The translations under genes and the position numbers were made by a program. Below, one piece after another: positions 1 through 64,000 of a stretch of DNA of 64,000 nt. Below the pieces are notes generated by a model, which saw nothing but the letters and a program-made list of their open reading frames with translations, ran no database searches and had not been told where the DNA came from. This DNA comes from Galbibacter pacificus (GTDB lineage Bacteria > Bacteroidota > Bacteroidia > Flavobacteriales > Flavobacteriaceae). How positions within the stretch are numbered: the stretch's first letter is position 1; every line of letters begins with the position of its first letter. The stretch is taken from assembly GCF_029603165.1 (NCBI RefSeq), contig NZ_JAQSVC010000005.1, forward strand, positions 124,001 to 188,000, read 5' to 3'.

Positions 1-123
1 AGCTACACGTCTTTTAAATATAAGGAGTTTTAATTCTCCATCGTCAAAACCAAAAACAATGCAGTCGGTCGCAACGTGCATTTTTGATTCATCTTTATAA
101 TATTCTTCTGCGCTTGAAATCAT
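1..123 (-). CDS. Nudix-family transcriptional regulator (NrtR/AraR-like), N-terminal part only
   Basis: The reading frame begins with ATG at 121-123 and runs off the left edge of the window, so only about 41 residues are visible. They start MISSAEEYYKDESK and continue with a stretch resembling the N-terminus of Nudix-domain regulators (HVATDCIVFGFDDGEL, then LLIFKR). In Bacteroidota, proteins of this build (a Nudix-like sugar-sensing domain followed by a winged helix, as in Bacteroides AraR) control sugar-utilisation genes. It diverges from galK-galT, so regulation of galactose use is the natural inference. An in-frame TAA lies just upstream of the ATG, which supports this start. The DNA-binding half is outside the window. 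The family call is fairly secure; the galactose role is inferred from position only. Confidence 0.7.
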   Translation of the reverse strand, partial: MISSAEEYYKDESKMHVATDCIVFGFDDGELKLLIFKRRVA

Positions 124-161
124 TGATGATTATAATTTATTTGAAAATATTTTAAAATTAC

Positions 162-186
162 AATAAAAGTATATATCACTTTTATT
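162..186. promoter_or_regulatory. Perfect inverted repeat, candidate operator between the Nudix regulator and galK
   Basis: Nine-base arms AATAAAAGT (162-170) and ACTTTTATT (178-186) are exact reverse complements around a 7-base spacer. The right arm touches the -7 box at 186-193. The position, in a 92-base divergent intergenic region beside a Nudix-type regulator gene, fits a repressor site for galK-galT. Binding by that regulator is an inference. Confidence 0.5.
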
Positions 187-193
187 ATATTTG
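186..193 (+). promoter_or_regulatory. galK -7 promoter box (TAnnTTTG)
   Basis: TATATTTG matches the Bacteroidota -7 consensus TAnnTTTG exactly. It lies 22 bases before the apparent TTG start of galK, which would leave a very short leader. No convincing -33 element was seen. It overlaps the right arm of the inverted repeat by one base. Confidence 0.5.
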
Positions 194-215
194 CTTCACG
201 TAAAATTAGCAAGAT

Positions 216-1382
216 TTGAAAAATACGACGCAATCTGATAATAGGCAAGAAAACTTTTTGGATTTAAAAAATTTTAAGGGCGAGGTTTCTGTACATTCAC
301 CCGGAAGGATTAATTTAATAGGGGAGCACATAGACTATAACGGGGGGCATGTTTTGCCCGCTGCCATCGATAAAAAGATTTACCTTTCTTTTAGAAAAAA
401 CGGCACGAATGCATGCCATATATGGTCTAAAAATTACCAAACAGGTTTTACTATCGATCTCGATGAGGTTAAACCCAGCCAAACAGAATGGCAAAACTAT
501 ATTTTGGGCGTTATTCATTACATACACGAGTTAAAACCAAATACGGTAAAGGGGTTCGATTGCGTTATTGACAGCCATTTGCCAATGGGTTCTGGTATTA
601 GCTCTTCGGCCGCTTTGGAATGTGGTTTTGCCAGCGGACTCAACAAGCTTTTTAATATCGGCCTTACCAAAGGTGAAATTATAATCCTCTCCCGCGATGC
701 CGAACATAATTATGTAGGTACCAAATGCGGGATAATGGATCAGTTTGCAGTGGTAAAAGGAAAAAAGAAGCACTTAATTTTACTCAACTGCCAAGATTTG
801 GAACATCAGCTTATAAAATCTGAATTTGTGCCATACCAACTTGTGCTGTTAAATTCCAATGTATCGCATAACCTTGCAAGTAGCGAGTACAATACAAGAA
901 GGAAAGAATGCGATGAAGCATTGGGGGTTGTAAATAAAAAATATCCGCAGTACAAATATTTGGTAGAAATACCAGAAAACGTAATCATGACATTTAAGGA
1001 CGAGCTTCCCGAAAAAGTCTACAACCGCGCCTTGTATGTTATACAGGAAAACAAACGGACACTCATGGCCGCAAATGCATTGGAGGATGAGCTTTTTGAA
1101 GTATTTGGCAATTTACTATATCAATCGCATCATGGGTTACGTAATTTATATGAAGTTAGTTGCGACGAACTTGATTTTATGGTGGATTTTTCAAAAGATT
1201 ACAATTATGTTTTAGGTTCCAGGATGATGGGCGGTGGTTTTGGAGGGTGTACCATTAATTTAGTTCACCAGGATCATGTTTCTTCATACATTGAAAAAAT
1301 TGGCAAGGCCTACAAAGAAAAATTTAATATTGAATTGAGCCCTATCGAAGTAAACATAAGCAATGGGGTGGAAATACATTGA
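216..1382 (+). CDS. galK: Galactokinase
   Basis: GalK phosphorylates D-galactose at C1 with ATP, the first committed step of the Leloir pathway, in the cytoplasm. The 388-residue protein has the usual length and all three GHMP-kinase motifs. These are the galactokinase signature GRINLIGEHIDYN (residues 30-42, with Arg31 as the expected catalytic Arg), the phosphate loop LPMGSGISSSAA (122-133), and the Gly-rich C-terminal motif MMGGGFGGC. The expected catalytic Asp is Asp175 in GIMDQF. The start is TTG; no in-frame ATG precedes the conserved region, and the N-terminus up to residue 25 is poorly constrained. It is followed directly by galT (stop codon 1380-1382, next ATG at 1385), so the two are co-transcribed. 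Regulation is probably by the divergent Nudix regulator. Function is confident. Confidence 0.96.
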   Translation: MKNTTQSDNRQENFLDLKNFKGEVSVHSPGRINLIGEHIDYNGGHVLPAAIDKKIYLSFRKNGTNACHIWSKNYQTGFTIDLDEVKPSQTEWQNYILGVIHYIHELKPNTVKGFDCVIDSHLPMGSGISSSAALECGFASGLNKLFNIGLTKGEIIILSRDAEHNYVGTKCGIMDQFAVVKGKKKHLILLNCQDLEHQLIKSEFVPYQLVLLNSNVSHNLASSEYNTRRKECDEALGVVNKKYPQYKYLVEIPENVIMTFKDELPEKVYNRALYVIQENKRTLMAANALEDELFEVFGNLLYQSHHGLRNLYEVSCDELDFMVDFSKDYNYVLGSRMMGGGFGGCTINLVHQDHVSSYIEKIGKAYKEKFNIELSPIEVNISNGVEIH

Positions 1383-1384
1383 AA

Positions 1385-2425
1385 ATGAGCAATACAATAA
1401 ACAATAAACCGCATAGAAGATATAATATTTTAACTGGCGAATGGATTTTGGTTTCGCCACACAGGACCAAGCGTCCTTGGCAAGGCAAAAAGGATCAAAA
1501 AAGTGAATTACAAAAAGTAGCTTACGACCCAAATTGCTATTTATGCCCAACCAACGAAAGGGCGAGCGGAGACGTAAACCCAGACTATAAGGGAACCTAT
1601 AGTTTTACAAACGATTTTGCCGCGCTTTTACCCGATGTGGAGCCAGAACAATACAAAGAAGGTTTGTTGCAGGCCGAAACCGAAATGGGAAGATGCAAGG
1701 TAGTTTGCTTTTCGCCCAATCATGCGCTTACATTGCCGTTAATGGAAGTCGAAGAAATTACCAATGTAGTAAAACTATGGAAAGAAGAATATAAATCCCT
1801 TGGAGAAAAAGAAGGGATTAACCATGTGCAAATATTCGAAAACAAAGGCACCATCATGGGGTGTAGCAATCCGCACCCGCACGGGCAAATATGGTCGCAG
1901 TCTTCTATTCCGCAAGAGGTTGTAAAAAAACAGGAAAAGCAAAAAGAATATTGGGAGGCCAACAACAGCAGCTTGTTGCAGGATTATTTAAAGCAGGAGC
2001 TTGAATTAAAAGAGCGTATATTACTGGAAAACGATCATTTTGTGGCCTTAATGCCTTATTGGGCCGTTTGGCCTTATGAAGCCATGATCGTGCCAAAAGA
2101 ACATTACCAGGCCATTTCCCAGTTAAACGAAAAAGAAGAAGTTGCCTTTGCTGAAATTATTAAAGAATTGACCATAATGTTTGATAATCTTTTTGAAACT
2201 TCGTTCCCGTATTCATCAGGAATACACCAACGTCCTACGGATGGTGGGGAACACCCGGAATGGCATTTTCATATGTCATTTTATCCACCGTTGTTGCGCT
2301 CGGCAGAAGTAAAGAAATTCATGGTAGGGTACGAAATGTTTGCCAATCCCCAAAGGGACATCACGGCAGAATCTGCGGCAGAAACGCTCCGGGGCCTTCC
2401 AAAAGTACATTATAGTAAAAAGTAA
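1385..2425 (+). CDS. galT: Galactose-1-phosphate uridylyltransferase (UDP-glucose--hexose-1-phosphate)
   Basis: GalT exchanges UMP between UDP-glucose and galactose-1-phosphate, using the product of galK. The active-site His-Pro-His motif is present as NPHPHGQIW, with His166 as the expected uridylylated nucleophile. A CYLC pair (Cys51, Cys54) corresponds to the N-terminal zinc site. The C-terminal half contains the second HIT-like domain with a HFHMSFYPP segment. At 346 residues it matches the family. I chose ATG 1385, two codons after an in-frame TTG at 1379, because the ATG sits two bases after the galK stop. No galE or galactose permease is present, so the pathway must be completed elsewhere. 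Confidence 0.96.
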   Translation: MSNTINNKPHRRYNILTGEWILVSPHRTKRPWQGKKDQKSELQKVAYDPNCYLCPTNERASGDVNPDYKGTYSFTNDFAALLPDVEPEQYKEGLLQAETEMGRCKVVCFSPNHALTLPLMEVEEITNVVKLWKEEYKSLGEKEGINHVQIFENKGTIMGCSNPHPHGQIWSQSSIPQEVVKKQEKQKEYWEANNSSLLQDYLKQELELKERILLENDHFVALMPYWAVWPYEAMIVPKEHYQAISQLNEKEEVAFAEIIKELTIMFDNLFETSFPYSSGIHQRPTDGGEHPEWHFHMSFYPPLLRSAEVKKFMVGYEMFANPQRDITAESAAETLRGLPKVHYSKK

Positions 2426-2491
2426 ACGATAAGGACCAAAATTTATATTAATAAAAAAACTAGATAATTCTAGCATTTTTGGTTGTAGATG

Positions 2492-2935
2492 TTATTTTAT
2501 CCTTTTGTAATTTTCCGAGAAAATGGAGTTTCCTTCATCATCAATGGTAATCTGGCTAAAATGGTTTTTGTCTGTTACCAGTTTAAACGAAAAAATCCGC
2601 ATGGTATCAATAATACGCATCATGGACGCAGAACCATATTCAAGTTTTTCCTGTAAAGCATTATCCGTAGTATTGTAAGACCCGTATCCAAACCATTCAA
2701 CAGAATCCTTGGGCACAAAGCGGGTCCACATAACCTTACCTTCATGATACATTTTAATTTGCCGGTAACCGTCAACATTATGAATGGTATCTATAACGGT
2801 ATTATTGTCGTAGGTATAGCGGTTTTCCAGTTCCCATACACCTTGAATAGAATTTTTTTGATCATCATCTTCAGAAGTACCCGAAAGAAGCACAAGAGCA
2901 AAAACAATAACCAATGGATAAAATATTGTCTTCAT
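2492..2935 (-). CDS. Small exported protein, lipocalin-like (DUF4488-type)
   Basis: 147 residues with an N-terminal hydrophobic export signal (MKTIFYPLVIVFALVLLSG) and no lipobox Cys. The body begins IQGVWELENRY and has alternating strand-like segments (YRQIKMYHEGKVMW, FSFKLVTDKNHFSQI, SIFSENYKRIK), typical of small lipocalin-like domains in Bacteroidota that begin with a G-x-W strand. I know no biochemical function for the family. It is transcribed alone, convergent with galT and divergent from trxB. The domain assignment is from pattern memory and is moderate; export is well supported. Confidence 0.6.
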   Translation of the reverse strand: MKTIFYPLVIVFALVLLSGTSEDDDQKNSIQGVWELENRYTYDNNTVIDTIHNVDGYRQIKMYHEGKVMWTRFVPKDSVEWFGYGSYNTTDNALQEKLEYGSASMMRIIDTMRIFSFKLVTDKNHFSQITIDDEGNSIFSENYKRIK

Positions 2936-3108
2936 AACTGCTTTATTTTTGATGAATTATTAATTTGAGTACTGTTAATTTACGAATTTTTATGTTATGA
3001 ACGAAATAAAACGAACATTCTTTAATGCACGACTTTCAATATTAAATTTGTTTATTGTTTGATAATAACTTTTCATCATTTCGGCTGTAAGCTTTTTACT
3101 AAAAAACC

Positions 3109-3116
3109 TACTTTTG
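3109..3116 (+). promoter_or_regulatory. trxB -7 promoter box (TAnnTTTG)
   Basis: TACTTTTG matches TAnnTTTG exactly and lies 28 bases before the trxB ATG, giving a leader of about 20-25 bases. The upstream region is AT-rich without a clear -33 element. Confidence 0.5.
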
Positions 3117-3144
3117 CTATATAAATATTTAGAAAGGATATATC

Positions 3145-4116
3145 ATGTCTGAAAAAGTTGAAAGAATAAAATGTTTAATAATAGGTTCTGGCCCTGCGGG
3201 GTACACAGCTGCAATATATGCTGCCAGGGCCGATATGAAACCTGTAATCTATACAGGGTTGGAGCCCGGAGGGCAATTAACAACTACAACCGAGGTTGAT
3301 AATTTTCCCGGCTATCCAGAAGGGATAGACGGCCCCTCAATGATGGTACAGTTGCAACAACAGGCAGAACGCTTTGGAACGGAAGTGAGAATAGGAATGA
3401 TAACCTCCATAGAATTGAGCGATGAAGTAGGGGGCATCCATAAAGCGGTGGTAGACAATGCTACAAACATAGAGGCCGAAACGGTAATAATATCTACAGG
3501 TGCAACGGCCAAATACCTTGGACTGCCAAGCGAGCAACGCTTAAGAGGAGGCGGGGTATCTGCATGTGCTGTTTGCGACGGGTTCTTTTTTAAAGGTCAA
3601 GATGTTGCCATTGTAGGCGGTGGGGATACCGCTGCCGAAGAAAGTACTTATTTGGCCAATATTTGCAACAAAGTTACCCTATTGGTACGAAAAGGAGAGA
3701 TGAGGGCTTCCAAAGCCATGCAGCACCGGGTAAACAATACGCCCAACCTGGAAGTTAAATACTACACAGAAATAGAAGAAGTTCTTGGAGACCAAGTAGT
3801 AGAAGGCCTTAAGTTGGTAAACAACCAAACCGGTGAAAAAGAGGAAATTAAAATTACAGGCTTATTTATAGCAATAGGACATAAACCAAATACCGATATC
3901 TTTAAGGACCAATTGGAAATGGACGAAACCGGGTATATTGTTACCAAGGGGAAATCCACAAAGACAAACAAGCCCGGGGTTTTTGCCAGTGGCGACGTTC
4001 AGGATAAGGAATACCGTCAGGCTATTACCGCTGCCGGGACTGGTTGTATGGCCGCTTTGGATGCAGAGCGCTATTTGGCAGCCGTTGAGAGCAAAGAAGC
4101 TGAAATAGAGGCATAA
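3145..4116 (+). CDS. trxB: Thioredoxin reductase
   Basis: This FAD/NADPH flavoenzyme reduces thioredoxin in the cytoplasm. The 323-residue protein shows the N-terminal FAD Rossmann motif IIGSGPAGYTAAIYAAR (residues 12-28), the redox-active disulfide CAVCDG (Cys141, Cys144), the NADPH-binding GGGDTAAEES (158-167), and the C-terminal FAD motif GVFASGDVQD. Length and motif order match low-molecular-weight bacterial TrxB. It is monocistronic, with a promoter box at 3109-3116 and a strong terminator directly downstream. The short acidic tail after AALDAERYL is slightly longer than in E. coli but not unusual. Confidence 0.97.
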   Translation: MSEKVERIKCLIIGSGPAGYTAAIYAARADMKPVIYTGLEPGGQLTTTTEVDNFPGYPEGIDGPSMMVQLQQQAERFGTEVRIGMITSIELSDEVGGIHKAVVDNATNIEAETVIISTGATAKYLGLPSEQRLRGGGVSACAVCDGFFFKGQDVAIVGGGDTAAEESTYLANICNKVTLLVRKGEMRASKAMQHRVNNTPNLEVKYYTEIEEVLGDQVVEGLKLVNNQTGEKEEIKITGLFIAIGHKPNTDIFKDQLEMDETGYIVTKGKSTKTNKPGVFASGDVQDKEYRQAITAAGTGCMAALDAERYLAAVESKEAEIEA

Positions 4117-4143
4117 ATAAAAAACCTTTGTATTAAAAAAATC

Positions 4144-4178
4144 AAACCCCCGGAAACAATTGCTTTCGGGGGTTTTTT
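4144..4178 (+). terminator. Rho-independent terminator of trxB
   Basis: AAACCCCCG (4144-4152) pairs with CGGGGGTTT (4167-4175), with a bulged G and three inner A-T pairs. A T run follows. It lies 28 bases after the trxB stop. Confidence 0.85.
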
Positions 4179-4247
4179 AGTTAGGTTGTTTGATTGCCCA
4201 CTATGTGGGTTAATCTTTTCGGTGGTCTTATAAAGTTGCACCGAAAC

Positions 4248-4976
4248 TTACCCGCGGGAAATATCTCCCGAACCGGATACTTTAGAATCTTCTTTTTCAG
4301 GGGATCCATAATAATCAACATCTCCTGATCCTGAGACCCTTGCTTTTAAAAAGCCGTCACAATATACATCAATATCTCCAGACCCCGAAATGGAAGCATC
4401 TACATTTGTGGCTTTTAATTCCTTGGCATGGATGTCGCCAGAGCCTGAAATTGCACATTCAAAATCGGTTGTTTTACCACTTAAACTTATGTCGCCAGAG
4501 CCTGTTAAATCGCTTTCTACGCTATTTGCCTCGACAATAACCTGTAAGTCGCCAGAACCTGTAAGGTTGGCTTCAAACTGGTCGGTTTTTATGGTGTTTT
4601 TTGTAACAATATCGCCCGATCCTGTTAACGAAACCGCATCGAGGCTTTCAAAAGGAACGGTTATTAAAATTTCTTTGTTGTGGCTTGGCCTTAAGTCGTA
4701 ACCCTCTTCGGTTTTAATTACAAGTTTGCTGCCCCTAACTTCGGTAACTATGTGCGGAATAAGGTTTTCTTCTGCCGAAATGGTTATTTTCCCTTCGTTT
4801 CCGGCAACAAGTTCAACATCAAAAAATCCTGCAACGTCTACTTCGGCATAATTAGAGGTATTTCTTTCCAATGTTTGAACATTTCCGTTCCCTTTTACCT
4901 TTTCGTTGCCAAACCATTGGGCATTGGCCGTTAAAGTAGCGGTTAGGGCCATACTAATTAAGATGAGTCTTTTCAT
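4248..4976 (-). CDS. Exported beta-helical 'head GIN' domain protein (DUF2807)
   Basis: The start MKRLILISMALTATLTANA is a clean signal peptide; upstream in-frame codons to 5033 are ignored because the signal begins here. The mature protein of about 220 residues contains a motif with the core GSGD recurring roughly every 17-20 residues (TGSGDIVTK, TGSGDLQV, TGSGDISLSG, SGSGDIHAK, SGSGDIDVY, SGSGDVDYY, SGSGDISRG). This is the signature of the DUF2807 right-handed beta-helix. The protein is exported and probably exposed at the cell surface or in the periplasm; no molecular function is known. It is the last gene of the minus-strand operon with the ECF sigma factor and anti-sigma-like gene, so it may be a target or part of the signalling unit. 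Confidence 0.85.
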   Translation of the reverse strand: MKRLILISMALTATLTANAQWFGNEKVKGNGNVQTLERNTSNYAEVDVAGFFDVELVAGNEGKITISAEENLIPHIVTEVRGSKLVIKTEEGYDLRPSHNKEILITVPFESLDAVSLTGSGDIVTKNTIKTDQFEANLTGSGDLQVIVEANSVESDLTGSGDISLSGKTTDFECAISGSGDIHAKELKATNVDASISGSGDIDVYCDGFLKARVSGSGDVDYYGSPEKEDSKVSGSGDISRG

Positions 4977-5039
4977 TTTATATGTTTTTAAGTTATTATT
5001 TTTTTTGAAGGATTGGTAGCTGGTTACCGTCAAAGGTTT

Positions 5040-6113
5040 TTATTTTTTATTAAGGCTCACACCCCCATATTCTGAGTTTATGTATACTTTGTTCTTTCCA
5101 CTGCTTCCGTGGTATCCTTGATAATATTTCTCGGTAGATTTGTCTCTTTTTATTTTATACTCAAAGTTGGTGTCACCACTTAGTCCGGCATATTCAAGGT
5201 CTATTTCAAAGTCAAAATGATACCCGCTGTTATAGCCTATTTTAATACCCGTATAATCGCTTTGTACGTTCAAGTTCCCGGCATCGGCGGCCATCTCGTC
5301 GATTTTTAACGAACCGTAATCCGAGCTTACATCAACATTGCCGTGCACGACCCCAAAATGTGTGGAAAGATAGTCGCCCGTACCTTTTATATTGTTGGCA
5401 TTTTCCAGTTTAATACTGCCATAGTCGCAGGAATATTCAATATTTCTGGCATTTTTTACTTCCGAAGTGGTATAATCGGCACTTATTACAAGATCTCTGG
5501 CATTTTCAACTTCATAACTTGAATAATCAGCATTTATTTTACCACTTTTTATATATTCAAAAGTAGATTTAGAAGTATAATCAAAGCTCAACTGGTTATT
5601 GTCGGCATTGAGTTTGCCAATTTCCATTTTACCATAATCGCAACTAATGTTGGCCAGGCCATTAATCTCGTCAAGGTAGATCCCGCCATAATCGTTATCC
5701 AGATCTACACTGTTCCCAACGGGCACCTTTATGGTATAGTTAATTTCCATGCTAATGTTGTTGTTGTTTCCCCAGCCCCAACCGTTTTTTTGAAAAATGG
5801 TCTTGGCAGAGACCACAGAGCTCGAAGCATGGAACTCCACGTCTATCTCGTCCAGTTTTCTTTGTGCTTTTTCCTCGCTGTTGCTATTGGTTTTTATGTG
5901 CACTTCTATAACGGTTCTGTTCTCGTTCCAGGAAGTAATATACAGGTTGCCGTAACTATTCTCGATATCCAAACGGGCCGTGGGGCTTACGGTAAATTCC
6001 TTCTTTATTTTTTTCTCTTTGGTGTACTTACCGTTCCATCCCGGTCCGGATGCACTGGCCCATAGCGGCAGGCAAATAAGCACACATACTAGTTTATATA
6101 ATCTGACTTTCAT
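5040..6113 (-). CDS. Exported beta-helical protein of the DUF4097/adhesin-like family
   Basis: 357 residues with a signal peptide (about 1-22, ending WASASG). The rest is a run of short beta-strand repeats in which DYG, DYT or DYS recurs about every 20 residues (ENSYGNLYI, DNDYGGIYLD, SCDYGKMEI, SADYTTSEV, SCDYGSIKL, SSDYGSLKI, QSDYTGIKI, NSEYGGVSL). This is the DUF4097-type beta-solenoid. Its start overlaps the end of the anti-sigma-like gene by 20 bases, showing translational coupling. No enzymatic residues are evident. It pairs with the next gene (GIN-domain protein), which has a related fold, suggesting that both are surface or periplasmic proteins governed by the sigma factor. Confidence 0.8.
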   Translation of the reverse strand: MKVRLYKLVCVLICLPLWASASGPGWNGKYTKEKKIKKEFTVSPTARLDIENSYGNLYITSWNENRTVIEVHIKTNSNSEEKAQRKLDEIDVEFHASSSVVSAKTIFQKNGWGWGNNNNISMEINYTIKVPVGNSVDLDNDYGGIYLDEINGLANISCDYGKMEIGKLNADNNQLSFDYTSKSTFEYIKSGKINADYSSYEVENARDLVISADYTTSEVKNARNIEYSCDYGSIKLENANNIKGTGDYLSTHFGVVHGNVDVSSDYGSLKIDEMAADAGNLNVQSDYTGIKIGYNSGYHFDFEIDLEYAGLSGDTNFEYKIKRDKSTEKYYQGYHGSSGKNKVYINSEYGGVSLNKK

Positions 6114-6660
6114 TGTTTGAGGTTTTTATTTGTTTAACTTCTTCTATTTGAGACAATACATCTTGCAATAAATTTATCCTTGTCTGGAAATTAATTATCA
6201 TGGCATTTAAAATTTGTTTGCTGTTGCCATCGTTCGCCAAATCGGTTTCCAACTCTTTATAATCGGTTTCCAGCTTTTTTATTTGAAGCATGGCATCGTC
6301 TATCATCTGTTTGGTCTCGGGTGTTGCCTCTGCTTGAATTTTTTCCATTTCTTCGTTAATCAAAGAAGAAAAGTAGAATTCGGTCTTTTCTATCTCGGTA
6401 GGTTCTTTTACGTGTTCCACTACAGGAGAAGGCTCATAAAAGAGTTTCGCCCCGATAGCCACCAAAATAGCCAGGGAAGCGGCAATAGAGAGTGCTTTCC
6501 ATACAAGGACCCGTGACTTCCTTTTAGGGAGCGCCACTACTTTTTGCTGTTTTTCCAGCTTGTTCAAAAAGCGTGCTTCGTGCCCTTTTTGGGGTTCTTC
6601 AACATCCCAATCGTTTTTCAGTTCATCAAAAAGATGTTCTATGTTGTCTTTAGGCTTCAT
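6094..6660 (-). CDS. Single-pass membrane anti-sigma-factor-like protein
   Basis: 188 residues. A charged cytoplasmic N-terminus (about 1-50, starting MKPKDNIEHLFDELKNDWDVEEP) is followed by one transmembrane helix (about 51-70, VWKALSIAASLAILVAIGAKLFY). The external part is acidic, helical and coiled-coil-like (about 85-175). It overlaps the ECF sigma gene upstream by 11 bases. A small protein with a cytoplasmic helix segment, one membrane span and an extracytoplasmic domain, coupled to an ECF sigma gene, is the usual anti-sigma layout. The sequence lacks the classical zinc-binding HxxxCxxC motif, so the role is inferred from architecture and position. Confidence 0.65.
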   Translation of the reverse strand: MKPKDNIEHLFDELKNDWDVEEPQKGHEARFLNKLEKQQKVVALPKRKSRVLVWKALSIAASLAILVAIGAKLFYEPSPVVEHVKEPTEIEKTEFYFSSLINEEMEKIQAEATPETKQMIDDAMLQIKKLETDYKELETDLANDGNSKQILNAMIINFQTRINLLQDVLSQIEEVKQIKTSNNESQII

Positions 6661-7213
6661 ATGGTTCTGCTTTTAATTTTTGTCTTAAGCTTTCTTTTGC
6701 CCTAGATACTGTGGTCCTGCAATTGGCATAACTCACGTTCATAATTGTACTTATTTCTTCATAATCGTATCCTTCTATTAAATGAAGGGTTAAAGCAATC
6801 CTGTAATTGTCCTTCAACATTTTCATGGTCTGCAACACTTTTTGAGCCTTAATGTTGGTAAACTCATGGTCAGGTTCAATTCCATTACTGTCTTCAACCC
6901 TATGTAAAACATCGTCCAGCGGCACAACACTGTTCCTTTGTTGTTTTCTGTAATGATGAATACTGTTGTTTATTACAATACGTTTTAACCATGCTCCAAA
7001 AGCAACTTCGCCCCTATACGTGTCAAGTTTCGTAAACGCGTTTAAAAACGATTCCTGCATTACGTCTTCTGCTTCAAAGGGGTCGTTTACAATCCTTACC
7101 GAAGTATTGTACATGGCCTTGTAATAACGGTTGTACAGCTCCATTTGTGCCGATTGCTCTCCTTCTTTGCAGCGTGCTAATAGTTGATCGGTATTTAACT
7201 TTTGTTGGCTCAA
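6650..7213 (-). CDS. ECF-type RNA polymerase sigma factor
   Basis: 187 residues with sigma-70 region 2 (about 25-95: YNRYYKAMYNTSVRIVNDP, AEDVMQESFLNAF, GAWLKRIVINNSIHHYRK) and region 4 (about 130-180: LIEGYDYEEISTIMN with the helix-turn-helix YANCRTTVSRAKESLRQKL). The apparent start is TTG at 7213; the next Met is inside region 2, so TTG is required. It heads an operon with the membrane protein and two exported beta-helical proteins. It would redirect RNA polymerase in response to an envelope signal, held inactive by the next gene product. The target promoters are unknown. Confidence 0.9.
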   Translation of the reverse strand: MSQQKLNTDQLLARCKEGEQSAQMELYNRYYKAMYNTSVRIVNDPFEAEDVMQESFLNAFTKLDTYRGEVAFGAWLKRIVINNSIHHYRKQQRNSVVPLDDVLHRVEDSNGIEPDHEFTNIKAQKVLQTMKMLKDNYRIALTLHLIEGYDYEEISTIMNVSYANCRTTVSRAKESLRQKLKAEPYEA

Positions 7214-7405
7214 AAAGTAATTCGTTTATTATAAAGATAAGGTTCCTTTTAGATTGTTACAGTTTGCTAAAATTTTTTTTGAATTATTTTTTTATGAAGT
7301 CACCGGCTCCTTCAACATTAAGTAATACGGCAGCTAATGGAAATTGAAGACAATATCTTTCTTAACGTTTAATTTTGGTTAGTTGAGAGTTGAGAGTTGA
7401 TGGTT

Positions 7406-7436
7406 CAGAGGCTCAAAGTTGCAAAGGTTCAAAGTT
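7406..7436. repeat. 31-base dispersed repeat, copy 1
   Basis: Starts CAGAGGCTCAAAGTTGC and continues with AAAGGTTCAAAGTT. It differs from copy 2 by one base (C versus T at the seventh position) and is internally repetitive (TCAAAGTT twice). Confidence 0.75.
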
Positions 7437-7676
7437 CAAGGCTCATTATGAACAAATAGCGAGTCCCTATTCACTTTTCCCTAACCACTCTTCAAAGTAG
7501 CAGTCACTTCGATGTTACGCTGCTAGGTAGCTACATAGCTATGTTGTCATCAGTATACTTGACTATTAACAGTTAACAATTAACCATTCAAATCCACAGT
7601 CACTTCGACGGAGGAGAAGTCGCATACTATCATAAGGAAATAAGCCAATAAGTTAAAAAGGAAAGGTTTTTTGTTT

Positions 7677-7707
7677 CAGAGGTTCAAAGTTGCAAAGGTT
7701 CAAAGTT
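7677..7707. repeat. 31-base dispersed repeat, copy 2
   Basis: Starts CAGAGGTTCAAAGTTGC. It lies 271 bases from copy 1 in the same orientation with one mismatch. Confidence 0.75.
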
Positions 7708-7847
7708 TTACAAGTATAGGGAAAAGAGATGTTATTTGTTATTAGACCGACTTAATGCAAACAATGAGTAACTACCAACGACCAACGCATAGCAATATAA
7801 CAACCTTAAACCTGAAACCTTGAACCCAAAACCATAACCCGACAGGA

Positions 7848-8942
7848 TTAACGCATGGAAAATGTATTTAAGTTATAGGGTTTTAGTAACTCTGTTTCTT
7901 TCATCAGTTTTGGTTCGGCGTCCACATCGCGGAGGAATATTAAATCTTTTTCAAATTCATACATTTTATAGGAATAATCAAAGGTGGAGTCTTCTGTTAA
8001 AATTCTTATTATGTCCTCGCTAAAGTTTGCGCCCCCGGCCGCAAAAGACATGTTAAAGGCAACCATTCTTACGTTAATTTCGGTAATAAACGGAGTGCCG
8101 TTTTGGTCTTCTTTAAAATCGGCCGTAAAAAAACCGTGCAATTCCTGGCCTGTATGGATAGATATTAGTTCGAGCGCCTTTACAGAAGCGTCTATTAACT
8201 TAGGTTCGTTTAACAACCGCCCAAAAGAGGTATTGCCCGTAATGCCAGATGGCGCAACTTTGCTCATAATGTAATTTACACGTTCCCCGCAGGCAGCACG
8301 TAGCAGTTTTCCTTTATGGAATAGCAGCTTGCAGGCCAGATTTCTTCCCGGTAAAAAGGTACTTGCAATAAATTCGTTTACTTTAGGGTTAATGGTAATC
8401 CAGTTTTTAAGGCTGGCTTTGTCCTTTACCTTTAGGGAGCCCAAGCCGCTGGATCCAGAGGTAGAACGAATCCAGAACGGGTAGGGAAGTTGCTGTTCTA
8501 TGGCGCTATAATCTATATTAAGCGGGTCAATGGTTATAGAGGCGGGCACCACCCCAACCTTTTTAAGGATATTGGTCATTAAAGCCTTATCTATTAAGTT
8601 TTCTACAATGGCATGGTCGGGTAAAAAAACCTTACATGGCCAAATACCGCCTTCTTTTTTATATTTTGTCCATTCCAGTACCTCCATTTCGGGCTGTACT
8701 ATGGCAATTTCTATATCGTGTTTCTCGATAATGTTGTTAATTGCACTCCAATAGGCAGGATTTCCGGCAGGCGGTATTACATAGGTTTCATGGTACAGGT
8801 CTTTTTCATACAGGCCATGGGCCCGTGGGTTAATATCGGTACCGATAATAGTGTATTCCATGTTGCTGTAACGGTGAAGAGAACGGGCAATACTACGCGG
8901 CGTTGGCCCTCCAACTCCATTGATTAATACATTAATAGCCAT
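7848..8942 (-). CDS. ATP-grasp domain protein (carbamoyl-phosphate-synthase-like)
   Basis: 364 residues. The N-terminal Rossmann-like PreATP-grasp part has GVGGPTPRSIARSL (residues 9-22) and an INPRAHG segment. The ATP-grasp core follows, with WIRSTSGSSGLGSLKV (157-172) as the glycine-rich ATP loop and FITEINVRM (about 298-306) as the metal-binding strand. ATP-grasp enzymes of this build ligate a carboxylate to an amine, or make carbamoyl phosphate, and often occur in surface-polysaccharide clusters where they modify sugars with amino acids or amides. The next upstream gene, a sugar transferase ending 5 bases before this start, supports that setting. The substrate cannot be read from the sequence. 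Confidence 0.8.
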   Translation of the reverse strand: MAINVLINGVGGPTPRSIARSLHRYSNMEYTIIGTDINPRAHGLYEKDLYHETYVIPPAGNPAYWSAINNIIEKHDIEIAIVQPEMEVLEWTKYKKEGGIWPCKVFLPDHAIVENLIDKALMTNILKKVGVVPASITIDPLNIDYSAIEQQLPYPFWIRSTSGSSGLGSLKVKDKASLKNWITINPKVNEFIASTFLPGRNLACKLLFHKGKLLRAACGERVNYIMSKVAPSGITGNTSFGRLLNEPKLIDASVKALELISIHTGQELHGFFTADFKEDQNGTPFITEINVRMVAFNMSFAAGGANFSEDIIRILTEDSTFDYSYKMYEFEKDLIFLRDVDAEPKLMKETELLKPYNLNTFSMR

Positions 8943-8947
8943 ATTTT

Positions 8948-9553
8948 TTAGTTGTTACCGTTAAAAGGTTCCATGGGAATATCTTTTTGTTGATTGACCC
9001 CTTCTTTCTTTAGTACCTTTAACATAGTTAAATAAATAATTTTAGAATCCATTGCAAAGTTTAACCGGTTTACATAATGTATGTCGTATTCAAACTTTTG
9101 GTTCCACGAGATGGCATTCCTGCCATTTATTTGTGCCCAGCCAGTAATACCGGGCTTTACAGTGTGCCTTTGTTTTTGTGTATTATTGTAAAGGGGCAAA
9201 TATTTAATAAGCAGTGGGCGGGGGCCAATAAGGCTCATATCACCTTTAAGTACATTGAACAATTGGGGAATTTCGTCCAGGGAATATTTGCGTATAAAAC
9301 TGCCAAACTTGGTAATACGCTCGCTATAGGGCAATAGCTCGCCGTTGGTATCTGTTTTATCGGTCATGGACTTAAACTTGACAAGCTTGAATATTTTTTC
9401 GTCTTTTCCCGGTCGAAGTTGAAAGAAAAAAGGACGGCCATTAGTTACAAACAATAGTATAATGGTTATAACAATTATTACGGGCGACAAAAATATAAGT
9501 CCGAAGGCCGCCAACATAATATCCAAAAAGCGTTTAAAAAAGCTTTTGTACAT
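8948..9553 (-). CDS. Undecaprenyl-phosphate sugar phosphotransferase (bacterial sugar transferase, PglC/WcaJ type)
   Basis: I chose the start MYKSFFKRFLDIML at 9553 over the in-frame codon at 9589, because this family begins with a K-R-x-x-D segment just before the membrane helix. The 201-residue protein has one N-terminal re-entrant/transmembrane helix (about 13-37) and the catalytic core: FKLVKFKSM (55-63), the Asp-Glu dyad in SLDEIPQL (Asp93, Glu94), GDMSLIGPRPLL (104-115), and PGITGWAQINGRN. It transfers a sugar-1-phosphate from a UDP-sugar to undecaprenyl phosphate to begin a polysaccharide or glycan. It forms a two-gene unit with the ATP-grasp gene. No other glycosyltransferases of the pathway are adjacent, so this cluster is incomplete. 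Confidence 0.9.
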   Translation of the reverse strand: MYKSFFKRFLDIMLAAFGLIFLSPVIIVITIILLFVTNGRPFFFQLRPGKDEKIFKLVKFKSMTDKTDTNGELLPYSERITKFGSFIRKYSLDEIPQLFNVLKGDMSLIGPRPLLIKYLPLYNNTQKQRHTVKPGITGWAQINGRNAISWNQKFEYDIHYVNRLNFAMDSKIIYLTMLKVLKKEGVNQQKDIPMEPFNGNN

Positions 9554-9918
9554 AGTTGCAAATGTTTTGGTTGTTTGTGTTAATGACAAGGTAAAATTAG
9601 CTGAAAGGGAAAATAGAATAAAAATTGTTCTTTAAAAGGCAATAAATATCGCTAAAAGAAATTTTTGGATGCCAGGCTCATAAGTATTGGACTCTCATAG
9701 AGATATAAATCTTTACAGTTTAATATTGTTGTCTTAATACATTGTATTTCAACGAAGTAAATGGCTTCTTGTCGGAAGTTGTGTATTTGAAAGATTTTTC
9801 TTGTTCTTGATGGAATTTTAAAAAGACTAGCGCATGGAATAACTACTTTTACAAAGTATTCTTCCCCATATCCAGCCGTAATTTAATCTCATTATAAAAC
9901 AACCTAACGCTTAATAAA
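9554..9918. other. 365-base divergent intergenic region
   Basis: AT-rich, with no credible gene. It must hold the promoters for the sugar-transferase operon (leftward) and the FnIII-protein/tyrosinase operon (rightward). I see only imperfect -7 matches (for example TGTATTTG around 9783) and name none with confidence. Confidence 0.4.
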
Positions 9919-11742
9919 ATGAGACTGAAAATTACTTTTTTTATCCTTCTAATGAGTTTTTGTGGCCTAACAGCACAAAATTTACATACACAGGCTAATG
10001 CAGCTTCTATAACAAATGAAGCAGATGCAACAACAGGATGGACTGGAGGAGCCGTAATAACTTCTACGGCTACCGATGCCCAAAATGGAACCTATTCTTT
10101 ATTGATTTCATCATCTGGCGTTTCTTCAGGAAGAAATGGGGAATATACTTTTAATGTTGTAAACGGAGAAACCTACAATATTACCATTTGGGCAAAAAGG
10201 GCACCGCAAAGTTATTTGCCTGCCTTTGCAAACTGGTCTGGCTTTACAGGCTTTTCTACTACAAATATTACCAATCCCGATTGGGCACCTTACAATTTTA
10301 CCCTAACGGCAAATGCAAGCACGGCGACCATTAGGATATATACCAGCCCCAGTTACAGGGGAAATATATCAGGCGATGGCGTTTTAATCGATGCCGTAAA
10401 CATTACAACAGATGATCTTGACACGGAAGCCCCATCGGCGGTAGTGGATTTGGCAGCTTCGGGAACTACCGATACGGGCACGAACTTAAGCTGGACAGCC
10501 TCTACCGATAACGTAGCGGTAACCGATTATGAGGTTTTCCGTGACGGAACGAGCATTGGGTTAACGGGGGGTGCAACAAACTTTTCGGCAAGCGGTTTAA
10601 CGGCCTCGACAAGCTATGCCTTTACGGTATTTGCACATGACGCCGCCGGTAACACCTCTGCGGTTAGCAACACGGCAAACGTAACGACCAATGCACCTGC
10701 CGGGGACACGGAAGCCCCATCGGCGGTAGTAGATTTGGCAGCTTCGGGAACGACAGCCACAACCACGAACCTAAGCTGGACAGCCTCTACCGATAACGTA
10801 GCGGTAACCGATTACGAGGTTTTCCGTGACGGAACGAGCATAGGCCTAACGGGGGGTGCAACAAACTTTTCGGCAAGCGGTTTGACGGCCTCGACAAGCT
10901 ATGCCTTTACTGTATTTGCGCGTGACGCCGCCGGTAACACCTCTGCGGTTAGCAACACGGCAAACGTAACGACCAATGCACCTGCCGGGGACACGGAAGC
11001 CCCATCGGCGGTATCGGATTTGGCAGCTTCGGGAACGACAGCCACCACCACAAACCTAAGTTGGACAGCCTCAACCGATAACGTAGCGGTAACCGATTAT
11101 GAGGTTTTCCGTGACGGAACGAGCATTGGGCTAACGGGGGGTGCAACAAACTTTTCGGCAAGCGGTTTGACGGCCTCGACAAGCTATGCCTTTACAATAT
11201 TTGCACATGATGCCGCCGGGAACACCTCTGCGGTTAGCAACACGGCAAACGTAACGACTACTGCTGGAAGTGGAGGTGGCGTGACCCCATATACTACCGA
11301 GAACGCCAATTTGGATACCGTAGATTGGCAGGCCAATAATTTGTTTGCCAATGGAAACGTAGGCATTGGTACTTCGGCCACATTGGGTTATCGATTGGCT
11401 GTTGCAGGAAATATTGTTGCGGAAGAGGTTAGGGTAGCCTTGCAGGGAAACTGGCCTGATTATGTGTTTGAAGATGCATATACTTTGCCAAGTTTAGAAG
11501 AAGTAGAAAATCATATCAAAGAGAATAAGCATTTAATAAATATCCCAAGTGCTTCCGAAATTGAAAAAAACGGAATCGGATTGGGGGATATGGACGTCAA
11601 GCTACTTCGAAAGATTGAAGAACTTACGCTGTATACGCTTCAGCAGGAAAAGAAAATAAATGAACTTCAGGCCGAAAAGAATACGTTGAACGATTTATTG
11701 AAGCGTATTGAAAAAATAGAAAAAGAATTAAACAACCAATAA
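9919..11742 (+). CDS. Secreted protein with three FnIII repeats and a C-terminal coiled coil
   Basis: 607 residues. A signal peptide (1-19, ending CGLTAQ) precedes a carbohydrate-binding-like beta-sandwich domain (about 25-165, with GEYTFNVVNGETYNITIWAK). Three nearly identical fibronectin type III domains follow (about 170-455), each 95 residues with core NLSWTASTDN, TDYEVFRDG and TANVTT. Next comes a short linker, then a domain seen in Bacteroidota tail-fibre-like proteins (NGNVGIGTSA, YRLAVAGNIVAEEVRV). A coiled coil ends the chain (about 565-605, ELQAEKNTLNDLLKRIEKI). No T9SS sorting tail is visible. It precedes the tyrosinase gene by 10 bases and is probably co-transcribed, so it may be an extracellular matrix or substrate partner. 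The structural calls are firm; the role is unknown. Confidence 0.8.
   Translation: MRLKITFFILLMSFCGLTAQNLHTQANAASITNEADATTGWTGGAVITSTATDAQNGTYSLLISSSGVSSGRNGEYTFNVVNGETYNITIWAKRAPQSYLPAFANWSGFTGFSTTNITNPDWAPYNFTLTANASTATIRIYTSPSYRGNISGDGVLIDAVNITTDDLDTEAPSAVVDLAASGTTDTGTNLSWTASTDNVAVTDYEVFRDGTSIGLTGGATNFSASGLTASTSYAFTVFAHDAAGNTSAVSNTANVTTNAPAGDTEAPSAVVDLAASGTTATTTNLSWTASTDNVAVTDYEVFRDGTSIGLTGGATNFSASGLTASTSYAFTVFARDAAGNTSAVSNTANVTTNAPAGDTEAPSAVSDLAASGTTATTTNLSWTASTDNVAVTDYEVFRDGTSIGLTGGATNFSASGLTASTSYAFTIFAHDAAGNTSAVSNTANVTTTAGSGGGVTPYTTENANLDTVDWQANNLFANGNVGIGTSATLGYRLAVAGNIVAEEVRVALQGNWPDYVFEDAYTLPSLEEVENHIKENKHLINIPSASEIEKNGIGLGDMDVKLLRKIEELTLYTLQQEKKINELQAEKNTLNDLLKRIEKIEKELNNQ
10421..11275 (+). 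repeat. Three tandem 285-base repeats encoding FnIII domains
   Basis: Units begin at about 10421, 10706 and 10991 with an identical period of 285 bases (95 codons). They agree almost base for base, including the starting ACACGGAAGCCCCATCGGCG. Near-identity at silent positions indicates recent duplication or gene conversion, and the copy number could vary between strains. Confidence 0.9.
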
Positions 11743-11752
11743 GAGGTATAAA

Positions 11753-13150
11753 ATGGTACATGCAATGTTATTTTATAAAAAACTCTTGAAATCCATACCG
11801 CTTGTTGCAGTTGTTGTTTTTCTCTATCAAGGTAATTCACAGAGCATACGGAAGAATTATCAGGAAATGACGACTTATGAGAAGACAGAATTGGTAAATG
11901 CATTTTATCAACTTAGGGAAGGGGAGGACCGGATAACGGATATGTCTGATTTTCATATGAATTATTTTAATTTCGACAATATAGATCCCAACAGGCTCGA
12001 CATACATTTTAACTTGCCGGAAGAACCCGAAAAAGAAATATTTTTAGCGTGGCACAGGCGTTTTATTTTTGAAATGGAACAGGCCATGCAAGATATTAAT
12101 CCTAAGCTTACAATTCCGTATTGGGAGTCGTCTGTAGATCAATCTACAACATCGTCTCTTTGGGACGAAGATTTTATGGGGAGTTTTAATTCCAATTGGA
12201 ACTTAAACAGAAACCTTAGCAGTTTTGGAACCTTGCCCACACAACAGGAAGTAGACAATATGTTGGCAATGACCGACTTTTTTGAGTTTTCGGACTTTTT
12301 TGAGCGCCAACGGCCACATTCGGGAGCCCATAGATGGGTTGCAGGGCCCATGTTGACATCGGCTTCACCAAGGGATCCGGTTTTTTATCTTCACCATGCT
12401 TTCGTGGATAAACTTTGGCACGATTGGGAAGAAATGCACCATAGCTCATCGTATGTCCGTACAGACATGATACGTTACGATGGGACTTATGTTTTTGATG
12501 GGCAAACCATTCCGTTGGTAAATCCCAACGATATTGTTGATAGTAGGGCCTTGGGTGTTTTTTATGCTGAAGATGGTTTGGCCACGCTCGACAATTATAT
12601 TGTAAGCAATACGTATAATCCAGAGGAGCTTTTTTATTATCAGTACACCATAGAGGTCGGGAATAATTTTATAGCGCCCGAAAATACCACTTCTAAAATG
12701 GAATCCATAACCGAAGTGGTTTTAAAGCCTGGCTTTTTTGCAGAATCTGGGGCAAATTTTGTTGCAGCCATCGATACGGAAACTACTTCGTTATTGGCGG
12801 CAAGGTCCATGGTTAAAAAAGAAAGAAAGAAAAAGCCTTTTGACGATGTTCAACTGGACCAAGTCTGGCTATGGAGCGAAGGAGATATAGATCCCAACGA
12901 CCCAACTGTGGTAATGCAGACATTTCCAAACCCGTTTGATTCCAAGATTACCATCAAACTAAACAAAAAAAGGGATTGTGTCATTGAAATTTACAATATG
13001 ACAGGACAATTGATAAAACAGGAATTTTTCGAATTTACCAACACCTTGGAAATCAACAATCTTTTCGGACTGTCTTCAGGAACCTATTTTGTAAAAGTTT
13101 TGGGAGGTAATGGCGAAACGTTGGTAGTTAAAAAAGTAATTAAAATATAA
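11753..13150 (+). CDS. Secreted tyrosinase-family copper oxidase with T9SS type A sorting domain
   Basis: 465 residues. After a signal peptide (about 1-30) comes a type 3 copper tyrosinase domain. CuA ligands are His68 (SDFHMNYF), His85 (DIHFNL) and His101 (FLAWHRRFIFEME). CuB ligands are His189 and His193 (RPHSGAHRW) and His215 in DPVFYLHHAFVDKLW. All six ligands are present, so it should be active, oxidising monophenols and/or diphenols to quinones. The last 80 or so residues (from about 386: FPNPFDSKITIKL, YNMTGQLI, LSSGTYFVKV, VVKKVIKI) are a T9SS type A sorting domain, predicting export through the type IX system to the surface or medium. It follows the FnIII protein by 10 bases and is followed after 5 bases by a small exported protein. 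It converges on an HMA/TonB receptor pair that could supply copper. The specific substrate is unknown. Confidence 0.93.
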   Translation: MVHAMLFYKKLLKSIPLVAVVVFLYQGNSQSIRKNYQEMTTYEKTELVNAFYQLREGEDRITDMSDFHMNYFNFDNIDPNRLDIHFNLPEEPEKEIFLAWHRRFIFEMEQAMQDINPKLTIPYWESSVDQSTTSSLWDEDFMGSFNSNWNLNRNLSSFGTLPTQQEVDNMLAMTDFFEFSDFFERQRPHSGAHRWVAGPMLTSASPRDPVFYLHHAFVDKLWHDWEEMHHSSSYVRTDMIRYDGTYVFDGQTIPLVNPNDIVDSRALGVFYAEDGLATLDNYIVSNTYNPEELFYYQYTIEVGNNFIAPENTTSKMESITEVVLKPGFFAESGANFVAAIDTETTSLLAARSMVKKERKKKPFDDVQLDQVWLWSEGDIDPNDPTVVMQTFPNPFDSKITIKLNKKRDCVIEIYNMTGQLIKQEFFEFTNTLEINNLFGLSSGTYFVKVLGGNGETLVVKKVIKI

Positions 13151-13155
13151 GGTCG

Positions 13156-13494
13156 ATGCTCATATGGTATTGTTTTGCCGTTTTATGCTTTCAACAAGGG
13201 TTTTCGTTTAAGATCGTTAATAAAACACCCTATGCAATCACTAACATTAGGCTTTATGAATATGATATGCATATTGCCTTATCCCCAAATGAAGCATCAG
13301 CCGTAAAAACACTTTCACTTTCGCCAGAAAAAGCCGAAGGGTCTTCTGTCTTAATGCTCTTTGCCGAAAATACCAATTACGGTATTTATATTGAAAACCC
13401 CCAATCGGGCAAAAAATATACCTATGTTATAGACAGCATTCAGCCAAAAAGAAATAATATATTTATCAGTACTATTATTGAGGAGCAAAAGTAA
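13156..13494 (+). CDS. Small exported protein of unknown function, tyrosinase-linked
   Basis: 112 residues. A short N-terminal hydrophobic segment (about 1-17, MLIWYCFAVLCFQQGFS) looks like a signal sequence. The rest is a predicted beta-sandwich of about 95 residues (FKIVNKTPYAITNIRLYEYD, SVLMLFAENTNYGIYIE, KKYTYVIDSI, NNIFISTIIEE). I do not recognise a family. It starts 5 bases after the tyrosinase stop in the same direction, so it is almost certainly co-transcribed. Some tyrosinases need a small partner for copper loading or folding (MelC1 in Streptomyces), but there is no visible similarity and no copper-ligand cluster here, so that link is only a suggestion. Confidence 0.65.
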   Translation: MLIWYCFAVLCFQQGFSFKIVNKTPYAITNIRLYEYDMHIALSPNEASAVKTLSLSPEKAEGSSVLMLFAENTNYGIYIENPQSGKKYTYVIDSIQPKRNNIFISTIIEEQK

Positions 13495-13508
13495 AAAATA
13501 CCCATAAG

Positions 13509-13865
13509 CTATTTATGGTGTTCCATTTTAATGCTTTCGGGATCCCTGTACAGGCAACATGGCGGCAAGGAATTATAACTGTCATCGGCAGCTGTGTAAA
13601 GTTCTGTATCGTGGCCGGCATGGGCTATGGCTTTTTTAACATCGTCCAGATTGCATTTTCTTTCGTCCATAATAATGGTTAATTCTTTGTTGGGGATGTC
13701 CCAACTGGCATATTTAACACCTTTTACTTCAATGGCGGCTTTTTCAATACGTTTTTGGCACATGGCACAATTTCCGCTGACCGTAAAAACCTCTTTTTTG
13801 TTCTTGTCCTGTGCTGCCAAAGGAACGCTCATTACAATTGTCAGGATAATTATTAACTGTTTCAT
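13509..13865 (-). CDS. Exported heavy-metal-associated (HMA) domain protein, probable copper binder
   Basis: 118 residues with a signal peptide (1-19, SVPLAAQ). An HMA fold follows, whose metal site is GNCAMCQKRIEKAA (Cys33, Cys36), then VKGVKYASWDIPNKELTI. The C-terminus adds a Cys pair (LPPCCLYRD). HMA domains with CxxC bind Cu(I) or similar soft metals, and export places this one in the periplasm. It lies downstream of the TonB receptor on the same strand (46-base gap) in an arrangement that recurs in Bacteroidota, and it converges on the tyrosinase operon. Metal identity is not proven by sequence. Confidence 0.85.
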   Translation of the reverse strand: MKQLIIILTIVMSVPLAAQDKNKKEVFTVSGNCAMCQKRIEKAAIEVKGVKYASWDIPNKELTIIMDERKCNLDDVKKAIAHAGHDTELYTAADDSYNSLPPCCLYRDPESIKMEHHK

Positions 13866-13911
13866 GATTTTTTATATGAAGGTGAACTTGTATGGTTAAA
13901 TTTTTTATTTA

Positions 13912-16182
13912 TTATATTTTGAAACGCATACCAATGTAATAAATTCCCGATAGAATGGGCGCATAAGTAATTGTAGAATCAAAATATTCGCCAAAAGGAT
14001 CATTGCTGGCAACAATCGGGTTGTTTTGTGTGTAATTGTTTATGTTTTCTCCGCCAAGGTACAATTCAAATTTATTACTGAACACCCGCGTAATTTGTGC
14101 ATTTATTACACTATACGAAGGAGAAAATGCTTTAAGTTGATAGGGCAGGGGGTTGCTGGAGGTGTTTGGCAAACGCTGTGCACCTTGCCAATGCAAAGTA
14201 GCGTCGAACCGCCATTGTTTTCCCGTAGGCTGTTTTACGGTTTCAAAGTTTAAGTTGGCAAAAAAGCGGTGTTCGGGCTGTAAGGGCTTTTCAAGTTCCC
14301 CATTGTTGTAATGGGTTTTTACATTGTAATTTTTATACGTGGCCCTTACGGACAGGTTTTGGATAATCTCGTAGGTAAAATCAAACTGGAAACTATTTGC
14401 AAAACTATTTCCGTTGAGGTTATAAAAAGAAATTTCCCTTGGATTTTCCCAGTCAACTACAACTTGGTCGGTAAACCGCGTTTGATAGAAATCGGCCGAA
14501 AGAACCATGGTCCTATTCCATAAATAGAGCTTTTGTGTAAAGCTGATGCCATAATTCCATGCGGTTTCTGGAGACAGGCCATACGTATTTCCGTTGTTGT
14601 TTTCTATGTTGATTTGTCTGGAACTGGCAAAAAGCTGTTGGTTTTCGGCAAAAATATTAGCATTTCTTTTCCCCCTTCCTGCGGAAGCCCTTATGCTTGC
14701 TTTGTCCCATAAAGCATAACGTATATGAAGCCTAGGTGTAATAAAAGTATGTAACCTGTTATGGTTGTCTATCCTGAGCCCCGCTACTAGACTCAACTTA
14801 TCTAGGTTGTTGTATGTGTATTCAAAAAAAGCCCCGACCGAATTGTCCTTTCTGTCATAAATTTGCTGGTTGACCAGTTCGTTAAAAGCATCGTATGTAA
14901 AACTTATGCCCGTTTTGTACTTATGTTGTGTACTTCCAATAATGCTATTAAAAATGGCATTGGTATAAATAGACCGTTGTTGAATGTCGTAGGTATTAAA
15001 CCCGTAATAAGAGTTTTGGTCATGGTCGGTATATGCCATTTGTACCCCAAAACTTTGATACGGTAAATCGGGAAATACATATCCTATTTTAGACGATAGG
15101 TCCAATCGGCTGGTATTTACTTCGCTCCCCCAGGCATTTGTTGTAAATTTATCTTCTTTTGGCACAAAATCCAGTTCCCCGGTCTGTTTTTCATCTTTTA
15201 AATATTGTATGTTAAAAAAGCCAACCCAGCCATTTTCTGGATCGGTATATTGCCATCTGTTCATAAAATTAATCTGTCTAGCAAGTGGGGTGTCCAAAAA
15301 ATTATCTCCATTCTCATCAACTTTAGCAGTCCTTAAATTGCCATGAATATACAGTCCGGTAGCCAATTTATCGGTTACTTCCGTATTATAGCGGGAATTA
15401 AGCTCGAACCGGGCATAATTGTTTGCATATACATTTAGAAATAGGTTTTTGTCGGTAAAGGGTTTCACCAATTCAGAATTTATTTGCCCGGAAATACTTT
15501 CGTAGCCATTGAGAACACTGCCGGCCCCTTTGGTAATTTGTATGCTTTCTATCCAAGAGCCCGGTATAAACGAAAGACCATATATTTGAGACGCGCCCCT
15601 AATAGATGGCATGTTCTCTTGTGTAAACAACAAATACGGGCTATTAAGCCCCAACATTTGTATCTGTTTAGCCCCGGTAACGGCATCGGATATGTTTACA
15701 TCGACTGCGGGATTGGTTTCAAAACTTTCGGAGAGATTGCAACAGGCGGCCTTTAACATTTCCCTATTGTCTACCGTTACCACATTTTGAACTTCAAATA
15801 GCGAGCGTTGCAATGGGTTTACCCTTTCTTCAACAACTACGGCTTCCAGTGCAATTTCGGGAAAGAGTATAATTTTTCCAAGGTTTGGCCTATTTGCCAA
15901 AATGGTATCGTTTCTAAAATCGGTATAGCTTATTACAATCTTTTTTGAGGCCTTACTGTATGGAATGTTAAAATCACCATCGCTGTCCGTAATGGTAGAA
16001 ATATTATCGTTTAGCCAATGTATTTTGGCACCGCTTATCGGGAATAGTGTATTGTTATTATTGTTTGCATAAACAGTTCCTTTTATTTTTAATTGGGCAT
16101 TAACATTTTTGGAGCCTACAACTAAAAACAAAAAAAATAAAAACCTACCGAGAACAATTATTGTTGGTTGATGTTGTTTCAT
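13912..16182 (-). CDS. TonB-dependent outer-membrane receptor with Cys-Cys plug motif
   Basis: 756 residues. A signal peptide (1-29, NVNAQ) is followed by a carboxypeptidase-regulatory-like domain (about 31-115, IKGTVYANN, SGAKIHW). The plug (about 120-240) carries an unusual AACCNLSESFETNPAVDV segment (Cys147, Cys148), and a beta-barrel ends GIYYIGMRFKI. TonB receptors take up large or scarce ligands across the outer membrane. The version with this CC-containing plug paired with an HMA protein gene is typical of Bacteroidota metal loci and suggests a copper or copper-chelate ligand. There is no SusD partner, so polysaccharide import is unlikely. The adjacent secreted copper oxidase makes copper handling plausible. 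Confidence 0.88.
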   Translation of the reverse strand: MKQHQPTIIVLGRFLFFLFLVVGSKNVNAQLKIKGTVYANNNNNTLFPISGAKIHWLNDNISTITDSDGDFNIPYSKASKKIVISYTDFRNDTILANRPNLGKIILFPEIALEAVVVEERVNPLQRSLFEVQNVVTVDNREMLKAACCNLSESFETNPAVDVNISDAVTGAKQIQMLGLNSPYLLFTQENMPSIRGASQIYGLSFIPGSWIESIQITKGAGSVLNGYESISGQINSELVKPFTDKNLFLNVYANNYARFELNSRYNTEVTDKLATGLYIHGNLRTAKVDENGDNFLDTPLARQINFMNRWQYTDPENGWVGFFNIQYLKDEKQTGELDFVPKEDKFTTNAWGSEVNTSRLDLSSKIGYVFPDLPYQSFGVQMAYTDHDQNSYYGFNTYDIQQRSIYTNAIFNSIIGSTQHKYKTGISFTYDAFNELVNQQIYDRKDNSVGAFFEYTYNNLDKLSLVAGLRIDNHNRLHTFITPRLHIRYALWDKASIRASAGRGKRNANIFAENQQLFASSRQINIENNNGNTYGLSPETAWNYGISFTQKLYLWNRTMVLSADFYQTRFTDQVVVDWENPREISFYNLNGNSFANSFQFDFTYEIIQNLSVRATYKNYNVKTHYNNGELEKPLQPEHRFFANLNFETVKQPTGKQWRFDATLHWQGAQRLPNTSSNPLPYQLKAFSPSYSVINAQITRVFSNKFELYLGGENINNYTQNNPIVASNDPFGEYFDSTITYAPILSGIYYIGMRFKI

Positions 16183-16482
16183 GTATTATGCGTTCTTTTT
16201 ATAGGGCAGAAATAGCTATAAGATTCTGATTTAAAGATACTTTATTTAATTGTGAATTGAGGTTACGGTTTTTGCTTTTCATAGGTATTTCATAGATAAT
16301 CCATACCATTGGTGGAGTTTTACATTACAGGGGGGTAAATTCGGTTATTTTTATGGGAAATTCTTCCCAAACCGCTATGTTTTATAAATATGGTTTTATA
16401 AGATGAAGGCGACCGAGAATTGTTCTAAAAAATGTACTAATACAATTGTTTAACCAATAAAAAGATTTGATTACTGCGCACT
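16183..16482. other. 300-base divergent intergenic region
   Basis: AT-rich, with no credible gene or strong hairpin. It should hold promoters for the TonB receptor (leftward) and the CapK-like gene (rightward). I see no exact TAnnTTTG match close to either start. Confidence 0.35.
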
Positions 16483-17817
16483 ATGGGAATGATAAATAAG
16501 TTTCGAGAAAAATCTTTTTGGCTATTGGACCTACTTAAAGGGGCCAGCATAAAAAAACATTATGATGATATTGAATTCATCATGGAAAAATACAACAGCC
16601 CACAAGCAGCATATAGACGAAAGGAACTCTTGGAAGCTTTAATGGTACATGTAAAAAAAACAGTTCCCTATTACAAAAACATAACCAATTTAAACGAACT
16701 TAAAAACTTCCCCGTTGTAAACAAAAATATTATAAGGGATTATTTTGAAGAATTTAAGTCGGATGCCTATCACGACGAAAAACTTTATTCAAGGTACACA
16801 AGCGGATCTACAGGAACCCCTTTTAGAATATATTACAATAGGAACAAGAAAAATAGAAATACGGCCGATACACTCTATTTTGCCAATAGAAGCGGGTACA
16901 AAGTTGGTCAAAAATTAGTTTATATCCGGCATTGGGATCAATACAATAGTAAAGATACCCTGTCTTCATTTCTTCAAAATATTTTGATGCATCCGGTCTC
17001 CAAATTATCCGATAGCGATATTCAAGGCCTAATGGACAAAATAGCAGAAGACCCTTCGCCTAAAAGTATATTGGGCTATGCCTCGGCACTTACAACAATT
17101 TGCAATTATCTGGAAAGTAAGAAATCGCCACCTATAAATGCCAATGTAAAGTCGGTAATAGCAATGTCCGAATACCTAAGCGCAAAGTCTAAAGAACAAA
17201 TAAAATATTATTTTGGTGTGGAAGGCCTATCGAGGTACTCTAATGTTGAAAACGGTATTTTGGCGCAACAATTTCCCGGGGGGACTAATTTTCATATCAA
17301 TTGGGCGAGCTATTTTATTGAAATCCTTAAGCCCGATGAAGATGTTCCAGTGGCTCCAGGAAAACCGGGCAGGATTGTAGTGACCGACTTTTACAATTAC
17401 AGCATGCCATTAATTAGATACGATACCGGAGATATAGGTTGCATGGGCATTGAAGACAGCTTCAATGGAGCACCTTATTTAGAACGGATTGAAGGCAGGA
17501 AAATGGATATGATATACAATACCAAAGGGGAACTTATTACCTCGTATGTTACCTATCATTTATTGAAATACCCTAAAATCAAGCAGTTTCAGTTTATTCA
17601 GGAAAATTCAAATACTTATCTCTTCAAATTAAATGTATATGATGATTTTGACATGGAAACCGAGATGATTGATGAATTTAAAACACATTTGGGCGAAAGT
17701 GCCATTATAAAAGTAAAATATGTTAATGATATACCTTTACTGCTTTCCGGTAAGCGCAAATTGGTTATCAACAAAATGCTTGAAAAACAAAAAGGTGAAC
17801 ATGCCATAGACAAGTAA
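16483..17817 (+). CDS. CapK-like/phenylacetate--CoA ligase family adenylate-forming enzyme
   Basis: 444 residues of the ANL-related CapK branch. The AMP-binding P-loop is YTSGSTGTPFRIYYN (105-119). Later motifs include VTDFYNYSMPLIRYDTGDIG (the conserved YxTGD core) and LERIEGRKMDMIYN. Members in polysaccharide clusters are thought to activate a carboxylic acid for attachment to a sugar or lipid, not phenylacetate catabolism; no paa genes are present here. It stands alone on the plus strand, separated from the sugar transferase and ATP-grasp genes by the tyrosinase/TonB block, and may belong functionally with them. The substrate is unknown. Confidence 0.85.
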   Translation: MGMINKFREKSFWLLDLLKGASIKKHYDDIEFIMEKYNSPQAAYRRKELLEALMVHVKKTVPYYKNITNLNELKNFPVVNKNIIRDYFEEFKSDAYHDEKLYSRYTSGSTGTPFRIYYNRNKKNRNTADTLYFANRSGYKVGQKLVYIRHWDQYNSKDTLSSFLQNILMHPVSKLSDSDIQGLMDKIAEDPSPKSILGYASALTTICNYLESKKSPPINANVKSVIAMSEYLSAKSKEQIKYYFGVEGLSRYSNVENGILAQQFPGGTNFHINWASYFIEILKPDEDVPVAPGKPGRIVVTDFYNYSMPLIRYDTGDIGCMGIEDSFNGAPYLERIEGRKMDMIYNTKGELITSYVTYHLLKYPKIKQFQFIQENSNTYLFKLNVYDDFDMETEMIDEFKTHLGESAIIKVKYVNDIPLLLSGKRKLVINKMLEKQKGEHAIDK

Positions 17818-17878
17818 TACCTACTTTTGGGCACCTTCACACTCTTCTTTTTATATTAACCGAACTCAGGTTATTATT

Positions 17879-18601
17879 TTAGATGCTTAATTTTCCTGCG
17901 GCAACCTTGTCGACCATCCAGACTATGTTCCCCGATACCGGTTGGATAAGCTGGGAAGGGTACAAAGTACTGTTTCGTTCCCCTTCGATTACTTCGTAAA
18001 GTGCGTTTGTTTTTTTCTCCCCAAACACAATAAATACTATTTTACGGGCTTTGTTTATCAATGGTGCGGTAAGAGTTATCCTGTACATGTTTTGTGGAGC
18101 AAGATAATAAGCAGCTACCTTTTTTTCTTTTTCGTTTAGCACCTTTTGGTTGGGGAATAAAGAGGCCGTATGCCCATCGTCACCCATACCGAGCAATATT
18201 AAATCGAAAATATCGCCAAGTTCTAAATGATCTTCCAGAATGGCTTCGTATTCTTTTGCATAAGCTTCCGGTTCAATGTTTTTTTTCCACATAGGGAAAA
18301 TATGGTCGTTCGGGATCGGGAGATCGTTTAAAAAATCTTTAAAGGCAGCTCCTGCATTGCTTTTTTCATCGTCCAGCGGAACCCATCTTTCATCCCCCCA
18401 AAAAACGTACACCTTGCTCCAGTCAACTTGTTCTTTGTAAGCAGACGAAGCCAATAATTTGTACAAACCGGCCGGAGAGGAACCACCGGTAAGTGCCACG
18501 GTAAATTTATCCCGTTTGTCAATGGCTTCTTGAGCTTTCTCAATAAAGAGGTCGGCTGTTTGCTTGTTTAGAATATCTTTATTTTCAAATACTTGAATCA
18601 T
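17879..18601 (-). CDS. pgl: 6-Phosphogluconolactonase
   Basis: Hydrolyses 6-phosphogluconolactone in the oxidative pentose phosphate pathway. The 240-residue protein is of the DevB/SOL type: ALTGGSSPAGLYKLL (about 37-51), VYVFWGDERWVPLDDEKSN (64-82, including the catalytic-region DERWV), and LLGMGDDGHTASLFP (about 136-150). It follows zwf by 3 bases and closes the rpiB-gnd-zwf-pgl operon. Function is confident. Confidence 0.95.
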   Translation of the reverse strand: MIQVFENKDILNKQTADLFIEKAQEAIDKRDKFTVALTGGSSPAGLYKLLASSAYKEQVDWSKVYVFWGDERWVPLDDEKSNAGAAFKDFLNDLPIPNDHIFPMWKKNIEPEAYAKEYEAILEDHLELGDIFDLILLGMGDDGHTASLFPNQKVLNEKEKKVAAYYLAPQNMYRITLTAPLINKARKIVFIVFGEKKTNALYEVIEGERNSTLYPSQLIQPVSGNIVWMVDKVAAGKLSI

Positions 18602-18604
18602 TTG

Positions 18605-20119
18605 TTATTTTTTTTCTGTTGAATGTTTATTTACGGCCCAGACATGTCCCTGCCGGGCAATAAGTGCTTCCGCAGTTTCGGGGCCCCAACTTCCTGCCTG
18701 ATAATTTGGAAAATCTATGGAATCCCTATTTTCCCATGCGTCGAGAATTGTTGAAATTACATCCCAGGCTTCTTCAATTTGGTCCGATCTCATAAACAGG
18801 GTTGTATCTCCAAGCATGGCATCCAGGAGCAGGGTCTCGTATGCTTCGGGGGTTTGCGTAGAGCAGTTATCGTAATTAAAAATCATTTCAGAAGGGTTGA
18901 GGTTCATTTCCAATCCGGGGCGCTTGGTCATAAAGCGCAATAATATGTCCATTTGTGGCTGGATATTGATGGTCAACCTATTTGGCATGATACTATCGGT
19001 CTGCGTTGCCGGAAACGAAGCGTGCGGCACGGGTCGGAATTGAATGGTTATGGAAGAAGTTTTTTCCTGCATGCGTTTTCCGGTCCTTAAATAGAAAGGC
19101 ACATTTTGCCACCGCCAATTGTCTAAATAAAACTTGATTGCGGCAAAGGTTTCGGTGTTGGAACTTTTACTAACTCCTTTTTCTTCACGGTATCCAGGTA
19201 CTTTCTCGCCTTCAATCCATCCATCCGAATATTGCCCCCTTACGGCATAATGATGCACTTCTTCTGGTTTTATGCGCCGTATTGCTTTAAGTACATCGTA
19301 TTTTCGGCTTCGTATTTCTTCAGCATCAAAAGAGGCTGGCGGTTCCATGGCTACCATGCACAAAATTTGCAGTAAATGGTTCTGGATCATGTCGCGCAAT
19401 GCACCAGCACCTTCATAATAGCCACCGCGGTCTTCAACGCCCACTTTTTCGGCAACGGTTATCTGTACCGAATCGATATAGTTTCTGTTCCAAAGTGGCT
19501 CAAAAAGTGTATTTGCAAACCGGAAGGCAAGAATATTCTGAACGGTCTCCTTGCCCAAATAATGGTCTATTCTAAAAATTTGCTCTTCATGAAAAGTTTT
19601 GGTAAGCATTTTATTGAGCTCAACGGCCGATTCTTTGTTGTAACCAAAAGGTTTTTCAATAATTATCCTGTCTTTTGATTTATCGGTTGCAAGTCCGGAA
19701 TTTTTTATGTTGACTGTTAATGGCTCGATAAAACGTGGGGAAACCGATAGGTAAAACAGCCTATTGGCACGAACTTCCCATTTATTATCATAATCTTCAA
19801 TTTTTTTAAGAAGCTCTTTATAGTCGTTTTCATCGTTTATGTTGGATGGGAAATAGTGCAACGACTCCTTAAAAATATTCCATTTTTTAGGATCTGGTTC
19901 GCCGCTTCTGGAAAATTCCTTTAATCCTTCGTGTAGGTTTTCACGATATTGATCGTCGGTAAGTTCTGTTCTTCCCAACCCATAGATAGCAAAATTTTCT
20001 GGCATCCAGTTTTCATTGAACAAATTGTAGAATGCTGGAATTAACTTTCTTTTTGCAAGATCTCCGGTACCGCCAAAAATAACAATAACTGTGGGAGATG
20101 CCTTTTTATTCGTTTTCAT
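18605..20119 (-). CDS. zwf: Glucose-6-phosphate 1-dehydrogenase
   Basis: Oxidises glucose-6-phosphate with NAD(P)+ as the entry to the oxidative pentose phosphate pathway. The 504-residue protein has the N-terminal dinucleotide motif [13 protein letters not shown] (14-26) and the active-site signature [13 protein letters not shown] (about 197-209), whose His acts as the base in the family. The EKPFGY segment occurs about 40 residues earlier. Length is normal. It lies between gnd (121-base gap) and pgl (3-base gap). Confidence 0.97.
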
Positions 20120-20240
20120 GGTTTTTTTATTTTGTATATCGGTCGGGCCTGCCCATTTGGTTCAGGCGGTTGGAATTTGCCACAAATTTTATTGAATATT
20201 GCCAATTTATTTATGGAGGCCCCTTTTTATTTTTTATGAA

Positions 20241-21650
20241 TTATTCTTCCCATTCAGTATGGAAAATACCTTCTTTATCAATTCTTTCGTATTTATGGGC
20301 ACCAAAATAATCTCTTTGTGCCTGGATAAGGTTTGTTGGTAAAGTCTCACTTCTGTAGGCATCAAAATATGTTAGTGCGGTACCGTAAACAGCCATGGGA
20401 ATACCTTTGTCTATACCAATTTTTACTACCGAGCGCATTGCTTTTTGATGAACGTTAAGCTTAGAAGCAAGATTTTCGTCCAATAACAAATTGGGCAGTT
20501 TTGGGTTTGCCTTGTAGGCTTTCCTAAAATCTTCCAGAACGGCTGCCCTGATGATGCATCCGCCACGCCATATTTTAGTAACTTCTTCTAGGTTTAGGCC
20601 ATAATCAAACTCTTTGGATGCAATGGTAAGCTGTGCCATTCCTTGGGCATAGATGGAAAGCATTCCAAAATAAAAAGCATCTTTAAAATTTGCCATTAGG
20701 CTCTCCTTGCTAATGTTTTCCGAATCCCCGTGCCAAGCATAGGTTTTGGATGCCTGGGTCCTTTCTTCTTTATATTTGGAAATATCCCTCATATTCACGG
20801 CCAGGTCTATGGATGGAACGGGTGCTTGAATTTCCATTGCGTTCTGAGAGGTCCATTTTCCTGTTCCCTTTGCTTTGGCCGTATCGGAAATCAAGCCGAC
20901 CAAACGTTTTCCGGTAATTTCATCATCTTTTTTTAGAATAGCAGCCGTGATTTCTATTAAATACGATTGTAATTCTGATTCGTTCCAGGATGCAAACATG
21001 TTTTGAAGCTCGTCATCTTCAAATTCAAATCCGCGTTTCAAGACATCGTATGTTTCTGCAATTAACTGCATAATTGCATATTCTATACCGTTATGAACCA
21101 TTTTCACGTAATTTCCCGCAGAACCACGTCCTAAGTAGGTTACACAAGGCTCTCCATTTACCTTTGCGGCAATGGCTTCAAAAATTGGACGTAATCTTTC
21201 ATATGAATTTTCATCGCCTCCCGGCATCATACTAGGGCCAAAACGCGCCCCTTTTTCCCCGCCGGAAATTCCCATTCCGAAGTAATGAATATTTTGTGCG
21301 GCCAGCTCGTCAACCCTTCTGTTAGTATCTTCGAAATAAGAGTTCCCGCCATCTACTACAATATCGCCTTCTTCCAAATAAGGTAAAAGAGATTTAATAA
21401 CAGCATCTACAGGCTTTCCAGCTGGTACCAAAAGCATGATTGCCCTTGGTTTTTTTATAAGTTGTACAAATTCTTTGGCGTTTGTTGTACCTTTTACGGT
21501 ATGTTTATCGTCGGCTTCACTTTCCAGCGAAGCGGCCTTTTCGGCATCCAGGTCCAAACCGGCAACAGAGAAACCATGGTCTGCCATGTTTAGCAGTAAG
21601 TTTCTCCCCATTACACCAAGGCCAACAATACCAAAATCAAAATCTTTCAT
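20241..21650 (-). CDS. gnd: 6-Phosphogluconate dehydrogenase (decarboxylating)
   Basis: Converts 6-phosphogluconate to ribulose-5-phosphate. I chose ATG 21650 over the TTG two codons upstream because it gives the usual MKDFDFGIVGLGVMGRN start. The 469-residue protein has the Rossmann motif GLGVMGRNLLLNMADHG (8-24), GGNSYFEDTNRR, the substrate-binding GISGGEKGARFGPSMMPGG, and the C-terminal ILDEN-equivalent region followed by AQRDYFGAHKYER. The 469-residue length corresponds to the long dimeric form. The gene starts two bases after the rpiB stop, so it is translationally coupled. Confidence 0.97.
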   Translation of the reverse strand: MKDFDFGIVGLGVMGRNLLLNMADHGFSVAGLDLDAEKAASLESEADDKHTVKGTTNAKEFVQLIKKPRAIMLLVPAGKPVDAVIKSLLPYLEEGDIVVDGGNSYFEDTNRRVDELAAQNIHYFGMGISGGEKGARFGPSMMPGGDENSYERLRPIFEAIAAKVNGEPCVTYLGRGSAGNYVKMVHNGIEYAIMQLIAETYDVLKRGFEFEDDELQNMFASWNESELQSYLIEITAAILKKDDEITGKRLVGLISDTAKAKGTGKWTSQNAMEIQAPVPSIDLAVNMRDISKYKEERTQASKTYAWHGDSENISKESLMANFKDAFYFGMLSIYAQGMAQLTIASKEFDYGLNLEEVTKIWRGGCIIRAAVLEDFRKAYKANPKLPNLLLDENLASKLNVHQKAMRSVVKIGIDKGIPMAVYGTALTYFDAYRSETLPTNLIQAQRDYFGAHKYERIDKEGIFHTEWEE

Positions 21651-21652
21651 AG

Positions 21653-22144
21653 TCAATTTTTATTGTTAATTTGTTCTTTAAAATTTTTTCTTTCTATATC
21701 CATAACTTTGTCCAGCCTGCGCTTAAAGCGTTCTTCGTCCTGAAACTTGGCTTTTAGGAATGCTTCTGTAACTTCCCAGATAAGTGCAGTGCCAATGACC
21801 CTTCCGCCTAGGCAAATTAGGTTCATGTTATCGTGTTCGACTCCTTGGTGGGCCGAATAGGTTTCGGTAATTAGTGTGGCACGTACCCCCGGAAATTTAT
21901 TTGCGGCAATAGACACACCAACACCGCTTCCGCATATGGCAATTCCCTTTTCTATACTCCCTTTAGAGATAGCCTCGGCCAACGGGACAATGATATCAGA
22001 ATAATCATCTTGAGAATCGTAGGAAAAGGCACCAAAATCTTCATATGCATAACCCGCTTTATCAAGGAGTTCTTTTAATTCCCCCTTTTTTTCAAATCCT
22101 GCGTGGTCTGCTGTAATTCCTATTTTCACTTTAGACGGATACAA
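21653..22144 (-). CDS. rpiB: Ribose-5-phosphate isomerase B
   Basis: Interconverts ribulose-5-phosphate and ribose-5-phosphate, using the product of gnd. The 163-residue protein has IGITADHAGFEKK (8-20) with the conserved DHAG, the catalytic-Cys motif AICGSGVGVSIAANK (about 74-88), and the conserved EHDNMNLICLGGRVIG. It is the first gene of the oxidative pentose phosphate operon. The C-terminal 20 residues, rich in Lys and Asn, are longer than in E. coli RpiB. Confidence 0.94.
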   Translation of the reverse strand: MYPSKVKIGITADHAGFEKKGELKELLDKAGYAYEDFGAFSYDSQDDYSDIIVPLAEAISKGSIEKGIAICGSGVGVSIAANKFPGVRATLITETYSAHQGVEHDNMNLICLGGRVIGTALIWEVTEAFLKAKFQDEERFKRRLDKVMDIERKNFKEQINNKN

Positions 22145-22395
22145 TGTTTAGAAAGCATAAAATTAAGTATTTCTATGCGATAAAGACAATTTTATTTAGT
22201 TATATAACGATAGTTTAAACAAATAGTGATTTGTGTAAATTTATAAGAAAGAAATAGCGGTAAAAGCATCTGTGTTTTTATTTCACAAAATGCGAACATA
22301 GGTCTTAAATGAAAAATTTTTACGCAATACGCCTCATAAATTGCCGTAATTGCCCATTGCTTAAAGCGTACAATATCAGTAATTTTATAGTGTAA
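22145..22395. other. Intergenic DNA upstream of a decayed VOC gene
   Basis: AT-rich, with no intact gene. It contains the promoter side of the rpiB operon (leftward) and probably the unrecognisable N-terminal part of the VOC remnant that begins at 22396. A minus-strand open frame here has no coding character. Confidence 0.4.
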
Positions 22396-22569
22396 ATTTT
22401 TAAAATCAGTATTGGCGGTCAAGGTAAAAAGCCCGAGGAAAGGTTCATGACGAACCCGCCAAATCGCAAGGGTGGAATGTATGCTTTTGGTTTTCAGGAT
22501 GCAGATGGGCACCGTTGGAGCATGTTGTATATGGATATGGAAAAATGCCAACAAATTAAAAAATTATAA
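22396..22569 (+). pseudogene. C-terminal remnant of a VOC (glyoxalase-like) family gene
   Basis: The frame ending with TAA at 22567-22569 reads SIGGQGKKPEERFMTNP, then GGMYAFGFQDADGHRWSMLY and MDM. This is the typical C-terminal strand of VOC proteins (F-x-D-x-DGH-x-W). It is closed upstream by an in-frame TAA at 22393-22395, with no start codon or N-terminal βαβββ module, so it is a truncated relic. The stop is two bases before the SRPBCC start, as expected for a former operon member. An intact VOC gene follows at 23027, but its C-terminus is different. Confidence 0.7.
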
Positions 22570-22571
22570 CA

Positions 22572-23009
22572 ATGAAAAAACAAGTCTATACAATTAAAAT
22601 AGCGGTTTCCCGAAAAAAAGTATGGGAAGTATTATGGAACAACGATACGTATGTGCAATGGAGTGCTGCTTTTGGCGAAGGTTCCAGGGCCGAATCTAAT
22701 TGGGAGGAAGGAGACAAGATTTTTTTCTTAGGTAAGGATGATGATGGGATTGTAAGTAAAATAGCAAGAAAAATTCCATATGAATATATGTCCTTTCAAC
22801 ATTTGGGCGAAGTGCACAAAGGGAAAGAAGTAATTGGAAAGGAAGAAAGCGAGTGGTGCGGAGCCCATGAAAATTATAGATTGGAACCTGTAAACGGGGA
22901 AACGCTTTTAAAAGTGGATATGGACATAACCGAGGATTATATAGATTATTTTGACAAAACCTGGCCATTGGCCATGGAAAAAATAAAAGAGCTTTCTGAA
23001 GCAGATTAA
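22572..23009 (+). CDS. SRPBCC (AHSA1-like) domain protein
   Basis: 145 residues forming one START/AHSA1-type helix-grip domain. It begins with the strand KKQVYTIKIAVSRKKVWEVLWN and the conserved W-x-x-AFGEGSRAESNWEEGDKI segment. The final helix is FDKTWPLAMEKIKELSE. Proteins of this class bind small hydrophobic ligands; no enzymatic function can be assigned. It forms a plus-strand row with a VOC protein (17-base gap) and an OsmC-like protein. This mix is common in small detoxification-type gene groups, which is a weak hint. Confidence 0.8.
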   Translation: MKKQVYTIKIAVSRKKVWEVLWNNDTYVQWSAAFGEGSRAESNWEEGDKIFFLGKDDDGIVSKIARKIPYEYMSFQHLGEVHKGKEVIGKEESEWCGAHENYRLEPVNGETLLKVDMDITEDYIDYFDKTWPLAMEKIKELSEAD

Positions 23010-23026
23010 TTTTAAACAATAATAAG

Positions 23027-23413
23027 ATGTTAAATGAAACAAGCACATTTTCAAGTTTTTCTGTACATGATATTGACGAGGCAAAACAATTTTATGGCGA
23101 TAAATTGGGGTTGGATACTTCGGTAAACGAAATGGGAACCTTGGAATTGCATTTAAAAGGCGGAAATGAAGTTATTGCTTATCCGAAAGGAGATGCGCAC
23201 CAAGCTGCAAATTTTACGGTATTGAATTTTACAGTAAACAATATTGATGATGCCGTAGAATTTTTGGTATCAATAGGAATAAAAATGGAGCAGTACGAGT
23301 ACCCTAAAACCGATAAAAGAGGTATTTTTAGGTCTTCAAACAAAAATGAAGGGCCAAACATAGCATGGTTTAAAGATCCTTCGGGTAATATTTTATCGGT
23401 TATAGAAGAATAA
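23027..23413 (+). CDS. VOC family (glyoxalase/bleomycin-resistance-like) protein
   Basis: 128 residues with the two βαβββ halves of the vicinal-oxygen-chelate fold. The first is TFSSFSVHDIDEAKQFYGDKLGL; the second contains NFTVNNIDDAVEFLVSIGIK and ends NIAWFKDPSGNILSVIEE. The terminal DPSGN-x-L motif is typical. Metal ligands are not fully evident (no N-terminal His), so it may bind a ligand rather than catalyse. Its stop codon overlaps the start of the next gene by one base (23413). Confidence 0.85.
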   Translation: MLNETSTFSSFSVHDIDEAKQFYGDKLGLDTSVNEMGTLELHLKGGNEVIAYPKGDAHQAANFTVLNFTVNNIDDAVEFLVSIGIKMEQYEYPKTDKRGIFRSSNKNEGPNIAWFKDPSGNILSVIEE

Positions 23414-23889
23414 TGAACAAACAACACGAGTACAAAACAACCATACGGTGGACGGGAAACTTAGGGAAGGGAACAATAGATTACCGTTCCTACGAGCGGA
23501 GCCACACCATTAATTCTGACAATAAACCATTGATCCAAGCCTCTTCCGATCCTGCTTTTCGGGGCGATAAAGACAAATACAATCCTGAAGAATTGTTTTT
23601 ATCTTCACTTTCGAGTTGCCATATGCTTTGGTATTTACATTTTTGTGCAATATCGGGCGTGGTGGTTAAAAGTTACAAAGACACACCGTCTGGTATTATG
23701 GAAGAAACAAAAAATGGGGGTGGCCGTTTTACCAAAGTGGTACTAAACCCGGTAATAGAAGTTGAGGAAGAATCTATGAAGGAAAAGGCTATGGATTTAC
23801 ACCATAAAGCAAATGAATATTGTTTTATAGCCAATTCCTGCAATTTTAAAATAGATCATAGCCCGGTTGTAAATGTGGCCGTACCTTAA
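23413..23889 (+). CDS. OsmC family protein
   Basis: 158 residues of the OsmC/Ohr fold. The conserved helix carries the first Cys in LSSLSSCHMLWYLHF, and a second sits in CFIANSCNFKI near the C-terminus. In Ohr/OsmC peroxidases the two Cys reduce organic hydroperoxides, so peroxidase activity is plausible, though many family members have other roles. It is coupled to the VOC gene by a one-base overlap and converges on the FGE-like gene with a 3-base gap. Confidence 0.85.
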   Translation: MNKQHEYKTTIRWTGNLGKGTIDYRSYERSHTINSDNKPLIQASSDPAFRGDKDKYNPEELFLSSLSSCHMLWYLHFCAISGVVVKSYKDTPSGIMEETKNGGGRFTKVVLNPVIEVEEESMKEKAMDLHHKANEYCFIANSCNFKIDHSPVVNVAVP

Positions 23890-23892
23890 GGC

Positions 23893-24993
23893 TTAGTTTT
23901 TAAGCATGTCTGGCGTTGCAACAGTTCTAAAACCAAGGTGTTCCTGCCCAGAATCGGTAGCTGTTGCCATTCTTGCAGATATTCTGTAACTGGAACAATA
24001 GCTGGCACTGCATAAAAAAGAGCCACCTTTTATTACCTTTTCTTCTACAAGCGGATTGTTTGGGTTGTATGGAGATTTTGCCCCATATGGGTTGTTCACC
24101 ACTCCTTGGTCTAATAACTGCTTGTAATAATCTACATTGTACCAGTCTTGTGTCCATTCCCAAACATTTCCTGACATTTCGTACAATCCGTAAGAATTGG
24201 CAGGGAAAGATTTTACGGGGGCTTTGTTTTCGTATCCGTCTTCTTCGGTGTTTTCTGTGGGGAATTCCCCATTCCATGTATTGGCTTCAACAGTAAGTTT
24301 TTCTGTGTCATTTCCCCAAGAATACAAAGTGTTTTTTAAACCGCCATTGGCCGCAAATTCCCATTCGGCTTCTGTTGGAAGTCTTTTTCCGGCCCATTTG
24401 CAATACGCCAAGGCATCTTCGTAAGCAATATGTACAACGGGATAGTCTCCCTTTCCTTCAATGGTACTTCCGGGCCCTTTTGGGTGTCTCCAGTTGGCCC
24501 CGATTTTCCATTCCCACCATTGGGAAAAATCGTATAGATTTGGAACGCTCGTTTTGGTTTTTTTAAATACCAGAGAACCTGGTTGCAATAAAGAATCATG
24601 AGGTTTTGGTGTCCCCGGTGGGACTTGTTTTTTTAATTCCTCCCAATCAACGGGTCTTTCGGCAACTGTTACATAACCTGTTTCTTCAACAAATTTTGCA
24701 TATTCATCGTTGGTAACCTCTGTTTCGTCCATAAAAAATCCATCTATATGAACGGGATGAGCCGGCCTTTCATGAGAAAGTGCCTTGTCGTCGCCGTTCC
24801 TTGCACCTTGTGTAAAGTTGCCTCCCGGAACCCAGATCATTCCCTTTGGGGTTTTTATGTCCTTGGGCTTTTCCTGTGGAAGGGAAGCAGTTTCTTTTGT
24901 TGTAATTTCTTCAACAGAAGCTTTTTTGTCCTGCTTGCATTGCGTTAGTATAAATCCGAGGGTAAGAAAAGCGATTAAACGAAATAATTTCAT
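23893..24993 (-). CDS. Lipoprotein formylglycine-generating-enzyme (SUMF1) family protein
   Basis: 366 residues. The lipoprotein signal ends LGFILTQCKQ (lipid-attachment Cys about 19). A SUMF1/FGE-sulfatase domain follows from about residue 50 (MIWVPGGNFTQGARNG, DETEVTNDEYAKFVEETGY, RLPTEAEWEFAA, YEMSGNVWEWTQDWY). The C-terminus has GGSFLCSASYCSSYRISAR with Cys328 and Cys333, matching the spacing of the catalytic Cys pair of true FGE, and ends HLGFRTV. True FGEs convert a sulfatase Cys to formylglycine. Both Cys are kept, so sulfatase maturation in the periplasm is plausible, although no sulfatase gene is in the window. Confidence 0.85.
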   Translation of the reverse strand: MKLFRLIAFLTLGFILTQCKQDKKASVEEITTKETASLPQEKPKDIKTPKGMIWVPGGNFTQGARNGDDKALSHERPAHPVHIDGFFMDETEVTNDEYAKFVEETGYVTVAERPVDWEELKKQVPPGTPKPHDSLLQPGSLVFKKTKTSVPNLYDFSQWWEWKIGANWRHPKGPGSTIEGKGDYPVVHIAYEDALAYCKWAGKRLPTEAEWEFAANGGLKNTLYSWGNDTEKLTVEANTWNGEFPTENTEEDGYENKAPVKSFPANSYGLYEMSGNVWEWTQDWYNVDYYKQLLDQGVVNNPYGAKSPYNPNNPLVEEKVIKGGSFLCSASYCSSYRISARMATATDSGQEHLGFRTVATPDMLKN

Positions 24994-25154
24994 TCTTTAT
25001 TTTTTAAATTGTACAGTATAAACTTACAAAAGTGTTTTCAAAAAAACATCTTAATTATTAAAATAACGGCAGCACCTATTTTTGTGCTTTGCCCAGAGTG
25101 TTCTTTGGTTTTAATGTATTGTTATTCCCGTATATGCAGACTTTTCTATAAAAA

Positions 25155-26474
25155 CTATAGCGGAAGGCTCCCCGATAATGATTTTAGCGCTATTTCAGAC
25201 AATTTGGCCTGGAAATTGGCATTGCTAAAGCGTAATTGTGCATTGATGTAATTAAGCTGAGCTGTTCTAAATTCTATGGTTGGGATGGCACCTATACGGT
25301 ATTTTTCCATGGTTATCTCCAAATTTTCTTTGGCAATGGCCTCATTGTTCCGCTCTAGTTCAATAAGATTTAAATTGGTTTGATAGGTTTGGTAGGCAAT
25401 ACTTAATTGAGATAAAAGGGTTCTTTCCTGTTGTTCAATAAGCAATTTGCTATTGTCTATTTTAATTTTGGCAATTTTTTCGTTTCTATTTTGGTTGAAG
25501 CCATTAAAAACGGTTAAGTTAACGCCAAAGCCATAATTAAATCCATGAGAAGAAGAATTGGTGGTAAACCCTAAACTGGATTCCGATTCGCTAAAATTAT
25601 ATCCAGTTGTAGCTATTAATGAAGGATAACGGAGCGATTTGACCTGTTTGAGTTTCAGTTCGGCAATACGCTTGTTTATAACCTGGGCCATTAATTCGGG
25701 GTTGCCTTCTTTTGCCATGCTTTCCAGTTGTGGCAAAAATAAGTCTTCATCTACCGTGATATTGTCTACCACTTTAAATTCGGTTTTATTGTCGCGGGCA
25801 AGTAATTGATTTAATTCTACTTTTGTATTGGCATAAATTTCCTTTTGCTTCAGCATGAGGGTTTGATCTGTATTTAAATCAACTTGGGCATTCAGCACTT
25901 CCAGTTTGGAAGCTTTACCAATGGTAAACCTATTTTGAGCGAGTTCAACCCTTTGTTGCGAGATTACAAGTGTGCTATCTAAAGCAGCAAGTTGCTGTTG
26001 CTGCTGTACAAGATCGTAGTAAGTTACAAGTACACTGCTTACATTGGTTAAAATAGATTTTTTTAATTCTGCATCGCCCAGTTTTTTATTCTCTTTTAAC
26101 TGATCGTATTTTGCAAACATCCCAAAACCATCAAAAAGAGTCCAATCCAACGCTACACCATAGCTCAAATTATTGTTTTTGGCATTGTCGAGTGCATTTA
26201 CGGTTCCGTCCGATCTGGTTTGTGTAAGGTTTAATACACTGTTGTTATCGTCTAAGGATGCGTTTACCCGCGGGAGCATTCCTGCAAACCCGGGAGATGT
26301 GTTGACTTCGTCTATTTTTAGGTCGTTTTTTGCGAGCCTTATTTCATAGTTGTTTTCGAGTGTAATGGCTATGGCATTTTCAGCAGTTAAGATTTCAGCC
26401 TCCTGAGCATATCCATAAAAAATAAAGAAGCCAAAAACTAGCAGCAATAATGAGGTGCTTTTATTCATTTTCAT
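25155..26474 (-). CDS. TolC-family outer-membrane efflux protein
   Basis: About 440 residues with a signal peptide (KSTSLLLLVFGFFIFYGYAQ). It has two outer-membrane-efflux repeats of long alpha-helices with beta strands (ENAIAITLENNYEIRLAKNDL; later VELAQNRFTIGKASKLEVLNAQVDL and NLEITMEKYRIGAIPTIEFRTAQLNYINAQ). It is the trimeric outer-membrane channel of a tripartite pump. The start lies at 26474 or 26468; both Met codons overlap the end of the RND gene, showing coupling. The order adaptor-RND-TolC in one operon defines a complete pump. Confidence 0.92.
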   Translation of the reverse strand: MKMNKSTSLLLLVFGFFIFYGYAQEAEILTAENAIAITLENNYEIRLAKNDLKIDEVNTSPGFAGMLPRVNASLDDNNSVLNLTQTRSDGTVNALDNAKNNNLSYGVALDWTLFDGFGMFAKYDQLKENKKLGDAELKKSILTNVSSVLVTYYDLVQQQQQLAALDSTLVISQQRVELAQNRFTIGKASKLEVLNAQVDLNTDQTLMLKQKEIYANTKVELNQLLARDNKTEFKVVDNITVDEDLFLPQLESMAKEGNPELMAQVINKRIAELKLKQVKSLRYPSLIATTGYNFSESESSLGFTTNSSSHGFNYGFGVNLTVFNGFNQNRNEKIAKIKIDNSKLLIEQQERTLLSQLSIAYQTYQTNLNLIELERNNEAIAKENLEITMEKYRIGAIPTIEFRTAQLNYINAQLRFSNANFQAKLSEIALKSLSGSLPL

Positions 26475-29400
26475 ATTTATCAAGAGCTTCATATTCGGTT
26501 TTAAGCTTTTTGGTTTTAGACCACATAGAATAGATTGCGGGAATAATATACAACGTTAAGATAAGCGAGAACATGGTCCCCCCAATAATAACGACGCCCA
26601 TGCCAATCCTACTTGTAGAAGCGGCACCTAAGGACAGCGCAATGGGCAGTGCGCCCAAGGCAATGGTTAAACTTGTCATTAATATGGGTCGCAAACGCGA
26701 TTCTGCCGCCCTAACAATGGCCTGCTCTTTGGGAACGCCTTCTTCACGGAGCTGGTTGGCAAATTCAACAATTAAAATACCGTTTTTGGTTACCAGGCCA
26801 ATAAGCATAATGGTACCAATTTGGCTGAAAATGTTCCAGGTTTGCCCAAAAAGCCACAAAGAAAATACTGCTCCGGCCACCGCCATTGGGACCGTTAAAA
26901 TAATAATTAACGGATCGATAAAACTTTCAAATTGTGCCGAGAGAATTAAAAAAATCAGCAAAAGTGCAAGTCCAAAGGCGTACATGGTATTCGAGCTGCT
27001 TTCTACAAAATCCCTGGATTCGCCACCGAGGTCTGTTGTAAAGGATTCGTCGAGAACTTTTTCCTTGATTTTATTCATGGCATTTATTCCATCGCTTATG
27101 CTTTTTCCCGGAGCAAGACTGGCCGAAACCGTTGCAGAAAGATACCGGTTATTATGAAACAATTGTGGCGGACTACTATGTTCTGATGTTGTAACGAGGT
27201 TGTCCAACTGAATTAATTGGCCTTCTTTGTTTTTAACAAAAATAGAAGTAAGGTCGGTAGGCGTTGCCCGGTCTTTTTTATCAAACTGGCCTATTACCTG
27301 ATATTGCTTTCCGTTCATGAGGAAATACCCAAAGCGTTGGCCACTCAACGATAATTGCAGGGTCTGTGCAACATCGCGTACAGAAACTCCCAAGCTTTCG
27401 GCTTTTTCCCTGTTGATGGTTACGTAGATTTCCGGTTTATTAAATTTGAGGTCTACATCCGTATAAGAAAAAGTGGGATCGTTTTCGGCTTCCTTCATGA
27501 ATTCAGGGATTTTTTCTTCTAATTTTTCAAAATTAGGAGCCTGAATGATGTATTGAATGGGTGGCCCGCCACGGCGGTTTACGGAAATTGTGGGTTTTTC
27601 GGACACACTGGTTTTTGCACCGACATAACTTTTGGTCCACCGTCCAAGATCATTGGCTATTTCGTGCTGGGAACGTTCCCGGTCGTGCACATCTTCTAAG
27701 GCGATAAAAGCCCTTCCGCTATTTACGGAGGAAGTGCCAAATCCTGGCGAGGTTAATATGAGGCTTACTTTTTTCTCCGGAATGGAATCGTTGATGAGTT
27801 TTGTAATATGTGTCATGTACCGGTCCATGTACTCATATGAAGACCCTTCGGGGGCACTTACGTTTAAGCTTACAAAACCACGGTCTTCATAAGGAGCGGT
27901 TTCCTTCTGAAGAATATTGTAAAATAGGCCAATCATTACAATACATGCCAATAAAATGGGGAAACTAAGCCATTTGCGTTTCATAAAACCACTTAATGAG
28001 CTGGCGTAACCTTTGTTCATTGCAACAAAGTAGTTTTCTGTAATGTTGTAGAATTTTGAGTGTTTTTGCTTTCCGGGCTTCATTAAATACGCGTTCAGCA
28101 TGGGGGTAAGCGTAAGGGAAACAAAAGCAGATACCAATACGGCAGCAGCCAGCACTACGCCAAATTCCCTAAATAACCTTCCAACAAAGCCTTCCAAGAA
28201 AATAACCGGTAAAAATACGGCCGCCAAAGTAATGGATATGGATATTACGGCAAAGAAAATCTCATTAGATCCTTTAATAGCCGCCTCTATGGGGCTCATG
28301 CCTTCTTCTACTTTTTTGTATATATTTTCGGTAACAACAATTCCATCATCAACCACCAGGCCGGTAGCAAGAACAATGGCCAAAAGCGTAAGCACGTTAA
28401 TGGAATATCCCAAGGCCCACATGATAAAAAAGGTAGCAATTAACGAAACCGGAATATCGATAAGCGGACGTAATGCCATGGACCAGTTTCTAAAGAAAAG
28501 GAAGATTACCAAAATTACCAGAATAATCGAAATTACAAGTGTTTCGGCAACTTCACTAACTGCTTTTCTAACAAAAATTGTATCATCGATTACAACATTT
28601 AGCTTAAAGCCTTCGGGAAGGTCTTTTTTCAATTTGTCGTATTCTTTGTAAAAAGCATCGGCAATGTCCAAATAGTTTGTTCCGGGTTGGGGTATTACGG
28701 CAACGGCTACCATGGGCTGGCCGGAGTCGCTCATTTTCGTTTCCATATTTTCGCCTTCAAGGGTTGCTTTACCAACATCGCTAAAGCGAACTACTTTTTC
28801 TCCTTCGGCTAAAATGATAATGTTGTTAAAGCCTTCTTCTGTAGAAAGGTTGCCTATTGTTTTAACGGTCAACTCGGTATTGTTGCCCGTGAGTTTCCCA
28901 GAAGGCAATTCTACATTCTGAGCCAACAATGCATTGCGCACATCGGCAACGGTAGCTCCGTAAGAAGCTAATTTTACGGGGTCTATCCACAGCCGCATGG
29001 CATATTTGCGCTGTCCCCAAATTTGAACGCTGCTCACCCCTTGAATGGTTTCGATACGCTGGGCGATTACGTTTTCGGCATAATCAGAAAGTTCAAGTAT
29101 GTTCTTGGTGTCGCTCTGAACGGTCATTGACAAAATACGCTGGGCATCGGCATCTGCCTTCGAAACCACCGGAGGCGCATCAATGTCATCGGGGAGGCTG
29201 CGCACGGCTTGGGAAACTTTGTCCCGAACATCGTTGGCCGCTTCTTCTAGGTTTTTATCTAAGTTGAACTCAATATTAATCCTGCTGGAACCTTGAATAC
29301 TTGAAGAGGTAATGTTCCGGATTCCGTCAATGGAATTAATGGATTTTTCTAGAGGCTCCGTAATTTGAGATTCAATAATATCGGCATTGGCACCTGCGTA

Positions 29401-29550
29401 ATTTGTTCTTACGGATACTTGGGCCGGATCTATGGAAGGGAATTCCCGAACTCCCAAAAAGGTATAACCAATAATCCCGAACAGGATAATTGATATATTC
29501 ATTACAATGGTTAGAACCGGACGTTTAATACTTATGGTAGAAAGATTCAT
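26461..29550 (-). CDS. RND efflux pump inner-membrane permease
   Basis: 1029 residues, the normal AcrB-like length, with twelve predicted membrane helices and two large periplasmic loops. Landmarks are the start NLSTISIKRPVLTIVMNISIIL, the proton-relay helix ATGLVVDDGIVVTENIYKK (paired Asp about 400), and the C-terminal helices with GLVTKNGILIVEFANQL and ALGALPIALSLGA. It belongs to the HAE-1-like branch, which exports hydrophobic or amphiphilic compounds using the proton gradient. The substrate cannot be told. It overlaps the adaptor gene by 4 bases and the TolC-like gene at its 3' end. Confidence 0.95.
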   Translation of the reverse strand: MNLSTISIKRPVLTIVMNISIILFGIIGYTFLGVREFPSIDPAQVSVRTNYAGANADIIESQITEPLEKSINSIDGIRNITSSSIQGSSRINIEFNLDKNLEEAANDVRDKVSQAVRSLPDDIDAPPVVSKADADAQRILSMTVQSDTKNILELSDYAENVIAQRIETIQGVSSVQIWGQRKYAMRLWIDPVKLASYGATVADVRNALLAQNVELPSGKLTGNNTELTVKTIGNLSTEEGFNNIIILAEGEKVVRFSDVGKATLEGENMETKMSDSGQPMVAVAVIPQPGTNYLDIADAFYKEYDKLKKDLPEGFKLNVVIDDTIFVRKAVSEVAETLVISIILVILVIFLFFRNWSMALRPLIDIPVSLIATFFIMWALGYSINVLTLLAIVLATGLVVDDGIVVTENIYKKVEEGMSPIEAAIKGSNEIFFAVISISITLAAVFLPVIFLEGFVGRLFREFGVVLAAAVLVSAFVSLTLTPMLNAYLMKPGKQKHSKFYNITENYFVAMNKGYASSLSGFMKRKWLSFPILLACIVMIGLFYNILQKETAPYEDRGFVSLNVSAPEGSSYEYMDRYMTHITKLINDSIPEKKVSLILTSPGFGTSSVNSGRAFIALEDVHDRERSQHEIANDLGRWTKSYVGAKTSVSEKPTISVNRRGGPPIQYIIQAPNFEKLEEKIPEFMKEAENDPTFSYTDVDLKFNKPEIYVTINREKAESLGVSVRDVAQTLQLSLSGQRFGYFLMNGKQYQVIGQFDKKDRATPTDLTSIFVKNKEGQLIQLDNLVTTSEHSSPPQLFHNNRYLSATVSASLAPGKSISDGINAMNKIKEKVLDESFTTDLGGESRDFVESSSNTMYAFGLALLLIFLILSAQFESFIDPLIIILTVPMAVAGAVFSLWLFGQTWNIFSQIGTIMLIGLVTKNGILIVEFANQLREEGVPKEQAIVRAAESRLRPILMTSLTIALGALPIALSLGAASTSRIGMGVVIIGGTMFSLILTLYIIPAIYSMWSKTKKLKTEYEALDKYENE

Positions 29551-30629
29551 GGATTTTCTGTGCTAGCGTCTGGATTAATGAGGTCTAGTTTTACGGGCGT
29601 ACCATTGTCGAGGGCCATTACGCCATATGTTAGAATGGTATCTCCGGGTTTAAGCCCAGAAAGTACCCGGACATAACGGTCTGTACGGGCTCCGGTCTGT
29701 ACTTCTATTTCCTGAGCCCTTCCATTGCGCGCTATAAAAATCTTTTTCCCGTTTTGTATCGGTATTAAAGCCTCCGTAGGTACCATTAATGCATTAGTAA
29801 CGGTTTCTAGGGGAAGGTTAACGTTTACGTACATTCCAGGGTACAACTTTTGTTCGCTATTGTCTGTTATGGCGCGCATTTTTAATGTTCGTGTGGCAAC
29901 TTCCACTTCGGGTTCTATGGCATAGATTTTAGCGGTATGCTCTTCTGTGTTGTTGGTGGTTGTAAAGGTAAAAGTGCTATTAAGCTGCATGCGCGATGCA
30001 TATTTTTCGGGTATGGAAAAGGTAAGTTTTAAGCGTTTTGTATTTACCAGCTTTGCAATAATGGTAACCGGGGTTACATAACTTCCTTTTGATATGGACC
30101 GCAACCCAATGGTGCCGGAAAAAGGGGCCCTGATGGAAGTTTTGGAGAGCTGCGCCGCGATTAGGTCGGATTCTGCTTGCGCCGATTGTAGGTCGGCACT
30201 GGCAACATCGTATTCTTCTTGGCTAATAGCCTGCTTTTCCAAAAGAAGTTTTGCCCTTCTTTCGTTCTCGGCAGCAAGTTTTTGTGCTGTTTTTGCTTTT
30301 GATAGCTGGGCACGTAGTTCAATATCGTTTACCTTTACCAATATTTGCCCTTCGCTTACTTTGCTTCCCTCTTCAAAATTAATGCTTTCTACCACTCCTG
30401 AAACTTCACTGCGGATTTCAATTTGCTCATTGGCTTCGAGCGAACCCGAAAGAGAGAGGTTGTCCTTAAACTCCTGTGGTTTTAGCACCATGCCACCAAC
30501 TTTTATGGATGAGGCGTTGCCACTTTTTAAGGGACCGGTATTTTGTTCATTATTTTTATAGATCCGGTAGCCTATGAGGCCGCCAATACCAATAATCAAC
30601 AATAGATAAACTATGTATTTTACTTTCAT
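29547..30629 (-). CDS. RND efflux periplasmic adaptor (membrane fusion protein)
   Basis: I chose the start MKVKYIVYLLLIIGIGGLIG at 30629, which puts the membrane anchor at the N-terminus; the in-frame codon 14 residues earlier adds an implausible extension. The 360-residue protein has the biotinyl-lipoyl half-motifs (IEIRSEVSGVVESINFEEGSKVSEGQILVKV and SIRAPFSGTIGLRSISKGSYV) flanking a coiled-coil hairpin (about 85-150). Beta-barrel and membrane-proximal domains follow. It links the RND permease to the TolC channel and heads the operon. Confidence 0.93.
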   Translation of the reverse strand: MKVKYIVYLLLIIGIGGLIGYRIYKNNEQNTGPLKSGNASSIKVGGMVLKPQEFKDNLSLSGSLEANEQIEIRSEVSGVVESINFEEGSKVSEGQILVKVNDIELRAQLSKAKTAQKLAAENERRAKLLLEKQAISQEEYDVASADLQSAQAESDLIAAQLSKTSIRAPFSGTIGLRSISKGSYVTPVTIIAKLVNTKRLKLTFSIPEKYASRMQLNSTFTFTTTNNTEEHTAKIYAIEPEVEVATRTLKMRAITDNSEQKLYPGMYVNVNLPLETVTNALMVPTEALIPIQNGKKIFIARNGRAQEIEVQTGARTDRYVRVLSGLKPGDTILTYGVMALDNGTPVKLDLINPDASTENP

Positions 30630-30957
30630 GAGGGGTAAATAGTTAGTACGTTTTAAATAGGGTTTTAGCATGAACCGGCCTATAAAAAGGCTTCAAATTC
30701 ATCGAAGCTTCAAAATGAATGGAATTTTGCGTATGATACAAGTTAAAGTTTGTTAAAGTTTTAATTTTAACGTTTTTGATTATGAGGTGATTGATTTTTT
30801 TATGTGAATATTGCCGATTCTATAAAAAATAGCGTTTGGCTAAGGTTTAAAGAATCAATTTTAATACGATGTAGGTCCGTAACTGTTTTTGTCTTTTTGA
30901 TAATTATCAGAAAAAAAATATTTTCCTTTGCCATAATTTATATATTTGATAAAAAAA
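30630..30957. other. Intergenic region upstream of the efflux operon and the small exporter
   Basis: No gene seen. A TATATTTG -7-like box at 30941-30948 sits just before the next plus-strand gene and overlaps a TTG that could otherwise be taken as its start, which argues for the ATG at 30958. Promoters for the leftward efflux operon were not pinpointed. Confidence 0.4.
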
Positions 30958-31416
30958 ATGATTGCTGAAATACTCGTGGCCATGCTGTGGAGTGTATCCC
31001 CCTTTGGCGAGGCAAAAGTTGGTATTCCATATGCCATATTCAATAATGTAAATATTTACCTGTCTTTTTTAGTATGTTTTGCGGCAAATGTATTGGTGTA
31101 CCCAATAATGATGTTTTTTTTGGATTATATGAACGCACATTTGCTAAAATGGAATTTTTACAAAAAAAGCGCCATTAAAGTTGCACGCAGGATAAAAAAA
31201 GGGGCTGGGACTAACGTAGGGAAATTTGGTTTCTATGGAATCTTGATATTTGTAATGCTGCCAATACCCGGTACCGGTGTATACGCAGGAAGCATTGCCG
31301 CTTATTTGTTTAGGATGCCATACCAACAGGCTTTTTTGGCAAATACCATTGGGATATTTTTGTCGTGTGCAATGGTTTGGGGAATGACAATGGCTACATA
31401 CCACGGGATAAATTAA
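30958..31416 (+). CDS. Small multidrug-export-type membrane protein (COG2426-like)
   Basis: About 152 residues, largely hydrophobic, with 3-4 membrane segments (AEILVAMLWSVSPFGEAKVGIPY, LSFLVCFAANVLVYPIMMFF, GFYGILIFVMLPIPGTGVYAG, FLANTIGIFLSCAMVWGM). The P-x-GEA-K-GIP and PIPGTGVYAG signatures are characteristic of this family, which is annotated as small multidrug export but little tested. ATG 30958 was chosen over the TTG at 30946 because the latter lies inside a promoter-like box. Orientation differs from both neighbours, so it is probably monocistronic. Confidence 0.8.
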   Translation: MIAEILVAMLWSVSPFGEAKVGIPYAIFNNVNIYLSFLVCFAANVLVYPIMMFFLDYMNAHLLKWNFYKKSAIKVARRIKKGAGTNVGKFGFYGILIFVMLPIPGTGVYAGSIAAYLFRMPYQQAFLANTIGIFLSCAMVWGMTMATYHGIN

Positions 31417-31450
31417 GTTAATTTGCTGCGCCGTATTGAATTAAAATGTG

Positions 31451-32947
31451 CTAAATTTTTCTTTTATAGATGCCTGCATTGCCAATGGTTTTTTGCAAAC
31501 GGTATTTGCTTATCAATAAGCGGTCGAAAATAGAGCTTTCCAAGGGATAATCTTTTTCTTTTTTTGAAAACAAATAATCAGGGTCCGGCCCTACAATATA
31601 TTCTGGTTTTACAATATTGAAGATGCGAAATATTTCTTCTTCACTCGAAGACGAATGTATGCCCATGTATGGAAAAAGCGCTTCCCGATATAAATTACTG
31701 GGGTGCGTCATTGCCTTGGAGGGAATGTTTTCGTTCATCAGCCAATAACCAATATGGTAATCAACAAAAAGTATATTATTGGGATTAACATGTGTTTTTG
31801 TAAAATATTCGGGTATTTCAAAACCTTCTTCGTTATAAAGCGTTTTTCCCTGAACAAGCCTGTTGGCCAAAGTGCCGTATTCAACATAAGATTCCATTGG
31901 GGTAATAATCAGCAGAATGGTTATCAGTTTTAATGAAATATAATTTTTAAACCTTGTGTTGTAAAGCCAAATCATGAGGCATACAATTAAAAATGGAAAT
32001 ACCTGTATTAAATAATGCCCGTTGACTTTTCCAGCATCAATAAAAGAAATCAATACTCCTATTAACGATAAAACAATTAGGACATATAAGCGCTGTATTT
32101 TTTTAATATGGTGATTGTATTTTTTGTAAAGAATATAAGCAACCCCTATGGCACATACCACAAAGAAAGATAAAACCAGTTTGGTAATAAGCGAACTGGC
32201 CGGATTATAGGCAATGGGGGCCAGGATGACAGAATTCCACCATACATTGAAATTCGAGGTTAATAGGTAAGGAATGGCCGTTATGGTTATGGTCAACAAG
32301 GTGCCAAAAAGCAAAAAGAAACCACTTAAAAAGGCCTTGACGATATTTTCGTGGTATAATTTATTAATGCACAGAAAAATCCCCAATAACAATGCAGGGT
32401 ATGCCATATTAAGTTTGGTCATCATGGAACAGCCCAGTAATAGCCCTACAAAAAAAAGACTTACATAATTGGTATGGTTTTTCCACAATATAAAAAGAGC
32501 GGGTATAAAAAAGAATATGGAAATATGTTCGCTCATTACGCCTTGTATGTTACCAAAGAGGCTAGCGGTTATAATAAACAGGACACCTCCCAAAAGCGCA
32601 ATTTTTTTGCTGGATATTTCTTTTAGCATTTTGTATACAACAAAAGCCGATATGCTAATAAGCACACAACCAATAAAGCGAATAGCAAGAAAACTTTTGC
32701 CAAACAAGAAGATGATCCCTGCAAAAAAATAAAAAAGCAACGGGGGTTTTAGGTCCCAGAGTTTTATATAAGGTAGGTAACCGTCCACTATGGATTGTCC
32801 CATAAGGATGAAAGTACTTTCGTCACGGTCTATATAATCCCGGAAAAAAAAGGGAAACCTAATCAATAAAACGGCAATTAATAATAATACAAAGACATAA
32901 GAATAGCCTTTAAAGGAACGATATGGGGGGAGACCTTTTATATTCAT
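31451..32947 (-). CDS. GT39-type membrane glycosyltransferase (dolichyl-phosphate-mannose-mannosyltransferase-like)
   Basis: 498 residues with roughly 10-11 membrane helices. The first external loop has the acidic motif YIDRDESTF (Asp42, Glu43 region) followed by LWDLKPPLLFYFFAGI, the arrangement seen in GT-C enzymes of the GT39/PMT_2 type. Such proteins use polyprenyl-phosphate sugars to glycosylate lipids, proteins or glycans on the outer face of the inner membrane. The acceptor is unknown. The soluble C-terminal part (about 380-498) is a short periplasmic tail. It stands alone, upstream of a tRNA on the same strand. Confidence 0.85.
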   Translation of the reverse strand: MNIKGLPPYRSFKGYSYVFVLLLIAVLLIRFPFFFRDYIDRDESTFILMGQSIVDGYLPYIKLWDLKPPLLFYFFAGIIFLFGKSFLAIRFIGCVLISISAFVVYKMLKEISSKKIALLGGVLFIITASLFGNIQGVMSEHISIFFFIPALFILWKNHTNYVSLFFVGLLLGCSMMTKLNMAYPALLLGIFLCINKLYHENIVKAFLSGFFLLFGTLLTITITAIPYLLTSNFNVWWNSVILAPIAYNPASSLITKLVLSFFVVCAIGVAYILYKKYNHHIKKIQRLYVLIVLSLIGVLISFIDAGKVNGHYLIQVFPFLIVCLMIWLYNTRFKNYISLKLITILLIITPMESYVEYGTLANRLVQGKTLYNEEGFEIPEYFTKTHVNPNNILFVDYHIGYWLMNENIPSKAMTHPSNLYREALFPYMGIHSSSSEEEIFRIFNIVKPEYIVGPDPDYLFSKKEKDYPLESSIFDRLLISKYRLQKTIGNAGIYKRKI

Positions 32948-33082
32948 TATAGTTAACGCTATAGATAGAATCTATTTTATGATGCTGCAAAGTAAGAAAA
33001 ATAATATTATATAGTAAGAAAAATGATATTATAAATTGAAGTTAATTTTTATGGTAACCTTCTTTAGGTCAGGAAAAAACAT

Positions 33083-33117
33083 AAAAAAAAGCCTTACATT
33101 TCTGTAAAGCTTTTTTC
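33083..33117 (-). terminator. Rho-independent terminator of the tRNA-Met gene
   Basis: Reading leftward after the tRNA, GCTTTACA pairs with TGTAAGGC (one mismatch) around a four-base loop and is followed by eight T. The flanking A and T runs also make it usable from the other strand. Confidence 0.75.
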
Positions 33118-33121
33118 CCAG

Positions 33122-33195
33122 TAGCGAGATCGAGATTTGAACTCGAGACCTCCGGGTTATGAATCCGACGCTCTAACCAACTGAGCTACCTCGCC
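33122..33195 (-). tRNA. tRNA-Met (CAT anticodon)
   Basis: 74 bases fold as a cloverleaf: acceptor GGCGAGG with TCTCGCT (two G-U pairs), D arm GCTCAGTTGGTTAGAGC, anticodon loop TTCATAA with CAT, and T arm TCGAGTTCAAATCTCGA. The discriminator is A and CCA is not encoded. The anticodon stem has an A-C mismatch next to the loop and lacks the three G-C pairs of initiator tRNA, so it is an elongator type. A CAT anticodon could also be a lysidine-modified tRNA-Ile, but the overall sequence fits Met better. Confidence 0.9.
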
Positions 33196-33284
33196 ATTTT
33201 GTCTTCGGCACCCCTAACCTCCCGCTGATTGTTGGGATGAGCTACATTGCCTTTATGTACGCGCCTATTTTTGTTAGGCGGGTG

Positions 33285-33292
33285 CAAATATA
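33285..33292 (-). promoter_or_regulatory. Candidate -7 box of the tRNA-Met promoter
   Basis: TATATTTG on the minus strand lies about 90 bases upstream of the tRNA. A small hairpin (CGCCTA ... TAGGCG, 33262-33280) lies in the presumed 5' leader. Confidence 0.45.
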
Positions 33293-33401
33293 AAAACAAA
33301 TTTATCCGAATCAAACCAAACACGAAAAATATTTTTATTTAAAAAAATTGAACTAGTTAATTAGAAATAATTATATTGTCACTTTATAAAAAGATCAACG
33401 T

Positions 33402-33785
33402 ATGGAAGAGAAAGTTAAATATGAATTAGAGTTCCCTATACACTCCTCACCTCAACTGCTATACCAATATATTTCTACACCCTCCGGGCTATCAGAGTGG
33501 TTTGCCGATAATGTAAACTCGCGCGGAGAGCTTTTTACATTTATTTGGGACGGAACCGAAGAACAGGCCAAGCTGGTAAGAAAAAAAAGCGGCGAACTGG
33601 TTAAGTTTAAATGGGTAGAAAGCGATGAAGATACGTTCTTCGAAATTAAAATCGTGGTAGACGAAATTACCAAAGATGTATCTTTAATGATTACCGATTT
33701 TACGGAGGAAGATGAAGTTGACGAGGCAAAAATGCTTTGGGAAAACCAAATATCCGACTTAAAACAAGTATTGGGGTCTGCTTAG
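33402..33785 (+). CDS. START-like domain protein (Bacteroidota-specific)
   Basis: 127 residues forming a single helix-grip domain. It opens with EKVKYELEFPIHSSPQLLYQYISTPSGL and contains SEWFADNVNSRG, FTFIWDGTEEQAKL and a final helix MLWENQISDLKQVLGSA. This is a widely conserved Bacteroidota family of unknown function, normally found beside the class IV aminotransferase and YqgE genes, as here. Ligand binding is suggested by the fold only. A hairpin follows the gene at 33813-33841. Confidence 0.85.
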   Translation: MEEKVKYELEFPIHSSPQLLYQYISTPSGLSEWFADNVNSRGELFTFIWDGTEEQAKLVRKKSGELVKFKWVESDEDTFFEIKIVVDEITKDVSLMITDFTEEDEVDEAKMLWENQISDLKQVLGSA

Positions 33786-33805
33786 GAATCCTTGATCATA
33801 AAAAG

Positions 33806-33813
33806 TATATTTG
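33806..33813 (+). promoter_or_regulatory. -7 box inside the START/aminotransferase intergenic hairpin region
   Basis: TATATTTG matches TAnnTTTG. The transcription start would fall near 33818-33820, inside the left arm of the hairpin, so transcripts from this promoter would lack the terminator stem. It would serve the aminotransferase gene at 33842. Confidence 0.45.
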
Positions 33814-33841
33814 TGCCTTGAAATTTTCAAGGCACTTTTTT
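33813..33841 (+). terminator. Terminator hairpin between the START-like and aminotransferase genes
   Basis: GTGCCTTGAAA (33813-33823) is the exact reverse complement of TTTCAAGGCAC (33825-33835), followed by six T. The T run ends directly at the next ATG (33842). Confidence 0.75.
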
Positions 33842-34687
33842 ATGATAAATTTTAACGGGCAGCTACTGGAAAACAATGCCAATTTCTTAAACGGAGCGAA
33901 TAGGGGGTTACGCTACGGAGATGCCCTGTTTGAGACAATACGGGTTGTAAACAACAAAATTTTCTTTTGGGAGCCCCATTATTTGCGTTTAATGGCATCC
34001 ATGCGAATACTGCGGATGGACATCCCGATGAACTTTACCATGGAGTTCCTACAACAGCAAATTGAAAATACAATTGAAAACAATGAGTTGCAAGACCAAG
34101 CTGTAAGGGTCCGCTTTACGGTTTTTAGGGAAAATGGCGGCCTGTATACTCCTGCAACCAATAATGTGTTGTATATTATTGAAGCAAAAAAAATAGAAAA
34201 CCCTTTTTATGTTTTGAACACGCAACCCTATGAGGTTGAATTATTTAAAGATCATTATGTTAACTCAGGTTTATTGTCCACTTTAAAGTCCAACAATAAA
34301 ATTGTAAATGTTTTGGCAGGGATTTTTGCAAAAGAAAATGGCTATGACAATTGCTTGTTGGTCAACGAACATAAAAATGTAATTGAAGCGACAAACGGAA
34401 ACTTGTTTTTGGTGAAAGGACATACCGTAAAAACGCCACCAATTACCGAAGGTTGCCTAAATGGGGTTTTAAGGAAACAATTAATCGATATCATTGAAAA
34501 AACCGAAGGCCTGGAAATAACAGAGGCAGTAATATCTCCATTTGAGCTTCAAAAAGCCGATGAGTTATTTTTAACAAATGTTATTTCGGGAATTACGTCG
34601 ATAACCAAATACCGTAAAAAATTATATACAAACGAAGTGGCAAAACAACTTTTAGGAAGATTGAACGCTAAAGCACGGCTAATTTAA
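33842..34687 (+). CDS. Class IV PLP-dependent aminotransferase (4-amino-4-deoxychorismate lyase/branched-chain type)
   Basis: I chose ATG 33842, giving MINFNGQLLENN; the upstream in-frame extension overlaps the previous gene and a terminator. The 281-residue protein has RGLRYGDALFETIR (21-34), the expected PLP lysine in STLKSNN (Lys149), and EATNGNLFLV (about 179-188) binding the cofactor phosphate. The GVLRKQLIDI helix follows. Class IV enzymes include branched-chain and D-amino acid aminotransferases and 4-amino-4-deoxychorismate lyase (PabC). The length and form fit the PabC/Dat group, but the exact substrate is uncertain. Confidence 0.85.
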   Translation: MINFNGQLLENNANFLNGANRGLRYGDALFETIRVVNNKIFFWEPHYLRLMASMRILRMDIPMNFTMEFLQQQIENTIENNELQDQAVRVRFTVFRENGGLYTPATNNVLYIIEAKKIENPFYVLNTQPYEVELFKDHYVNSGLLSTLKSNNKIVNVLAGIFAKENGYDNCLLVNEHKNVIEATNGNLFLVKGHTVKTPPITEGCLNGVLRKQLIDIIEKTEGLEITEAVISPFELQKADELFLTNVISGITSITKYRKKLYTNEVAKQLLGRLNAKARLI

Positions 34688-35239
34688 CACGGGGTTTTCT
34701 GGGGCATTCGACCAAAGAAGGTAATCGCCGCCCAGTTCCAACATTTTTTCTTTCCAGAAATACATTGGTGCTTTTTTTATAATATTGCTTTTGTACTTGT
34801 TTTCTGAAACAACCCATGAATTACTGGAAAGCTCCTTTTCGAGCTGCATAATGTCCCAACCCGAATAGCCAAGGAAAAACTTAATGTCAGAGTCCTTAAT
34901 GTCGCCTTGGTTGATAAGGTCGATAATCGTTTCAAAATCACCGCCCCAATATATGCCATTGGAAATTTCGATGCTATTGGATATAAGTTCCGGGATTTTA
35001 TGTATAAAATAAAGATTGTCCTGCTCTACAGGGCCACCGTTGTATACTTTTAACGATTTGTTGATTTCGGGCACCAATTCGTTAAGCCTAAACTCTAATG
35101 GCTTGTTTAGAATGAAACCTATAGACCCTTCATCGTTATGCTCAGCGAGCAGTACTACTGACCTGTTGAAAGCTACATCGCCAATTATAGAGGGCTCGGC
35201 AATAAGCAAATGGCCTTTCTTTGGAGTTAAAGCAACCAT
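34679..35239 (-). CDS. YqgE/AlgH family protein
   Basis: 186 residues from ATG 35239 (MVALTPKKGHLLIAEP); a TTG two codons earlier was not used. Family hallmarks are the start KGHLLIAEPSI, FNRSVVLLAEHNDEGSIGFILNKPL, YNGGPVEQDNLYFIH and FLGYSGWDIMQLEKEL. The function of YqgE is not established; it is conserved across many bacteria and is not a transcription factor despite the old AlgH name. It overlaps the aminotransferase gene tail-to-tail by 9 bases. Confidence 0.92.
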   Translation of the reverse strand: MVALTPKKGHLLIAEPSIIGDVAFNRSVVLLAEHNDEGSIGFILNKPLEFRLNELVPEINKSLKVYNGGPVEQDNLYFIHKIPELISNSIEISNGIYWGGDFETIIDLINQGDIKDSDIKFFLGYSGWDIMQLEKELSSNSWVVSENKYKSNIIKKAPMYFWKEKMLELGGDYLLWSNAPENPVLN

Positions 35240-35321
35240 AAGCAATCGGATTTTCTTTTAAATCTATAAAAAAAAGGTTAATCAACAAATATTTATGCTG
35301 CATTTTTTCGTAATAAAGCCA

Positions 35322-35348
35322 AAAAAAGCGTCTATTTAGACGCTTTTT
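35322..35348 (-). terminator. Bidirectional terminator of the HU gene
   Basis: AGCGTCTA pairs with TAGACGCT around a two-base centre (loop expands), flanked by A and T runs on each side. It lies 26 bases after the HU stop. Confidence 0.85.
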
Positions 35349-35373
35349 ATTCTCTATATTGAGCTATTTTTTA

Positions 35374-35646
35374 TTAATTTACAGCACCTGCTAATTCTGC
35401 ACCCGCTTTAAATTTAACTACATTTTTAGCAGCAATTTTGATAGTTTTTCCTGTTTGAGGATTTCTACCTTCCCTAGCAGATCTTTTAGATACTGACCAT
35501 GATCCAAATCCTACTAAAGATACTCTTCCACCTTTTTTAAGAGTGCCTTCTACGCTTCCTAAAAAAGACTCTAATGCTTTCTTTGCTGCTGCTTTTGTAA
35601 TTCCTGCGTCAGCAGCCATTGCATCGATTAATTCTGTTTTGTTCAT
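35374..35646 (-). CDS. HU family nucleoid DNA-binding protein
   Basis: 90 residues: MNKTELIDAMAADAGITKAAAKKALESF forms the helical dimer part, then VSLVGFGSWSVSKRSAREGRNPQTGKTIKIAAKNVVKFKAG contains the DNA-binding arms with the GRNPQTG tip. It bends and packages DNA. The single-gene transcript has a strong terminator and a long AT-rich upstream region. No doubts about family; it cannot be divided into HU-alpha or HU-beta. Confidence 0.96.
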   Translation of the reverse strand: MNKTELIDAMAADAGITKAAAKKALESFLGSVEGTLKKGGRVSLVGFGSWSVSKRSAREGRNPQTGKTIKIAAKNVVKFKAGAELAGAVN

Positions 35647-35830
35647 AATTTAAAGATTTAAATGAATATACGGTTAAACATTTATTTAATTGCACCACAA
35701 ATTTATACGGATTTACTTCTCACGCAAGTAATATCAATGGAAATACGGATTTTTGTTGATAACTTGGTCATATTGTTAATAAAGTGGAGCTTTTTTGTTC
35801 GGTTTCTCCAATCTCAATAATAATGCGGTC

Positions 35831-36784
35831 TTACAGCATTTTGGAATTTTTGTCAAATTCATATCCATTCAATACATTTTTGATATTCATTTTTCGTTTT
35901 CCGGGTAACTGTATCTCTTTCAGTAAGATAAATCCGTCATTTGTAGCAACATGTACTTCGTTCTTGTTCGCAAATACGCTACCGGCTTTTTCGTTGTGTT
36001 GTTTTATTTCTTTACCGGCTTTGTATATTTTCACATTAACGGCATTTTCCCCGCCATTTTCAAGGTAGGTCCAAGCAGTAGGGTATGGGCTTAGGCCTCT
36101 TATTAAGTTGTAAATTTCTTCGGTCGGGCTATTCCAGTCTATTTTTGTATTGTCTTTGTCTAGTTTGTATGCGGTTTTAAATTCGGCAGTTTGGGGCTGT
36201 ATCCTTGTGCTTACAGTGCCATTTTGTATTTGTTGGAGTGTCTTTACAACAAGTCCGGCTCCCATCTCCATGAGTTTGTCATGTAAAACACCGGCGCTTT
36301 CATTGGGGGCAATGGTTGTTTCTTCCTGAAGGACAATAGCACCCGTGTCTATTTTTTCATCTATAAAAAAAGTAGTGACCCCCGTTTTCTTTTCGCCGTT
36401 GATAATAGCCCAGTTTATAGGTGCTGCGCCCCGGTAATCGGGCAACAAAGAGGCGTGGAGATTAAAGGTGCCGTATTTTGGCATGGCCCATACGGCTTTT
36501 GGGAGCATCCTAAAGGCCACCACAACTTGTACATTGGCATCCAGTTGCTTTAGTTCTTCTAAAAAAGCGGGATATTTTAAGTTGGTGGGCTGTAATATTT
36601 TGAGGTTTTGAGAGAGGGCATATTGCTTTATGGCCGATTGCTGTAACTTTCGTCCTCTTCCTGCCGGCCTGTCCGGTGCCGTTATAACGCCAACTACCTT
36701 ATAATTGCTATTTATAATTTGTTTTAGGGTGGCCACTGCAAAATCGGGGGTTCCCATAAAAACAATTCGTAACTCTTTGCTCAT
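35831..36784 (-). CDS. fmt: Methionyl-tRNA formyltransferase
   Basis: Formylates initiator Met-tRNA using 10-formyltetrahydrofolate. The 317-residue protein shows IVFMGTPDFAVATL (7-20) at the N-terminus. The folate-binding and catalytic segment FNLHASLLPDYRGAAPINWAIINGE (about 107-131) has the conserved His and the downstream Asp in TTFFIDEKIDTG. The C-terminal OB-like domain begins near 205. It stands between recQ and HU on the same strand with about 100-base or larger gaps, so it is probably separately transcribed. Confidence 0.97.
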   Translation of the reverse strand: MSKELRIVFMGTPDFAVATLKQIINSNYKVVGVITAPDRPAGRGRKLQQSAIKQYALSQNLKILQPTNLKYPAFLEELKQLDANVQVVVAFRMLPKAVWAMPKYGTFNLHASLLPDYRGAAPINWAIINGEKKTGVTTFFIDEKIDTGAIVLQEETTIAPNESAGVLHDKLMEMGAGLVVKTLQQIQNGTVSTRIQPQTAEFKTAYKLDKDNTKIDWNSPTEEIYNLIRGLSPYPTAWTYLENGGENAVNVKIYKAGKEIKQHNEKAGSVFANKNEVHVATNDGFILLKEIQLPGKRKMNIKNVLNGYEFDKNSKML

Positions 36785-36884
36785 CGTGTCTTTTCGTAAT
36801 AGTTCCAGATGTCAAAGATACTTAGATTCGTATAAAATATGGTGTTGATGTAATGACTAGTTGAAAGAAAAAGCTGCTTGAGAT

Positions 36885-38792
36885 TTATTTTACGCAATAT
36901 TGGTTGTTGGCATTTATTGTAATTATTTCTTCAAAAAGAAGCGCTTTTAAAGCTTCTAGAATGTATGCTTCTTTAAACGTTATTTCTTCAACCAGCTCTT
37001 TGGAGTTTAGGGGCTTTTTTTGCAGGCACTTTAGAACTTCTTCCTGGGCTATGGCCAAAATATCTTTAGAAATATGTTCTTCTTTTTGTGTACAAACCGA
37101 ACAAATTCCGCAGGGATCATTTGCATTTTCATCAAAATACCGCAACAATTGTATGCTTTTGCAAATAGTATTGTTATTGATATACGCAAGCACGCTTTCT
37201 ACTTGTTGTGTTTTTAGTTTGTTTTGTTGTTCAATGTCTTTGGCAACCATATTAATGGTATTGTCGTCTTCCCTAGGGACCAAAAAGGTAATGCTGGCAT
37301 CGGTGTCCGTGGCATCATAGGTTATAATGCCGTCTTTTTTTAGTTGTTCTAATGTATGGTGCACTTTTTCTTCAAAAGTATGGGCCTTTTTGGAAATCAA
37401 TAAAGTATTTATATTGGTTTCCATGTCAAAAACACCGCCATAGGTCCTTAATATTGTTTGTACGATATTTTCTGCGGAAGGATTATTGTCCAAATAGTAA
37501 AACAACTGATTGTTGGTGCATATAAACTGTATGTTGCTTTTCTTTAAATGCATTTCGGTAAAACTAATGACAGAATGCCGGTCGAGCGCTCTAAGCCCGT
37601 TGTAGGTAAGCATGGTATTGAACTGGTACGTATGGCAAAACTGGTTAAAGTTTAGCGGGAATGTTTGATGAGTGCCTTCGCCATAGGGTATTTGGAAATA
37701 ATTGTTCAGTTTTTTGTAAAGGAGTTTTAAAAATACAACACTTGGGAGCGTTTTAACAAACTGATTTTTTAGTTGAATTTCATCGCTGCTGTTTTTTAAG
37801 ATAACGGCATATGCCTTTTCGCCGTTCCTTCCGGCCCTTCCGGCTTCTTGATAATAACTTTCAACCGATTCGGGAAAATTAAGGTGGACAATGGTTTCTA
37901 CATCGGCTTTGTCTATTCCCATTCCAAAGGCATTGGTAGCTACCATGATTCGCGATTGGTCGTTGAGCCATGCATCGAGCTTTTTAGTTTTTTCGGCATT
38001 GGTAAGTCCGCCGTGAAAAAATGTGGCGGCCATGCCAACTTTATTTAAAATGTTGCTTGTTTCAACTGTTGCGCGCCTACTCCTAACATACACAATGGCC
38101 GGTCCCGGATGTTCTTTTAAAAGCTGTTCCAGCTTGTATATTTTATCTTCGCTCTCGCAAACTTGGTACGATATGTTTTTTCGCTGAAAAGTTTTTTTTA
38201 TGGTCGAAGGGCTTTCCAGCTTTAAGTTTTCAACTATATCCTTGGCAACCCTTTTGGTGGCCGAGGCCGTTAAGGCAACCATGGGCACATTAGGAAAAAA
38301 ATCTTTTAAAACAGCGCAGTTCCTGTATGCGGGCCTAAAATCGTTTCCCCATTGCGAGATACAATGAGCCTCGTCTATGGCAATAAGGTTGACATTCATG
38401 TTCTTAAGCCGTTCCTGTACTATGTCCTGTTGCAATCGCTCCGGCGATACATATAAAAATTTGTAATTTCCGTATATACAGTTGTCGAGAAGTGCATCGA
38501 GCTCCTCAAATTTTAAGCCTCCCGTCAGGGCTATTGCCTTGATCCCTTTGCTTTTTAGCGCATTTACCTGATCTTTAATAAGGGCAACCAACGGGGAAAC
38601 AACAATGCAAATTCCATCTTTTGTCATGGCCGGGACCTGATAGCAAATAGATTTGCCGCCACCCGTGGGCAAAAGGGCCAATACATCTTGATTGTTCAAA
38701 ATGGTATGGACAACTTCTTCCTGCGAATCCCTAAATGAAGAAAATCCCCAAAACTCTTTTAGAACCTCCCGCGGATCCTTTTTTAAACTCAT
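36885..38792 (-). CDS. recQ: ATP-dependent DNA helicase RecQ (short form without HRDC)
   Basis: 3'-5' DNA helicase involved in recombination and repair. 635 residues with Walker A LLPTGGGKSICYQVPAM (41-57), DEAH box IDEAHCISQWGNDFRP (about 138-153), and motifs V/VI MVATNAFGMGIDKADV and YYQEAGRAGRNGE. A zinc-binding Cys cluster follows in the RecQ-Ct region (CGICSVC, with an upstream Cys in CKSIQLL). The C-terminus lacks an HRDC domain, as in other short Bacteroidota RecQ paralogues; a longer RecQ probably exists elsewhere in the genome. Confidence 0.93.
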   Translation of the reverse strand: MSLKKDPREVLKEFWGFSSFRDSQEEVVHTILNNQDVLALLPTGGGKSICYQVPAMTKDGICIVVSPLVALIKDQVNALKSKGIKAIALTGGLKFEELDALLDNCIYGNYKFLYVSPERLQQDIVQERLKNMNVNLIAIDEAHCISQWGNDFRPAYRNCAVLKDFFPNVPMVALTASATKRVAKDIVENLKLESPSTIKKTFQRKNISYQVCESEDKIYKLEQLLKEHPGPAIVYVRSRRATVETSNILNKVGMAATFFHGGLTNAEKTKKLDAWLNDQSRIMVATNAFGMGIDKADVETIVHLNFPESVESYYQEAGRAGRNGEKAYAVILKNSSDEIQLKNQFVKTLPSVVFLKLLYKKLNNYFQIPYGEGTHQTFPLNFNQFCHTYQFNTMLTYNGLRALDRHSVISFTEMHLKKSNIQFICTNNQLFYYLDNNPSAENIVQTILRTYGGVFDMETNINTLLISKKAHTFEEKVHHTLEQLKKDGIITYDATDTDASITFLVPREDDNTINMVAKDIEQQNKLKTQQVESVLAYINNNTICKSIQLLRYFDENANDPCGICSVCTQKEEHISKDILAIAQEEVLKCLQKKPLNSKELVEEITFKEAYILEALKALLFEEIITINANNQYCVK

Positions 38793-38852
38793 TTCCTTGT
38801 TTTAGATAAAAAATACACTTTTCTGCTTTTTCAGATAAAAATAAATAAAATC

Positions 38853-39389
38853 TTATTGAATATTGTTAAGTATAAAACGGGCCCTGTAGTCAACAGTTCC
38901 GGTAGGGACTTCCGTTAGTTGGTAATTGTAGCGTTGGTATGCGCTCTTTAAAAACTTGTAAATTCGCTGGGCCTGCGAGAAACTTTCGTAACGTTCGTTA
39001 TCCGAAGTATAAATTTCTTTCCACGGAGGAAGTAAAAAAACCTGATCGTAACGGTATTCTAGGCACGCTTCTTCAAAATAATCGGGATATGGGTCCTTTG
39101 TGTAATCCATATATGCCAGCACATCGGGGATTCCGCGATCAAAAAAAATGGTTTTTTCGGTATCCGGCACCAGTTTATATTGCTCGATACGGCCTTCCAA
39201 TAATTTTTTGCTGAACAAAAGCGGGTCTGTTAAAAACAACTGTTCTATCCCTTGTGCCCTTGCTTCCAGGGTAACCTGACGTGATATTTCGGACATGCAA
39301 TAATGCCCTTGACTTTTTAAAAAATCGACCACCGATGTTTTTCCGGTACCCGGCCCCCCGGTAATAACTATCTTTTTGTTTGCGTTCAT
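38853..39389 (-). CDS. P-loop ATPase (AAA_28/NadR-like)
   Basis: 178 residues starting MNANKKIVITGGPGTGKTSVVDFL, with the Walker A GGPGTGKT near the N-terminus. Further motifs are SEISRQVTLEARAQG and a D-R-G-x-x-D segment (FFDRGIPDVLAYMD), which is the lid/Walker B-like region of this family. It resembles the kinase part of NadR and the Ttd14-like ATPases, but no substrate is known. ATG 39389 was chosen over a Met four codons upstream. Confidence 0.8.
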   Translation of the reverse strand: MNANKKIVITGGPGTGKTSVVDFLKSQGHYCMSEISRQVTLEARAQGIEQLFLTDPLLFSKKLLEGRIEQYKLVPDTEKTIFFDRGIPDVLAYMDYTKDPYPDYFEEACLEYRYDQVFLLPPWKEIYTSDNERYESFSQAQRIYKFLKSAYQRYNYQLTEVPTGTVDYRARFILNNIQ

Positions 39390-39544
39390 CTGTAGCTTCA
39401 AAACGCAAAATAACTAAAAGCCAATGGATTTAAAAAATGAATTGCCGGGAGAATAAAAGCCCCAGGCTTCCTTTTTATTCTATGCTCCTTTTATTTCCTG
39501 TCCAACCCAATAATCATATTGGTGTTTATAAAACTGAAAAAACA

Positions 39545-39552
39545 TATCTTTG
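39545..39552 (+). promoter_or_regulatory. -7 promoter box upstream of the DUF493 gene
   Basis: TATCTTTG matches TAnnTTTG, 19 bases before the ATG at 39572. A TTG at 39519-39521 lies at a reasonable -33 distance. The site supports the short start of the DUF493 gene over the longer in-frame one. Confidence 0.55.
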
Positions 39553-39571
39553 CATAAAACGAAAAAAGCAT

Positions 39572-39862
39572 ATGAAGGATAAAAAAGAGGTTGAAGAATT
39601 TTATGCACGGCTGAAAAATGAACTGGACAATACAACAGAATGGCCTTCTCAATATTTGTATAAATTCATAGTCCCCACAGATCAAGAAAAGATAAAACAG
39701 ATTGAAACGATTTTTGATAATACAGGGGCCGTCATCAGCACAAAAACGTCATCAAACGGAAAATATACAAGTTTGTCCGTTGAGGTAAAAATGAAAGATT
39801 CAGACGCTGTTATTGAAAAATATAAAGAAGTAAGTACGGTAGAAGGTGTTATTTCTTTGTAA
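39572..39862 (+). CDS. DUF493 family protein
   Basis: 96 residues: MKDKKEVEEFYARLKNELDNTTEWPSQYLYKFIVP is followed by a ferredoxin-like βαβ domain (IKQIETIFDNTGAVISTKTSSNGKYTSLSVEVKM, YKEVSTVEGVISL). DUF493/YbeD-type proteins are small and widely conserved, with unknown function; an ACT-like regulatory role has been suggested from the fold. The upstream in-frame extension contains the promoter box, so it is excluded. Confidence 0.85.
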   Translation: MKDKKEVEEFYARLKNELDNTTEWPSQYLYKFIVPTDQEKIKQIETIFDNTGAVISTKTSSNGKYTSLSVEVKMKDSDAVIEKYKEVSTVEGVISL

Positions 39863-39945
39863 ATTGCTTTGATACAACGTAAAATTTGTTATTTTGCATG
39901 CCTATACATTGAAAAAGAAACTTCATTTAATAATTTCATTATATT

Positions 39946-40590
39946 TTGGTTGAAAATTTAGAATACAACAGTGAGCGTCCCAAACTTATTATACCCGAGT
40001 ACGGGCGCCATATTCAGAAAATGGTAGATTATGCCGTCGAGATTGAAGACAAGGAAGAGCGAAACAAAGTAGCGCAGGCTATTATCGCCGTTATGGGGAA
40101 CTTAAATCCGCATTTGCGCGACGTTCCAGATTTTCAGCATAAACTATGGGATCAGCTTTTTATCATTTCCAATTTTAAATTGGATGTGGATTCCCCATTT
40201 CCAAAACCAACAAAAGAATTGTTGGAGGAGCGTCCTGAGCCGCTGGAATACCCTCAAAACCATCCCAAATACAGGTTTTACGGTAACAATATCAAACGTA
40301 TGATCGATGTTTGTGTAAGTTGGGAAGACGGCGATTTAAAGGACGGCCTTAAATTTACCATTGCAAACCATATGAAAAAAAGTTACCTTAACTGGAACAA
40401 AGATACCGTTGAGGATGATGTTATTTTTGCACATTTGTACGAGTTGAGCAATGGAAAAATAAACCTTGCCAAATGGGACGAAGACCTGGCAGAAAGCAAA
40501 AACTTGGTGCGTAACCGGAACAATAGCAAATCTAGAAACAATAATCCCAGAAAACATCACAACAAGGGGAGAGGTAAAAAAAGATATTAA
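39946..40590 (+). CDS. DUF4290 domain protein (Bacteroidota-specific)
   Basis: 214 residues, starting with TTG (VENLEYNSERPKLIIPEYGRHIQKMVDYA). The conserved part covers about 1-165 and is helical. The tail from about 185 is rich in Asn, Arg, Lys and Gly (RNRNNSKSRNNNPRKHHNKG), suggesting nucleic-acid or phosphate contact. The family is found only in Bacteroidota and usually just upstream of murA, as here (20-base gap). Function unknown. No in-frame ATG is available before the conserved N-terminus, which supports TTG. Confidence 0.85.
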   Translation: MVENLEYNSERPKLIIPEYGRHIQKMVDYAVEIEDKEERNKVAQAIIAVMGNLNPHLRDVPDFQHKLWDQLFIISNFKLDVDSPFPKPTKELLEERPEPLEYPQNHPKYRFYGNNIKRMIDVCVSWEDGDLKDGLKFTIANHMKKSYLNWNKDTVEDDVIFAHLYELSNGKINLAKWDEDLAESKNLVRNRNNSKSRNNNPRKHHNKGRGKKRY

Positions 40591-40610
40591 AAAGCTTACT
40601 GGATTTTTTC

Positions 40611-41921
40611 ATGGGAACTTTTAAAATAGAAGGTGGGGCTCAATTAAAAGGGGAGATTATCCCACAAGGAGCAAAAAATGAAGCCTTACAAATACTTTGC
40701 GCCGTATTGCTTACCAGCGAAAAGGTAACAATACACAATATTCCAAATATAATAGATGTAAATAAGCTAATCGACCTGCTTGAAAATTTGGGGGTTAAAA
40801 TCCAAAAAATAGGCGCTTCTTCTTATACTTTTATGGCAGACGACCTACATTTAGATTATTTACAATCAGAACAATTTAAACAGGACGGCCGTGGATTAAG
40901 AGGTTCCATAATGATTGTTGGCCCACTATTGGCCCGTTTCGGGAAAGGTTATATACCAAAGCCCGGAGGCGATAAAATTGGACGCAGGAGACTGGATACA
41001 CATTTTGAAGGCTTTATTAAATTAGGAGCCACTTTTAGGTATAACCGTGAAGAATATTTTTATGGTGTTGAGGCCAAAAAGTTAAAGGGTGCTTTTATGC
41101 TGCTCGATGAAGCATCGGTAACCGGTACGGCCAATATTGTAATGGCGGCTGTATTTGCCGAAGGAACCACGACCATCTATAATGCCGCATGCGAGCCATA
41201 CTTGCAACAGTTGTGTTCTATGTTGAACAGGATGGGTGCAAAAATAAGCGGTGTTGGCTCTAATTTACTTACCATTGAAGGCGTAAAAGAACTGGGTGGA
41301 ACAGAACACACTATTTTACCCGACATGATAGAAATTGGAAGTTGGATAGGGATGGCGGCAATGACACGGAGCGAACTGACAATTAAAAACGTTGGTTGGG
41401 ACCATTTGGGGCAAATCCCAAATGTGTTTAGAAAATTGGGGATAACGGTAGAAAAACAGGATGACGATATCGTTATTCCGGAACATGCAGACGGGTACGA
41501 GGTGCAAAGCTTTATAGACGGCTCGGTGCTCACCATATCCGATGCGCCCTGGCCAGGTTTTACCCCCGACCTTTTAAGTATTATCTTAACGGTGGCCACG
41601 CAAGCACGCGGAAGTGTTTTAATACATCAAAAAATGTTTGAAAGCCGACTTTTCTTTGTAGATAAGCTTATCGATATGGGCGCAAAAATAATACTTTGCG
41701 ATCCGCATAGGGCAACTGTAATCGGGCATGATTTTAAATCTACGCTCAAGGCTACCACAATGACTTCTCCCGACATACGTGCAGGGGTATCTTTGCTAAT
41801 AGCGGCACTTTCGGCCAAAGGGACATCCACGGTTCATAATATCGAACAAATAGATAGGGGATATCAAAACATAGACGGAAGGCTAAAGGCCATTGGTGCC
41901 AAAATTGTGCGCATGGATTGA
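40611..41921 (+). CDS. murA: UDP-N-acetylglucosamine 1-carboxyvinyltransferase with Asp at the fosfomycin-target position
   Basis: MurA adds enolpyruvate from PEP to UDP-GlcNAc, the first committed step of peptidoglycan synthesis. The 436-residue protein has GAKNEALQI (20-28) with the conserved Lys-Asn, and GSIMIVGPLLARFGKG (98-113). The catalytic loop reads KPGGDKIGRRRLDTH (117-131), placing Asp121 where E. coli MurA has Cys115. Asp here is known in naturally fosfomycin-insensitive MurA enzymes (for example in mycobacteria). The C-terminus has DIRAGVSLLIAAL and IDRGYQNIDGRL. The gene ends in a terminator shared with the convergent SnoaL-like gene. Confidence 0.96.
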   Translation: MGTFKIEGGAQLKGEIIPQGAKNEALQILCAVLLTSEKVTIHNIPNIIDVNKLIDLLENLGVKIQKIGASSYTFMADDLHLDYLQSEQFKQDGRGLRGSIMIVGPLLARFGKGYIPKPGGDKIGRRRLDTHFEGFIKLGATFRYNREEYFYGVEAKKLKGAFMLLDEASVTGTANIVMAAVFAEGTTTIYNAACEPYLQQLCSMLNRMGAKISGVGSNLLTIEGVKELGGTEHTILPDMIEIGSWIGMAAMTRSELTIKNVGWDHLGQIPNVFRKLGITVEKQDDDIVIPEHADGYEVQSFIDGSVLTISDAPWPGFTPDLLSIILTVATQARGSVLIHQKMFESRLFFVDKLIDMGAKIILCDPHRATVIGHDFKSTLKATTMTSPDIRAGVSLLIAALSAKGTSTVHNIEQIDRGYQNIDGRLKAIGAKIVRMD

Positions 41922-41939
41922 TTTTTGGACTTTAAAAAA

Positions 41940-42368
41940 TTATACAAAAAGCTCCTCTTCGAGGGGCTTTTTATTTTTATAATCAACAAAAAAACCATTT
42001 AGGGGTTGGATGGGTGCATAAAAAAACAAAGCTTCGGCAACTTTGCCGTTCTCTACTTTATAAAGGCACAATTCTTCCATTTCCTGCCTTCCAATATCGG
42101 CAAAGGTAATGTCGCTCGCCATTTTCACAACAAAAAAATGATCGGCAACAAGGGGATCGGAAATATATTGGTGGTGTATCTCAACAATATTATCCTTACT
42201 TTTTAAATATTCCCGAATGATGTTGTTTTTCCCTTCGGTAACATCATTGAAAACCGCATTCATTTCCTTGCTAACGGCATGTTCGTCGTAAAGTTCTTGA
42301 TATGCTTGTAAATATGCTCCCTTCCTACAGAGAAGTATAAGTCGGTTGGCTATTTCTTGAGTTTTCAT
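41940..42368 (-). CDS. SnoaL-like/NTF2-fold protein
   Basis: 142 residues with the order of a cone-shaped NTF2 fold: N-terminal helices (EIANRLILLCRKGAYLQAYQELYDEHAV), then strands (VEIHHQYISDPLVADHFFVVKMASDITF, ELCLYKVENGKVAEALFFYA). Members bind or isomerise small ligands; none can be named here. The 3' coding end, including the last residues EEELFV, overlaps the hairpin that terminates murA. It is transcribed alone, convergent with murA. Confidence 0.7.
   Translation of the reverse strand: MKTQEIANRLILLCRKGAYLQAYQELYDEHAVSKEMNAVFNDVTEGKNNIIREYLKSKDNIVEIHHQYISDPLVADHFFVVKMASDITFADIGRQEMEELCLYKVENGKVAEALFFYAPIQPLNGFFVDYKNKKPLEEELFV
41946..41973. terminator. Shared terminator between murA and the SnoaL-like gene
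   Basis: AAAAAGCTCCTC pairs with GAGGGGCTTTTT (one G-T pair) around TTC. It serves murA on the plus strand. On the minus strand it lies within the last codons of the SnoaL-like gene, whose stop is at 41940-41942. Confidence 0.8.
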
Positions 42369-42535
42369 TGCTTTTCTTTTTTTGCGAAGATATATCTTCT
42401 TATAAAATAGCGGGTTAAGACACTGTTAACCGTAAATTATATTGTTTCAAAGAGAAAAAACATACATAAACAGAAGAAGCTCTAGTTTTCTCCATAAAAA
42501 TATGTAATTTTACAAACCGTATATTTCCATAAAAT

Positions 42536-43075
42536 ATGAGTCAAAAAGTCTTGCTTTCCGCTAAAGAAATCAATATCATACTTCATCGATTGGCTTGTCA
42601 ACTCATTGAAAATCATATAGATTTTAAAAATACCGTATTAATTGGTATTCAGCCAAGAGGTGTTTTTTTGGCCGAACGATTAAAAAAAATACTTACAGAA
42701 GATTATAATGTTGCCCATATAAAACTGGGGTATTTGGACATAACTTTTTACCGGGACGACTTTAGAAGGAGCGATAAGCCCTTGGAAGCCAACAAAACCA
42801 AAATCGATTTTTTAGTTGAAGATAAAAACGTCGTGTTTATAGACGACGTACTTTATACAGGAAGGAGTATAAGGGCCGCGCTAACCGCAATACAATCGTT
42901 TGGAAGGCCCAATGAAATCGAGCTTTTAACGTTAATCGATAGGCGTTTTAGCAGGCACCTGCCCATTCAGCCCGATTACCGGGGTAGGCAGGTAGATGCC
43001 ATCAACCAAGAAAAGGTAAAGGTAATGTGGAAGGAACAAGAGGGAGAAGATAAAGTATATTTGATAAATAAATAG
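42536..43075 (+). CDS. pyrR: Bifunctional pyrimidine regulator/uracil phosphoribosyltransferase PyrR
   Basis: 179 residues of the PRTase type I fold. ITFYRDDFRR contributes to the flexible loop, VVFIDDVLYTGRSIRAAL (about 99-116) is the PRPP-binding motif, and RRFSRHLPIQPDYRGRQVD follows. In Bacillus it attenuates pyr operons by binding mRNA in response to UMP and also makes UMP from uracil. Here it begins the pyrR-pyrB-STAS-rnz-pdxH operon with a 9-base gap to pyrB. No PyrR-binding loop/attenuator was recognised in the roughly 170-base leader, so the RNA-binding role in this lineage is unproven. Confidence 0.93.
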   Translation: MSQKVLLSAKEINIILHRLACQLIENHIDFKNTVLIGIQPRGVFLAERLKKILTEDYNVAHIKLGYLDITFYRDDFRRSDKPLEANKTKIDFLVEDKNVVFIDDVLYTGRSIRAALTAIQSFGRPNEIELLTLIDRRFSRHLPIQPDYRGRQVDAINQEKVKVMWKEQEGEDKVYLINK

Positions 43076-43084
43076 CCGCATACA

Positions 43085-44014
43085 ATGAGCGAATTAAGTG
43101 TAAACCACTTACTGGGAATTAAATATTTAAATGAATCGGATATTCAGTTGATTTTTGAAACCGCCGATCATTTCAAAGAAGTTATCAACCGTCCAATAAA
43201 AAAGGTACCTTCACTCAGGGACATTACCATTGCTAATTTATTTTTTGAAAACAGCACAAGAACAAAGTTGTCTTTTGAATTGGCCGAAAAAAGATTGTCT
43301 GCCGATGTAATTAACTTTTCAGCGGCACAATCATCGGTGAAAAAAGGAGAAACGCTCATAGATACCGTAAACAACATCCTTTCCATGAAAGTGGACATGG
43401 TGGTTATGCGTCACCCGAATCCCGGTGCAGGGGTTTTCTTGTCTAAAAATGTAAAAGCAAGCATTGTAAATGCTGGGGATGGAGCCCATGAACACCCTAC
43501 ACAGGCTCTGTTGGACTCTTATTCCATTAGAGAAAAATTGGGCGACGTAAACGGGAAAAATATAGTTATTGTTGGCGATATTTTGCATTCAAGGGTGGCA
43601 TTGTCCAACATTTTTGCCCTAAAATTACAAGGGGCAAATGTTAAGGTGTGCGGACCAAAGACTTTAATTCCTAAATTTATAACATCTCTTGGCGTAGAAG
43701 TGGAAACCAATCTTAAAAAAGCATTGGAATGGTGTGACGTTGCCAATATGCTTCGCGTACAGAATGAGCGAATGGACATAAGTTATTTTCCCTCCACACG
43801 GGAGTACACACAACAGTTTGGCGTTAATAAGGCCTTGTTGGATTCCCTGGACAAGGAAATTGTGATCATGCACCCGGGGCCCATAAACCGCGGCGTTGAA
43901 ATAACAAGCGATGTAGCCGATTCTAAACAAGCTATTATACTTAATCAGGTTGAAAATGGGGTCGCTATAAGAATGGCTGTTATTTATTTATTAGCTTCTA
44001 AAATAAAACAGTAA
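43085..44014 (+). CDS. pyrB: Aspartate carbamoyltransferase, catalytic subunit
   Basis: Condenses carbamoyl phosphate with aspartate in pyrimidine synthesis. The 309-residue protein has the carbamoyl-phosphate motif FFENSTRTKLSFELAEKRL (about 54-72), GAHEHPTQALLDSYS (about 133-147), the aspartate-binding domain with LRVQNERMD, and HPGPINRGVEI (near 262-272). STRTK in place of the more usual STRTR is conservative. No regulatory subunit gene (pyrI) is nearby. Confidence 0.96.
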   Translation: MSELSVNHLLGIKYLNESDIQLIFETADHFKEVINRPIKKVPSLRDITIANLFFENSTRTKLSFELAEKRLSADVINFSAAQSSVKKGETLIDTVNNILSMKVDMVVMRHPNPGAGVFLSKNVKASIVNAGDGAHEHPTQALLDSYSIREKLGDVNGKNIVIVGDILHSRVALSNIFALKLQGANVKVCGPKTLIPKFITSLGVEVETNLKKALEWCDVANMLRVQNERMDISYFPSTREYTQQFGVNKALLDSLDKEIVIMHPGPINRGVEITSDVADSKQAIILNQVENGVAIRMAVIYLLASKIKQ

Positions 44015-44018
44015 GATT

Positions 44019-44351
44019 ATGATAATAGACAGACAGGAAAATACTACTGTAATTACACAAGAAAATGTATCCTTGGGCAAGTTTATAGATCGGCTTGATG
44101 AATCTTACCCCAAATACAAGAACGATCATTTAATTTTGAATTTACTGTCGCTTAGTAAATTGACAGCAAACGATTTAATGGAATTTTTAGAACTTTCAAG
44201 GGATCATAGAAAAGCGGGCAAATCATTTGTAATTGTAACAGATACTGTAAATTATAATGATGTCCATGAAGAACTGGTGGTTGCACCCACACTAAAAGAA
44301 GCATACGATGTGATTGAAATGGAAGACATAGAAAGGGATTTGGATTTTTAA
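44019..44351 (+). CDS. Small STAS-like protein upstream of rnz
   Basis: 110 residues: VITQENVSLGKFIDRLDESYPKYKNDHLILNLLSLSKLTANDLMEFLELSRDHRKAGKSFVIVTDTV, then a helix LKEAYDVIEMEDIERDLDF. The alternating strands and helices resemble a STAS/anti-anti-sigma domain, and a serine lies in the expected loop (LLSLSKL), but the similarity is moderate. It is conserved next to rnz in Bacteroidota, where it is sometimes mislabelled ribonuclease Z. Coupled to pyrB by a 4-base gap. Function unknown. Confidence 0.6.
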   Translation: MIIDRQENTTVITQENVSLGKFIDRLDESYPKYKNDHLILNLLSLSKLTANDLMEFLELSRDHRKAGKSFVIVTDTVNYNDVHEELVVAPTLKEAYDVIEMEDIERDLDF

Positions 44352-44385
44352 AAAGTATGCTAAAATACAGTGTATTGTATAAATA

Positions 44386-45300
44386 ATGAGCGAATTAAAA
44401 CTGCATATTTTAGGGTGTTACAGCGCTACGCCAAGAGCATTCACAAATCCAACGGCACAAGTATTGGAGATAAAAGGGCATCTGTTCTTGATAGATTGTG
44501 GCGAAGGAACACAAGTGCAGTTAAGGAAGCAAAAAATCAAGTTCTCCAGAATCAAGCATATTTTTATCTCGCACCTTCATGGGGACCATTTTTTTGGATT
44601 ACCGGGCCTATTGTCTACTTTTAGGCTGTTGGGGCGGGATGCGCCCATGCACGTGTATGGGCCAAAAGGCATAAAAGAGGCCGTTGTTACCATGTTGAGG
44701 GTTGGCCATGCATGGACAAATTACCCGTTAATTTTTCATGAACTTACGGCAATGGAATCAGAAATAATTTTTGAAGATGAGAAGGTAGAGGTGCATACCA
44801 TCCCGCTTACGCACAGGGTGTATACAAATGGTTTCTTGTTTAAGGAAAAGGAAGGCGATAGAAAATTGGACATCAATGCTGTTCTGAATTATAATATTGA
44901 TAAATGCTATTATCAAAATATAAAAAAGGGAAAAGATGTGGTTTTGGAAAATGGCGAGATAATCCCTAATAATTTGCTTACCAACGATCCGCTACCGCCA
45001 AAAAGTTACGCTTTCTGTAGTGATACTTCCTATAACGAAACCATAATCCCTATTATTGAAAATGCAAATGCCCTCTATCATGAATCCACGTTTTTGGAGC
45101 CCCATGAAAAGCTAGCTAAGCAAACAGGGCATTCAACAGCTTTGCAAGCTGCCTCGATAGCTAGCAAGGCCAAGGTAAAGAATTTAATATTAGGACACTA
45201 TTCTACCAGGTACAACAACATACAGGTGTTTAAAGAAGAAGCCGAACAACTTTTTAAACATGTGGAACTCGCCGAAGACGGAAAAGCATTTACTTTTTAA
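44386..45300 (+). CDS. rnz: Ribonuclease Z (tRNA 3' endonuclease)
   Basis: A metallo-beta-lactamase-fold endonuclease that trims tRNA 3' ends, important here because the tRNA gene lacks encoded CCA. The 304-residue protein has the zinc motif SHLHGDHFFGLPGLL (62-76: His63, His65, Asp67, His68), FCSDTSYNETI (later Asp ligand), and the HST motif equivalent TGHSTALQAA with a final LGHYSTRY. The start MSELKLHILGCYSATP matches bacterial RNase Z. It follows the STAS-like gene by 34 bases. Confidence 0.95.
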   Translation: MSELKLHILGCYSATPRAFTNPTAQVLEIKGHLFLIDCGEGTQVQLRKQKIKFSRIKHIFISHLHGDHFFGLPGLLSTFRLLGRDAPMHVYGPKGIKEAVVTMLRVGHAWTNYPLIFHELTAMESEIIFEDEKVEVHTIPLTHRVYTNGFLFKEKEGDRKLDINAVLNYNIDKCYYQNIKKGKDVVLENGEIIPNNLLTNDPLPPKSYAFCSDTSYNETIIPIIENANALYHESTFLEPHEKLAKQTGHSTALQAASIASKAKVKNLILGHYSTRYNNIQVFKEEAEQLFKHVELAEDGKAFTF

Positions 45301-45310
45301 AATTGGGCAT

Positions 45311-45964
45311 ATGGAAAACGAGAAAGATTTAAGCGATTACCGAAAAGTATACAATAAAAAGGAACTTTTGGAAGCCAATATCCCGGACAGCCCCATGCAG
45401 TTGTTTCAAACTTGGTTTTACGAGGTGGAAAAAAGCGGTGGTATAGACGAGGCCAATGCCATGACGGTTTCTACCATTGGTTTGGATGGTTTTCCTAAAA
45501 ACAGGGTAGTGCTGCTAAAAAAATTTAATGAGAACGGCTTTGTTTTTTATAGCAACTACAATAGTGAAAAAGGGAAAGCAATTGCAGCAAATCCCAATGT
45601 TTGCCTCTCCTTTTTTTGGCCCAATATGGAGCGGCAGGTAATTGTTAAAGGAAAAGCTGCAAAAATAGCCCCCAACCTTTCAGATGGATATTTTGAATCC
45701 CGTCCAAGAGGAAGTCAATTAGGAGCAATTGTTTCCCATCAAAGTGAAGTATTGGCCTCTAGGGAAGCACTGGAAGCTAAATTAAAAAACCTTGAAAAAG
45801 CATATCTGGGGAAAGAAATAACCCGCCCCGATTACTGGGGGGGGTATATTGTCTCTCCACATGCCATAGAATTCTGGCAAGGAAGACCGAATAGACTTCA
45901 CGATAGAATAAGATTTATCTTACAAAAAAATCATGATTGGCTAATTCAGCGGTTAAACCCCTGA
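45311..45964 (+). CDS. pdxH: Pyridoxamine 5'-phosphate oxidase
   Basis: An FMN enzyme oxidising pyridoxine or pyridoxamine 5'-phosphate to pyridoxal phosphate. Start MENEKDLSDYRKVY at 45311, 10 bases after rnz; an upstream in-frame start inside rnz was rejected. The 217-residue protein has NAMTVSTIGLDGFPKNRVVLLKK, FVFYSNYNSEKGKAI, WPNMERQVIVKGKA, SRPRGSQLGAIVS, and the C-terminal FWQGRPNRLHDRIRF with the conserved RLHDR. It is the last gene of the pyrR operon. Confidence 0.96.
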   Translation: MENEKDLSDYRKVYNKKELLEANIPDSPMQLFQTWFYEVEKSGGIDEANAMTVSTIGLDGFPKNRVVLLKKFNENGFVFYSNYNSEKGKAIAANPNVCLSFFWPNMERQVIVKGKAAKIAPNLSDGYFESRPRGSQLGAIVSHQSEVLASREALEAKLKNLEKAYLGKEITRPDYWGGYIVSPHAIEFWQGRPNRLHDRIRFILQKNHDWLIQRLNP

Positions 45965-46061
45965 TAAAACATGCATTTCGTCGATTTTTTAGGCATTTCA
46001 TAGATGAGACATTTTGATATTTGCTAATTTAGCAAAACCAAATCTTAAAAAGAATCTTACT

Positions 46062-46559
46062 ATGAATGCGCCAACCAAAGCCATGGTAGTTATTTTGCTA
46101 CTGGTGTCTTATTCATCTTTCTATTCTTGTAGCCCAGATGAAATTGAGACCGTAGACGAACTGAATGCTGAAAATGCGGTTACATATATTAAAATTGAAG
46201 ATGAAGTCCTCAATTTAATCAACGAGTACCGAATTGGTAAAAACCTTTCTCCTTTAGAAAAGCTCAACATAATATCTCAAGAAGCCAAAGTTCATACAGA
46301 GCACATGATTGCTGAAGATGAAATATGCCATCATTTTTTTGCAGACAGGGAACACAACCTTCATTATAACGCAGATGCAGTGGCTGTTGGGGAAAACGTA
46401 GGGTATGGCTATCATACGGCTAAAGGTATTGTTGAGGCTTGGCTGGAAAGCGAGTCTCATAAAAAAAACATTGAGGGAAATTATACAGCCATGGGCATAT
46501 CGGCCATCCAAAATAAAAAGGGAGATTATTTCTACACTAATATTTTTGTAAGGCGTTAG
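46062..46559 (+). CDS. CAP-domain lipoprotein (SCP-like)
   Basis: I used ATG 46062 because it begins a lipoprotein signal (VVILLLVSYSSFYSCSPD). The 165-residue protein carries a CAP/SCP domain from about 50 (VLNLINEYRIGKNLSPLEKLN, AKVHTEHM, CHHFFADRE, AVGENVGYGYHTAKGIVEAWLESESHKKNIEGNYTAMGI). Residues typical of the family cavity (the His in VHTEHM, GEN and SHKKNI) are present. Bacterial CAP proteins have uncertain roles, with some binding lipids or cell-wall material. It is monocistronic and anchored by the lipid. Confidence 0.85.
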   Translation: MNAPTKAMVVILLLVSYSSFYSCSPDEIETVDELNAENAVTYIKIEDEVLNLINEYRIGKNLSPLEKLNIISQEAKVHTEHMIAEDEICHHFFADREHNLHYNADAVAVGENVGYGYHTAKGIVEAWLESESHKKNIEGNYTAMGISAIQNKKGDYFYTNIFVRR

Positions 46560-46638
46560 TAGTTATTAAGCTGGGCTTGATTTTTCTGATTTTGTCAAAG
46601 TGCTTTCAGTTTAATTCATAAACAAAAGTGTTATGAGG

Positions 46639-48546
46639 TTATTTCATTTTAAGCACAATAAAATCTGTTCTTCTGTTTTTTTGGTGCTCGGGTTCTTCAC
46701 AAGCAACCCCGTCGGAGCAGCCATTGGTTAGTCTACGTTCTCCATATCCTTTATGGGCTATAACGCGTTCTTTGGTCAGGCCCTTACTTATTAAATAGTC
46801 GTAGGTGGCATTGGCCCGGTCTATAGACAGCCTGTCGTTGTACGAAAGCGACCCCCGTGAATCGGTATGCGATTCTATTTTCATTACCATTTCTGGATAT
46901 TCGGCAGTCATCAAGTTTACAATTTTGTCCAGTTCTTTTGCGGCGTCCGGCCGGATATTGTATTTATCGAAGTCAAAATAAATAGTATTCAATCCTGCCA
47001 ATATCTTAATGTCTGTTAAGGGAACCAATTGAAGGTTTACCACAATTTCGGTGATTTTTTTTCCGATATTTTTTGAAGTAAATATCTTTGTTTTATCGGT
47101 ATATTTTTCTTGGCTTGCAGAAATACTATAATCCTTTCTCCGATCGATATTTATTTCATAATAGCCGTTTTCATCGGTTAATAGATAAGCAATTTCGCTA
47201 CCAAGGTTATTTTTAAGACTGATTTTTGCATTGGGAATGGGTTTCCCGTTTATGGAATCTGAAACGACCCCTTTTAGCATGAGGGGCAAAACAGTTTCAA
47301 AGGCATAAATATCGTCATTGCCAATTTTATTATTTCTATTGGATGCCATATAGCCGGAAAGGCCATCAGAAAACATAAAAAATGAAAAATCGTCTTTTTT
47401 GCTGTTAATGGGTTCGCCCAGGTTAACGATATCTGTAATTTCGTTTTCTTCGTTTTTTATGGTTCCATAAATATCCAAAAGTCCAATACCTTCATGTCCG
47501 TCCGACGAAAAAAACAGGGTTCCTTCAGAATTGATAAAAGGAAATAATTCTTCGCCTTCGGTATTAACTATAGGACCTAAATTTTCGGGAGTACCAAAAG
47601 TCCCGTTTTCTTGGATGGTCACTTTGTAAATATCGGCTTTTCCATGTCCACCGGGCATATCCGATGAAAAGTACAACAACTTTCCGTCGTTGCTAAGTGC
47701 TGGATGCGATACCGAATAATTAGCGTTGTTAAAAGGCATATCGGTTATATTTGTCCATTTTCCGTTTACCAGGCTCGCTTTGTAAATTTGTAAATGGTTT
47801 ACGCCTTTTTGGTCCCTTTCGTTATGGTTTTGATAATAATTGTTTCTGGAAAAATACATGGTTTTCCCATCTGAAGAAATAGAGATGGGCCCTTCGTGAA
47901 ATTTGGTGTTAATATCGCCAACAACGGGTGTTACGGTATTTAGGGAATCGTTGAGGTTTATGGTGTACATGTCCAGAAATGGCTGCTCGTTCCAGCTGTA
48001 TACTTTTTTTGGGTTTTGTGTCCCATTTTTGGCAGAAATATAATAAAGTATGTCACCAAACCTATATGCTCCAAAATCGCTGTATTCGGTATTAAAATTA
48101 ACATCTTGAAGCGTATATTTTGTTTGTACGTTAAAAAGTACGGGTTTCTCTTTTTTTAGTTCCCTTACCATTTTATTTTTTCCGCCTTCTTTTTTAAACT
48201 TTTTCAACCAGGTATCGGCTTCTTCATATTCTCCAAGCCCCCTTAATACAACCGCATAATTGTAATAATAATCAATTGGTATGTTTGGTTGCTGTATTGC
48301 TTTTTTATAATAAATAGCTGCATTCTCTGGGTCCCGAAGCATAAAATAGCAGTCTGCCAGTTTACGCTCGGCATAGGCTACATTGTAATTATTATCAATA
48401 AGTTCTTTATAGGTCTGAGAAGATTTTATAAACGAATACTTGTTAAACAGGGCATCAGCCTTTTTTTGTTTTCCATACTGTGCATTCAGTGAAAAGCCTT
48501 CTAGAAAAAGAAAAAGTACAAAACTATATCGTAGCAATGTTTTCAT
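46639..48546 (-). CDS. OmpA-family protein with TPR, PD40 and carboxypeptidase-regulatory domains (T9SS-associated)
   Basis: 635 residues. A signal peptide (about 1-22, GFSLNA) is followed by TPR-like repeats (about 25-125). A beta-propeller of PD40/WD40-like repeats is next (about 150-420, e.g. FHEGPISISSDGKTMYFSRN, HPALSNDGKLLYFSSD, EELFPFINSEGTLFFSSD). A carboxypeptidase-regulatory domain covers about 425-500. The OmpA peptidoglycan-binding domain is C-terminal (about 515-635, IYFDFDKYNIRPDAAKELDKIV, SHTDSRGSLSYNDRLSIDRA). This build is shared with PorE-type T9SS proteins and it follows a SprF-type gene, so it likely anchors a T9SS-linked surface complex to peptidoglycan. Confidence 0.85.
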   Translation of the reverse strand: MKTLLRYSFVLFLFLEGFSLNAQYGKQKKADALFNKYSFIKSSQTYKELIDNNYNVAYAERKLADCYFMLRDPENAAIYYKKAIQQPNIPIDYYYNYAVVLRGLGEYEEADTWLKKFKKEGGKNKMVRELKKEKPVLFNVQTKYTLQDVNFNTEYSDFGAYRFGDILYYISAKNGTQNPKKVYSWNEQPFLDMYTINLNDSLNTVTPVVGDINTKFHEGPISISSDGKTMYFSRNNYYQNHNERDQKGVNHLQIYKASLVNGKWTNITDMPFNNANYSVSHPALSNDGKLLYFSSDMPGGHGKADIYKVTIQENGTFGTPENLGPIVNTEGEELFPFINSEGTLFFSSDGHEGIGLLDIYGTIKNEENEITDIVNLGEPINSKKDDFSFFMFSDGLSGYMASNRNNKIGNDDIYAFETVLPLMLKGVVSDSINGKPIPNAKISLKNNLGSEIAYLLTDENGYYEINIDRRKDYSISASQEKYTDKTKIFTSKNIGKKITEIVVNLQLVPLTDIKILAGLNTIYFDFDKYNIRPDAAKELDKIVNLMTAEYPEMVMKIESHTDSRGSLSYNDRLSIDRANATYDYLISKGLTKERVIAHKGYGERRLTNGCSDGVACEEPEHQKNRRTDFIVLKMK

Positions 48547-48557
48547 GGTAGTAAATT

Positions 48558-49481
48558 TTAGAAATAGCGAGGCGATTTATATTTGGCATTGTTGAATTTT
48601 AGTTCGAACATGAGTAATATTTCATGCGTTCCGGAAGTATAGGGGCGAATATCCGAAATGGGTTGTTCGTAGGTATAGCCAATTCTCCATTGTGGCGTAA
48701 CCTGAAAATCTATAAGCACGGCAGCGGCATCATCAACGCGGTATGCTGCACCGATCCACATTTTTTCGTAAAAAAGAAAATTGCCGGTAAAGTCGTATGC
48801 CATTGAGCTTCCATTGGTTGCCTTGATTAAAAAGGCGGGCTTAAACTTAATGTCTTTGCTCAGCGTAAATACGTACCCTCCGGTTAAGTAGTAGCCAATT
48901 CTTTCTGATGCTTCAAATTCTTCTTCTTTATTATAATCGGTTGTAAATATCCTTGGAGATGATAGGCCCATGTACCATTTATTGGAATGCCAGTAAATAC
49001 CAAGCCCCATGTTTGGGCTCCAATGATTTGAAATATTGTTAAAATATGGGTCGTTTATAATACTGGGATCGCTCAATAGGTCATTGTCCAGCTCATAATG
49101 CGTAAAGCCCGCTTTGAGTCCGAATGCCAGCTCTGTATTTTCCCCGGTCCTTATGGTATACGAAAAATCGCCATACAAATAAGAAAAACGTTCGTAGCCC
49201 AGTTCGTCTCTTATAAAAGACATTCCCACACCAATTTTATCATTCCGTAAAGGGGAATTAGCAGAAACCGTAAGTGTTTTTGGACCGCCGTTAAAACCGT
49301 TCCATTGGCTTCTATGAAGAGCCACAATGCTCAAGGCTTCCCTGCTTCCTGCATAGGCCGGGTTTATGGCAACGGTATTATACATATATTGCGTAAATTG
49401 AGGAAGTTGCTGGGCGGCCATTGAAGCTGAAAGCAACAGGGCAAAAGTTAGTAATGAGGTGTTTTTTTTAATAATGTCCAT
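48558..49481 (-). CDS. PorP/SprF-family type IX secretion membrane protein
   Basis: 307 residues. The signal peptide ends SASMAAQ. The body begins LPQFTQYMYNTVAINPAYAGSREALSIVALHRSQWNGFNGGPKTL, the hallmark of the PorP/SprF family, with outer-membrane beta-barrel character throughout and a terminal LLMFELKFNNAKYKSPRYF. SprF-like proteins work with a neighbouring large adhesin or cargo whose tail is type B; the adhesin gene ends 6 bases upstream. They are thought to help attach the cargo to the surface. Confidence 0.93.
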   Translation of the reverse strand: MDIIKKNTSLLTFALLLSASMAAQQLPQFTQYMYNTVAINPAYAGSREALSIVALHRSQWNGFNGGPKTLTVSANSPLRNDKIGVGMSFIRDELGYERFSYLYGDFSYTIRTGENTELAFGLKAGFTHYELDNDLLSDPSIINDPYFNNISNHWSPNMGLGIYWHSNKWYMGLSSPRIFTTDYNKEEEFEASERIGYYLTGGYVFTLSKDIKFKPAFLIKATNGSSMAYDFTGNFLFYEKMWIGAAYRVDDAAAVLIDFQVTPQWRIGYTYEQPISDIRPYTSGTHEILLMFELKFNNAKYKSPRYF

Positions 49482-49487
49482 AATGAT

Positions 49488-52097
49488 TTATTTGGAGCTA
49501 GTGCCTACGTAGATGTATCCTTTAATTGGGTCGTAGCCACTTTCGAGAATATTCAAAATATAAAAATAAGTTCCGGCGGGAATTTGAGACGAGACACCGA
49601 TACCCGATGTAGCGTAACCGTTCCAATTGTTTTGGTAATTATCCGATTGAAAAACCTCGGCCCCCCACCTATTAAAAACCTGCAAGGTCATGGTAAAACC
49701 ACATTCTTCTATTCCGGTTACGGTAAAATACTCATTATAGGGGTCGCCATTGGGTGTAATTGCTTTGGATATAACCAGTTCGTTGGTAGAATTACACGGT
49801 AAAACCACGCAGTCGTCATGTACAATTATTTGAATGATTAACGGCGGTATACAATTATTGCTGGGCACAAAAGTAATTTCGTAATTACCGATAGCTGTTT
49901 TTGAAGGATCGAAAAAATTATCCATTAGCGAAGGGTTTCCGCTTGCCACTTCCCAAGTTCCTTCTTTGGTGTAATTATTGGGAAATAATTCAAAGAGGTC
50001 AAAAGTGGCATCATCTATGCATAATTTTAATTCCACAGGCTCTATTGGAGTTATGTTTTGAGGCCTTATATGAATGTTTTGTGTAAACACTGCCTCATTT
50101 TCACAATTATCGGTAACGTTCCATGTTCTAATAATGTCGTAATCTTCTCCTTCGGAAGTAAAATTGGACAATTCCTCAAAAGTTACATTAAGATTTGTAT
50201 TGCAGCCATCGTCAAACATGAGGACAGGAGCGGTGGGAATATCGCCACAAGTAATGGTAATATCTTTTTCATAACTAGAAGCCAATATAGGCGCTTCGTT
50301 GTCTTCAATGGTAATGGTCTGCGTGTGTACTGTTTGGTTGTTCGAGCAGTCCTTGACAGTCCATGTTCTTGTAACGGTGCTGATGCCACAATCGTTATTG
50401 GTAGTTGTTTCATCAAAAGAAACTTCAGCATTACCGCTACAATTATCGTTGGCGGTCAATGTCACGGCCTCTGGAATTGCGTTGCACGCCACGGTAATAT
50501 CCTGTGGCAGTTCCTCAACAAAAACGGGCGCTTCGTTGTCTTCAACGGTAATGGTCTGTGTGTGTACTGTTTGGTTGTTCGAGCAGTCCTTGGCAGTCCA
50601 TGTTCTTGTAATGGTGCTGATGCCACAATCGTTATTGGTAGTTGTTTCATCAAAAGAAACTTCAGCATTACCGCTACAATTTTCGTTGGCGGTCAATGTC
50701 ACGGCCTCTGGGATTGCGTTGCACGCCACGGTAATATCCTGTGGCAGTTCCTCAACAAAAACGGGCGCTTCGTTGTCTTCAATGGTAATGGTCTGCGTGT
50801 GTACTGTTTGGTTGTTCGAGCAGTCCTTGGCAGTCCATGTTCTTGTAACGGTGCTGGAGCCACAATCGTTATTGGTAGTTGTTTCATCAAAAGAAACTTC
50901 AGCATTACCGCTACAATTATCGTTGGCGGTCAATGTCACGGCCTCTGGAATTGCATTGCACGCCACGGTAATATCCTGTGGCAGTTCTTCAACAAAAACG
51001 GGTGCTTCGTTGTCTTCAATGGTAAAAATTGCAGCTGTATTTATTTTATCGCAGCCATTGCTTGCAGTAAAAGTAACTTCAATAAATTTTGTATTTCCGC
51101 AGATGGTTACCCATTCGCATTCGGTAAAATTATTGGTCCAAGTAATTGGACACTCGCTATCGGCAATTGCATTTGCATTGCTGTCCAGCCATACCTGAAG
51201 CTCAATATCTATATCTTCATTGCAGGTAATATGTTGATTTTGGGCAACATTTATAAAGTTTAATGCCGTTTTTTCGGGAACCGTAAATATAGCGTTGCAT
51301 TCTCTTCTTGTCCCACAATCGTCGGTTACAATATAGTTAATAATTGTTTCACCGCCACAAATAGTAGGCGCTATAACGTCCAAGCCTTCTTCTTTCGGGT
51401 TGGTTCCTCCAATGAAACGGAACTCTTTTAACCACTCTTCAAACTTTGCATCAATTGCCTTTTGGGTCAAACAATTTTCAACGGTCATGGATTCCGGATG
51501 ATAAATGGACAGATACTCACCTCCGCCTATTTTAACGGTTTTAGAAATTTCGCATCCTTTGGCATCTTTTACCAAAATGATATAGGTCCCTTTTTTTAGG
51601 TTTTCAAATAAATGAGAGCTGAAAAAAGTTTGACCGCCGTCAATAGAATAGTTATAAGGAGGGGCACATCCGCTAGCGGTTATTTTTATACTGCCTTCTT
51701 CGGTGTTGTAACATATATTATCGGTTGTTTCGGTTTCTATGGTGAAGTTTTCGGGCTTTGTAACTGTTTTCGATTCTTTATGTACTTGCACGCCATTGTC
51801 GTAAACACAAAAGGTATAAGTGCCCACACTTAGGCCGGTTTGGTCTTTTTGGCCATCAACAAGGCCATTACCGTTATTTGTGGTCCATTTATAGGTAAGC
51901 GTTCCCGTATTACCCGTTATTTCAAGGGTTATGCTTCCGTCGTTTGATGCTTCATTGTTGATCACACAACTTACGTTGGTAACGGTTGCTTTTATGGAGC
52001 ATCCCGGTACATTTGGAAAGATTTCAAGATTGTTGCCTGCATTTAAGGAAAGGCACCAACAAAACATCGAAATGATAAAAAGATTTATTATTTTCAT
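49488..52097 (-). CDS. Large secreted repeat protein with gliding-motility/T9SS type B C-terminal domain
   Basis: 869 residues. A signal peptide (1-20) is followed by Ig/SprB-like repeat segments (about 30-200, e.g. TGNTGTLTYKWTTNNGNG, PPYNYSIDGGQTFFS). Cys-rich HYR-like domains follow; three of them are almost identical (79 residues each, EDNEAPVFVEELPQDITVACN start). The C-terminal domain (from about 775: ITPNGDPYNEYFTVTGIEECG, VFNRWGAEVFQSDNYQNNWNG, GTYFYILNI) is the T9SS type B sorting signal typical of SprB-like proteins. It heads the operon with SprF-type and OmpA-type genes, the standard unit for a surface adhesin. Confidence 0.92.
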   Translation of the reverse strand: MKIINLFIISMFCWCLSLNAGNNLEIFPNVPGCSIKATVTNVSCVINNEASNDGSITLEITGNTGTLTYKWTTNNGNGLVDGQKDQTGLSVGTYTFCVYDNGVQVHKESKTVTKPENFTIETETTDNICYNTEEGSIKITASGCAPPYNYSIDGGQTFFSSHLFENLKKGTYIILVKDAKGCEISKTVKIGGGEYLSIYHPESMTVENCLTQKAIDAKFEEWLKEFRFIGGTNPKEEGLDVIAPTICGGETIINYIVTDDCGTRRECNAIFTVPEKTALNFINVAQNQHITCNEDIDIELQVWLDSNANAIADSECPITWTNNFTECEWVTICGNTKFIEVTFTASNGCDKINTAAIFTIEDNEAPVFVEELPQDITVACNAIPEAVTLTANDNCSGNAEVSFDETTTNNDCGSSTVTRTWTAKDCSNNQTVHTQTITIEDNEAPVFVEELPQDITVACNAIPEAVTLTANENCSGNAEVSFDETTTNNDCGISTITRTWTAKDCSNNQTVHTQTITVEDNEAPVFVEELPQDITVACNAIPEAVTLTANDNCSGNAEVSFDETTTNNDCGISTVTRTWTVKDCSNNQTVHTQTITIEDNEAPILASSYEKDITITCGDIPTAPVLMFDDGCNTNLNVTFEELSNFTSEGEDYDIIRTWNVTDNCENEAVFTQNIHIRPQNITPIEPVELKLCIDDATFDLFELFPNNYTKEGTWEVASGNPSLMDNFFDPSKTAIGNYEITFVPSNNCIPPLIIQIIVHDDCVVLPCNSTNELVISKAITPNGDPYNEYFTVTGIEECGFTMTLQVFNRWGAEVFQSDNYQNNWNGYATSGIGVSSQIPAGTYFYILNILESGYDPIKGYIYVGTSSK
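50290..51000 (-). repeat. Three tandem 237-base repeats encoding HYR-like domains
   Basis: Units of exactly 237 bases (79 codons) repeat three times within the T9SS cargo gene, with only a few base changes. A fourth, diverged unit follows. Their antisense strand also lacks stops, giving false open frames there. Confidence 0.9.
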
Positions 52098-52397
52098 TCT
52101 ACTATACAGATTTACTGCAAGTAGTTAAGTAAGATAAATCTGGGGTGTTTATCCCATATTTTTATTTGAAAAAGCAGTGTTAAGAAGTAGTGGCCAAAGC
52201 TTGAAATTTACTTTAGCAAAAAGAGGTTTGGGTTGGTTTATTGATAGCTAAATTCGTAAGAATAAACAATCAACTAAAAAAAAAATGATGAAGTGTTTTT
52301 TATAATCGTTAATGTGGAAGGCATATATAATTAGTTGGTTGAGCTGTATATATTTAACGATGAACGGTATCTGTTTAAAGAGGTAAAATTGATTAAA
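52098..52397. other. 300-base divergent intergenic region
   Basis: AT-rich, no gene or strong hairpin. It holds promoters for the T9SS cargo operon (leftward) and the sixA-ppk1-ppx operon (rightward). I see no exact TAnnTTTG box close to either start. Confidence 0.35.
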
Positions 52398-52883
52398 ATG
52401 AAGGAAATAACACTGGTTAGGCATGCAAAATCGTCTTGGGAATACGAGGTAAACGATAAAGACCGGCCATTACAAGAGCGCGGTATAAATGATGCATATT
52501 TGGTAGCCAATTATTTAAAGGGTAATTTTAAGGCACCAGATGTGGTATTTTCCAGCCCAGCAATAAGGGCATTGCATACATGCATTATAGTTACGGGCCA
52601 ATTGGGAATAGCCCCCTCCAAAATACATATCGAAAAGAGATTGTACGATTTTGAAGGCACTTCTGTCATTAATTTTATCAAACAATTAGGGGAAAGCTAT
52701 AAAAAAGTTATGATTTTTGGTCATAATCATGCATTCACGTCAATTTCTAATATATTTGGGAACAAATCCATAAATAATGTGCCAACAGCCGGGGTAGTGC
52801 AATTACGATTTGATGTTGGTGAATGGAAACTAGTAGACAAGGGAACAACCGAATTAATAATATTTCCAAAGCAATTAAAATAA
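52398..52883 (+). CDS. sixA: SixA-type phosphohistidine phosphatase
   Basis: 161 residues from ATG 52398 (MKEITLVRHAKSSWEYEV), the catalytic RHAKSSW of the histidine phosphatase fold. DRPLQERGINDAYLVANYL, FSSPAIRALHTCIIVTGQLG and MIFGHNHAFTSISN (second catalytic His) follow. SixA removes phosphate from phosphohistidine in signalling and PTS-related proteins; here it precedes ppk1 with no gap (52883/52884), so the two are coupled. An upstream in-frame extension lacks similarity. Confidence 0.88.
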   Translation: MKEITLVRHAKSSWEYEVNDKDRPLQERGINDAYLVANYLKGNFKAPDVVFSSPAIRALHTCIIVTGQLGIAPSKIHIEKRLYDFEGTSVINFIKQLGESYKKVMIFGHNHAFTSISNIFGNKSINNVPTAGVVQLRFDVGEWKLVDKGTTELIIFPKQLK

Positions 52884-54989
52884 ATGAACGAAGTAAAAAA
52901 TCAATATATAAATAGAGAGATCAGTTGGTTACATTTTAATGCGAGAGTTTTGCAAGAAGCTGAAGATACTACGGTTCCACTTATTGAAAGGCTTCGTTTT
53001 TTGGGGATTTTTTCTAATAACCTGGACGAATTTTTTAAAGTCCGTTACGCTACCGTAAAACGTATTGCCCTTTCTGGAAAAACGGGAAAAAGTGTTTTGG
53101 GAGGTGCCCGTGCCAAAGATTTAATGGAAGATATTACGCAGATTGTAATTAACCAGCAAACCGAAAGTTTAAGAATACTTAGCGATATAGAAAAAGAACT
53201 GGAGGCCGAAAATATATTTATTATAAAAGAAGATGAAGTAACGGTACAACAAAACGATTTTATAAAAAACTATTTTTATGAAAAAGTAAGCCCGGCCCTG
53301 GTAACCATTATGCTGAGCGATCTGGACGAAATCCCGAACCTTAAGGACAGTGCCGGCTATCTTGCGGTAAAAATGACAATGAAGCAGGAAAAGCAAAACG
53401 ATGGCGTAAAGGGTATTTTTAAGTCAAAATCCAAAGAAATACGTTATGCAATGGTAGAAATACCTAAAACTATAGAGCGTTTTGTGGTATTGCCAAATCA
53501 GGGAGACAAGCAATATATAATTATTCTCGACGACCTTATCCGCTATTGTATGGACGGGATTTTTAATATTTTTAATTACGAATCGCTATCGGCGCATATG
53601 ATTAAAATTACCCGTGATGCCGAACTGGATATAGACAGCGATTTAAGTAAGAGTTTTATTGAAAAAATATCGTCGAGCGTAAAAGGAAGACGTATCAGTG
53701 AGCCGGTTCGTTTTGTGTATGATAAAGAGATTGAAAAAGATACGCTTAAGTTTTTAAAAGATAAAATGGGGATAGACGACACAGATAGCGTAATTCCCGG
53801 AGGGAGATACCACAACCGAAGGGATTACATGGGGTTTCCAAGCCTTGGGCGTGCCGATTTAATGTATAAAAAATTTCCGCCCTTGCCGGTAAAAGGGCTT
53901 ACCCACGACGGTAGTTTATTTGAAGCCATTGCCAAAAAAGATTATTTGCAATATGCCCCATACAACACCTTCTCTAATGTAATTAAACTTTTAAGGGAAG
54001 CGGCAATAGACCCAAAGGTAAAAACCATAAAGATTACCGTATACAGATTGGCAAAAAACTCTCAAGTTGCCAGTTCACTAATCAATGCTGTTAAAAATGG
54101 AAAAGAGGTAACCGTACAGATAGAACTACAGGCCAGGTTTGACGAAGAAGCAAATATTGAATATGCCGAGCAGTTACAATCCGAAGGGGTAAAGCTTATT
54201 TTTGGGGTTCAGGGCCTTAAGGTACACAGTAAAATATGTGTTATAGAAAGACTGGAAGGCGATAAGTTAAAACGCTACGGTTTTATAAGCACAGGGAACT
54301 TTAACGAAGATACCGCCAAAATCTATACAGATTATACGCTTTTTACAGCACATCAACCCATAATGAAAGAGCTTAACAAGGTGTTCGATTTCTTTCAGAC
54401 CAACTATAAAATAAACAAGTACAAACATTTAATAGTTTCCCCACATTACACCAAAAAAGTATTTACAAAGCTTATCGACAAAGAAATAGAAAATGCAAAA
54501 GCGGGTAAAGAAGCCTATATAAAGATTAAAATGAATAGCTTTACAAGCTATAAAATGGTAGATAAGTTATACGAAGCCAGTAGAAGCGGGGTTAAAGTTC
54601 AACTAATAATACGGGGAACATGTTGTTTAATACCCGGCGTTCCCGGAATGAGCGAAAACATTGAAGCCATTAGTGTGGTCGACAGGTTTTTGGAACATAC
54701 CCGATTGTTTATTTTTGCCAACAATGGAGACCCCAAGTTTTATATTTCTTCTGCCGATTGGATGACAAGGAACCTTGATTTTAGGGTAGAAGTGGGGTGC
54801 CCTATTTACGACAAGGATCTTAAAAGTGAATTAATGGATACTTTTGATATTTGTTGGAGAGACAATGTAAAGGCAAGGATATTCTCCGAAAGACACGACA
54901 ATGCATATAGAAAAGTAAAAAACATTAAAGAACGTTCCCAATTCGAGACCTACGAATACTATTTAAAAAAACAGATTGTTAAAGCATAA
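52884..54989 (+). CDS. ppk1: Polyphosphate kinase 1
   Basis: Makes polyphosphate reversibly from ATP. The 701-residue protein has the N-terminal four-helix part (YINREISWLHFNARVLQEAED, NNLDEFFKVRYATVKR) and two phospholipase D-like catalytic halves. The first contains GLKVHSKICVIER (His448, the expected phosphorylated His) and STGNFNEDTAKIYTD. The second contains SVVDRFLEHTRLFIF (His605). Length and motifs are normal. It lies between sixA and ppx, giving a synthesis/degradation pair. Confidence 0.97.
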   Translation: MNEVKNQYINREISWLHFNARVLQEAEDTTVPLIERLRFLGIFSNNLDEFFKVRYATVKRIALSGKTGKSVLGGARAKDLMEDITQIVINQQTESLRILSDIEKELEAENIFIIKEDEVTVQQNDFIKNYFYEKVSPALVTIMLSDLDEIPNLKDSAGYLAVKMTMKQEKQNDGVKGIFKSKSKEIRYAMVEIPKTIERFVVLPNQGDKQYIIILDDLIRYCMDGIFNIFNYESLSAHMIKITRDAELDIDSDLSKSFIEKISSSVKGRRISEPVRFVYDKEIEKDTLKFLKDKMGIDDTDSVIPGGRYHNRRDYMGFPSLGRADLMYKKFPPLPVKGLTHDGSLFEAIAKKDYLQYAPYNTFSNVIKLLREAAIDPKVKTIKITVYRLAKNSQVASSLINAVKNGKEVTVQIELQARFDEEANIEYAEQLQSEGVKLIFGVQGLKVHSKICVIERLEGDKLKRYGFISTGNFNEDTAKIYTDYTLFTAHQPIMKELNKVFDFFQTNYKINKYKHLIVSPHYTKKVFTKLIDKEIENAKAGKEAYIKIKMNSFTSYKMVDKLYEASRSGVKVQLIIRGTCCLIPGVPGMSENIEAISVVDRFLEHTRLFIFANNGDPKFYISSADWMTRNLDFRVEVGCPIYDKDLKSELMDTFDICWRDNVKARIFSERHDNAYRKVKNIKERSQFETYEYYLKKQIVKA

Positions 54990-55001
54990 AGAAGGAAAAT
55001 T

Positions 55002-55910
55002 TTGAAGATAAGAAAATTTGCGGCTATCGATATTGGGTCCAATGCGGTACGGTTACTTATAAACAATGTAATTGAATACAAAGACAAGGAAACCCAGTTT
55101 AAAAAAAGCTCGTTGGTAAGGGTTCCGGTACGTCTTGGACAGGATTCTTTTACGGTGGGCGAGATTTCCAAGCAAAATTCTGAAAGGATGATAGATACCA
55201 TGAAAGCCTTTAAATTTTTAATGAAGGTTCATGGCGTGGAAAAATATATGGCCTGTGCCACTTCGGCAATGCGGGAAGCAAACAACGGAAACGAACTGGT
55301 AGAAACAATTAAAAATAAGTCGGGTATAGAAATAGAAATTATCGATGGTAAAAAGGAGGCGGCCATTATTGCATCTACAGATCTTCACACGTTAATAGAA
55401 AGAGATAAGACTTATTTGTATATAGATGTGGGTGGGGGAAGCACAGAATTTACAATCTTCAGCAATGGAAAAATAGTAAATTCAAGATCCTATAAAATAG
55501 GTACGGTACGCCTGTTAAACGAAATGATTTCTCCCGAGACATGGAAAGATATAGAAAAGTGGATAAAAAGCAATTCAAAAAAATACAAGAGCATAGAAAT
55601 TATTGGTTCTGGAGGAAACATCAATAAATTGTTTAAAATGTCGGGAAGAAAACCCGGCGAGCCCCTCTCTTATATCTATTTAAATGCACAATACCAATTT
55701 TTACAGGAAATGACCTACGAAGATAGGATTTCCGAGCTTGGCCTCAACCCCGATAGGGCAGATGTTATCATCCCGGCTTCGAGAATCTACCTAAATGCAT
55801 CAAAATGGAGCGGTGCCAAAAAAATACATGTCCCAAAAATTGGACTTTCAGATGGGATAATCAAGCTTTTATATCATATAGAAAAAGAAGAAAAGGCTTC
55901 TTATGTATAA
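55002..55910 (+). CDS. ppx: Exopolyphosphatase (Ppx/GppA family)
   Basis: 302 residues starting with TTG at 55002, preceded by AAGGA, a good ribosome-binding site. The ASKHA-fold motifs are FAAIDIGSNAVRLLI (phosphate 1), the acidic DGKKEA with ATDLHTL, and the second phosphate motif YIDVGGGSTEFTIF. It then has GTVRLLNEM and the ribose-binding GSGGNINKLFKM. It cleaves terminal phosphate from polyphosphate or pppGpp and balances ppk1, 12 bases upstream. The protein is the short form without the C-terminal HD domain. Confidence 0.94.
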   Translation: MKIRKFAAIDIGSNAVRLLINNVIEYKDKETQFKKSSLVRVPVRLGQDSFTVGEISKQNSERMIDTMKAFKFLMKVHGVEKYMACATSAMREANNGNELVETIKNKSGIEIEIIDGKKEAAIIASTDLHTLIERDKTYLYIDVGGGSTEFTIFSNGKIVNSRSYKIGTVRLLNEMISPETWKDIEKWIKSNSKKYKSIEIIGSGGNINKLFKMSGRKPGEPLSYIYLNAQYQFLQEMTYEDRISELGLNPDRADVIIPASRIYLNASKWSGAKKIHVPKIGLSDGIIKLLYHIEKEEKASYV

Positions 55911-55912
55911 AC

Positions 55913-56494
55913 TCAACCATGAATGGTTTCCTTTTTGCCAAGGTCTTTCATAATTTCTGCTTCAAACTCCAGTAAGGCATTCCATTTTTTGTTTACCATT
56001 TCGGTTTCTCCATATTTTCTAGCAAAAGACAAAAACATGGTATAGTGGTTGGCCTCGCTAACCATTAAGTTTCTGTAAAAAGTAGCCAGTTCTTTGTCGG
56101 CAATTTCTTCAGATAGCAACCTAAAACGTTCGCAGCTCCTGGCTTCAATCAAGGCTGCATATAATAATTTATGTACCAAAAAAGTGGTACGGCTACCGCC
56201 CTTTGGGAAAAAGGTCATCAACCTGTTTACATATTCATCTTTTCGGTCTCTTCCCAAAGTCCAGCCCCGCTCGATAATTTTATCGTGTACCATTTTAAAA
56301 TGACTGATTTCCTCTTTTACCAAGGCGGTCATTTCCTGTACAAGTTCGGTGTGTTCGGGAAACAAAACAATAAAAGAAATAGCGGTACTCGCTGCTTTTT
56401 GCTCACAAAAGGCATGGTCGGTTAAAATTTCTTCAATGTTCTTTTCAACAATGTTTACCCATCGAGGGTCTGTAGGAAGTTTTAAGCCTAACAT
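55913..56494 (-). CDS. miaE: tRNA-(ms2io6A)-hydroxylase
   Basis: A diiron monooxygenase that hydroxylates ms2i6A at position 37 of tRNAs. I chose ATG 56494 to give MLGLKLPTDPRWVNIVEKNIEEILTDHAFCEQKAAS, the usual family start. The 193-residue ferritin-like bundle contains the iron-ligand motifs CEQKAAS, VKEEISHFKMVH, EARSCERFRLL and VSEANHYTMFL. It converges on ppx (2-base gap) and stands alone on its strand. Confidence 0.94.
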   Translation of the reverse strand: MLGLKLPTDPRWVNIVEKNIEEILTDHAFCEQKAASTAISFIVLFPEHTELVQEMTALVKEEISHFKMVHDKIIERGWTLGRDRKDEYVNRLMTFFPKGGSRTTFLVHKLLYAALIEARSCERFRLLSEEIADKELATFYRNLMVSEANHYTMFLSFARKYGETEMVNKKWNALLEFEAEIMKDLGKKETIHG

Positions 56495-56712
56495 AATAAA
56501 TTTCAATATTGATTTAGCTGCAAATATAGCACCTTTATAATTTATGTTCGTTCGGCCAAAGAGGCGCCCATCTTTCAGTTTTATCGTTTATACTTGTATT
56601 TGGTGGATGTTATGTACTTGTAAAAAGGATTTTTCTTAATTTAAATTACCCGATTTTTGCACTACATTGAAGCTATGTAACTAGAATAAAATCTTTTTTA
56701 ATTTAGGTTTCA

Positions 56713-57927
56713 ATGTTTGTTAAGAGCACTTATCATATGTCTTATTGTACAAATGTACATTCGGGGGAAACCTGGGACGAAGTCTTTCAGGTACTCAATG
56801 CTTACATTCCGTATATAAAACAAAGTACAGTTGGCGATAATCCATTTGGAATAAGTCTTCGGCTTTCCAATAAGGCATGCCAGCAACTATACAAAAACAA
56901 CAATCTGGATATATTTAAAGACTGGCTTCACCACAATAATTTATATGTTTTTTGTATTAACGGGTTTGTATATGGCAATATGCACACAAGTACGGTTAAA
57001 GATTTTGTTTATGCCCCGGACTGGGCTTCGTTTGACAGGCTTTCTTACACAAAAGATTTAATTTTCCAGTTACAGGAATTATTGCCAAAAGGCATATCGG
57101 GCAGTATAACCACTTCTCCATTGGGGTACCGTTATTGGTACCACTCAGAAAAAATTACCGAAAATTGTTTTAAAAAGGCCGCGTATAATTTAATTGAAAT
57201 TGTTTGGGAACTCTATCAAGTTGAATGCAATACAGGCAAGTATATTCATTTGGATATCGAGCCCGAGCCCAATAGTTTATTAGAAAACAGCAATCAGGTA
57301 ATTCATTACTTTAGGGAATACCTTTTACCGACCGGGCAGGAAATATTTAAAAGAAGGACAAACAAAACGAGCGATGAGATTGAAAGCATGATATTAAAAT
57401 ACATCAACATTTGTTATAATGTAGGTCATTTTTGCATGGCATACGAGTCTCCCGAAGTAAGTTTTAGACGTTTTAAGCAAACCGGTATTAAAGTAGGGAA
57501 AATACAAATGAGCTCTGTTTTAAAGTTTTTGTTGAACGATAGCAATAAGGCTTCCATACTGGATTATTTTTCAACATTCAATCAAGAACGGTTCTTGCAC
57601 CAGGCGTCCGAAAAAATAGGGGATACCGTAATTACCTATCCAGACCTCTGGGACGTTATTAAAAAACACCAAAACATACAAGAATTAAGGACCCAGTTTA
57701 ATGTGCCCATTTACATGGGGAAACATAAATTTTTACAGTCTACGCAAGCACAATTAGTAGAGGTGATAAATTATATAAAGGAAAACAATGTATGCGAACA
57801 TATCGAGGTAGAAACCTATACTTGGGAGCTATTGCCCCTTGATATAAAAACCGATCTCGCCACGTCTATCATTAAAGAACTCCATTGGCTAAAAGCTCGT
57901 TTAGAAGGTACCGTGTTGGATGCTTAG
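56713..57927 (+). CDS. eboE: EboE-type metabolite-traffic protein (orphan)
   Basis: 404 residues: MSYCTNVHSGETWDEVFQVLNAYIPYIK at the N-terminus, FGISLRLSN, VYGNMHTSTVKDFVYAPDWAS, and YIHLDIEPEPNSLLENSNQ with conserved acidic residues. YNVGHFCMAYESPEVSFRRF and EVETYTWELLPLDIK follow. This is the TIM-barrel, sugar-isomerase-like protein called EboE in the ebo (eustigmatophyte/Bacteroidota operon) cluster, which moves polyprenyl-linked or polyketide precursors across the membrane in some bacteria. The other ebo genes are not in the window, so it is either a stand-alone paralogue or separated from its partners. The family call is good; the function here is not established. Confidence 0.75.
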   Translation: MFVKSTYHMSYCTNVHSGETWDEVFQVLNAYIPYIKQSTVGDNPFGISLRLSNKACQQLYKNNNLDIFKDWLHHNNLYVFCINGFVYGNMHTSTVKDFVYAPDWASFDRLSYTKDLIFQLQELLPKGISGSITTSPLGYRYWYHSEKITENCFKKAAYNLIEIVWELYQVECNTGKYIHLDIEPEPNSLLENSNQVIHYFREYLLPTGQEIFKRRTNKTSDEIESMILKYINICYNVGHFCMAYESPEVSFRRFKQTGIKVGKIQMSSVLKFLLNDSNKASILDYFSTFNQERFLHQASEKIGDTVITYPDLWDVIKKHQNIQELRTQFNVPIYMGKHKFLQSTQAQLVEVINYIKENNVCEHIEVETYTWELLPLDIKTDLATSIIKELHWLKARLEGTVLDA

Positions 57928-57952
57928 GTAACGATTGGTTATTTAAGTTGTG

Positions 57953-58642
57953 CTAACAGGCATCCCAGAGCGGATCTTTTGGTAGCGGGGCGGTAATTTG
58001 TATCCTTTCTTTCTTTACCGGATGCATAAATTCCAGCTTGCGTGCATGCAAATGTATGCTCCCGTCTTTATTACTCCTGTCGAAACCATATTTTAAATCG
58101 CCTTTAATGGGGCTGCCAATAGCCGAAAGTTGCGAGCGTATTTGGTGGTGCCTTCCCGTTTCCAGGTCAATTTCCAGCACGTGGTAATTGGTAAGCGATT
58201 TTAGCATGCGGTAATTTAAAACCGCCTTTTTGCTATCGGGGACCTCATTGGTATGTGCGTACGACTTATTTTGTTTTGGGTTTCTTTTCATCCAGTGAAT
58301 TAAGGTATCGGCATCTTTTTGGGGCTTGTTTTTTACAATGGCCCAATAGGTTTTTTTGGCATCCTTATCCTTAAAAAGCTTGTTAAGCCTTGGCAATGCC
58401 TTAGAAGTTTTGGCAAAAAGTACAATGCCGGTTGTTGGCCTGTCCAGTCGGTGCACGACCCCCAAATATACATTTCCCGGTTTGTTGTATTTATCTTTCA
58501 GGTAATTCTTTATTATTTCAGAAAGGGGCTTGTCGCCCGTTTTGTCGCCTTGTACAATGTCGCCCGCGCGTTTGTTGACCACAATAATATGGTTGTCTTC
58601 ATATAAAACCTGAAGGTTGTTTTTATTTGAATGGAGGCTCAT
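57953..58642 (-). CDS. RluA-family RNA pseudouridine synthase
   Basis: 229 residues with DNHIIVVNKRAGDIVQGD (16-33), the catalytic VVHRLDRPTTGIVLFAKT (62-79; Asp67), GRHHQIRSQLSAIGSPIKGDLKYG, and IHLHARKLEF near the end. The S4 RNA-binding domain is absent, as in the shorter RluA/RluC-related enzymes such as TruC or RluA. The target uridine cannot be assigned. It is convergent with eboE and lies downstream of the four-helix remnant and panB on the same strand. Confidence 0.9.
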   Translation of the reverse strand: MSLHSNKNNLQVLYEDNHIIVVNKRAGDIVQGDKTGDKPLSEIIKNYLKDKYNKPGNVYLGVVHRLDRPTTGIVLFAKTSKALPRLNKLFKDKDAKKTYWAIVKNKPQKDADTLIHWMKRNPKQNKSYAHTNEVPDSKKAVLNYRMLKSLTNYHVLEIDLETGRHHQIRSQLSAIGSPIKGDLKYGFDRSNKDGSIHLHARKLEFMHPVKKERIQITAPLPKDPLWDAC

Positions 58643-58690
58643 TTTTTAGACTTTCTTAGACTCATTAGATTTTATATTGTTCTTATTTTT

Positions 58691-58980
58691 TTAAGATGTT
58701 TTTATGGTCGATTTAAATTTGGATATCATTTTTATAATCTCCTGTATCTCTGCTGAAGGATTATTAAATTCTTTTTCAGCAATATTTGAAGGAAGTGAAA
58801 CGGCAGCTCTTCAAGCTGATTGGTTAAACCGTATCTTTCCGTTTCGGGAAAATTGAATGTTATTTTATAAATCGAACTACAAAAAAAACCGACTACATCT
58901 CCATATTTCCAATTCTTTATAACGTTGCATAATAAAATATAATTATTTAAACCCCCAAACTCTAAGAATCCATAACTCAA
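58691..58980 (-). pseudogene. Frameshifted, internally deleted four-helix-bundle (23S rRNA IVP-like) gene remnant
   Basis: Reading from 58980 leftward, the first frame gives IYKITFNFPETERYGLTNQL, typical of the four-helix-bundle protein family often encoded in 23S rRNA intervening sequences or as free genes. At about 58808-58814 the frame must shift by one base. The second frame continues RAAVSLPSNIAEKEFNN and then AEIQEIIKMISKF to a stop at 58691-58693. The normal middle after SNIAEG is missing. The first frame starts with a weak TTG overlapping the panB stop. So the gene has both a single-base frameshift and an internal deletion. Confidence 0.8.
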
Positions 58981-59795
58981 TATTGCTCCTCATCGCTGGG
59001 GAAATCTTTAGACTTTACATCGTTTACATATTGAGAGATGGCGTTGGTCATATCGTCATACAAATTCATATACCGTCTTAAAAAACGCGGGTGGAATTCA
59101 TGGGTCATCCCCAAAAGGTCATGAAGCACCAAAACCTGTCCGTCAACACCATTTCCTGCACCTATGCCTATAATTGGGATAGAGACCGACTGGGCAACTT
59201 CTTCGGCAAGCTTTGCGGGAATTTTCTCGAGCACAATGGCAAAACAGCCTGCTTTTTCAAGAAACTGGGCATCTTCTTTTAATTTATTGGCCTCTTCTTC
59301 TTCTTTGGCCCTTACCGTATAGGTACCAAATTTATATATAGATTGTGGCGTAAGCCCCAAATGTCCCATAACTGGAATCCCGGCGTTGAGAATGCGTTTA
59401 ATAGATTCTTTTATCTCTTTTCCGCCTTCAAGCTTCACGGCATGTGCACCACTTTCCTTCATGATCCTGATGGCCGACCGCAATGCTTCTTTTGGGTCCG
59501 ATTGATAACTCCCAAACGGAAGGTCCACCACCACAAGGGCCCTGTTAATGGCCCGTATTACCGAAGATGCATGGTATATCATCTGGTCTAAGGTAATGGG
59601 GAGCGTGGTTTCGTGCCCGGCCATAACATTACTAGCCGAATCACCCACCAAGATAACATCTACATCGGCACCGTCTACAATTTTTGCCATGGAATAATCG
59701 TATGCGGTGAGCATGGAAATCTTTTCACCATGTTTCTTCATGTCCACCAACGACTTAACGGTAATTCTTTTATATTCTTTTTTAGCTACTGACAT
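58977..59795 (-). CDS. panB: 3-Methyl-2-oxobutanoate hydroxymethyltransferase
   Basis: Makes ketopantoate from 2-oxoisovalerate and methylene-tetrahydrofolate, the first step of pantothenate synthesis. I chose ATG 59795 ([21 protein letters not shown]). The 272-residue protein has [77 protein letters not shown] and [22 protein letters not shown] with the Mg2+-binding Asp/Glu. Length is normal. The partner genes panC and panD are not in the window. Confidence 0.96.
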
Positions 59796-59965
59796 CTCTA
59801 TTATTTTAAATGATAAAATTACTGTTTTCAATAGACATTACCCATTTCTCTTATAAGAAATTGGAGTTGCCTATTTTCTGTTCAAGCTTCAGTGTTTTTT
59901 ACCGCTCTTATATATTTTTGCATCCAAATGGCTTGTCCTATATTATATAGTACGTGTTTACGTAA

Positions 59966-59973
59966 TAAATTTG
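59966..59973 (+). promoter_or_regulatory. Candidate -7 box for the NTF2-like gene
   Basis: TAAATTTG matches TAnnTTTG, 95 bases before the ATG at 60068. A TTACGTAA palindrome lies just upstream. The -33 region is not clear. Confidence 0.35.
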
Positions 59974-60067
59974 TAAGTGAATATAAATGTTTTATAAGAA
60001 ATAAGTATCTTTAATCCATAGCAGTATAACTAATTGATTAACACCAAACTATTAAAATTTTAAGCAG

Positions 60068-60520
60068 ATGAAATATGTTGCCGCACTATTTTTATTGATA
60101 TCTTCTTTGGGCTTTTCCCAATCTTCTGATGAGGTAGCTGTAAAATTTACCATCGACCGGTTTTTTAGCGCCTTTCATGCACAAGATTCCGTCGAAATAA
60201 AAAAAACGGTAAGCAACCATGTTATCATGCAGACCATAACGGCCGACAAGGCAGGAAAAAGTATGGTAAAAACAGAGGATTTTAGTAAGTTTTTAAAAAA
60301 TATAGTGGCCATACCCAAGGAGAAAAAGTTTGAAGAAAAACTGCTAAGTTACCATATCCAAGTAGATGGCAACCTGGCGAGCGTATGGACACCGTACCAG
60401 TTTTGGTTTGGCGATATATACAGCCATTGCGGGGCAAACTCCTTTCAATTGTTCAAAGAAAACAATGCATGGAAAATTATATACATAATAGATACCCGAA
60501 GAAAAGAAGGTTGCCAGTAA
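60068..60520 (+). CDS. Exported NTF2/SnoaL-like protein
   Basis: 150 residues with a signal peptide (1-18, LISSLGFSQS) and a single NTF2-like domain (VKFTIDRFFSAFHAQDSVEIKKTVSNHVIMQ, LSYHIQVDGNLASVWTPYQFWF, NSFQLFKENNAWKIIYIIDTRRKEGCQ). Proteins of this sort are often annotated as DUF4440/SnoaL-like. The final helix/strand WKIIYIIDTR is typical. It is exported; no catalytic residue can be assigned. It converges on a small membrane-protein gene. Confidence 0.75.
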   Translation: MKYVAALFLLISSLGFSQSSDEVAVKFTIDRFFSAFHAQDSVEIKKTVSNHVIMQTITADKAGKSMVKTEDFSKFLKNIVAIPKEKKFEEKLLSYHIQVDGNLASVWTPYQFWFGDIYSHCGANSFQLFKENNAWKIIYIIDTRRKEGCQ

Positions 60521-60523
60521 ATA

Positions 60524-60835
60524 TTATTCCTTGCCAATCTGGTCTATACTGGTTGGGTCTATTTTGCTTTTCTTTTCCCAGTTCCTTTCCAGGATATAAT
60601 ATAGCACACCGCAAAAAATAATGCCAACGGGCAGTGCTATTAGGTTTAATGCCAAGGAGTCCATAGTCTCAAGGGCGGTAGGGTAGAACAGGCCTATAAA
60701 TATCCCGGCCACAAACGTGCCTGCATAATAGATAACAATGCCCAAAATGGCAAAGCCCCATTTGTTTTTGTTGTAATCGTCTGCGAGTTGATAAAAATAT
60801 CTCCCAATAAAGAAAATGAGTAATAATCCTAACAT
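60524..60835 (-). CDS. Small integral membrane protein of unknown function
   Basis: 103 residues with three membrane segments (MLGLLLIFFIGRYFYQLA, WGFAILGIVIYYAGTFVAGIFIGLF, ALNLIALPVGIIFCGVLYYIL) and a charged cytoplasmic tail (ERNWEKKSKIDPTSIDQIGKE). I recognise no family. It is transcribed alone, ending 3 bases from the end of the convergent NTF2-like gene. Confidence 0.6.
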   Translation of the reverse strand: MLGLLLIFFIGRYFYQLADDYNKNKWGFAILGIVIYYAGTFVAGIFIGLFYPTALETMDSLALNLIALPVGIIFCGVLYYILERNWEKKSKIDPTSIDQIGKE

Positions 60836-60948
60836 AATAGTAGTATTTAAGTATGAATTTGGAACATAAATATAACTATTTTCTCTAGATTTGCTAGGTA
60901 ACTCCTTGGATATTTTTGATAAAGATTACTTTTTTTATAAGAAAGTGC

Positions 60949-61314
60949 TTATGTACTCCTTAAAATTTTTTCCATTTTTTTGCCTTTTGCCAGTTCGTCC
61001 ACCAATTTGTCCAGGTACCGTACCTGTTGTGTTAACGGGGTTTCAATGGCTTCCACGCGGTAGCCGCATATTACCCCGGTTATAAGCTTGGCATTGGGGT
61101 TTAGACTGGACTCTTTAAAAAATGTTTTAAAGGTAGCTTTTGCTTCAATAAGTTCCTGTAGTCTCTTTTCGTTAAAGCCGGTAAGCCACTCAATAACCTC
61201 GTGCAGCTCGGCTTTTGTCCTGCCTTTTTTTTCAACCTTTGTAATATAGTGGGGGTATACCGATGCAAAGGTCATGTTTGCCATACGTTTGTCGTGTTCT
61301 TCTGTGGTTTTCAT
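60949..61314 (-). CDS. DUF2200 family protein
   Basis: 121 residues: [40 protein letters not shown], then [48 protein letters not shown]. The MxFxSVYPxYxxKxEKKGRTxxE start and the CGYRVE segment are diagnostic of DUF2200, a small cytoplasmic family of unknown function. It follows a DUF1801 gene by 8 bases on the same strand, so the two are probably co-transcribed. Confidence 0.88.
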
Positions 61315-61322
61315 CTATTGTT

Positions 61323-61715
61323 TTACTTTAACCTTTCCAGTTGTCCTTTTCTTTTTACAATATTTTTATAGTCCCATTGAATGGTTCCTGATTTTTTTAA
61401 CCACCTTTTTAAATCTTCCCTGTCTATTTGCCCTTCGGAAGTATAAAAAATAGAAGCATCTTTAAATTTAGCACCTTTTACGTTTAGTTTTTCCTCGTCA
61501 AAATCGGCACCGCTCCAAAACATAAGTCGGCACCCGGCTTTTTGTATGCTATAACCAACAATGGGGTTTCCATTTAAGAACCAAACCGGGTGCCCGTGCC
61601 AGATTTTGCTTTCTGTTCCCGTTAATTCCCCGTTGATAACCGAGGCAAGCACGTTGCAAATCTCTTTATTGGTAGGAGTTTGTTTGGCATTATAAGCATT
61701 AATGGCAGTATCCAT
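61323..61715 (-). CDS. DUF1801 family protein
   Basis: 130 residues from ATG 61715 (two codons into the longest frame). It shows KEICNVLASVINGELTGTESKIWHGHPVWFLNGNPIVGYSIQKAGCRLMFWSGADFDEEKL and the C-terminal RWLKKSGTIQWDYKNI. DUF1801/YdhG-like proteins have a fold related to the frataxin/YdhG group; function unknown. It is the first gene of a two-gene unit with DUF2200. Confidence 0.85.
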   Translation of the reverse strand: MDTAINAYNAKQTPTNKEICNVLASVINGELTGTESKIWHGHPVWFLNGNPIVGYSIQKAGCRLMFWSGADFDEEKLNVKGAKFKDASIFYTSEGQIDREDLKRWLKKSGTIQWDYKNIVKRKGQLERLK

Positions 61716-61853
61716 GATCAATATTTTGGTATACCATATAAAGTTATTAAATATAAAACATATAATGGGCTAATTAAAACCGTTTTGCCCGGAGTCGGAG
61801 AGAAATTATATAACACAAAGGGGGATTGTTGCCAAAAAGCAATTTCATGCATA

Positions 61854-62969
61854 TTATTCTATAATTAGTTTACCATTGTTTTCTTTTAAATAGCTCTCTA
61901 TAGATTCTTTGCTTTCAGGCACATAAGCTCTTAGAAGTGCAGTAAAAGGGGCAGGGGTGTTTACGTTATTCTTTTTATCTGGCGAATTAAAATATATGGT
62001 ATAAGTACCATCTGTATTGGGCGTGGCTGTTGTGTTGGAAATTGCAGCCTCATCTTTACCCAGCCAACCGTCTGTTGTATAGGTGGTAATTGACCAGAAC
62101 CCGCCTCTTTTTAAATCTATTTTTGGGGGCATAAAAGTAATGCTGGAGGGCACAGGTTTTCCATTTTCCATTTTAGATTTGTTAACCAGATCTAAATATC
62201 CAGCATCTTCAAGTGGTAAGCCTCCCCATCCATATGCCGTTGCATACAAATGTCCTTGCGGATCAGTATTAAATGGAGTCCCCATAATGTTTGATGTATT
62301 TTTTAAAAGACCTTTTTTGAGGTCTTCCAATAGAGCCAACCTTATTTCTTCAGTTTGTTTTAAGGGAACCACAATTTCAGGAGTTTGGTATGGATTGGCC
62401 GATTTGGCATCTATTATGGCCTGTCTTTGTCTTTCATGAACTTCTTCCAGCCCCGCTTTGTCGTTTGTTTTTTTACGGGTTCTCATATTCAAATATACAT
62501 GGGTGCCATAGGTAAGGTTATCTGGTGTAACGGTAAAGCTTTTACCCGGATATAATGTCTTTACAGTATAATTTTGCATGTCTAGAATCTGGATAACATG
62601 ATATGTGTCTCCTTTTGGAACCGAAATAGTGGCGCCCTTGCTAACATCTACAACAGCACTTGAGTAAATAACATCTTGATTTTCACGTATTACCTGTTGC
62701 GTTTTTACATAGCTTACATCTGGTTTATGAGACCATTGGTTAACAGTTACTTTTTCTAGGCTTCTTAAAAAATTAAAATCTCCTTCGGAAACTTTGTAAA
62801 CATAATCTGCGGTATTAAAATCGGCTGGTGTATGTTGACCACTTTTTAAATGAGTTTCCACGTTTTTTACTGTATTATGTGTTGTTTGGCATTGTGCATC
62901 TAGGTAAAAGGTCATGATTGTTAAAGTAGTGATACCAAAAAGAGATAACGGTGAAAATTTTGTTTTCAT
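61854..62969 (-). CDS. Exported DUF1254/DUF1214 domain protein
   Basis: 371 residues with an N-terminal signal (LSLFGITTLTIMTFYLDAQCQ). The DUF1254 part (about 45-160: WSHKPDVSYVKTQQVIRENQDVIYSSAVVDVSKGATISVPKG) and the DUF1214 part (about 235-365: HLYATAYGWGGLPLEDAGYLDL, KRGGFWSITTYTTDGWLG, TIYFNSPDKKN, FTALLRAYVPE) are both visible. Bacterial proteins with this pair are widespread, exported and uncharacterised. It stands alone, 548 bases from the next gene, in a region with a large palindrome. Confidence 0.8.
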   Translation of the reverse strand: MKTKFSPLSLFGITTLTIMTFYLDAQCQTTHNTVKNVETHLKSGQHTPADFNTADYVYKVSEGDFNFLRSLEKVTVNQWSHKPDVSYVKTQQVIRENQDVIYSSAVVDVSKGATISVPKGDTYHVIQILDMQNYTVKTLYPGKSFTVTPDNLTYGTHVYLNMRTRKKTNDKAGLEEVHERQRQAIIDAKSANPYQTPEIVVPLKQTEEIRLALLEDLKKGLLKNTSNIMGTPFNTDPQGHLYATAYGWGGLPLEDAGYLDLVNKSKMENGKPVPSSITFMPPKIDLKRGGFWSITTYTTDGWLGKDEAAISNTTATPNTDGTYTIYFNSPDKKNNVNTPAPFTALLRAYVPESKESIESYLKENNGKLIIE

Positions 62970-63517
62970 GATTGATGCTATTTTTTTGATGGTTGGTTTT
63001 TAATGGTCGTTATTAATGTTATAATTTAAGCATTATTTGTACGACTTTTCAATAAAAATAATGAATTTACATGAAGTTTAAGTAATTATCACACAAAAAC
63101 TTAGCATGTGAGAGCATATTTGCCTATGCCGTTGGTTGATTAATTGTTTTAATTTATAAGTTTCTTCATTTAAGTCCTGTTTATGTAACTTTTTTTGGCC
63201 AAACCTTAAAAAGAGGAAAAATAACTACATATTCTATAGCAAAATAGAATGCCAGGATTTAAACGGGTGTGAAATGCCAGTAGTAAGGAATATTACACTT
63301 TAAATTTTCATATTAAAAAAACAAACAGTTTTTCCTTTTGATGAAAAATAAATGAAAATTATCATCAAAATAGAAAAAAACCACCACCAATACACCAATA
63401 TTGGTGTATTGGACTACATTAATTTTGATGTATTTAACATTTTTTCTACAAAAAAATTAGTTTATCCCACGCTTCTTAATTACTTTTTGCACATAGAAAT
63501 TTAAAATGTAATGATTT
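62970..63517. other. 548-base intergenic region with a 26-base palindrome
   Basis: AT-rich, with no gene seen on either strand. The notable structure is the perfect palindrome at 63387-63412. Promoters for the DUF1254 gene (leftward) and the interrupted gene at 63518 (rightward) should lie here, but no exact TAnnTTTG box close to either start was identified. Confidence 0.5.
63387..63412. promoter_or_regulatory. Perfect 26-base palindrome, candidate operator
   Basis: CCAATACACCAAT is followed directly by its exact reverse complement ATTGGTGTATTGG, with no spacer. It lies 106 bases before the start of the interrupted gene at 63518. The absence of a following T run argues against a terminator. 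A dimeric regulator site is possible; the protein is unknown. Confidence 0.5.
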
Positions 63518-64000
63518 ATGAAGTCAAAAGTAGAAACGGGACACGCCCGTAATGTAGAAAATTTTAAAAAATTAATTCAAACAGTAAAGCCATTTTCGCT
63601 TTACAACCCTTCCATGAAAGAAATTTCCCTAGAGAGCCTGGAAGAAATGTACAAGTCGGCACATTATGTGGTGATGGATGTAGAACGGAAGCGAAAGGAA
63701 AACAGTATTGCCATCCATAAACGGCAGCAGGAGTACAAGAGGCTCAAGCCCTTGGCCACGCGCCTTTATAATATGGCAGCTATTTTAAACCTTAACGAAG
63801 GCGACATGGAACAAATTAAGTCGTTGCGCAACGTTATCCAGGGAAGCCCCCAGACCAAGCGGAAGATATCGGCCATGGAGAGACAGTCCGTTAGGGCATA
63901 TTCTACCTCCCGGCAATCGTTTACCCAATTGGCGTAAAACTTTTCGGGCTTTGTACAAATTTTTTCCCTGGTGCCCAATTACAAGCCCAATACAGAAGAC
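63518..64000 (+). pseudogene. Bacteroidota-specific conserved gene interrupted by an in-frame TAA (continues past the window)
   Basis: The first 139 codons (MKSKVETGHARNVENFKKLI, ISLESLEEMYKSAHYVVMD, KRKENSIAIHKRQQEYKRLKPLATRLYNMAAIL, RKISAMERQSVRAYSTSRQ) match a helical Bacteroidota family of unknown function that is normally over 200 residues. A TAA at 63935-63937 stops it, but the same frame continues with NFSGFVQIFSLVPNYKPNTED up to the window end. That looks like the family's next segment (a short helix, then P-x-Y-x-PN-x-x-E). So one sense codon has become TAA, and the downstream part remains intact. It is a young nonsense mutation, a read-through site, or a sequencing error. Confidence 0.75.

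Follow-up and report, generated by a model that had tools for sequence, protein, structure and literature searches.

The tyrosinase locus and its products

The window, a 64,000-nucleotide stretch of the Galbibacter (Flavobacteriaceae) genome, carries between positions 9919 and 16182 five genes, all of which we recovered as open frames with the coordinates, strands and order listed in an earlier note on this DNA. Three lie on the forward strand: ORF1 (9919..11742), coding for a secreted protein with a CBM4/9-like domain, three FN3 domains and a C-terminal coiled-coil tail; TYR (11753..13150), a tyrosinase, i.e., a type-3 copper oxidase, with a signal peptide and a type-A T9SS C-terminal sorting domain; and ORF3 (13156..13494), a 112-residue exported beta-sandwich protein partnering the tyrosinase. 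As the gaps between them measure only 10 and 5 bases, the stretch 9919-13494 is likely to be one operon, in agreement with the earlier note. Converging on it from the reverse strand are HMA (13509..13865), an exported HMA protein with a GNCAMC metal motif, and TBDR (13912..16182), a TonB-dependent receptor with a Cys-Cys plug from a tyrosinase-linked clade. Our literature search found no description of this gene combination.

TYR scores well above the cut-off of the Pfam Tyrosinase model (PF00264; 89.8 versus 22.6 bits), its C-terminus matches Por_Secre_tail (PF18962; 48.3 bits, cut-off 27) as well as TIGR04183 over the latter's cut-off, and its signal peptide was recognised by eye. The three CuA and three CuB histidines characteristic of the tyrosinase family (H68, H85, H101, H189, H193 and H215) are kept in 56/56 aligned TYR loci, window included, as are E184 and H214; the initial description of a tyrosinase with all six copper ligands and a T9SS tail thus holds for the window, and the six ligands are shared by the relatives. 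Together with the presence of the T9SS core genes SprA and GldM in the genome, the sorting domain predicts that TYR is exported as a type-A cargo of this system. Glu184 is taken as the putative water-keeper position. Since the HisB1+1 residue is mostly R, A, S or T (27, 12, 7 and 6 loci, with N in another 2; 54/56 in all), monophenolase activity is uncertain; that residue alone is reported not to decide this activity (PMC11608171).

For ORF1, previously read as a secreted FnIII/coiled-coil protein, Pfam confirms the three fn3 domains, but that reading overlooked the N-terminal domain. This domain matches CBM_4_9 (PF02018; 30.2 bits, cut-off 25.9), the CBM4-2 structure 1k42 by profile (PDB; E 2.5e-7) and CBM4-2 4bj0 by fold (Foldseek; E 8.7e-7), and on both counts it is a CBM4/9-type module with predicted sugar binding. 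The C-terminal tail and signal peptide were read by eye, and no T9SS tail was detected on this protein. The ORF1 family lies near TYR in 51/56 loci, and its N-terminal domain occurs in 14 of the 15 TYR genomes versus 2/284 other family genomes, where the Fisher tests of co-occurrence with TYR take no account of relatedness among genomes; in one case (G245), this domain and TYR are on different contigs. The 15 TYR genomes were found among 299 family genomes, with G062, a tail-only match, left out of an initial 16. ORF1 is a probable carbohydrate-binding scaffold. With 18 Tyr in 607 residues it is not an obvious Tyr-rich crosslinking substrate.

ORF3 was earlier labelled an unknown small exported protein and indeed matches no family in Pfam or NCBIfam at E<=0.01. 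Its own sequence as a query retrieves homologues from 8/299 family genomes, all eight being TYR genomes, and a profile built from TYR loci, and hence biased toward them, finds it in 10/15 TYR genomes and 0/284 others (E<1e-20). At the level of loci, an HMM match, either adjoining TYR or one gene pair away, is seen in 37/56, leaving 19/56 without. The top fold matches of its AF2 model (pLDDT 89.9) are fimbrial, PepT-ectodomain and transthyretin-like sandwiches; the MelC1 caddie is not among the fold matches listed, nor is it matched via Pfam or NCBIfam. Conserved His, Met or Cys residues are absent from ORF3, and no copper genes were seen by eye near its weak relatives outside TYR loci.

The HMA-receptor pair and its linkage to the tyrosinase

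HMA exceeds the PF00403 cut-off (31.7 versus 24.8 bits), carries CC and MEHH near its C-terminus besides the GNCAMC motif, and is likely a periplasmic copper carrier. In TBDR, for which Pfam gives 74 bits for the barrel and 38 bits for the plug, the plug Cys147-Cys148, H280 and H387 are invariant in 65/65 homologues, which also share near-invariant Met and His residues. Both proteins are therefore what the first reading took them to be, an exported HMA protein and a receptor with a Cys-Cys plug. The metal-gene context and the conserved Cys, His and Met residues suggest copper as the putative ligand of the receptor. With OprC and NosA it shares the TonB-dependent barrel, plug Cys and conserved His, along with this putative copper role. 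However, OprC uses CxxxM-HxM (PMC8610252), whereas here the invariant Cys-Cys is followed by NLSE, so that neither Cys has Met at position +4 and the CxxxM spacing is lacking. Moreover, unlike OprC and NosA, TBDR matches no solved structure (phmmer against PDB, E<=0.01) and is partnered by an HMA protein and a tyrosinase.

The TBDR family is present in 93/149 family genomes, mostly without a tyrosinase, and HMA is its neighbour in 28/30 top-scoring receptor loci, window included. The pair is thus a common flavobacterial operon. The window's version retains the gene pair, Cys-Cys plug and HMA motif of this core operon; however, core copies are often accompanied by a Cys-rich protein of 136-148 aa, a MauE+HMA protein (11/30 loci) or a member of a P-type ATPase family (6/30), whereas the window's clade is accompanied by TYR. 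At locus L113, a heavy-metal-binding protein gene lies near the pair.

Among the relatives, the receptor is near TYR in 31/56 loci; the other 25 have none in the flank, and just three of these (L106, L110 and L125) have <1.3 kb of sequence following TYR. In the trees, the window's receptor groups in a distinct clade, with an SH-aLRT of 100 in the 65-receptor tree and again in the 83-receptor tree, wherein 29/30 members lie beside TYR, the remaining one being a G. marinus copy. The linked receptors of L113 and L120 instead group next to G113 within the core clade. The linkage has had at least two origins: a single one is rejected by the AU test (p-AU 0.008 with the G. marinus copy and 4e-109 without it, on a quick tree), the HMA-receptor pair having joined the tyrosinase locus on one occasion, and TYR-ORF3 having come to lie inside the core receptor-HMA operon on another. 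The TYR phylogeny splits into the same two groups as that of TBDR. Three gene orders occur, TYR>ORF3> <HMA <TBDR; TYR> <HMA <TBDR ORF3>; and TBDR>TYR>ORF3>HMA>, the last being that inside the core operon. In the MAG L098, TYR-HMA-TBDR-ORF3 lie between copies of a 260-bp gpsA duplication with 97.3% identity, and all four seem to have been mobilised together. Linked-clade genomes retain a second receptor in 17/22 and 2/5 cases in our two genome sets; every such copy that was included in a tree groups with the core receptors.

Conversely, 6/15 TYR genomes have no such receptor at E<=1e-60, nor do EGI 63066, Zhouia and Muriicola at the same threshold (3/27 in the second genome set); thus, possession of TYR does not require the receptor. 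In every linked locus except L113 and L120, receptor and TYR are also encoded on opposite strands, which makes their co-expression uncertain. Nevertheless, the association suggested by the window alone persists beyond it, in 31/56 loci, in a clade of its own and with at least two origins. The earlier note had reckoned that relatives carrying the pair elsewhere without the tyrosinase would undo the association. Literally, such relatives abound (93/149), but the gene trees, with their separate linked clade, reverse that conclusion for the sole reason that paralogues had not been foreseen.

The surface-polysaccharide context

The bounds 9919-16182 of the earlier note end before two genes that recur beside TYR, one for a PaaK-like AMP-forming ligase (16483..17817, forward strand) and the other for an initiating sugar-phosphate transferase of polysaccharide synthesis (8948..9589, reverse strand). 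The ligase family is found in 39/56 TYR loci, and the TYR-side members, the window's included, form a clade (43 members, SH-aLRT 81) with 0/21 non-TYR ligases inside it. The window ligase is below the cut-offs of all the PaaK/FlxY/BagE-type NCBIfam models (TIGR02155, 55.3 bits against 646.3) and matches a phenylacetate-CoA ligase in the PDB with E 3e-11. The transferase scores 202.8 bits against PF02397, its family being present in 35/56 TYR loci, in 23 of them within 6 kb. Given this recurrence of the ligase clade and the transferase gene, we place TYR typically in a locus for surface polysaccharide, where the PaaK-like ligases form a clade of their own, a link that had been overlooked. It is not universal, since the L113/L120 and L098 cassettes have neither ligase nor ORF1 nearby. 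A tyrosinase-fold oxidase and a PaaK-like ligase also share a locus in the bagremycin and ferroverdin systems (oxidases BagH/FevF, ligases BagE/FevW), and the window TYR and ligase match the respective models, albeit far below the curated cut-offs; unlike those oxidases, TYR is predicted to be exported and is set in a polysaccharide locus.

A proposed copper line for a matrix oxidase

As TYR in these marine bacteria is repeatedly found beside likely copper-uptake genes and genes for surface sugars, a dedicated copper supply is suggested, and we propose, with a probability of roughly 60%, that these genes constitute a copper line reserved for a polyphenol oxidase that is exported by the T9SS and acts on a carbohydrate matrix. 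To elaborate, the locus would both make a cell-surface type-3 copper oxidase and supply it with copper of its own. The HMA protein would hold copper in the periplasm, where the Sec-exported apo-tyrosinase might gain it, with ORF3 aiding folding or loading, or keeping TYR inactive. The folded enzyme would then cross to the surface via the T9SS and form quinones from phenols, which might be algal or attached to polysaccharide made by the cell itself, while the CBM-FN3 protein would confine the reaction to the carbohydrate matrix, resulting in crosslinking or pigment; the phenol substrate and either outcome are our conjectures. We count for this model the six histidines, the T9SS tail and T9SS core genes, the twice-evolved linkage, the extra receptor copy, the L098 cassette, the metal-related neighbours of the core pair, the conserved receptor residues, the CBM4/9 module and the ligase and transferase neighbours. 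Against it stand the receptor-less TYR genomes, the 25/56 loci with no receptor in the flank, the receptor's want of the OprC CxxxM spacing and of a match among solved structures, the opposite strands of receptor and TYR, the variable HisB1+1 residue, the 19/56 loci without ORF3, the lack of conserved His, Met or Cys in that protein, and the cassettes with no ligase or ORF1 nearby.

Many Flavobacteriaceae live on algae and the named hosts of TYR loci are largely of this family; hence, TYR might be a secreted oxidase of algal phenols, detoxifying them or forming brown pigment, and be unconnected with the polysaccharide that the cell itself makes. The CBM could then dock the partner onto algal glycans, and the L113/L120 and L098 loci indeed have no ligase nearby. 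Nonetheless, the frequent biosynthetic sugar genes and the TYR-side ligase clade make this rather improbable. Alternatively, the pair might serve routine copper housekeeping and have ended up by chance in a variable surface-polysaccharide locus, TYR being independent of it. Polysaccharide loci are prone to recombination, most family members sampled carry the pair as a core operon, and TYR does without the receptor in 6/15 genomes. We nevertheless deem this unlikely given the two independent origins, one into and one out of a copper operon, the matching TYR and TBDR groupings, the linked copy kept beside the core one in 17/22 genomes, and the persistence of linkage in 29/30 clade members.

It is similarly doubtful that ORF3 is a caddie-like chaperone carrying or inserting copper, in the way that MelC1 serves MelC2 in Streptomyces, with the receptor pair merely setting the copper level. 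The MelC system likewise encodes, in one operon, a type-3 copper oxidase and a small, beta-rich exported protein that partners it, and it too faces copper loading before export; its caddie, described as beta-rich, is encoded ahead of the tyrosinase and loads the copper, and in some cases Tat serves as the export route (PMC9454253). ORF3, as a small exported partner in 37/56 TYR loci with strong matches only in TYR genomes, would fit such a role. However, it lies downstream of TYR, is not recognisably of the MelC1 family (Pfam PF06236; PMC11608171), has fimbrial, PepT-ectodomain and transthyretin-like folds as its top matches, with no caddie among those listed, lacks conserved His, Met or Cys, is unmatched in 19/56 loci and has weak relatives away from visible copper genes; further, TYR differs from MelC2 in its T9SS tail and the attached outer-membrane receptor and HMA protein. 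Finally, a flow in the opposite direction, wherein TYR-made catechols or quinones bind copper outside and the receptor imports the chelates so that the enzyme serves copper acquisition, is highly improbable: CrtA is reported as a TBDT importing chelated copper (PMC12914433), and the expected location of both receptor and TYR is the outer membrane or cell surface, but TYR persists in receptor-less genomes and its CBM, ligase and transferase partners point to the matrix.

For the dedicated copper line, a close parallel by published description is CrtA, described as a TBDT dedicated to one cuproenzyme class and feeding respiratory oxidases (PMC12914433); however, it is mostly beta- and gamma-proteobacterial and respiratory, whereas the window receptor is from Bacteroidota and apparently serves an exported tyrosinase. 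A further, speculative step, toward which we are sceptical, is a bacterial quinone-tanning system: the ligase and transferase pathway would make a phenol-bearing polysaccharide, the CBM-FN3 protein would organise it and TYR crosslink it, with a private copper line of receptor, HMA and ORF3 metallating the enzyme before its folded export. If true, this would give prokaryotes a counterpart of catechol-based adhesives and sclerotised cuticle, and the matrix, if phenolic, would represent a polysaccharide material of a class new to bacteria.

How secreted Gram-negative cuproenzymes are supplied with copper is poorly known, and here a probably copper-handling outer-membrane receptor has apparently become linked, on two occasions, to a single exported enzyme. 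As named isolates hold both the core and the dedicated receptor copy, the question of copper supply is directly testable in them. ORF3, the CBM-FN3 protein and the TYR-side ligase offer a family-wide handle on the maturation of T9SS tyrosinases and their matrix. Taken together, these observations suggest that a dedicated copper supply would serve an enzyme hardening or colouring the outer matrix.

Distribution of the tyrosinase and its neighbors

The locus centers on a tyrosinase (TYR; window 11753-13150, plus strand) whose catalytic domain is followed by a type-A T9SS tail, in a genome that also encodes SprA and GldM. On the same strand it is preceded by a secreted protein with three FN3 domains (ORF1; 9919-11742) and followed by a small exported protein (ORF3; 13156-13494); the minus strand then carries an exported HMA protein (13509-13865) and a TonB receptor with a Cys-Cys plug (13912-16182). 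All five genes are situated where an earlier note, which proposed a copper-oxidase surface module, had placed them.

TYR was examined in two samples. A survey of 299 Flavobacteriaceae genomes at E<=1e-10 recovered it in 16, or 15 once G062, a genome whose match covers the sorting tail only, was dropped. Separately, a collection of 84,980 species genomes was scanned and the best 80 of 190 encoding stretches were kept; 50 of these loci (L076-L125) were taken as the TYR clade of the window and, with six loci from other genomes, make up the 56 analyzed, within which the TYRs of L115 and L116 are identical, and L098, L113 and L120 come from MAGs. Among those best 80 of 190, the genera of the clade include Galbibacter, Arenibacter, Allomuricauda/Flagellimonas, Zhouia, Mangrovimonas, Pricia and Muriicola. 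All 56 TYRs (56/56) retain the six copper histidines, together with Glu184 and the histidine preceding the sixth. In most of them the HisB1+1 residue is Arg, Ala, Ser or Thr; according to section 15 of PMC11608171, this position strongly affects activity and is not the sole determinant of substrate class. Two genomes (G289 and G080) also encode second, larger tyrosinase-domain proteins of 932 and 1017 aa (L040:5906-8704 and L042:10260-13313), convergent to the T9SS tyrosinase, the former with a weak VWA match.

The earlier note had suggested examining co-occurrence of the five families. By Fisher tests that ignore relatedness, the genomes with TYR are tracked by the ORF1 N-terminal domain (p = 5e-21), ORF3 (2e-15) and a PaaK-like ligase (2e-10; window 16483-17817, plus strand), whereas the HMA-receptor pair proved to be a staple of the family.

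A receptor lineage linked to the tyrosinase

The HMA protein bears a GNCAMC motif and a Cys-Cys/His tail, and in the receptor the plug Cys-Cys, H280 and H387 are invariant in 65/65 homologues, with M176 and H486 in 64. The receptor occurs at E<=1e-100 in 93/149 genomes, and of the 30 loci scoring best, the window's among them, 28 have HMA adjoining it; hence, the pair in itself is commonplace in the family. It cannot be regarded as TYR-specific, for core copies, i.e., those mostly away from TYR, are widespread; nor does TYR always need the pair, as there are TYR genomes without the receptor. At E<=1e-60, members of this receptor family are absent from 6/15 TYR genomes and, in a separate search of 27 genomes, from three (EGI 63066, Zhouia and Muriicola). 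By neighbor clustering the receptor lies near TYR in 31/56 loci and HMA in 29/56; just three of the 25 loci with no receptor near TYR have less than 1.3 kb downstream.

One core receptor operon (L229:7559-11382) encodes a small Cys-rich protein, the TonB receptor, the HMA protein and then an HMA-plus-membrane protein; it is likely a family-wide metal-uptake operon, and copper is a candidate ligand of the receptor. The nearest receptors in function are OprC (PMC8610252) and CrtA (PMC12914433). The window receptor cannot be identified as OprC: it has no PDB match at E<=0.01, and it differs in lacking the CxxxM motif described for OprC (PMC8610252). An OprC-like TonB transporter with CxxxM-HxM has been proposed in the flavobacterium Bizionia (PMC11213822).

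The phylogeny of the receptor makes the linkage more specific than these counts suggest. The receptor and PaaK trees are quick ones computed without bootstrap, an 83-row receptor tree using a simpler model. The 65-row receptor tree groups 29 TYR-linked receptors with a G. marinus copy (SH-aLRT 100), and this clade is separate from the core copies. The G. marinus receptor gene sits apart from TYR, yet remains beside a PaaK-like gene, and thus looks like part of a split cluster. The linked receptors of L113 and L120 instead branch within the core clade, alongside that of G113, a genome with TYR and receptor far apart. These two loci share the single-strand order receptor-TYR-ORF3-HMA, with TYR-ORF3 lying within the core operon; L113 is flanked by an exosortase-like gene before (25.6 bits, slightly below the cut-off) and a heavy-metal-binding protein after. 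In the Arenibacter and Allomuricauda loci the HMA-receptor pair sits on the opposite strand between TYR and ORF3, and in three Galbibacter loci it is positioned after ORF3. The AU test rejects a single origin of linkage, at p = 4e-109 when the rows are confined to linked receptors and at 0.008 once the G. marinus copy is included. The TYR tree recovers the same two groups, with G. marinus and Galbibacter EGI 63066 placed in the first but lacking the link. Plain coincidence of neighboring genes is ruled out by this recurrence together with the two origins.

Whole-genome searches of 22 linked-clade genomes found a second receptor in 17 and the linked one only in five, and Arenibacter palladensis and Flagellimonas hadalis are examples of hosts having two receptors each; in a separate set, two of five linked-clade genomes have a second receptor, both in the core clade of the 65-row tree. 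In the 83-row tree the 17 second receptors and one from the L120 genome all (18/18) fall in the core clade, leaving the clade of 29 plus G. marinus unchanged. The earlier note had named the occurrence of the pair in relatives without the tyrosinase and in unrelated places as one observation that would count against its module. Such pairs are indeed common, but the test is misleading here because the window copy belongs to a tyrosinase-dedicated lineage; the original intuition was right in outline.

At L098 a 260-bp direct copy of the 3' end of gpsA (named by eye; 97.3% identity, repeats at 9547-9806 and 14701-14960) brackets TYR-HMA-receptor-ORF3, with no other listed frame of at least 80 aa between, as if the four genes had been inserted as a unit. 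Megablast found no direct repeats of at least 60 bp flanking the cassette at any of the remaining 55 loci, some being truncated. At the window locus, the two flanking gaps have no match to the flavobacterial -33/-7 promoter pattern.

Probable carbohydrate-associated partners and ORF3

ORF1 (607 aa) has, by eye, a signal peptide and a C-terminal coiled-coil tail. Its N-terminal domain, left unnamed in the earlier note, exceeds the CBM_4_9 threshold of Pfam in the window protein, and 26/38 relatives match this family at E<=0.1. The domain matches solved CBM4-2 modules in a profile search, and its AlphaFold model (pLDDT 93.2) has fold matches to CBM4-2, CBM16 and CBM22. It occurs in 16/299 genomes, namely 14/15 TYR genomes (in G245 on a different contig from TYR) and two others; in neighbor clustering the ORF1 family ranks top, near TYR in 51/56 loci. 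With 18 Tyr in 607 residues, ORF1 is unremarkable as a Tyr-rich crosslinking substrate. A relative of the N-terminal domain lies upstream of two very large frames (L227:7721-8653) in G026, a genome without this tyrosinase. Two distant Bacteroidota tyrosinase loci (L126:5476-6228 and L127:2599-3486) have an ORF1-like tail match upstream, with no ORF3, HMA or receptor match; the L136 locus matches none of these four.

The same clustering places the PaaK-like family near TYR in 39/56 loci, a sugar-transferase family in 35 (23 within 6 kb), a mixed family of ~380 aa, glycosyltransferases by eye, in 30 (11 members within 6 kb), and PglD-like and ATP-grasp families, named from scanned L084 members, in 19 and 18. 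The window ligase and sugar transferase (8948-9589, minus strand) fall in such recurrent clusters. The window ATP-grasp protein, of carbamoyl-phosphate-synthase-like type (7848-8942), is not a conserved member, its own cluster, found in 2/56 loci, being separate from the 18-locus family.

At E<=1e-60 the ligase is present in 44/299 genomes, including 13/15 TYR genomes. In a ligase tree sampling 20 regions selected among the 31 genomes that have the ligase and lack TYR, 42/55 TYR-locus ligases and that of G. marinus form a clade of modest support (SH-aLRT 81) containing 0/21 non-TYR ligases; the other 13 fall elsewhere. The flanks of L113, L120 and L098 lack both ligase and ORF1. Lipoprotein-like proteins of 600-680 aa recur near tyrosinase or ligase (L084:17004-19034, L030:16072-17994 and L226:12058-13962), the first with no Pfam match. 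Directly after the window ligase, 17879-21656 holds pentose-phosphate genes (by eye, 6-phosphogluconolactonase, G6PDH and 6-phosphogluconate dehydrogenase), and hence few polysaccharide genes lie on that side. The minus strand at 4248-7213 carries, by eye, what looks like an ECF sigma factor, along with a membrane partner and a pair of exported proteins rich in repeats.

ORF3 (112 aa) has no family match in Pfam or NCBIfam and no conserved His, Met or Cys. It is predicted to form a beta-sandwich (pLDDT 89.9), for which Foldseek gives a Bacteroides adhesion protein as best match (E 1.7e-3) and a second structural aligner reaches Z 11 with PepT ectodomains and values between 7 and 8.6 with fimbrial and transthyretin-like folds; the modeled fold is a common arrangement, uninformative on function. 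ORF3 lies near TYR in 36/56 loci by neighbor clustering and 37/56 by HMM. With its own sequence as query it matches 8/299 genomes, all with TYR, and a profile built from TYR loci matches 17/299. The ten profile matches below 1e-20 are all at TYR loci of TYR genomes; weak ones (E 5e-4 to 5e-10), sited away from TYR, occur in seven genomes without TYR and as a second copy in G245, weakening the case for a wholly TYR-specific family. Seven of these eight weak relatives were viewed: the ones at L199, L200, L201 and L204 look like small lipoproteins, three of which (L200:7125-7502, L201:7086-7469 and L204:7141-7548) lie at unrelated sites within Flavobacteriaceae; L202 and L203 encode membrane-like proteins of 203 aa, and L205 is a short frame. 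ORF3 and the lipoproteins could possibly constitute an unnamed superfamily.

Proposed copper supply and site of action

Among the literature matches listed, none describes this gene combination or any Bacteroidota tyrosinase associated with a TonB receptor or with T9SS, and the single one on both tyrosinase and T9SS concerns surface display for drug delivery. The MelC1/MelC2 system (PMC9454253 and PMC11608171) is nearest in logic to the TYR locus. An equation of ORF3 with MelC1 is unsupported in Pfam, NCBIfam and the listed fold matches, a missing row not amounting to exclusion.

The Sec route delivers unfolded protein into the periplasm, and the T9SS exports folded protein; thus, a T9SS tyrosinase must obtain its copper in the periplasm or outside. 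We advance the following plausible mechanism. The receptor would raise periplasmic copper, and the exported HMA protein might act as a carrier beside the enzyme, which would fit periplasmic metallation, while ORF3 might shield or load the tyrosinase. The CBM scaffold, the ligase clade and the sugar transferase together suggest that a carbohydrate matrix may be the site at which this enzyme acts.
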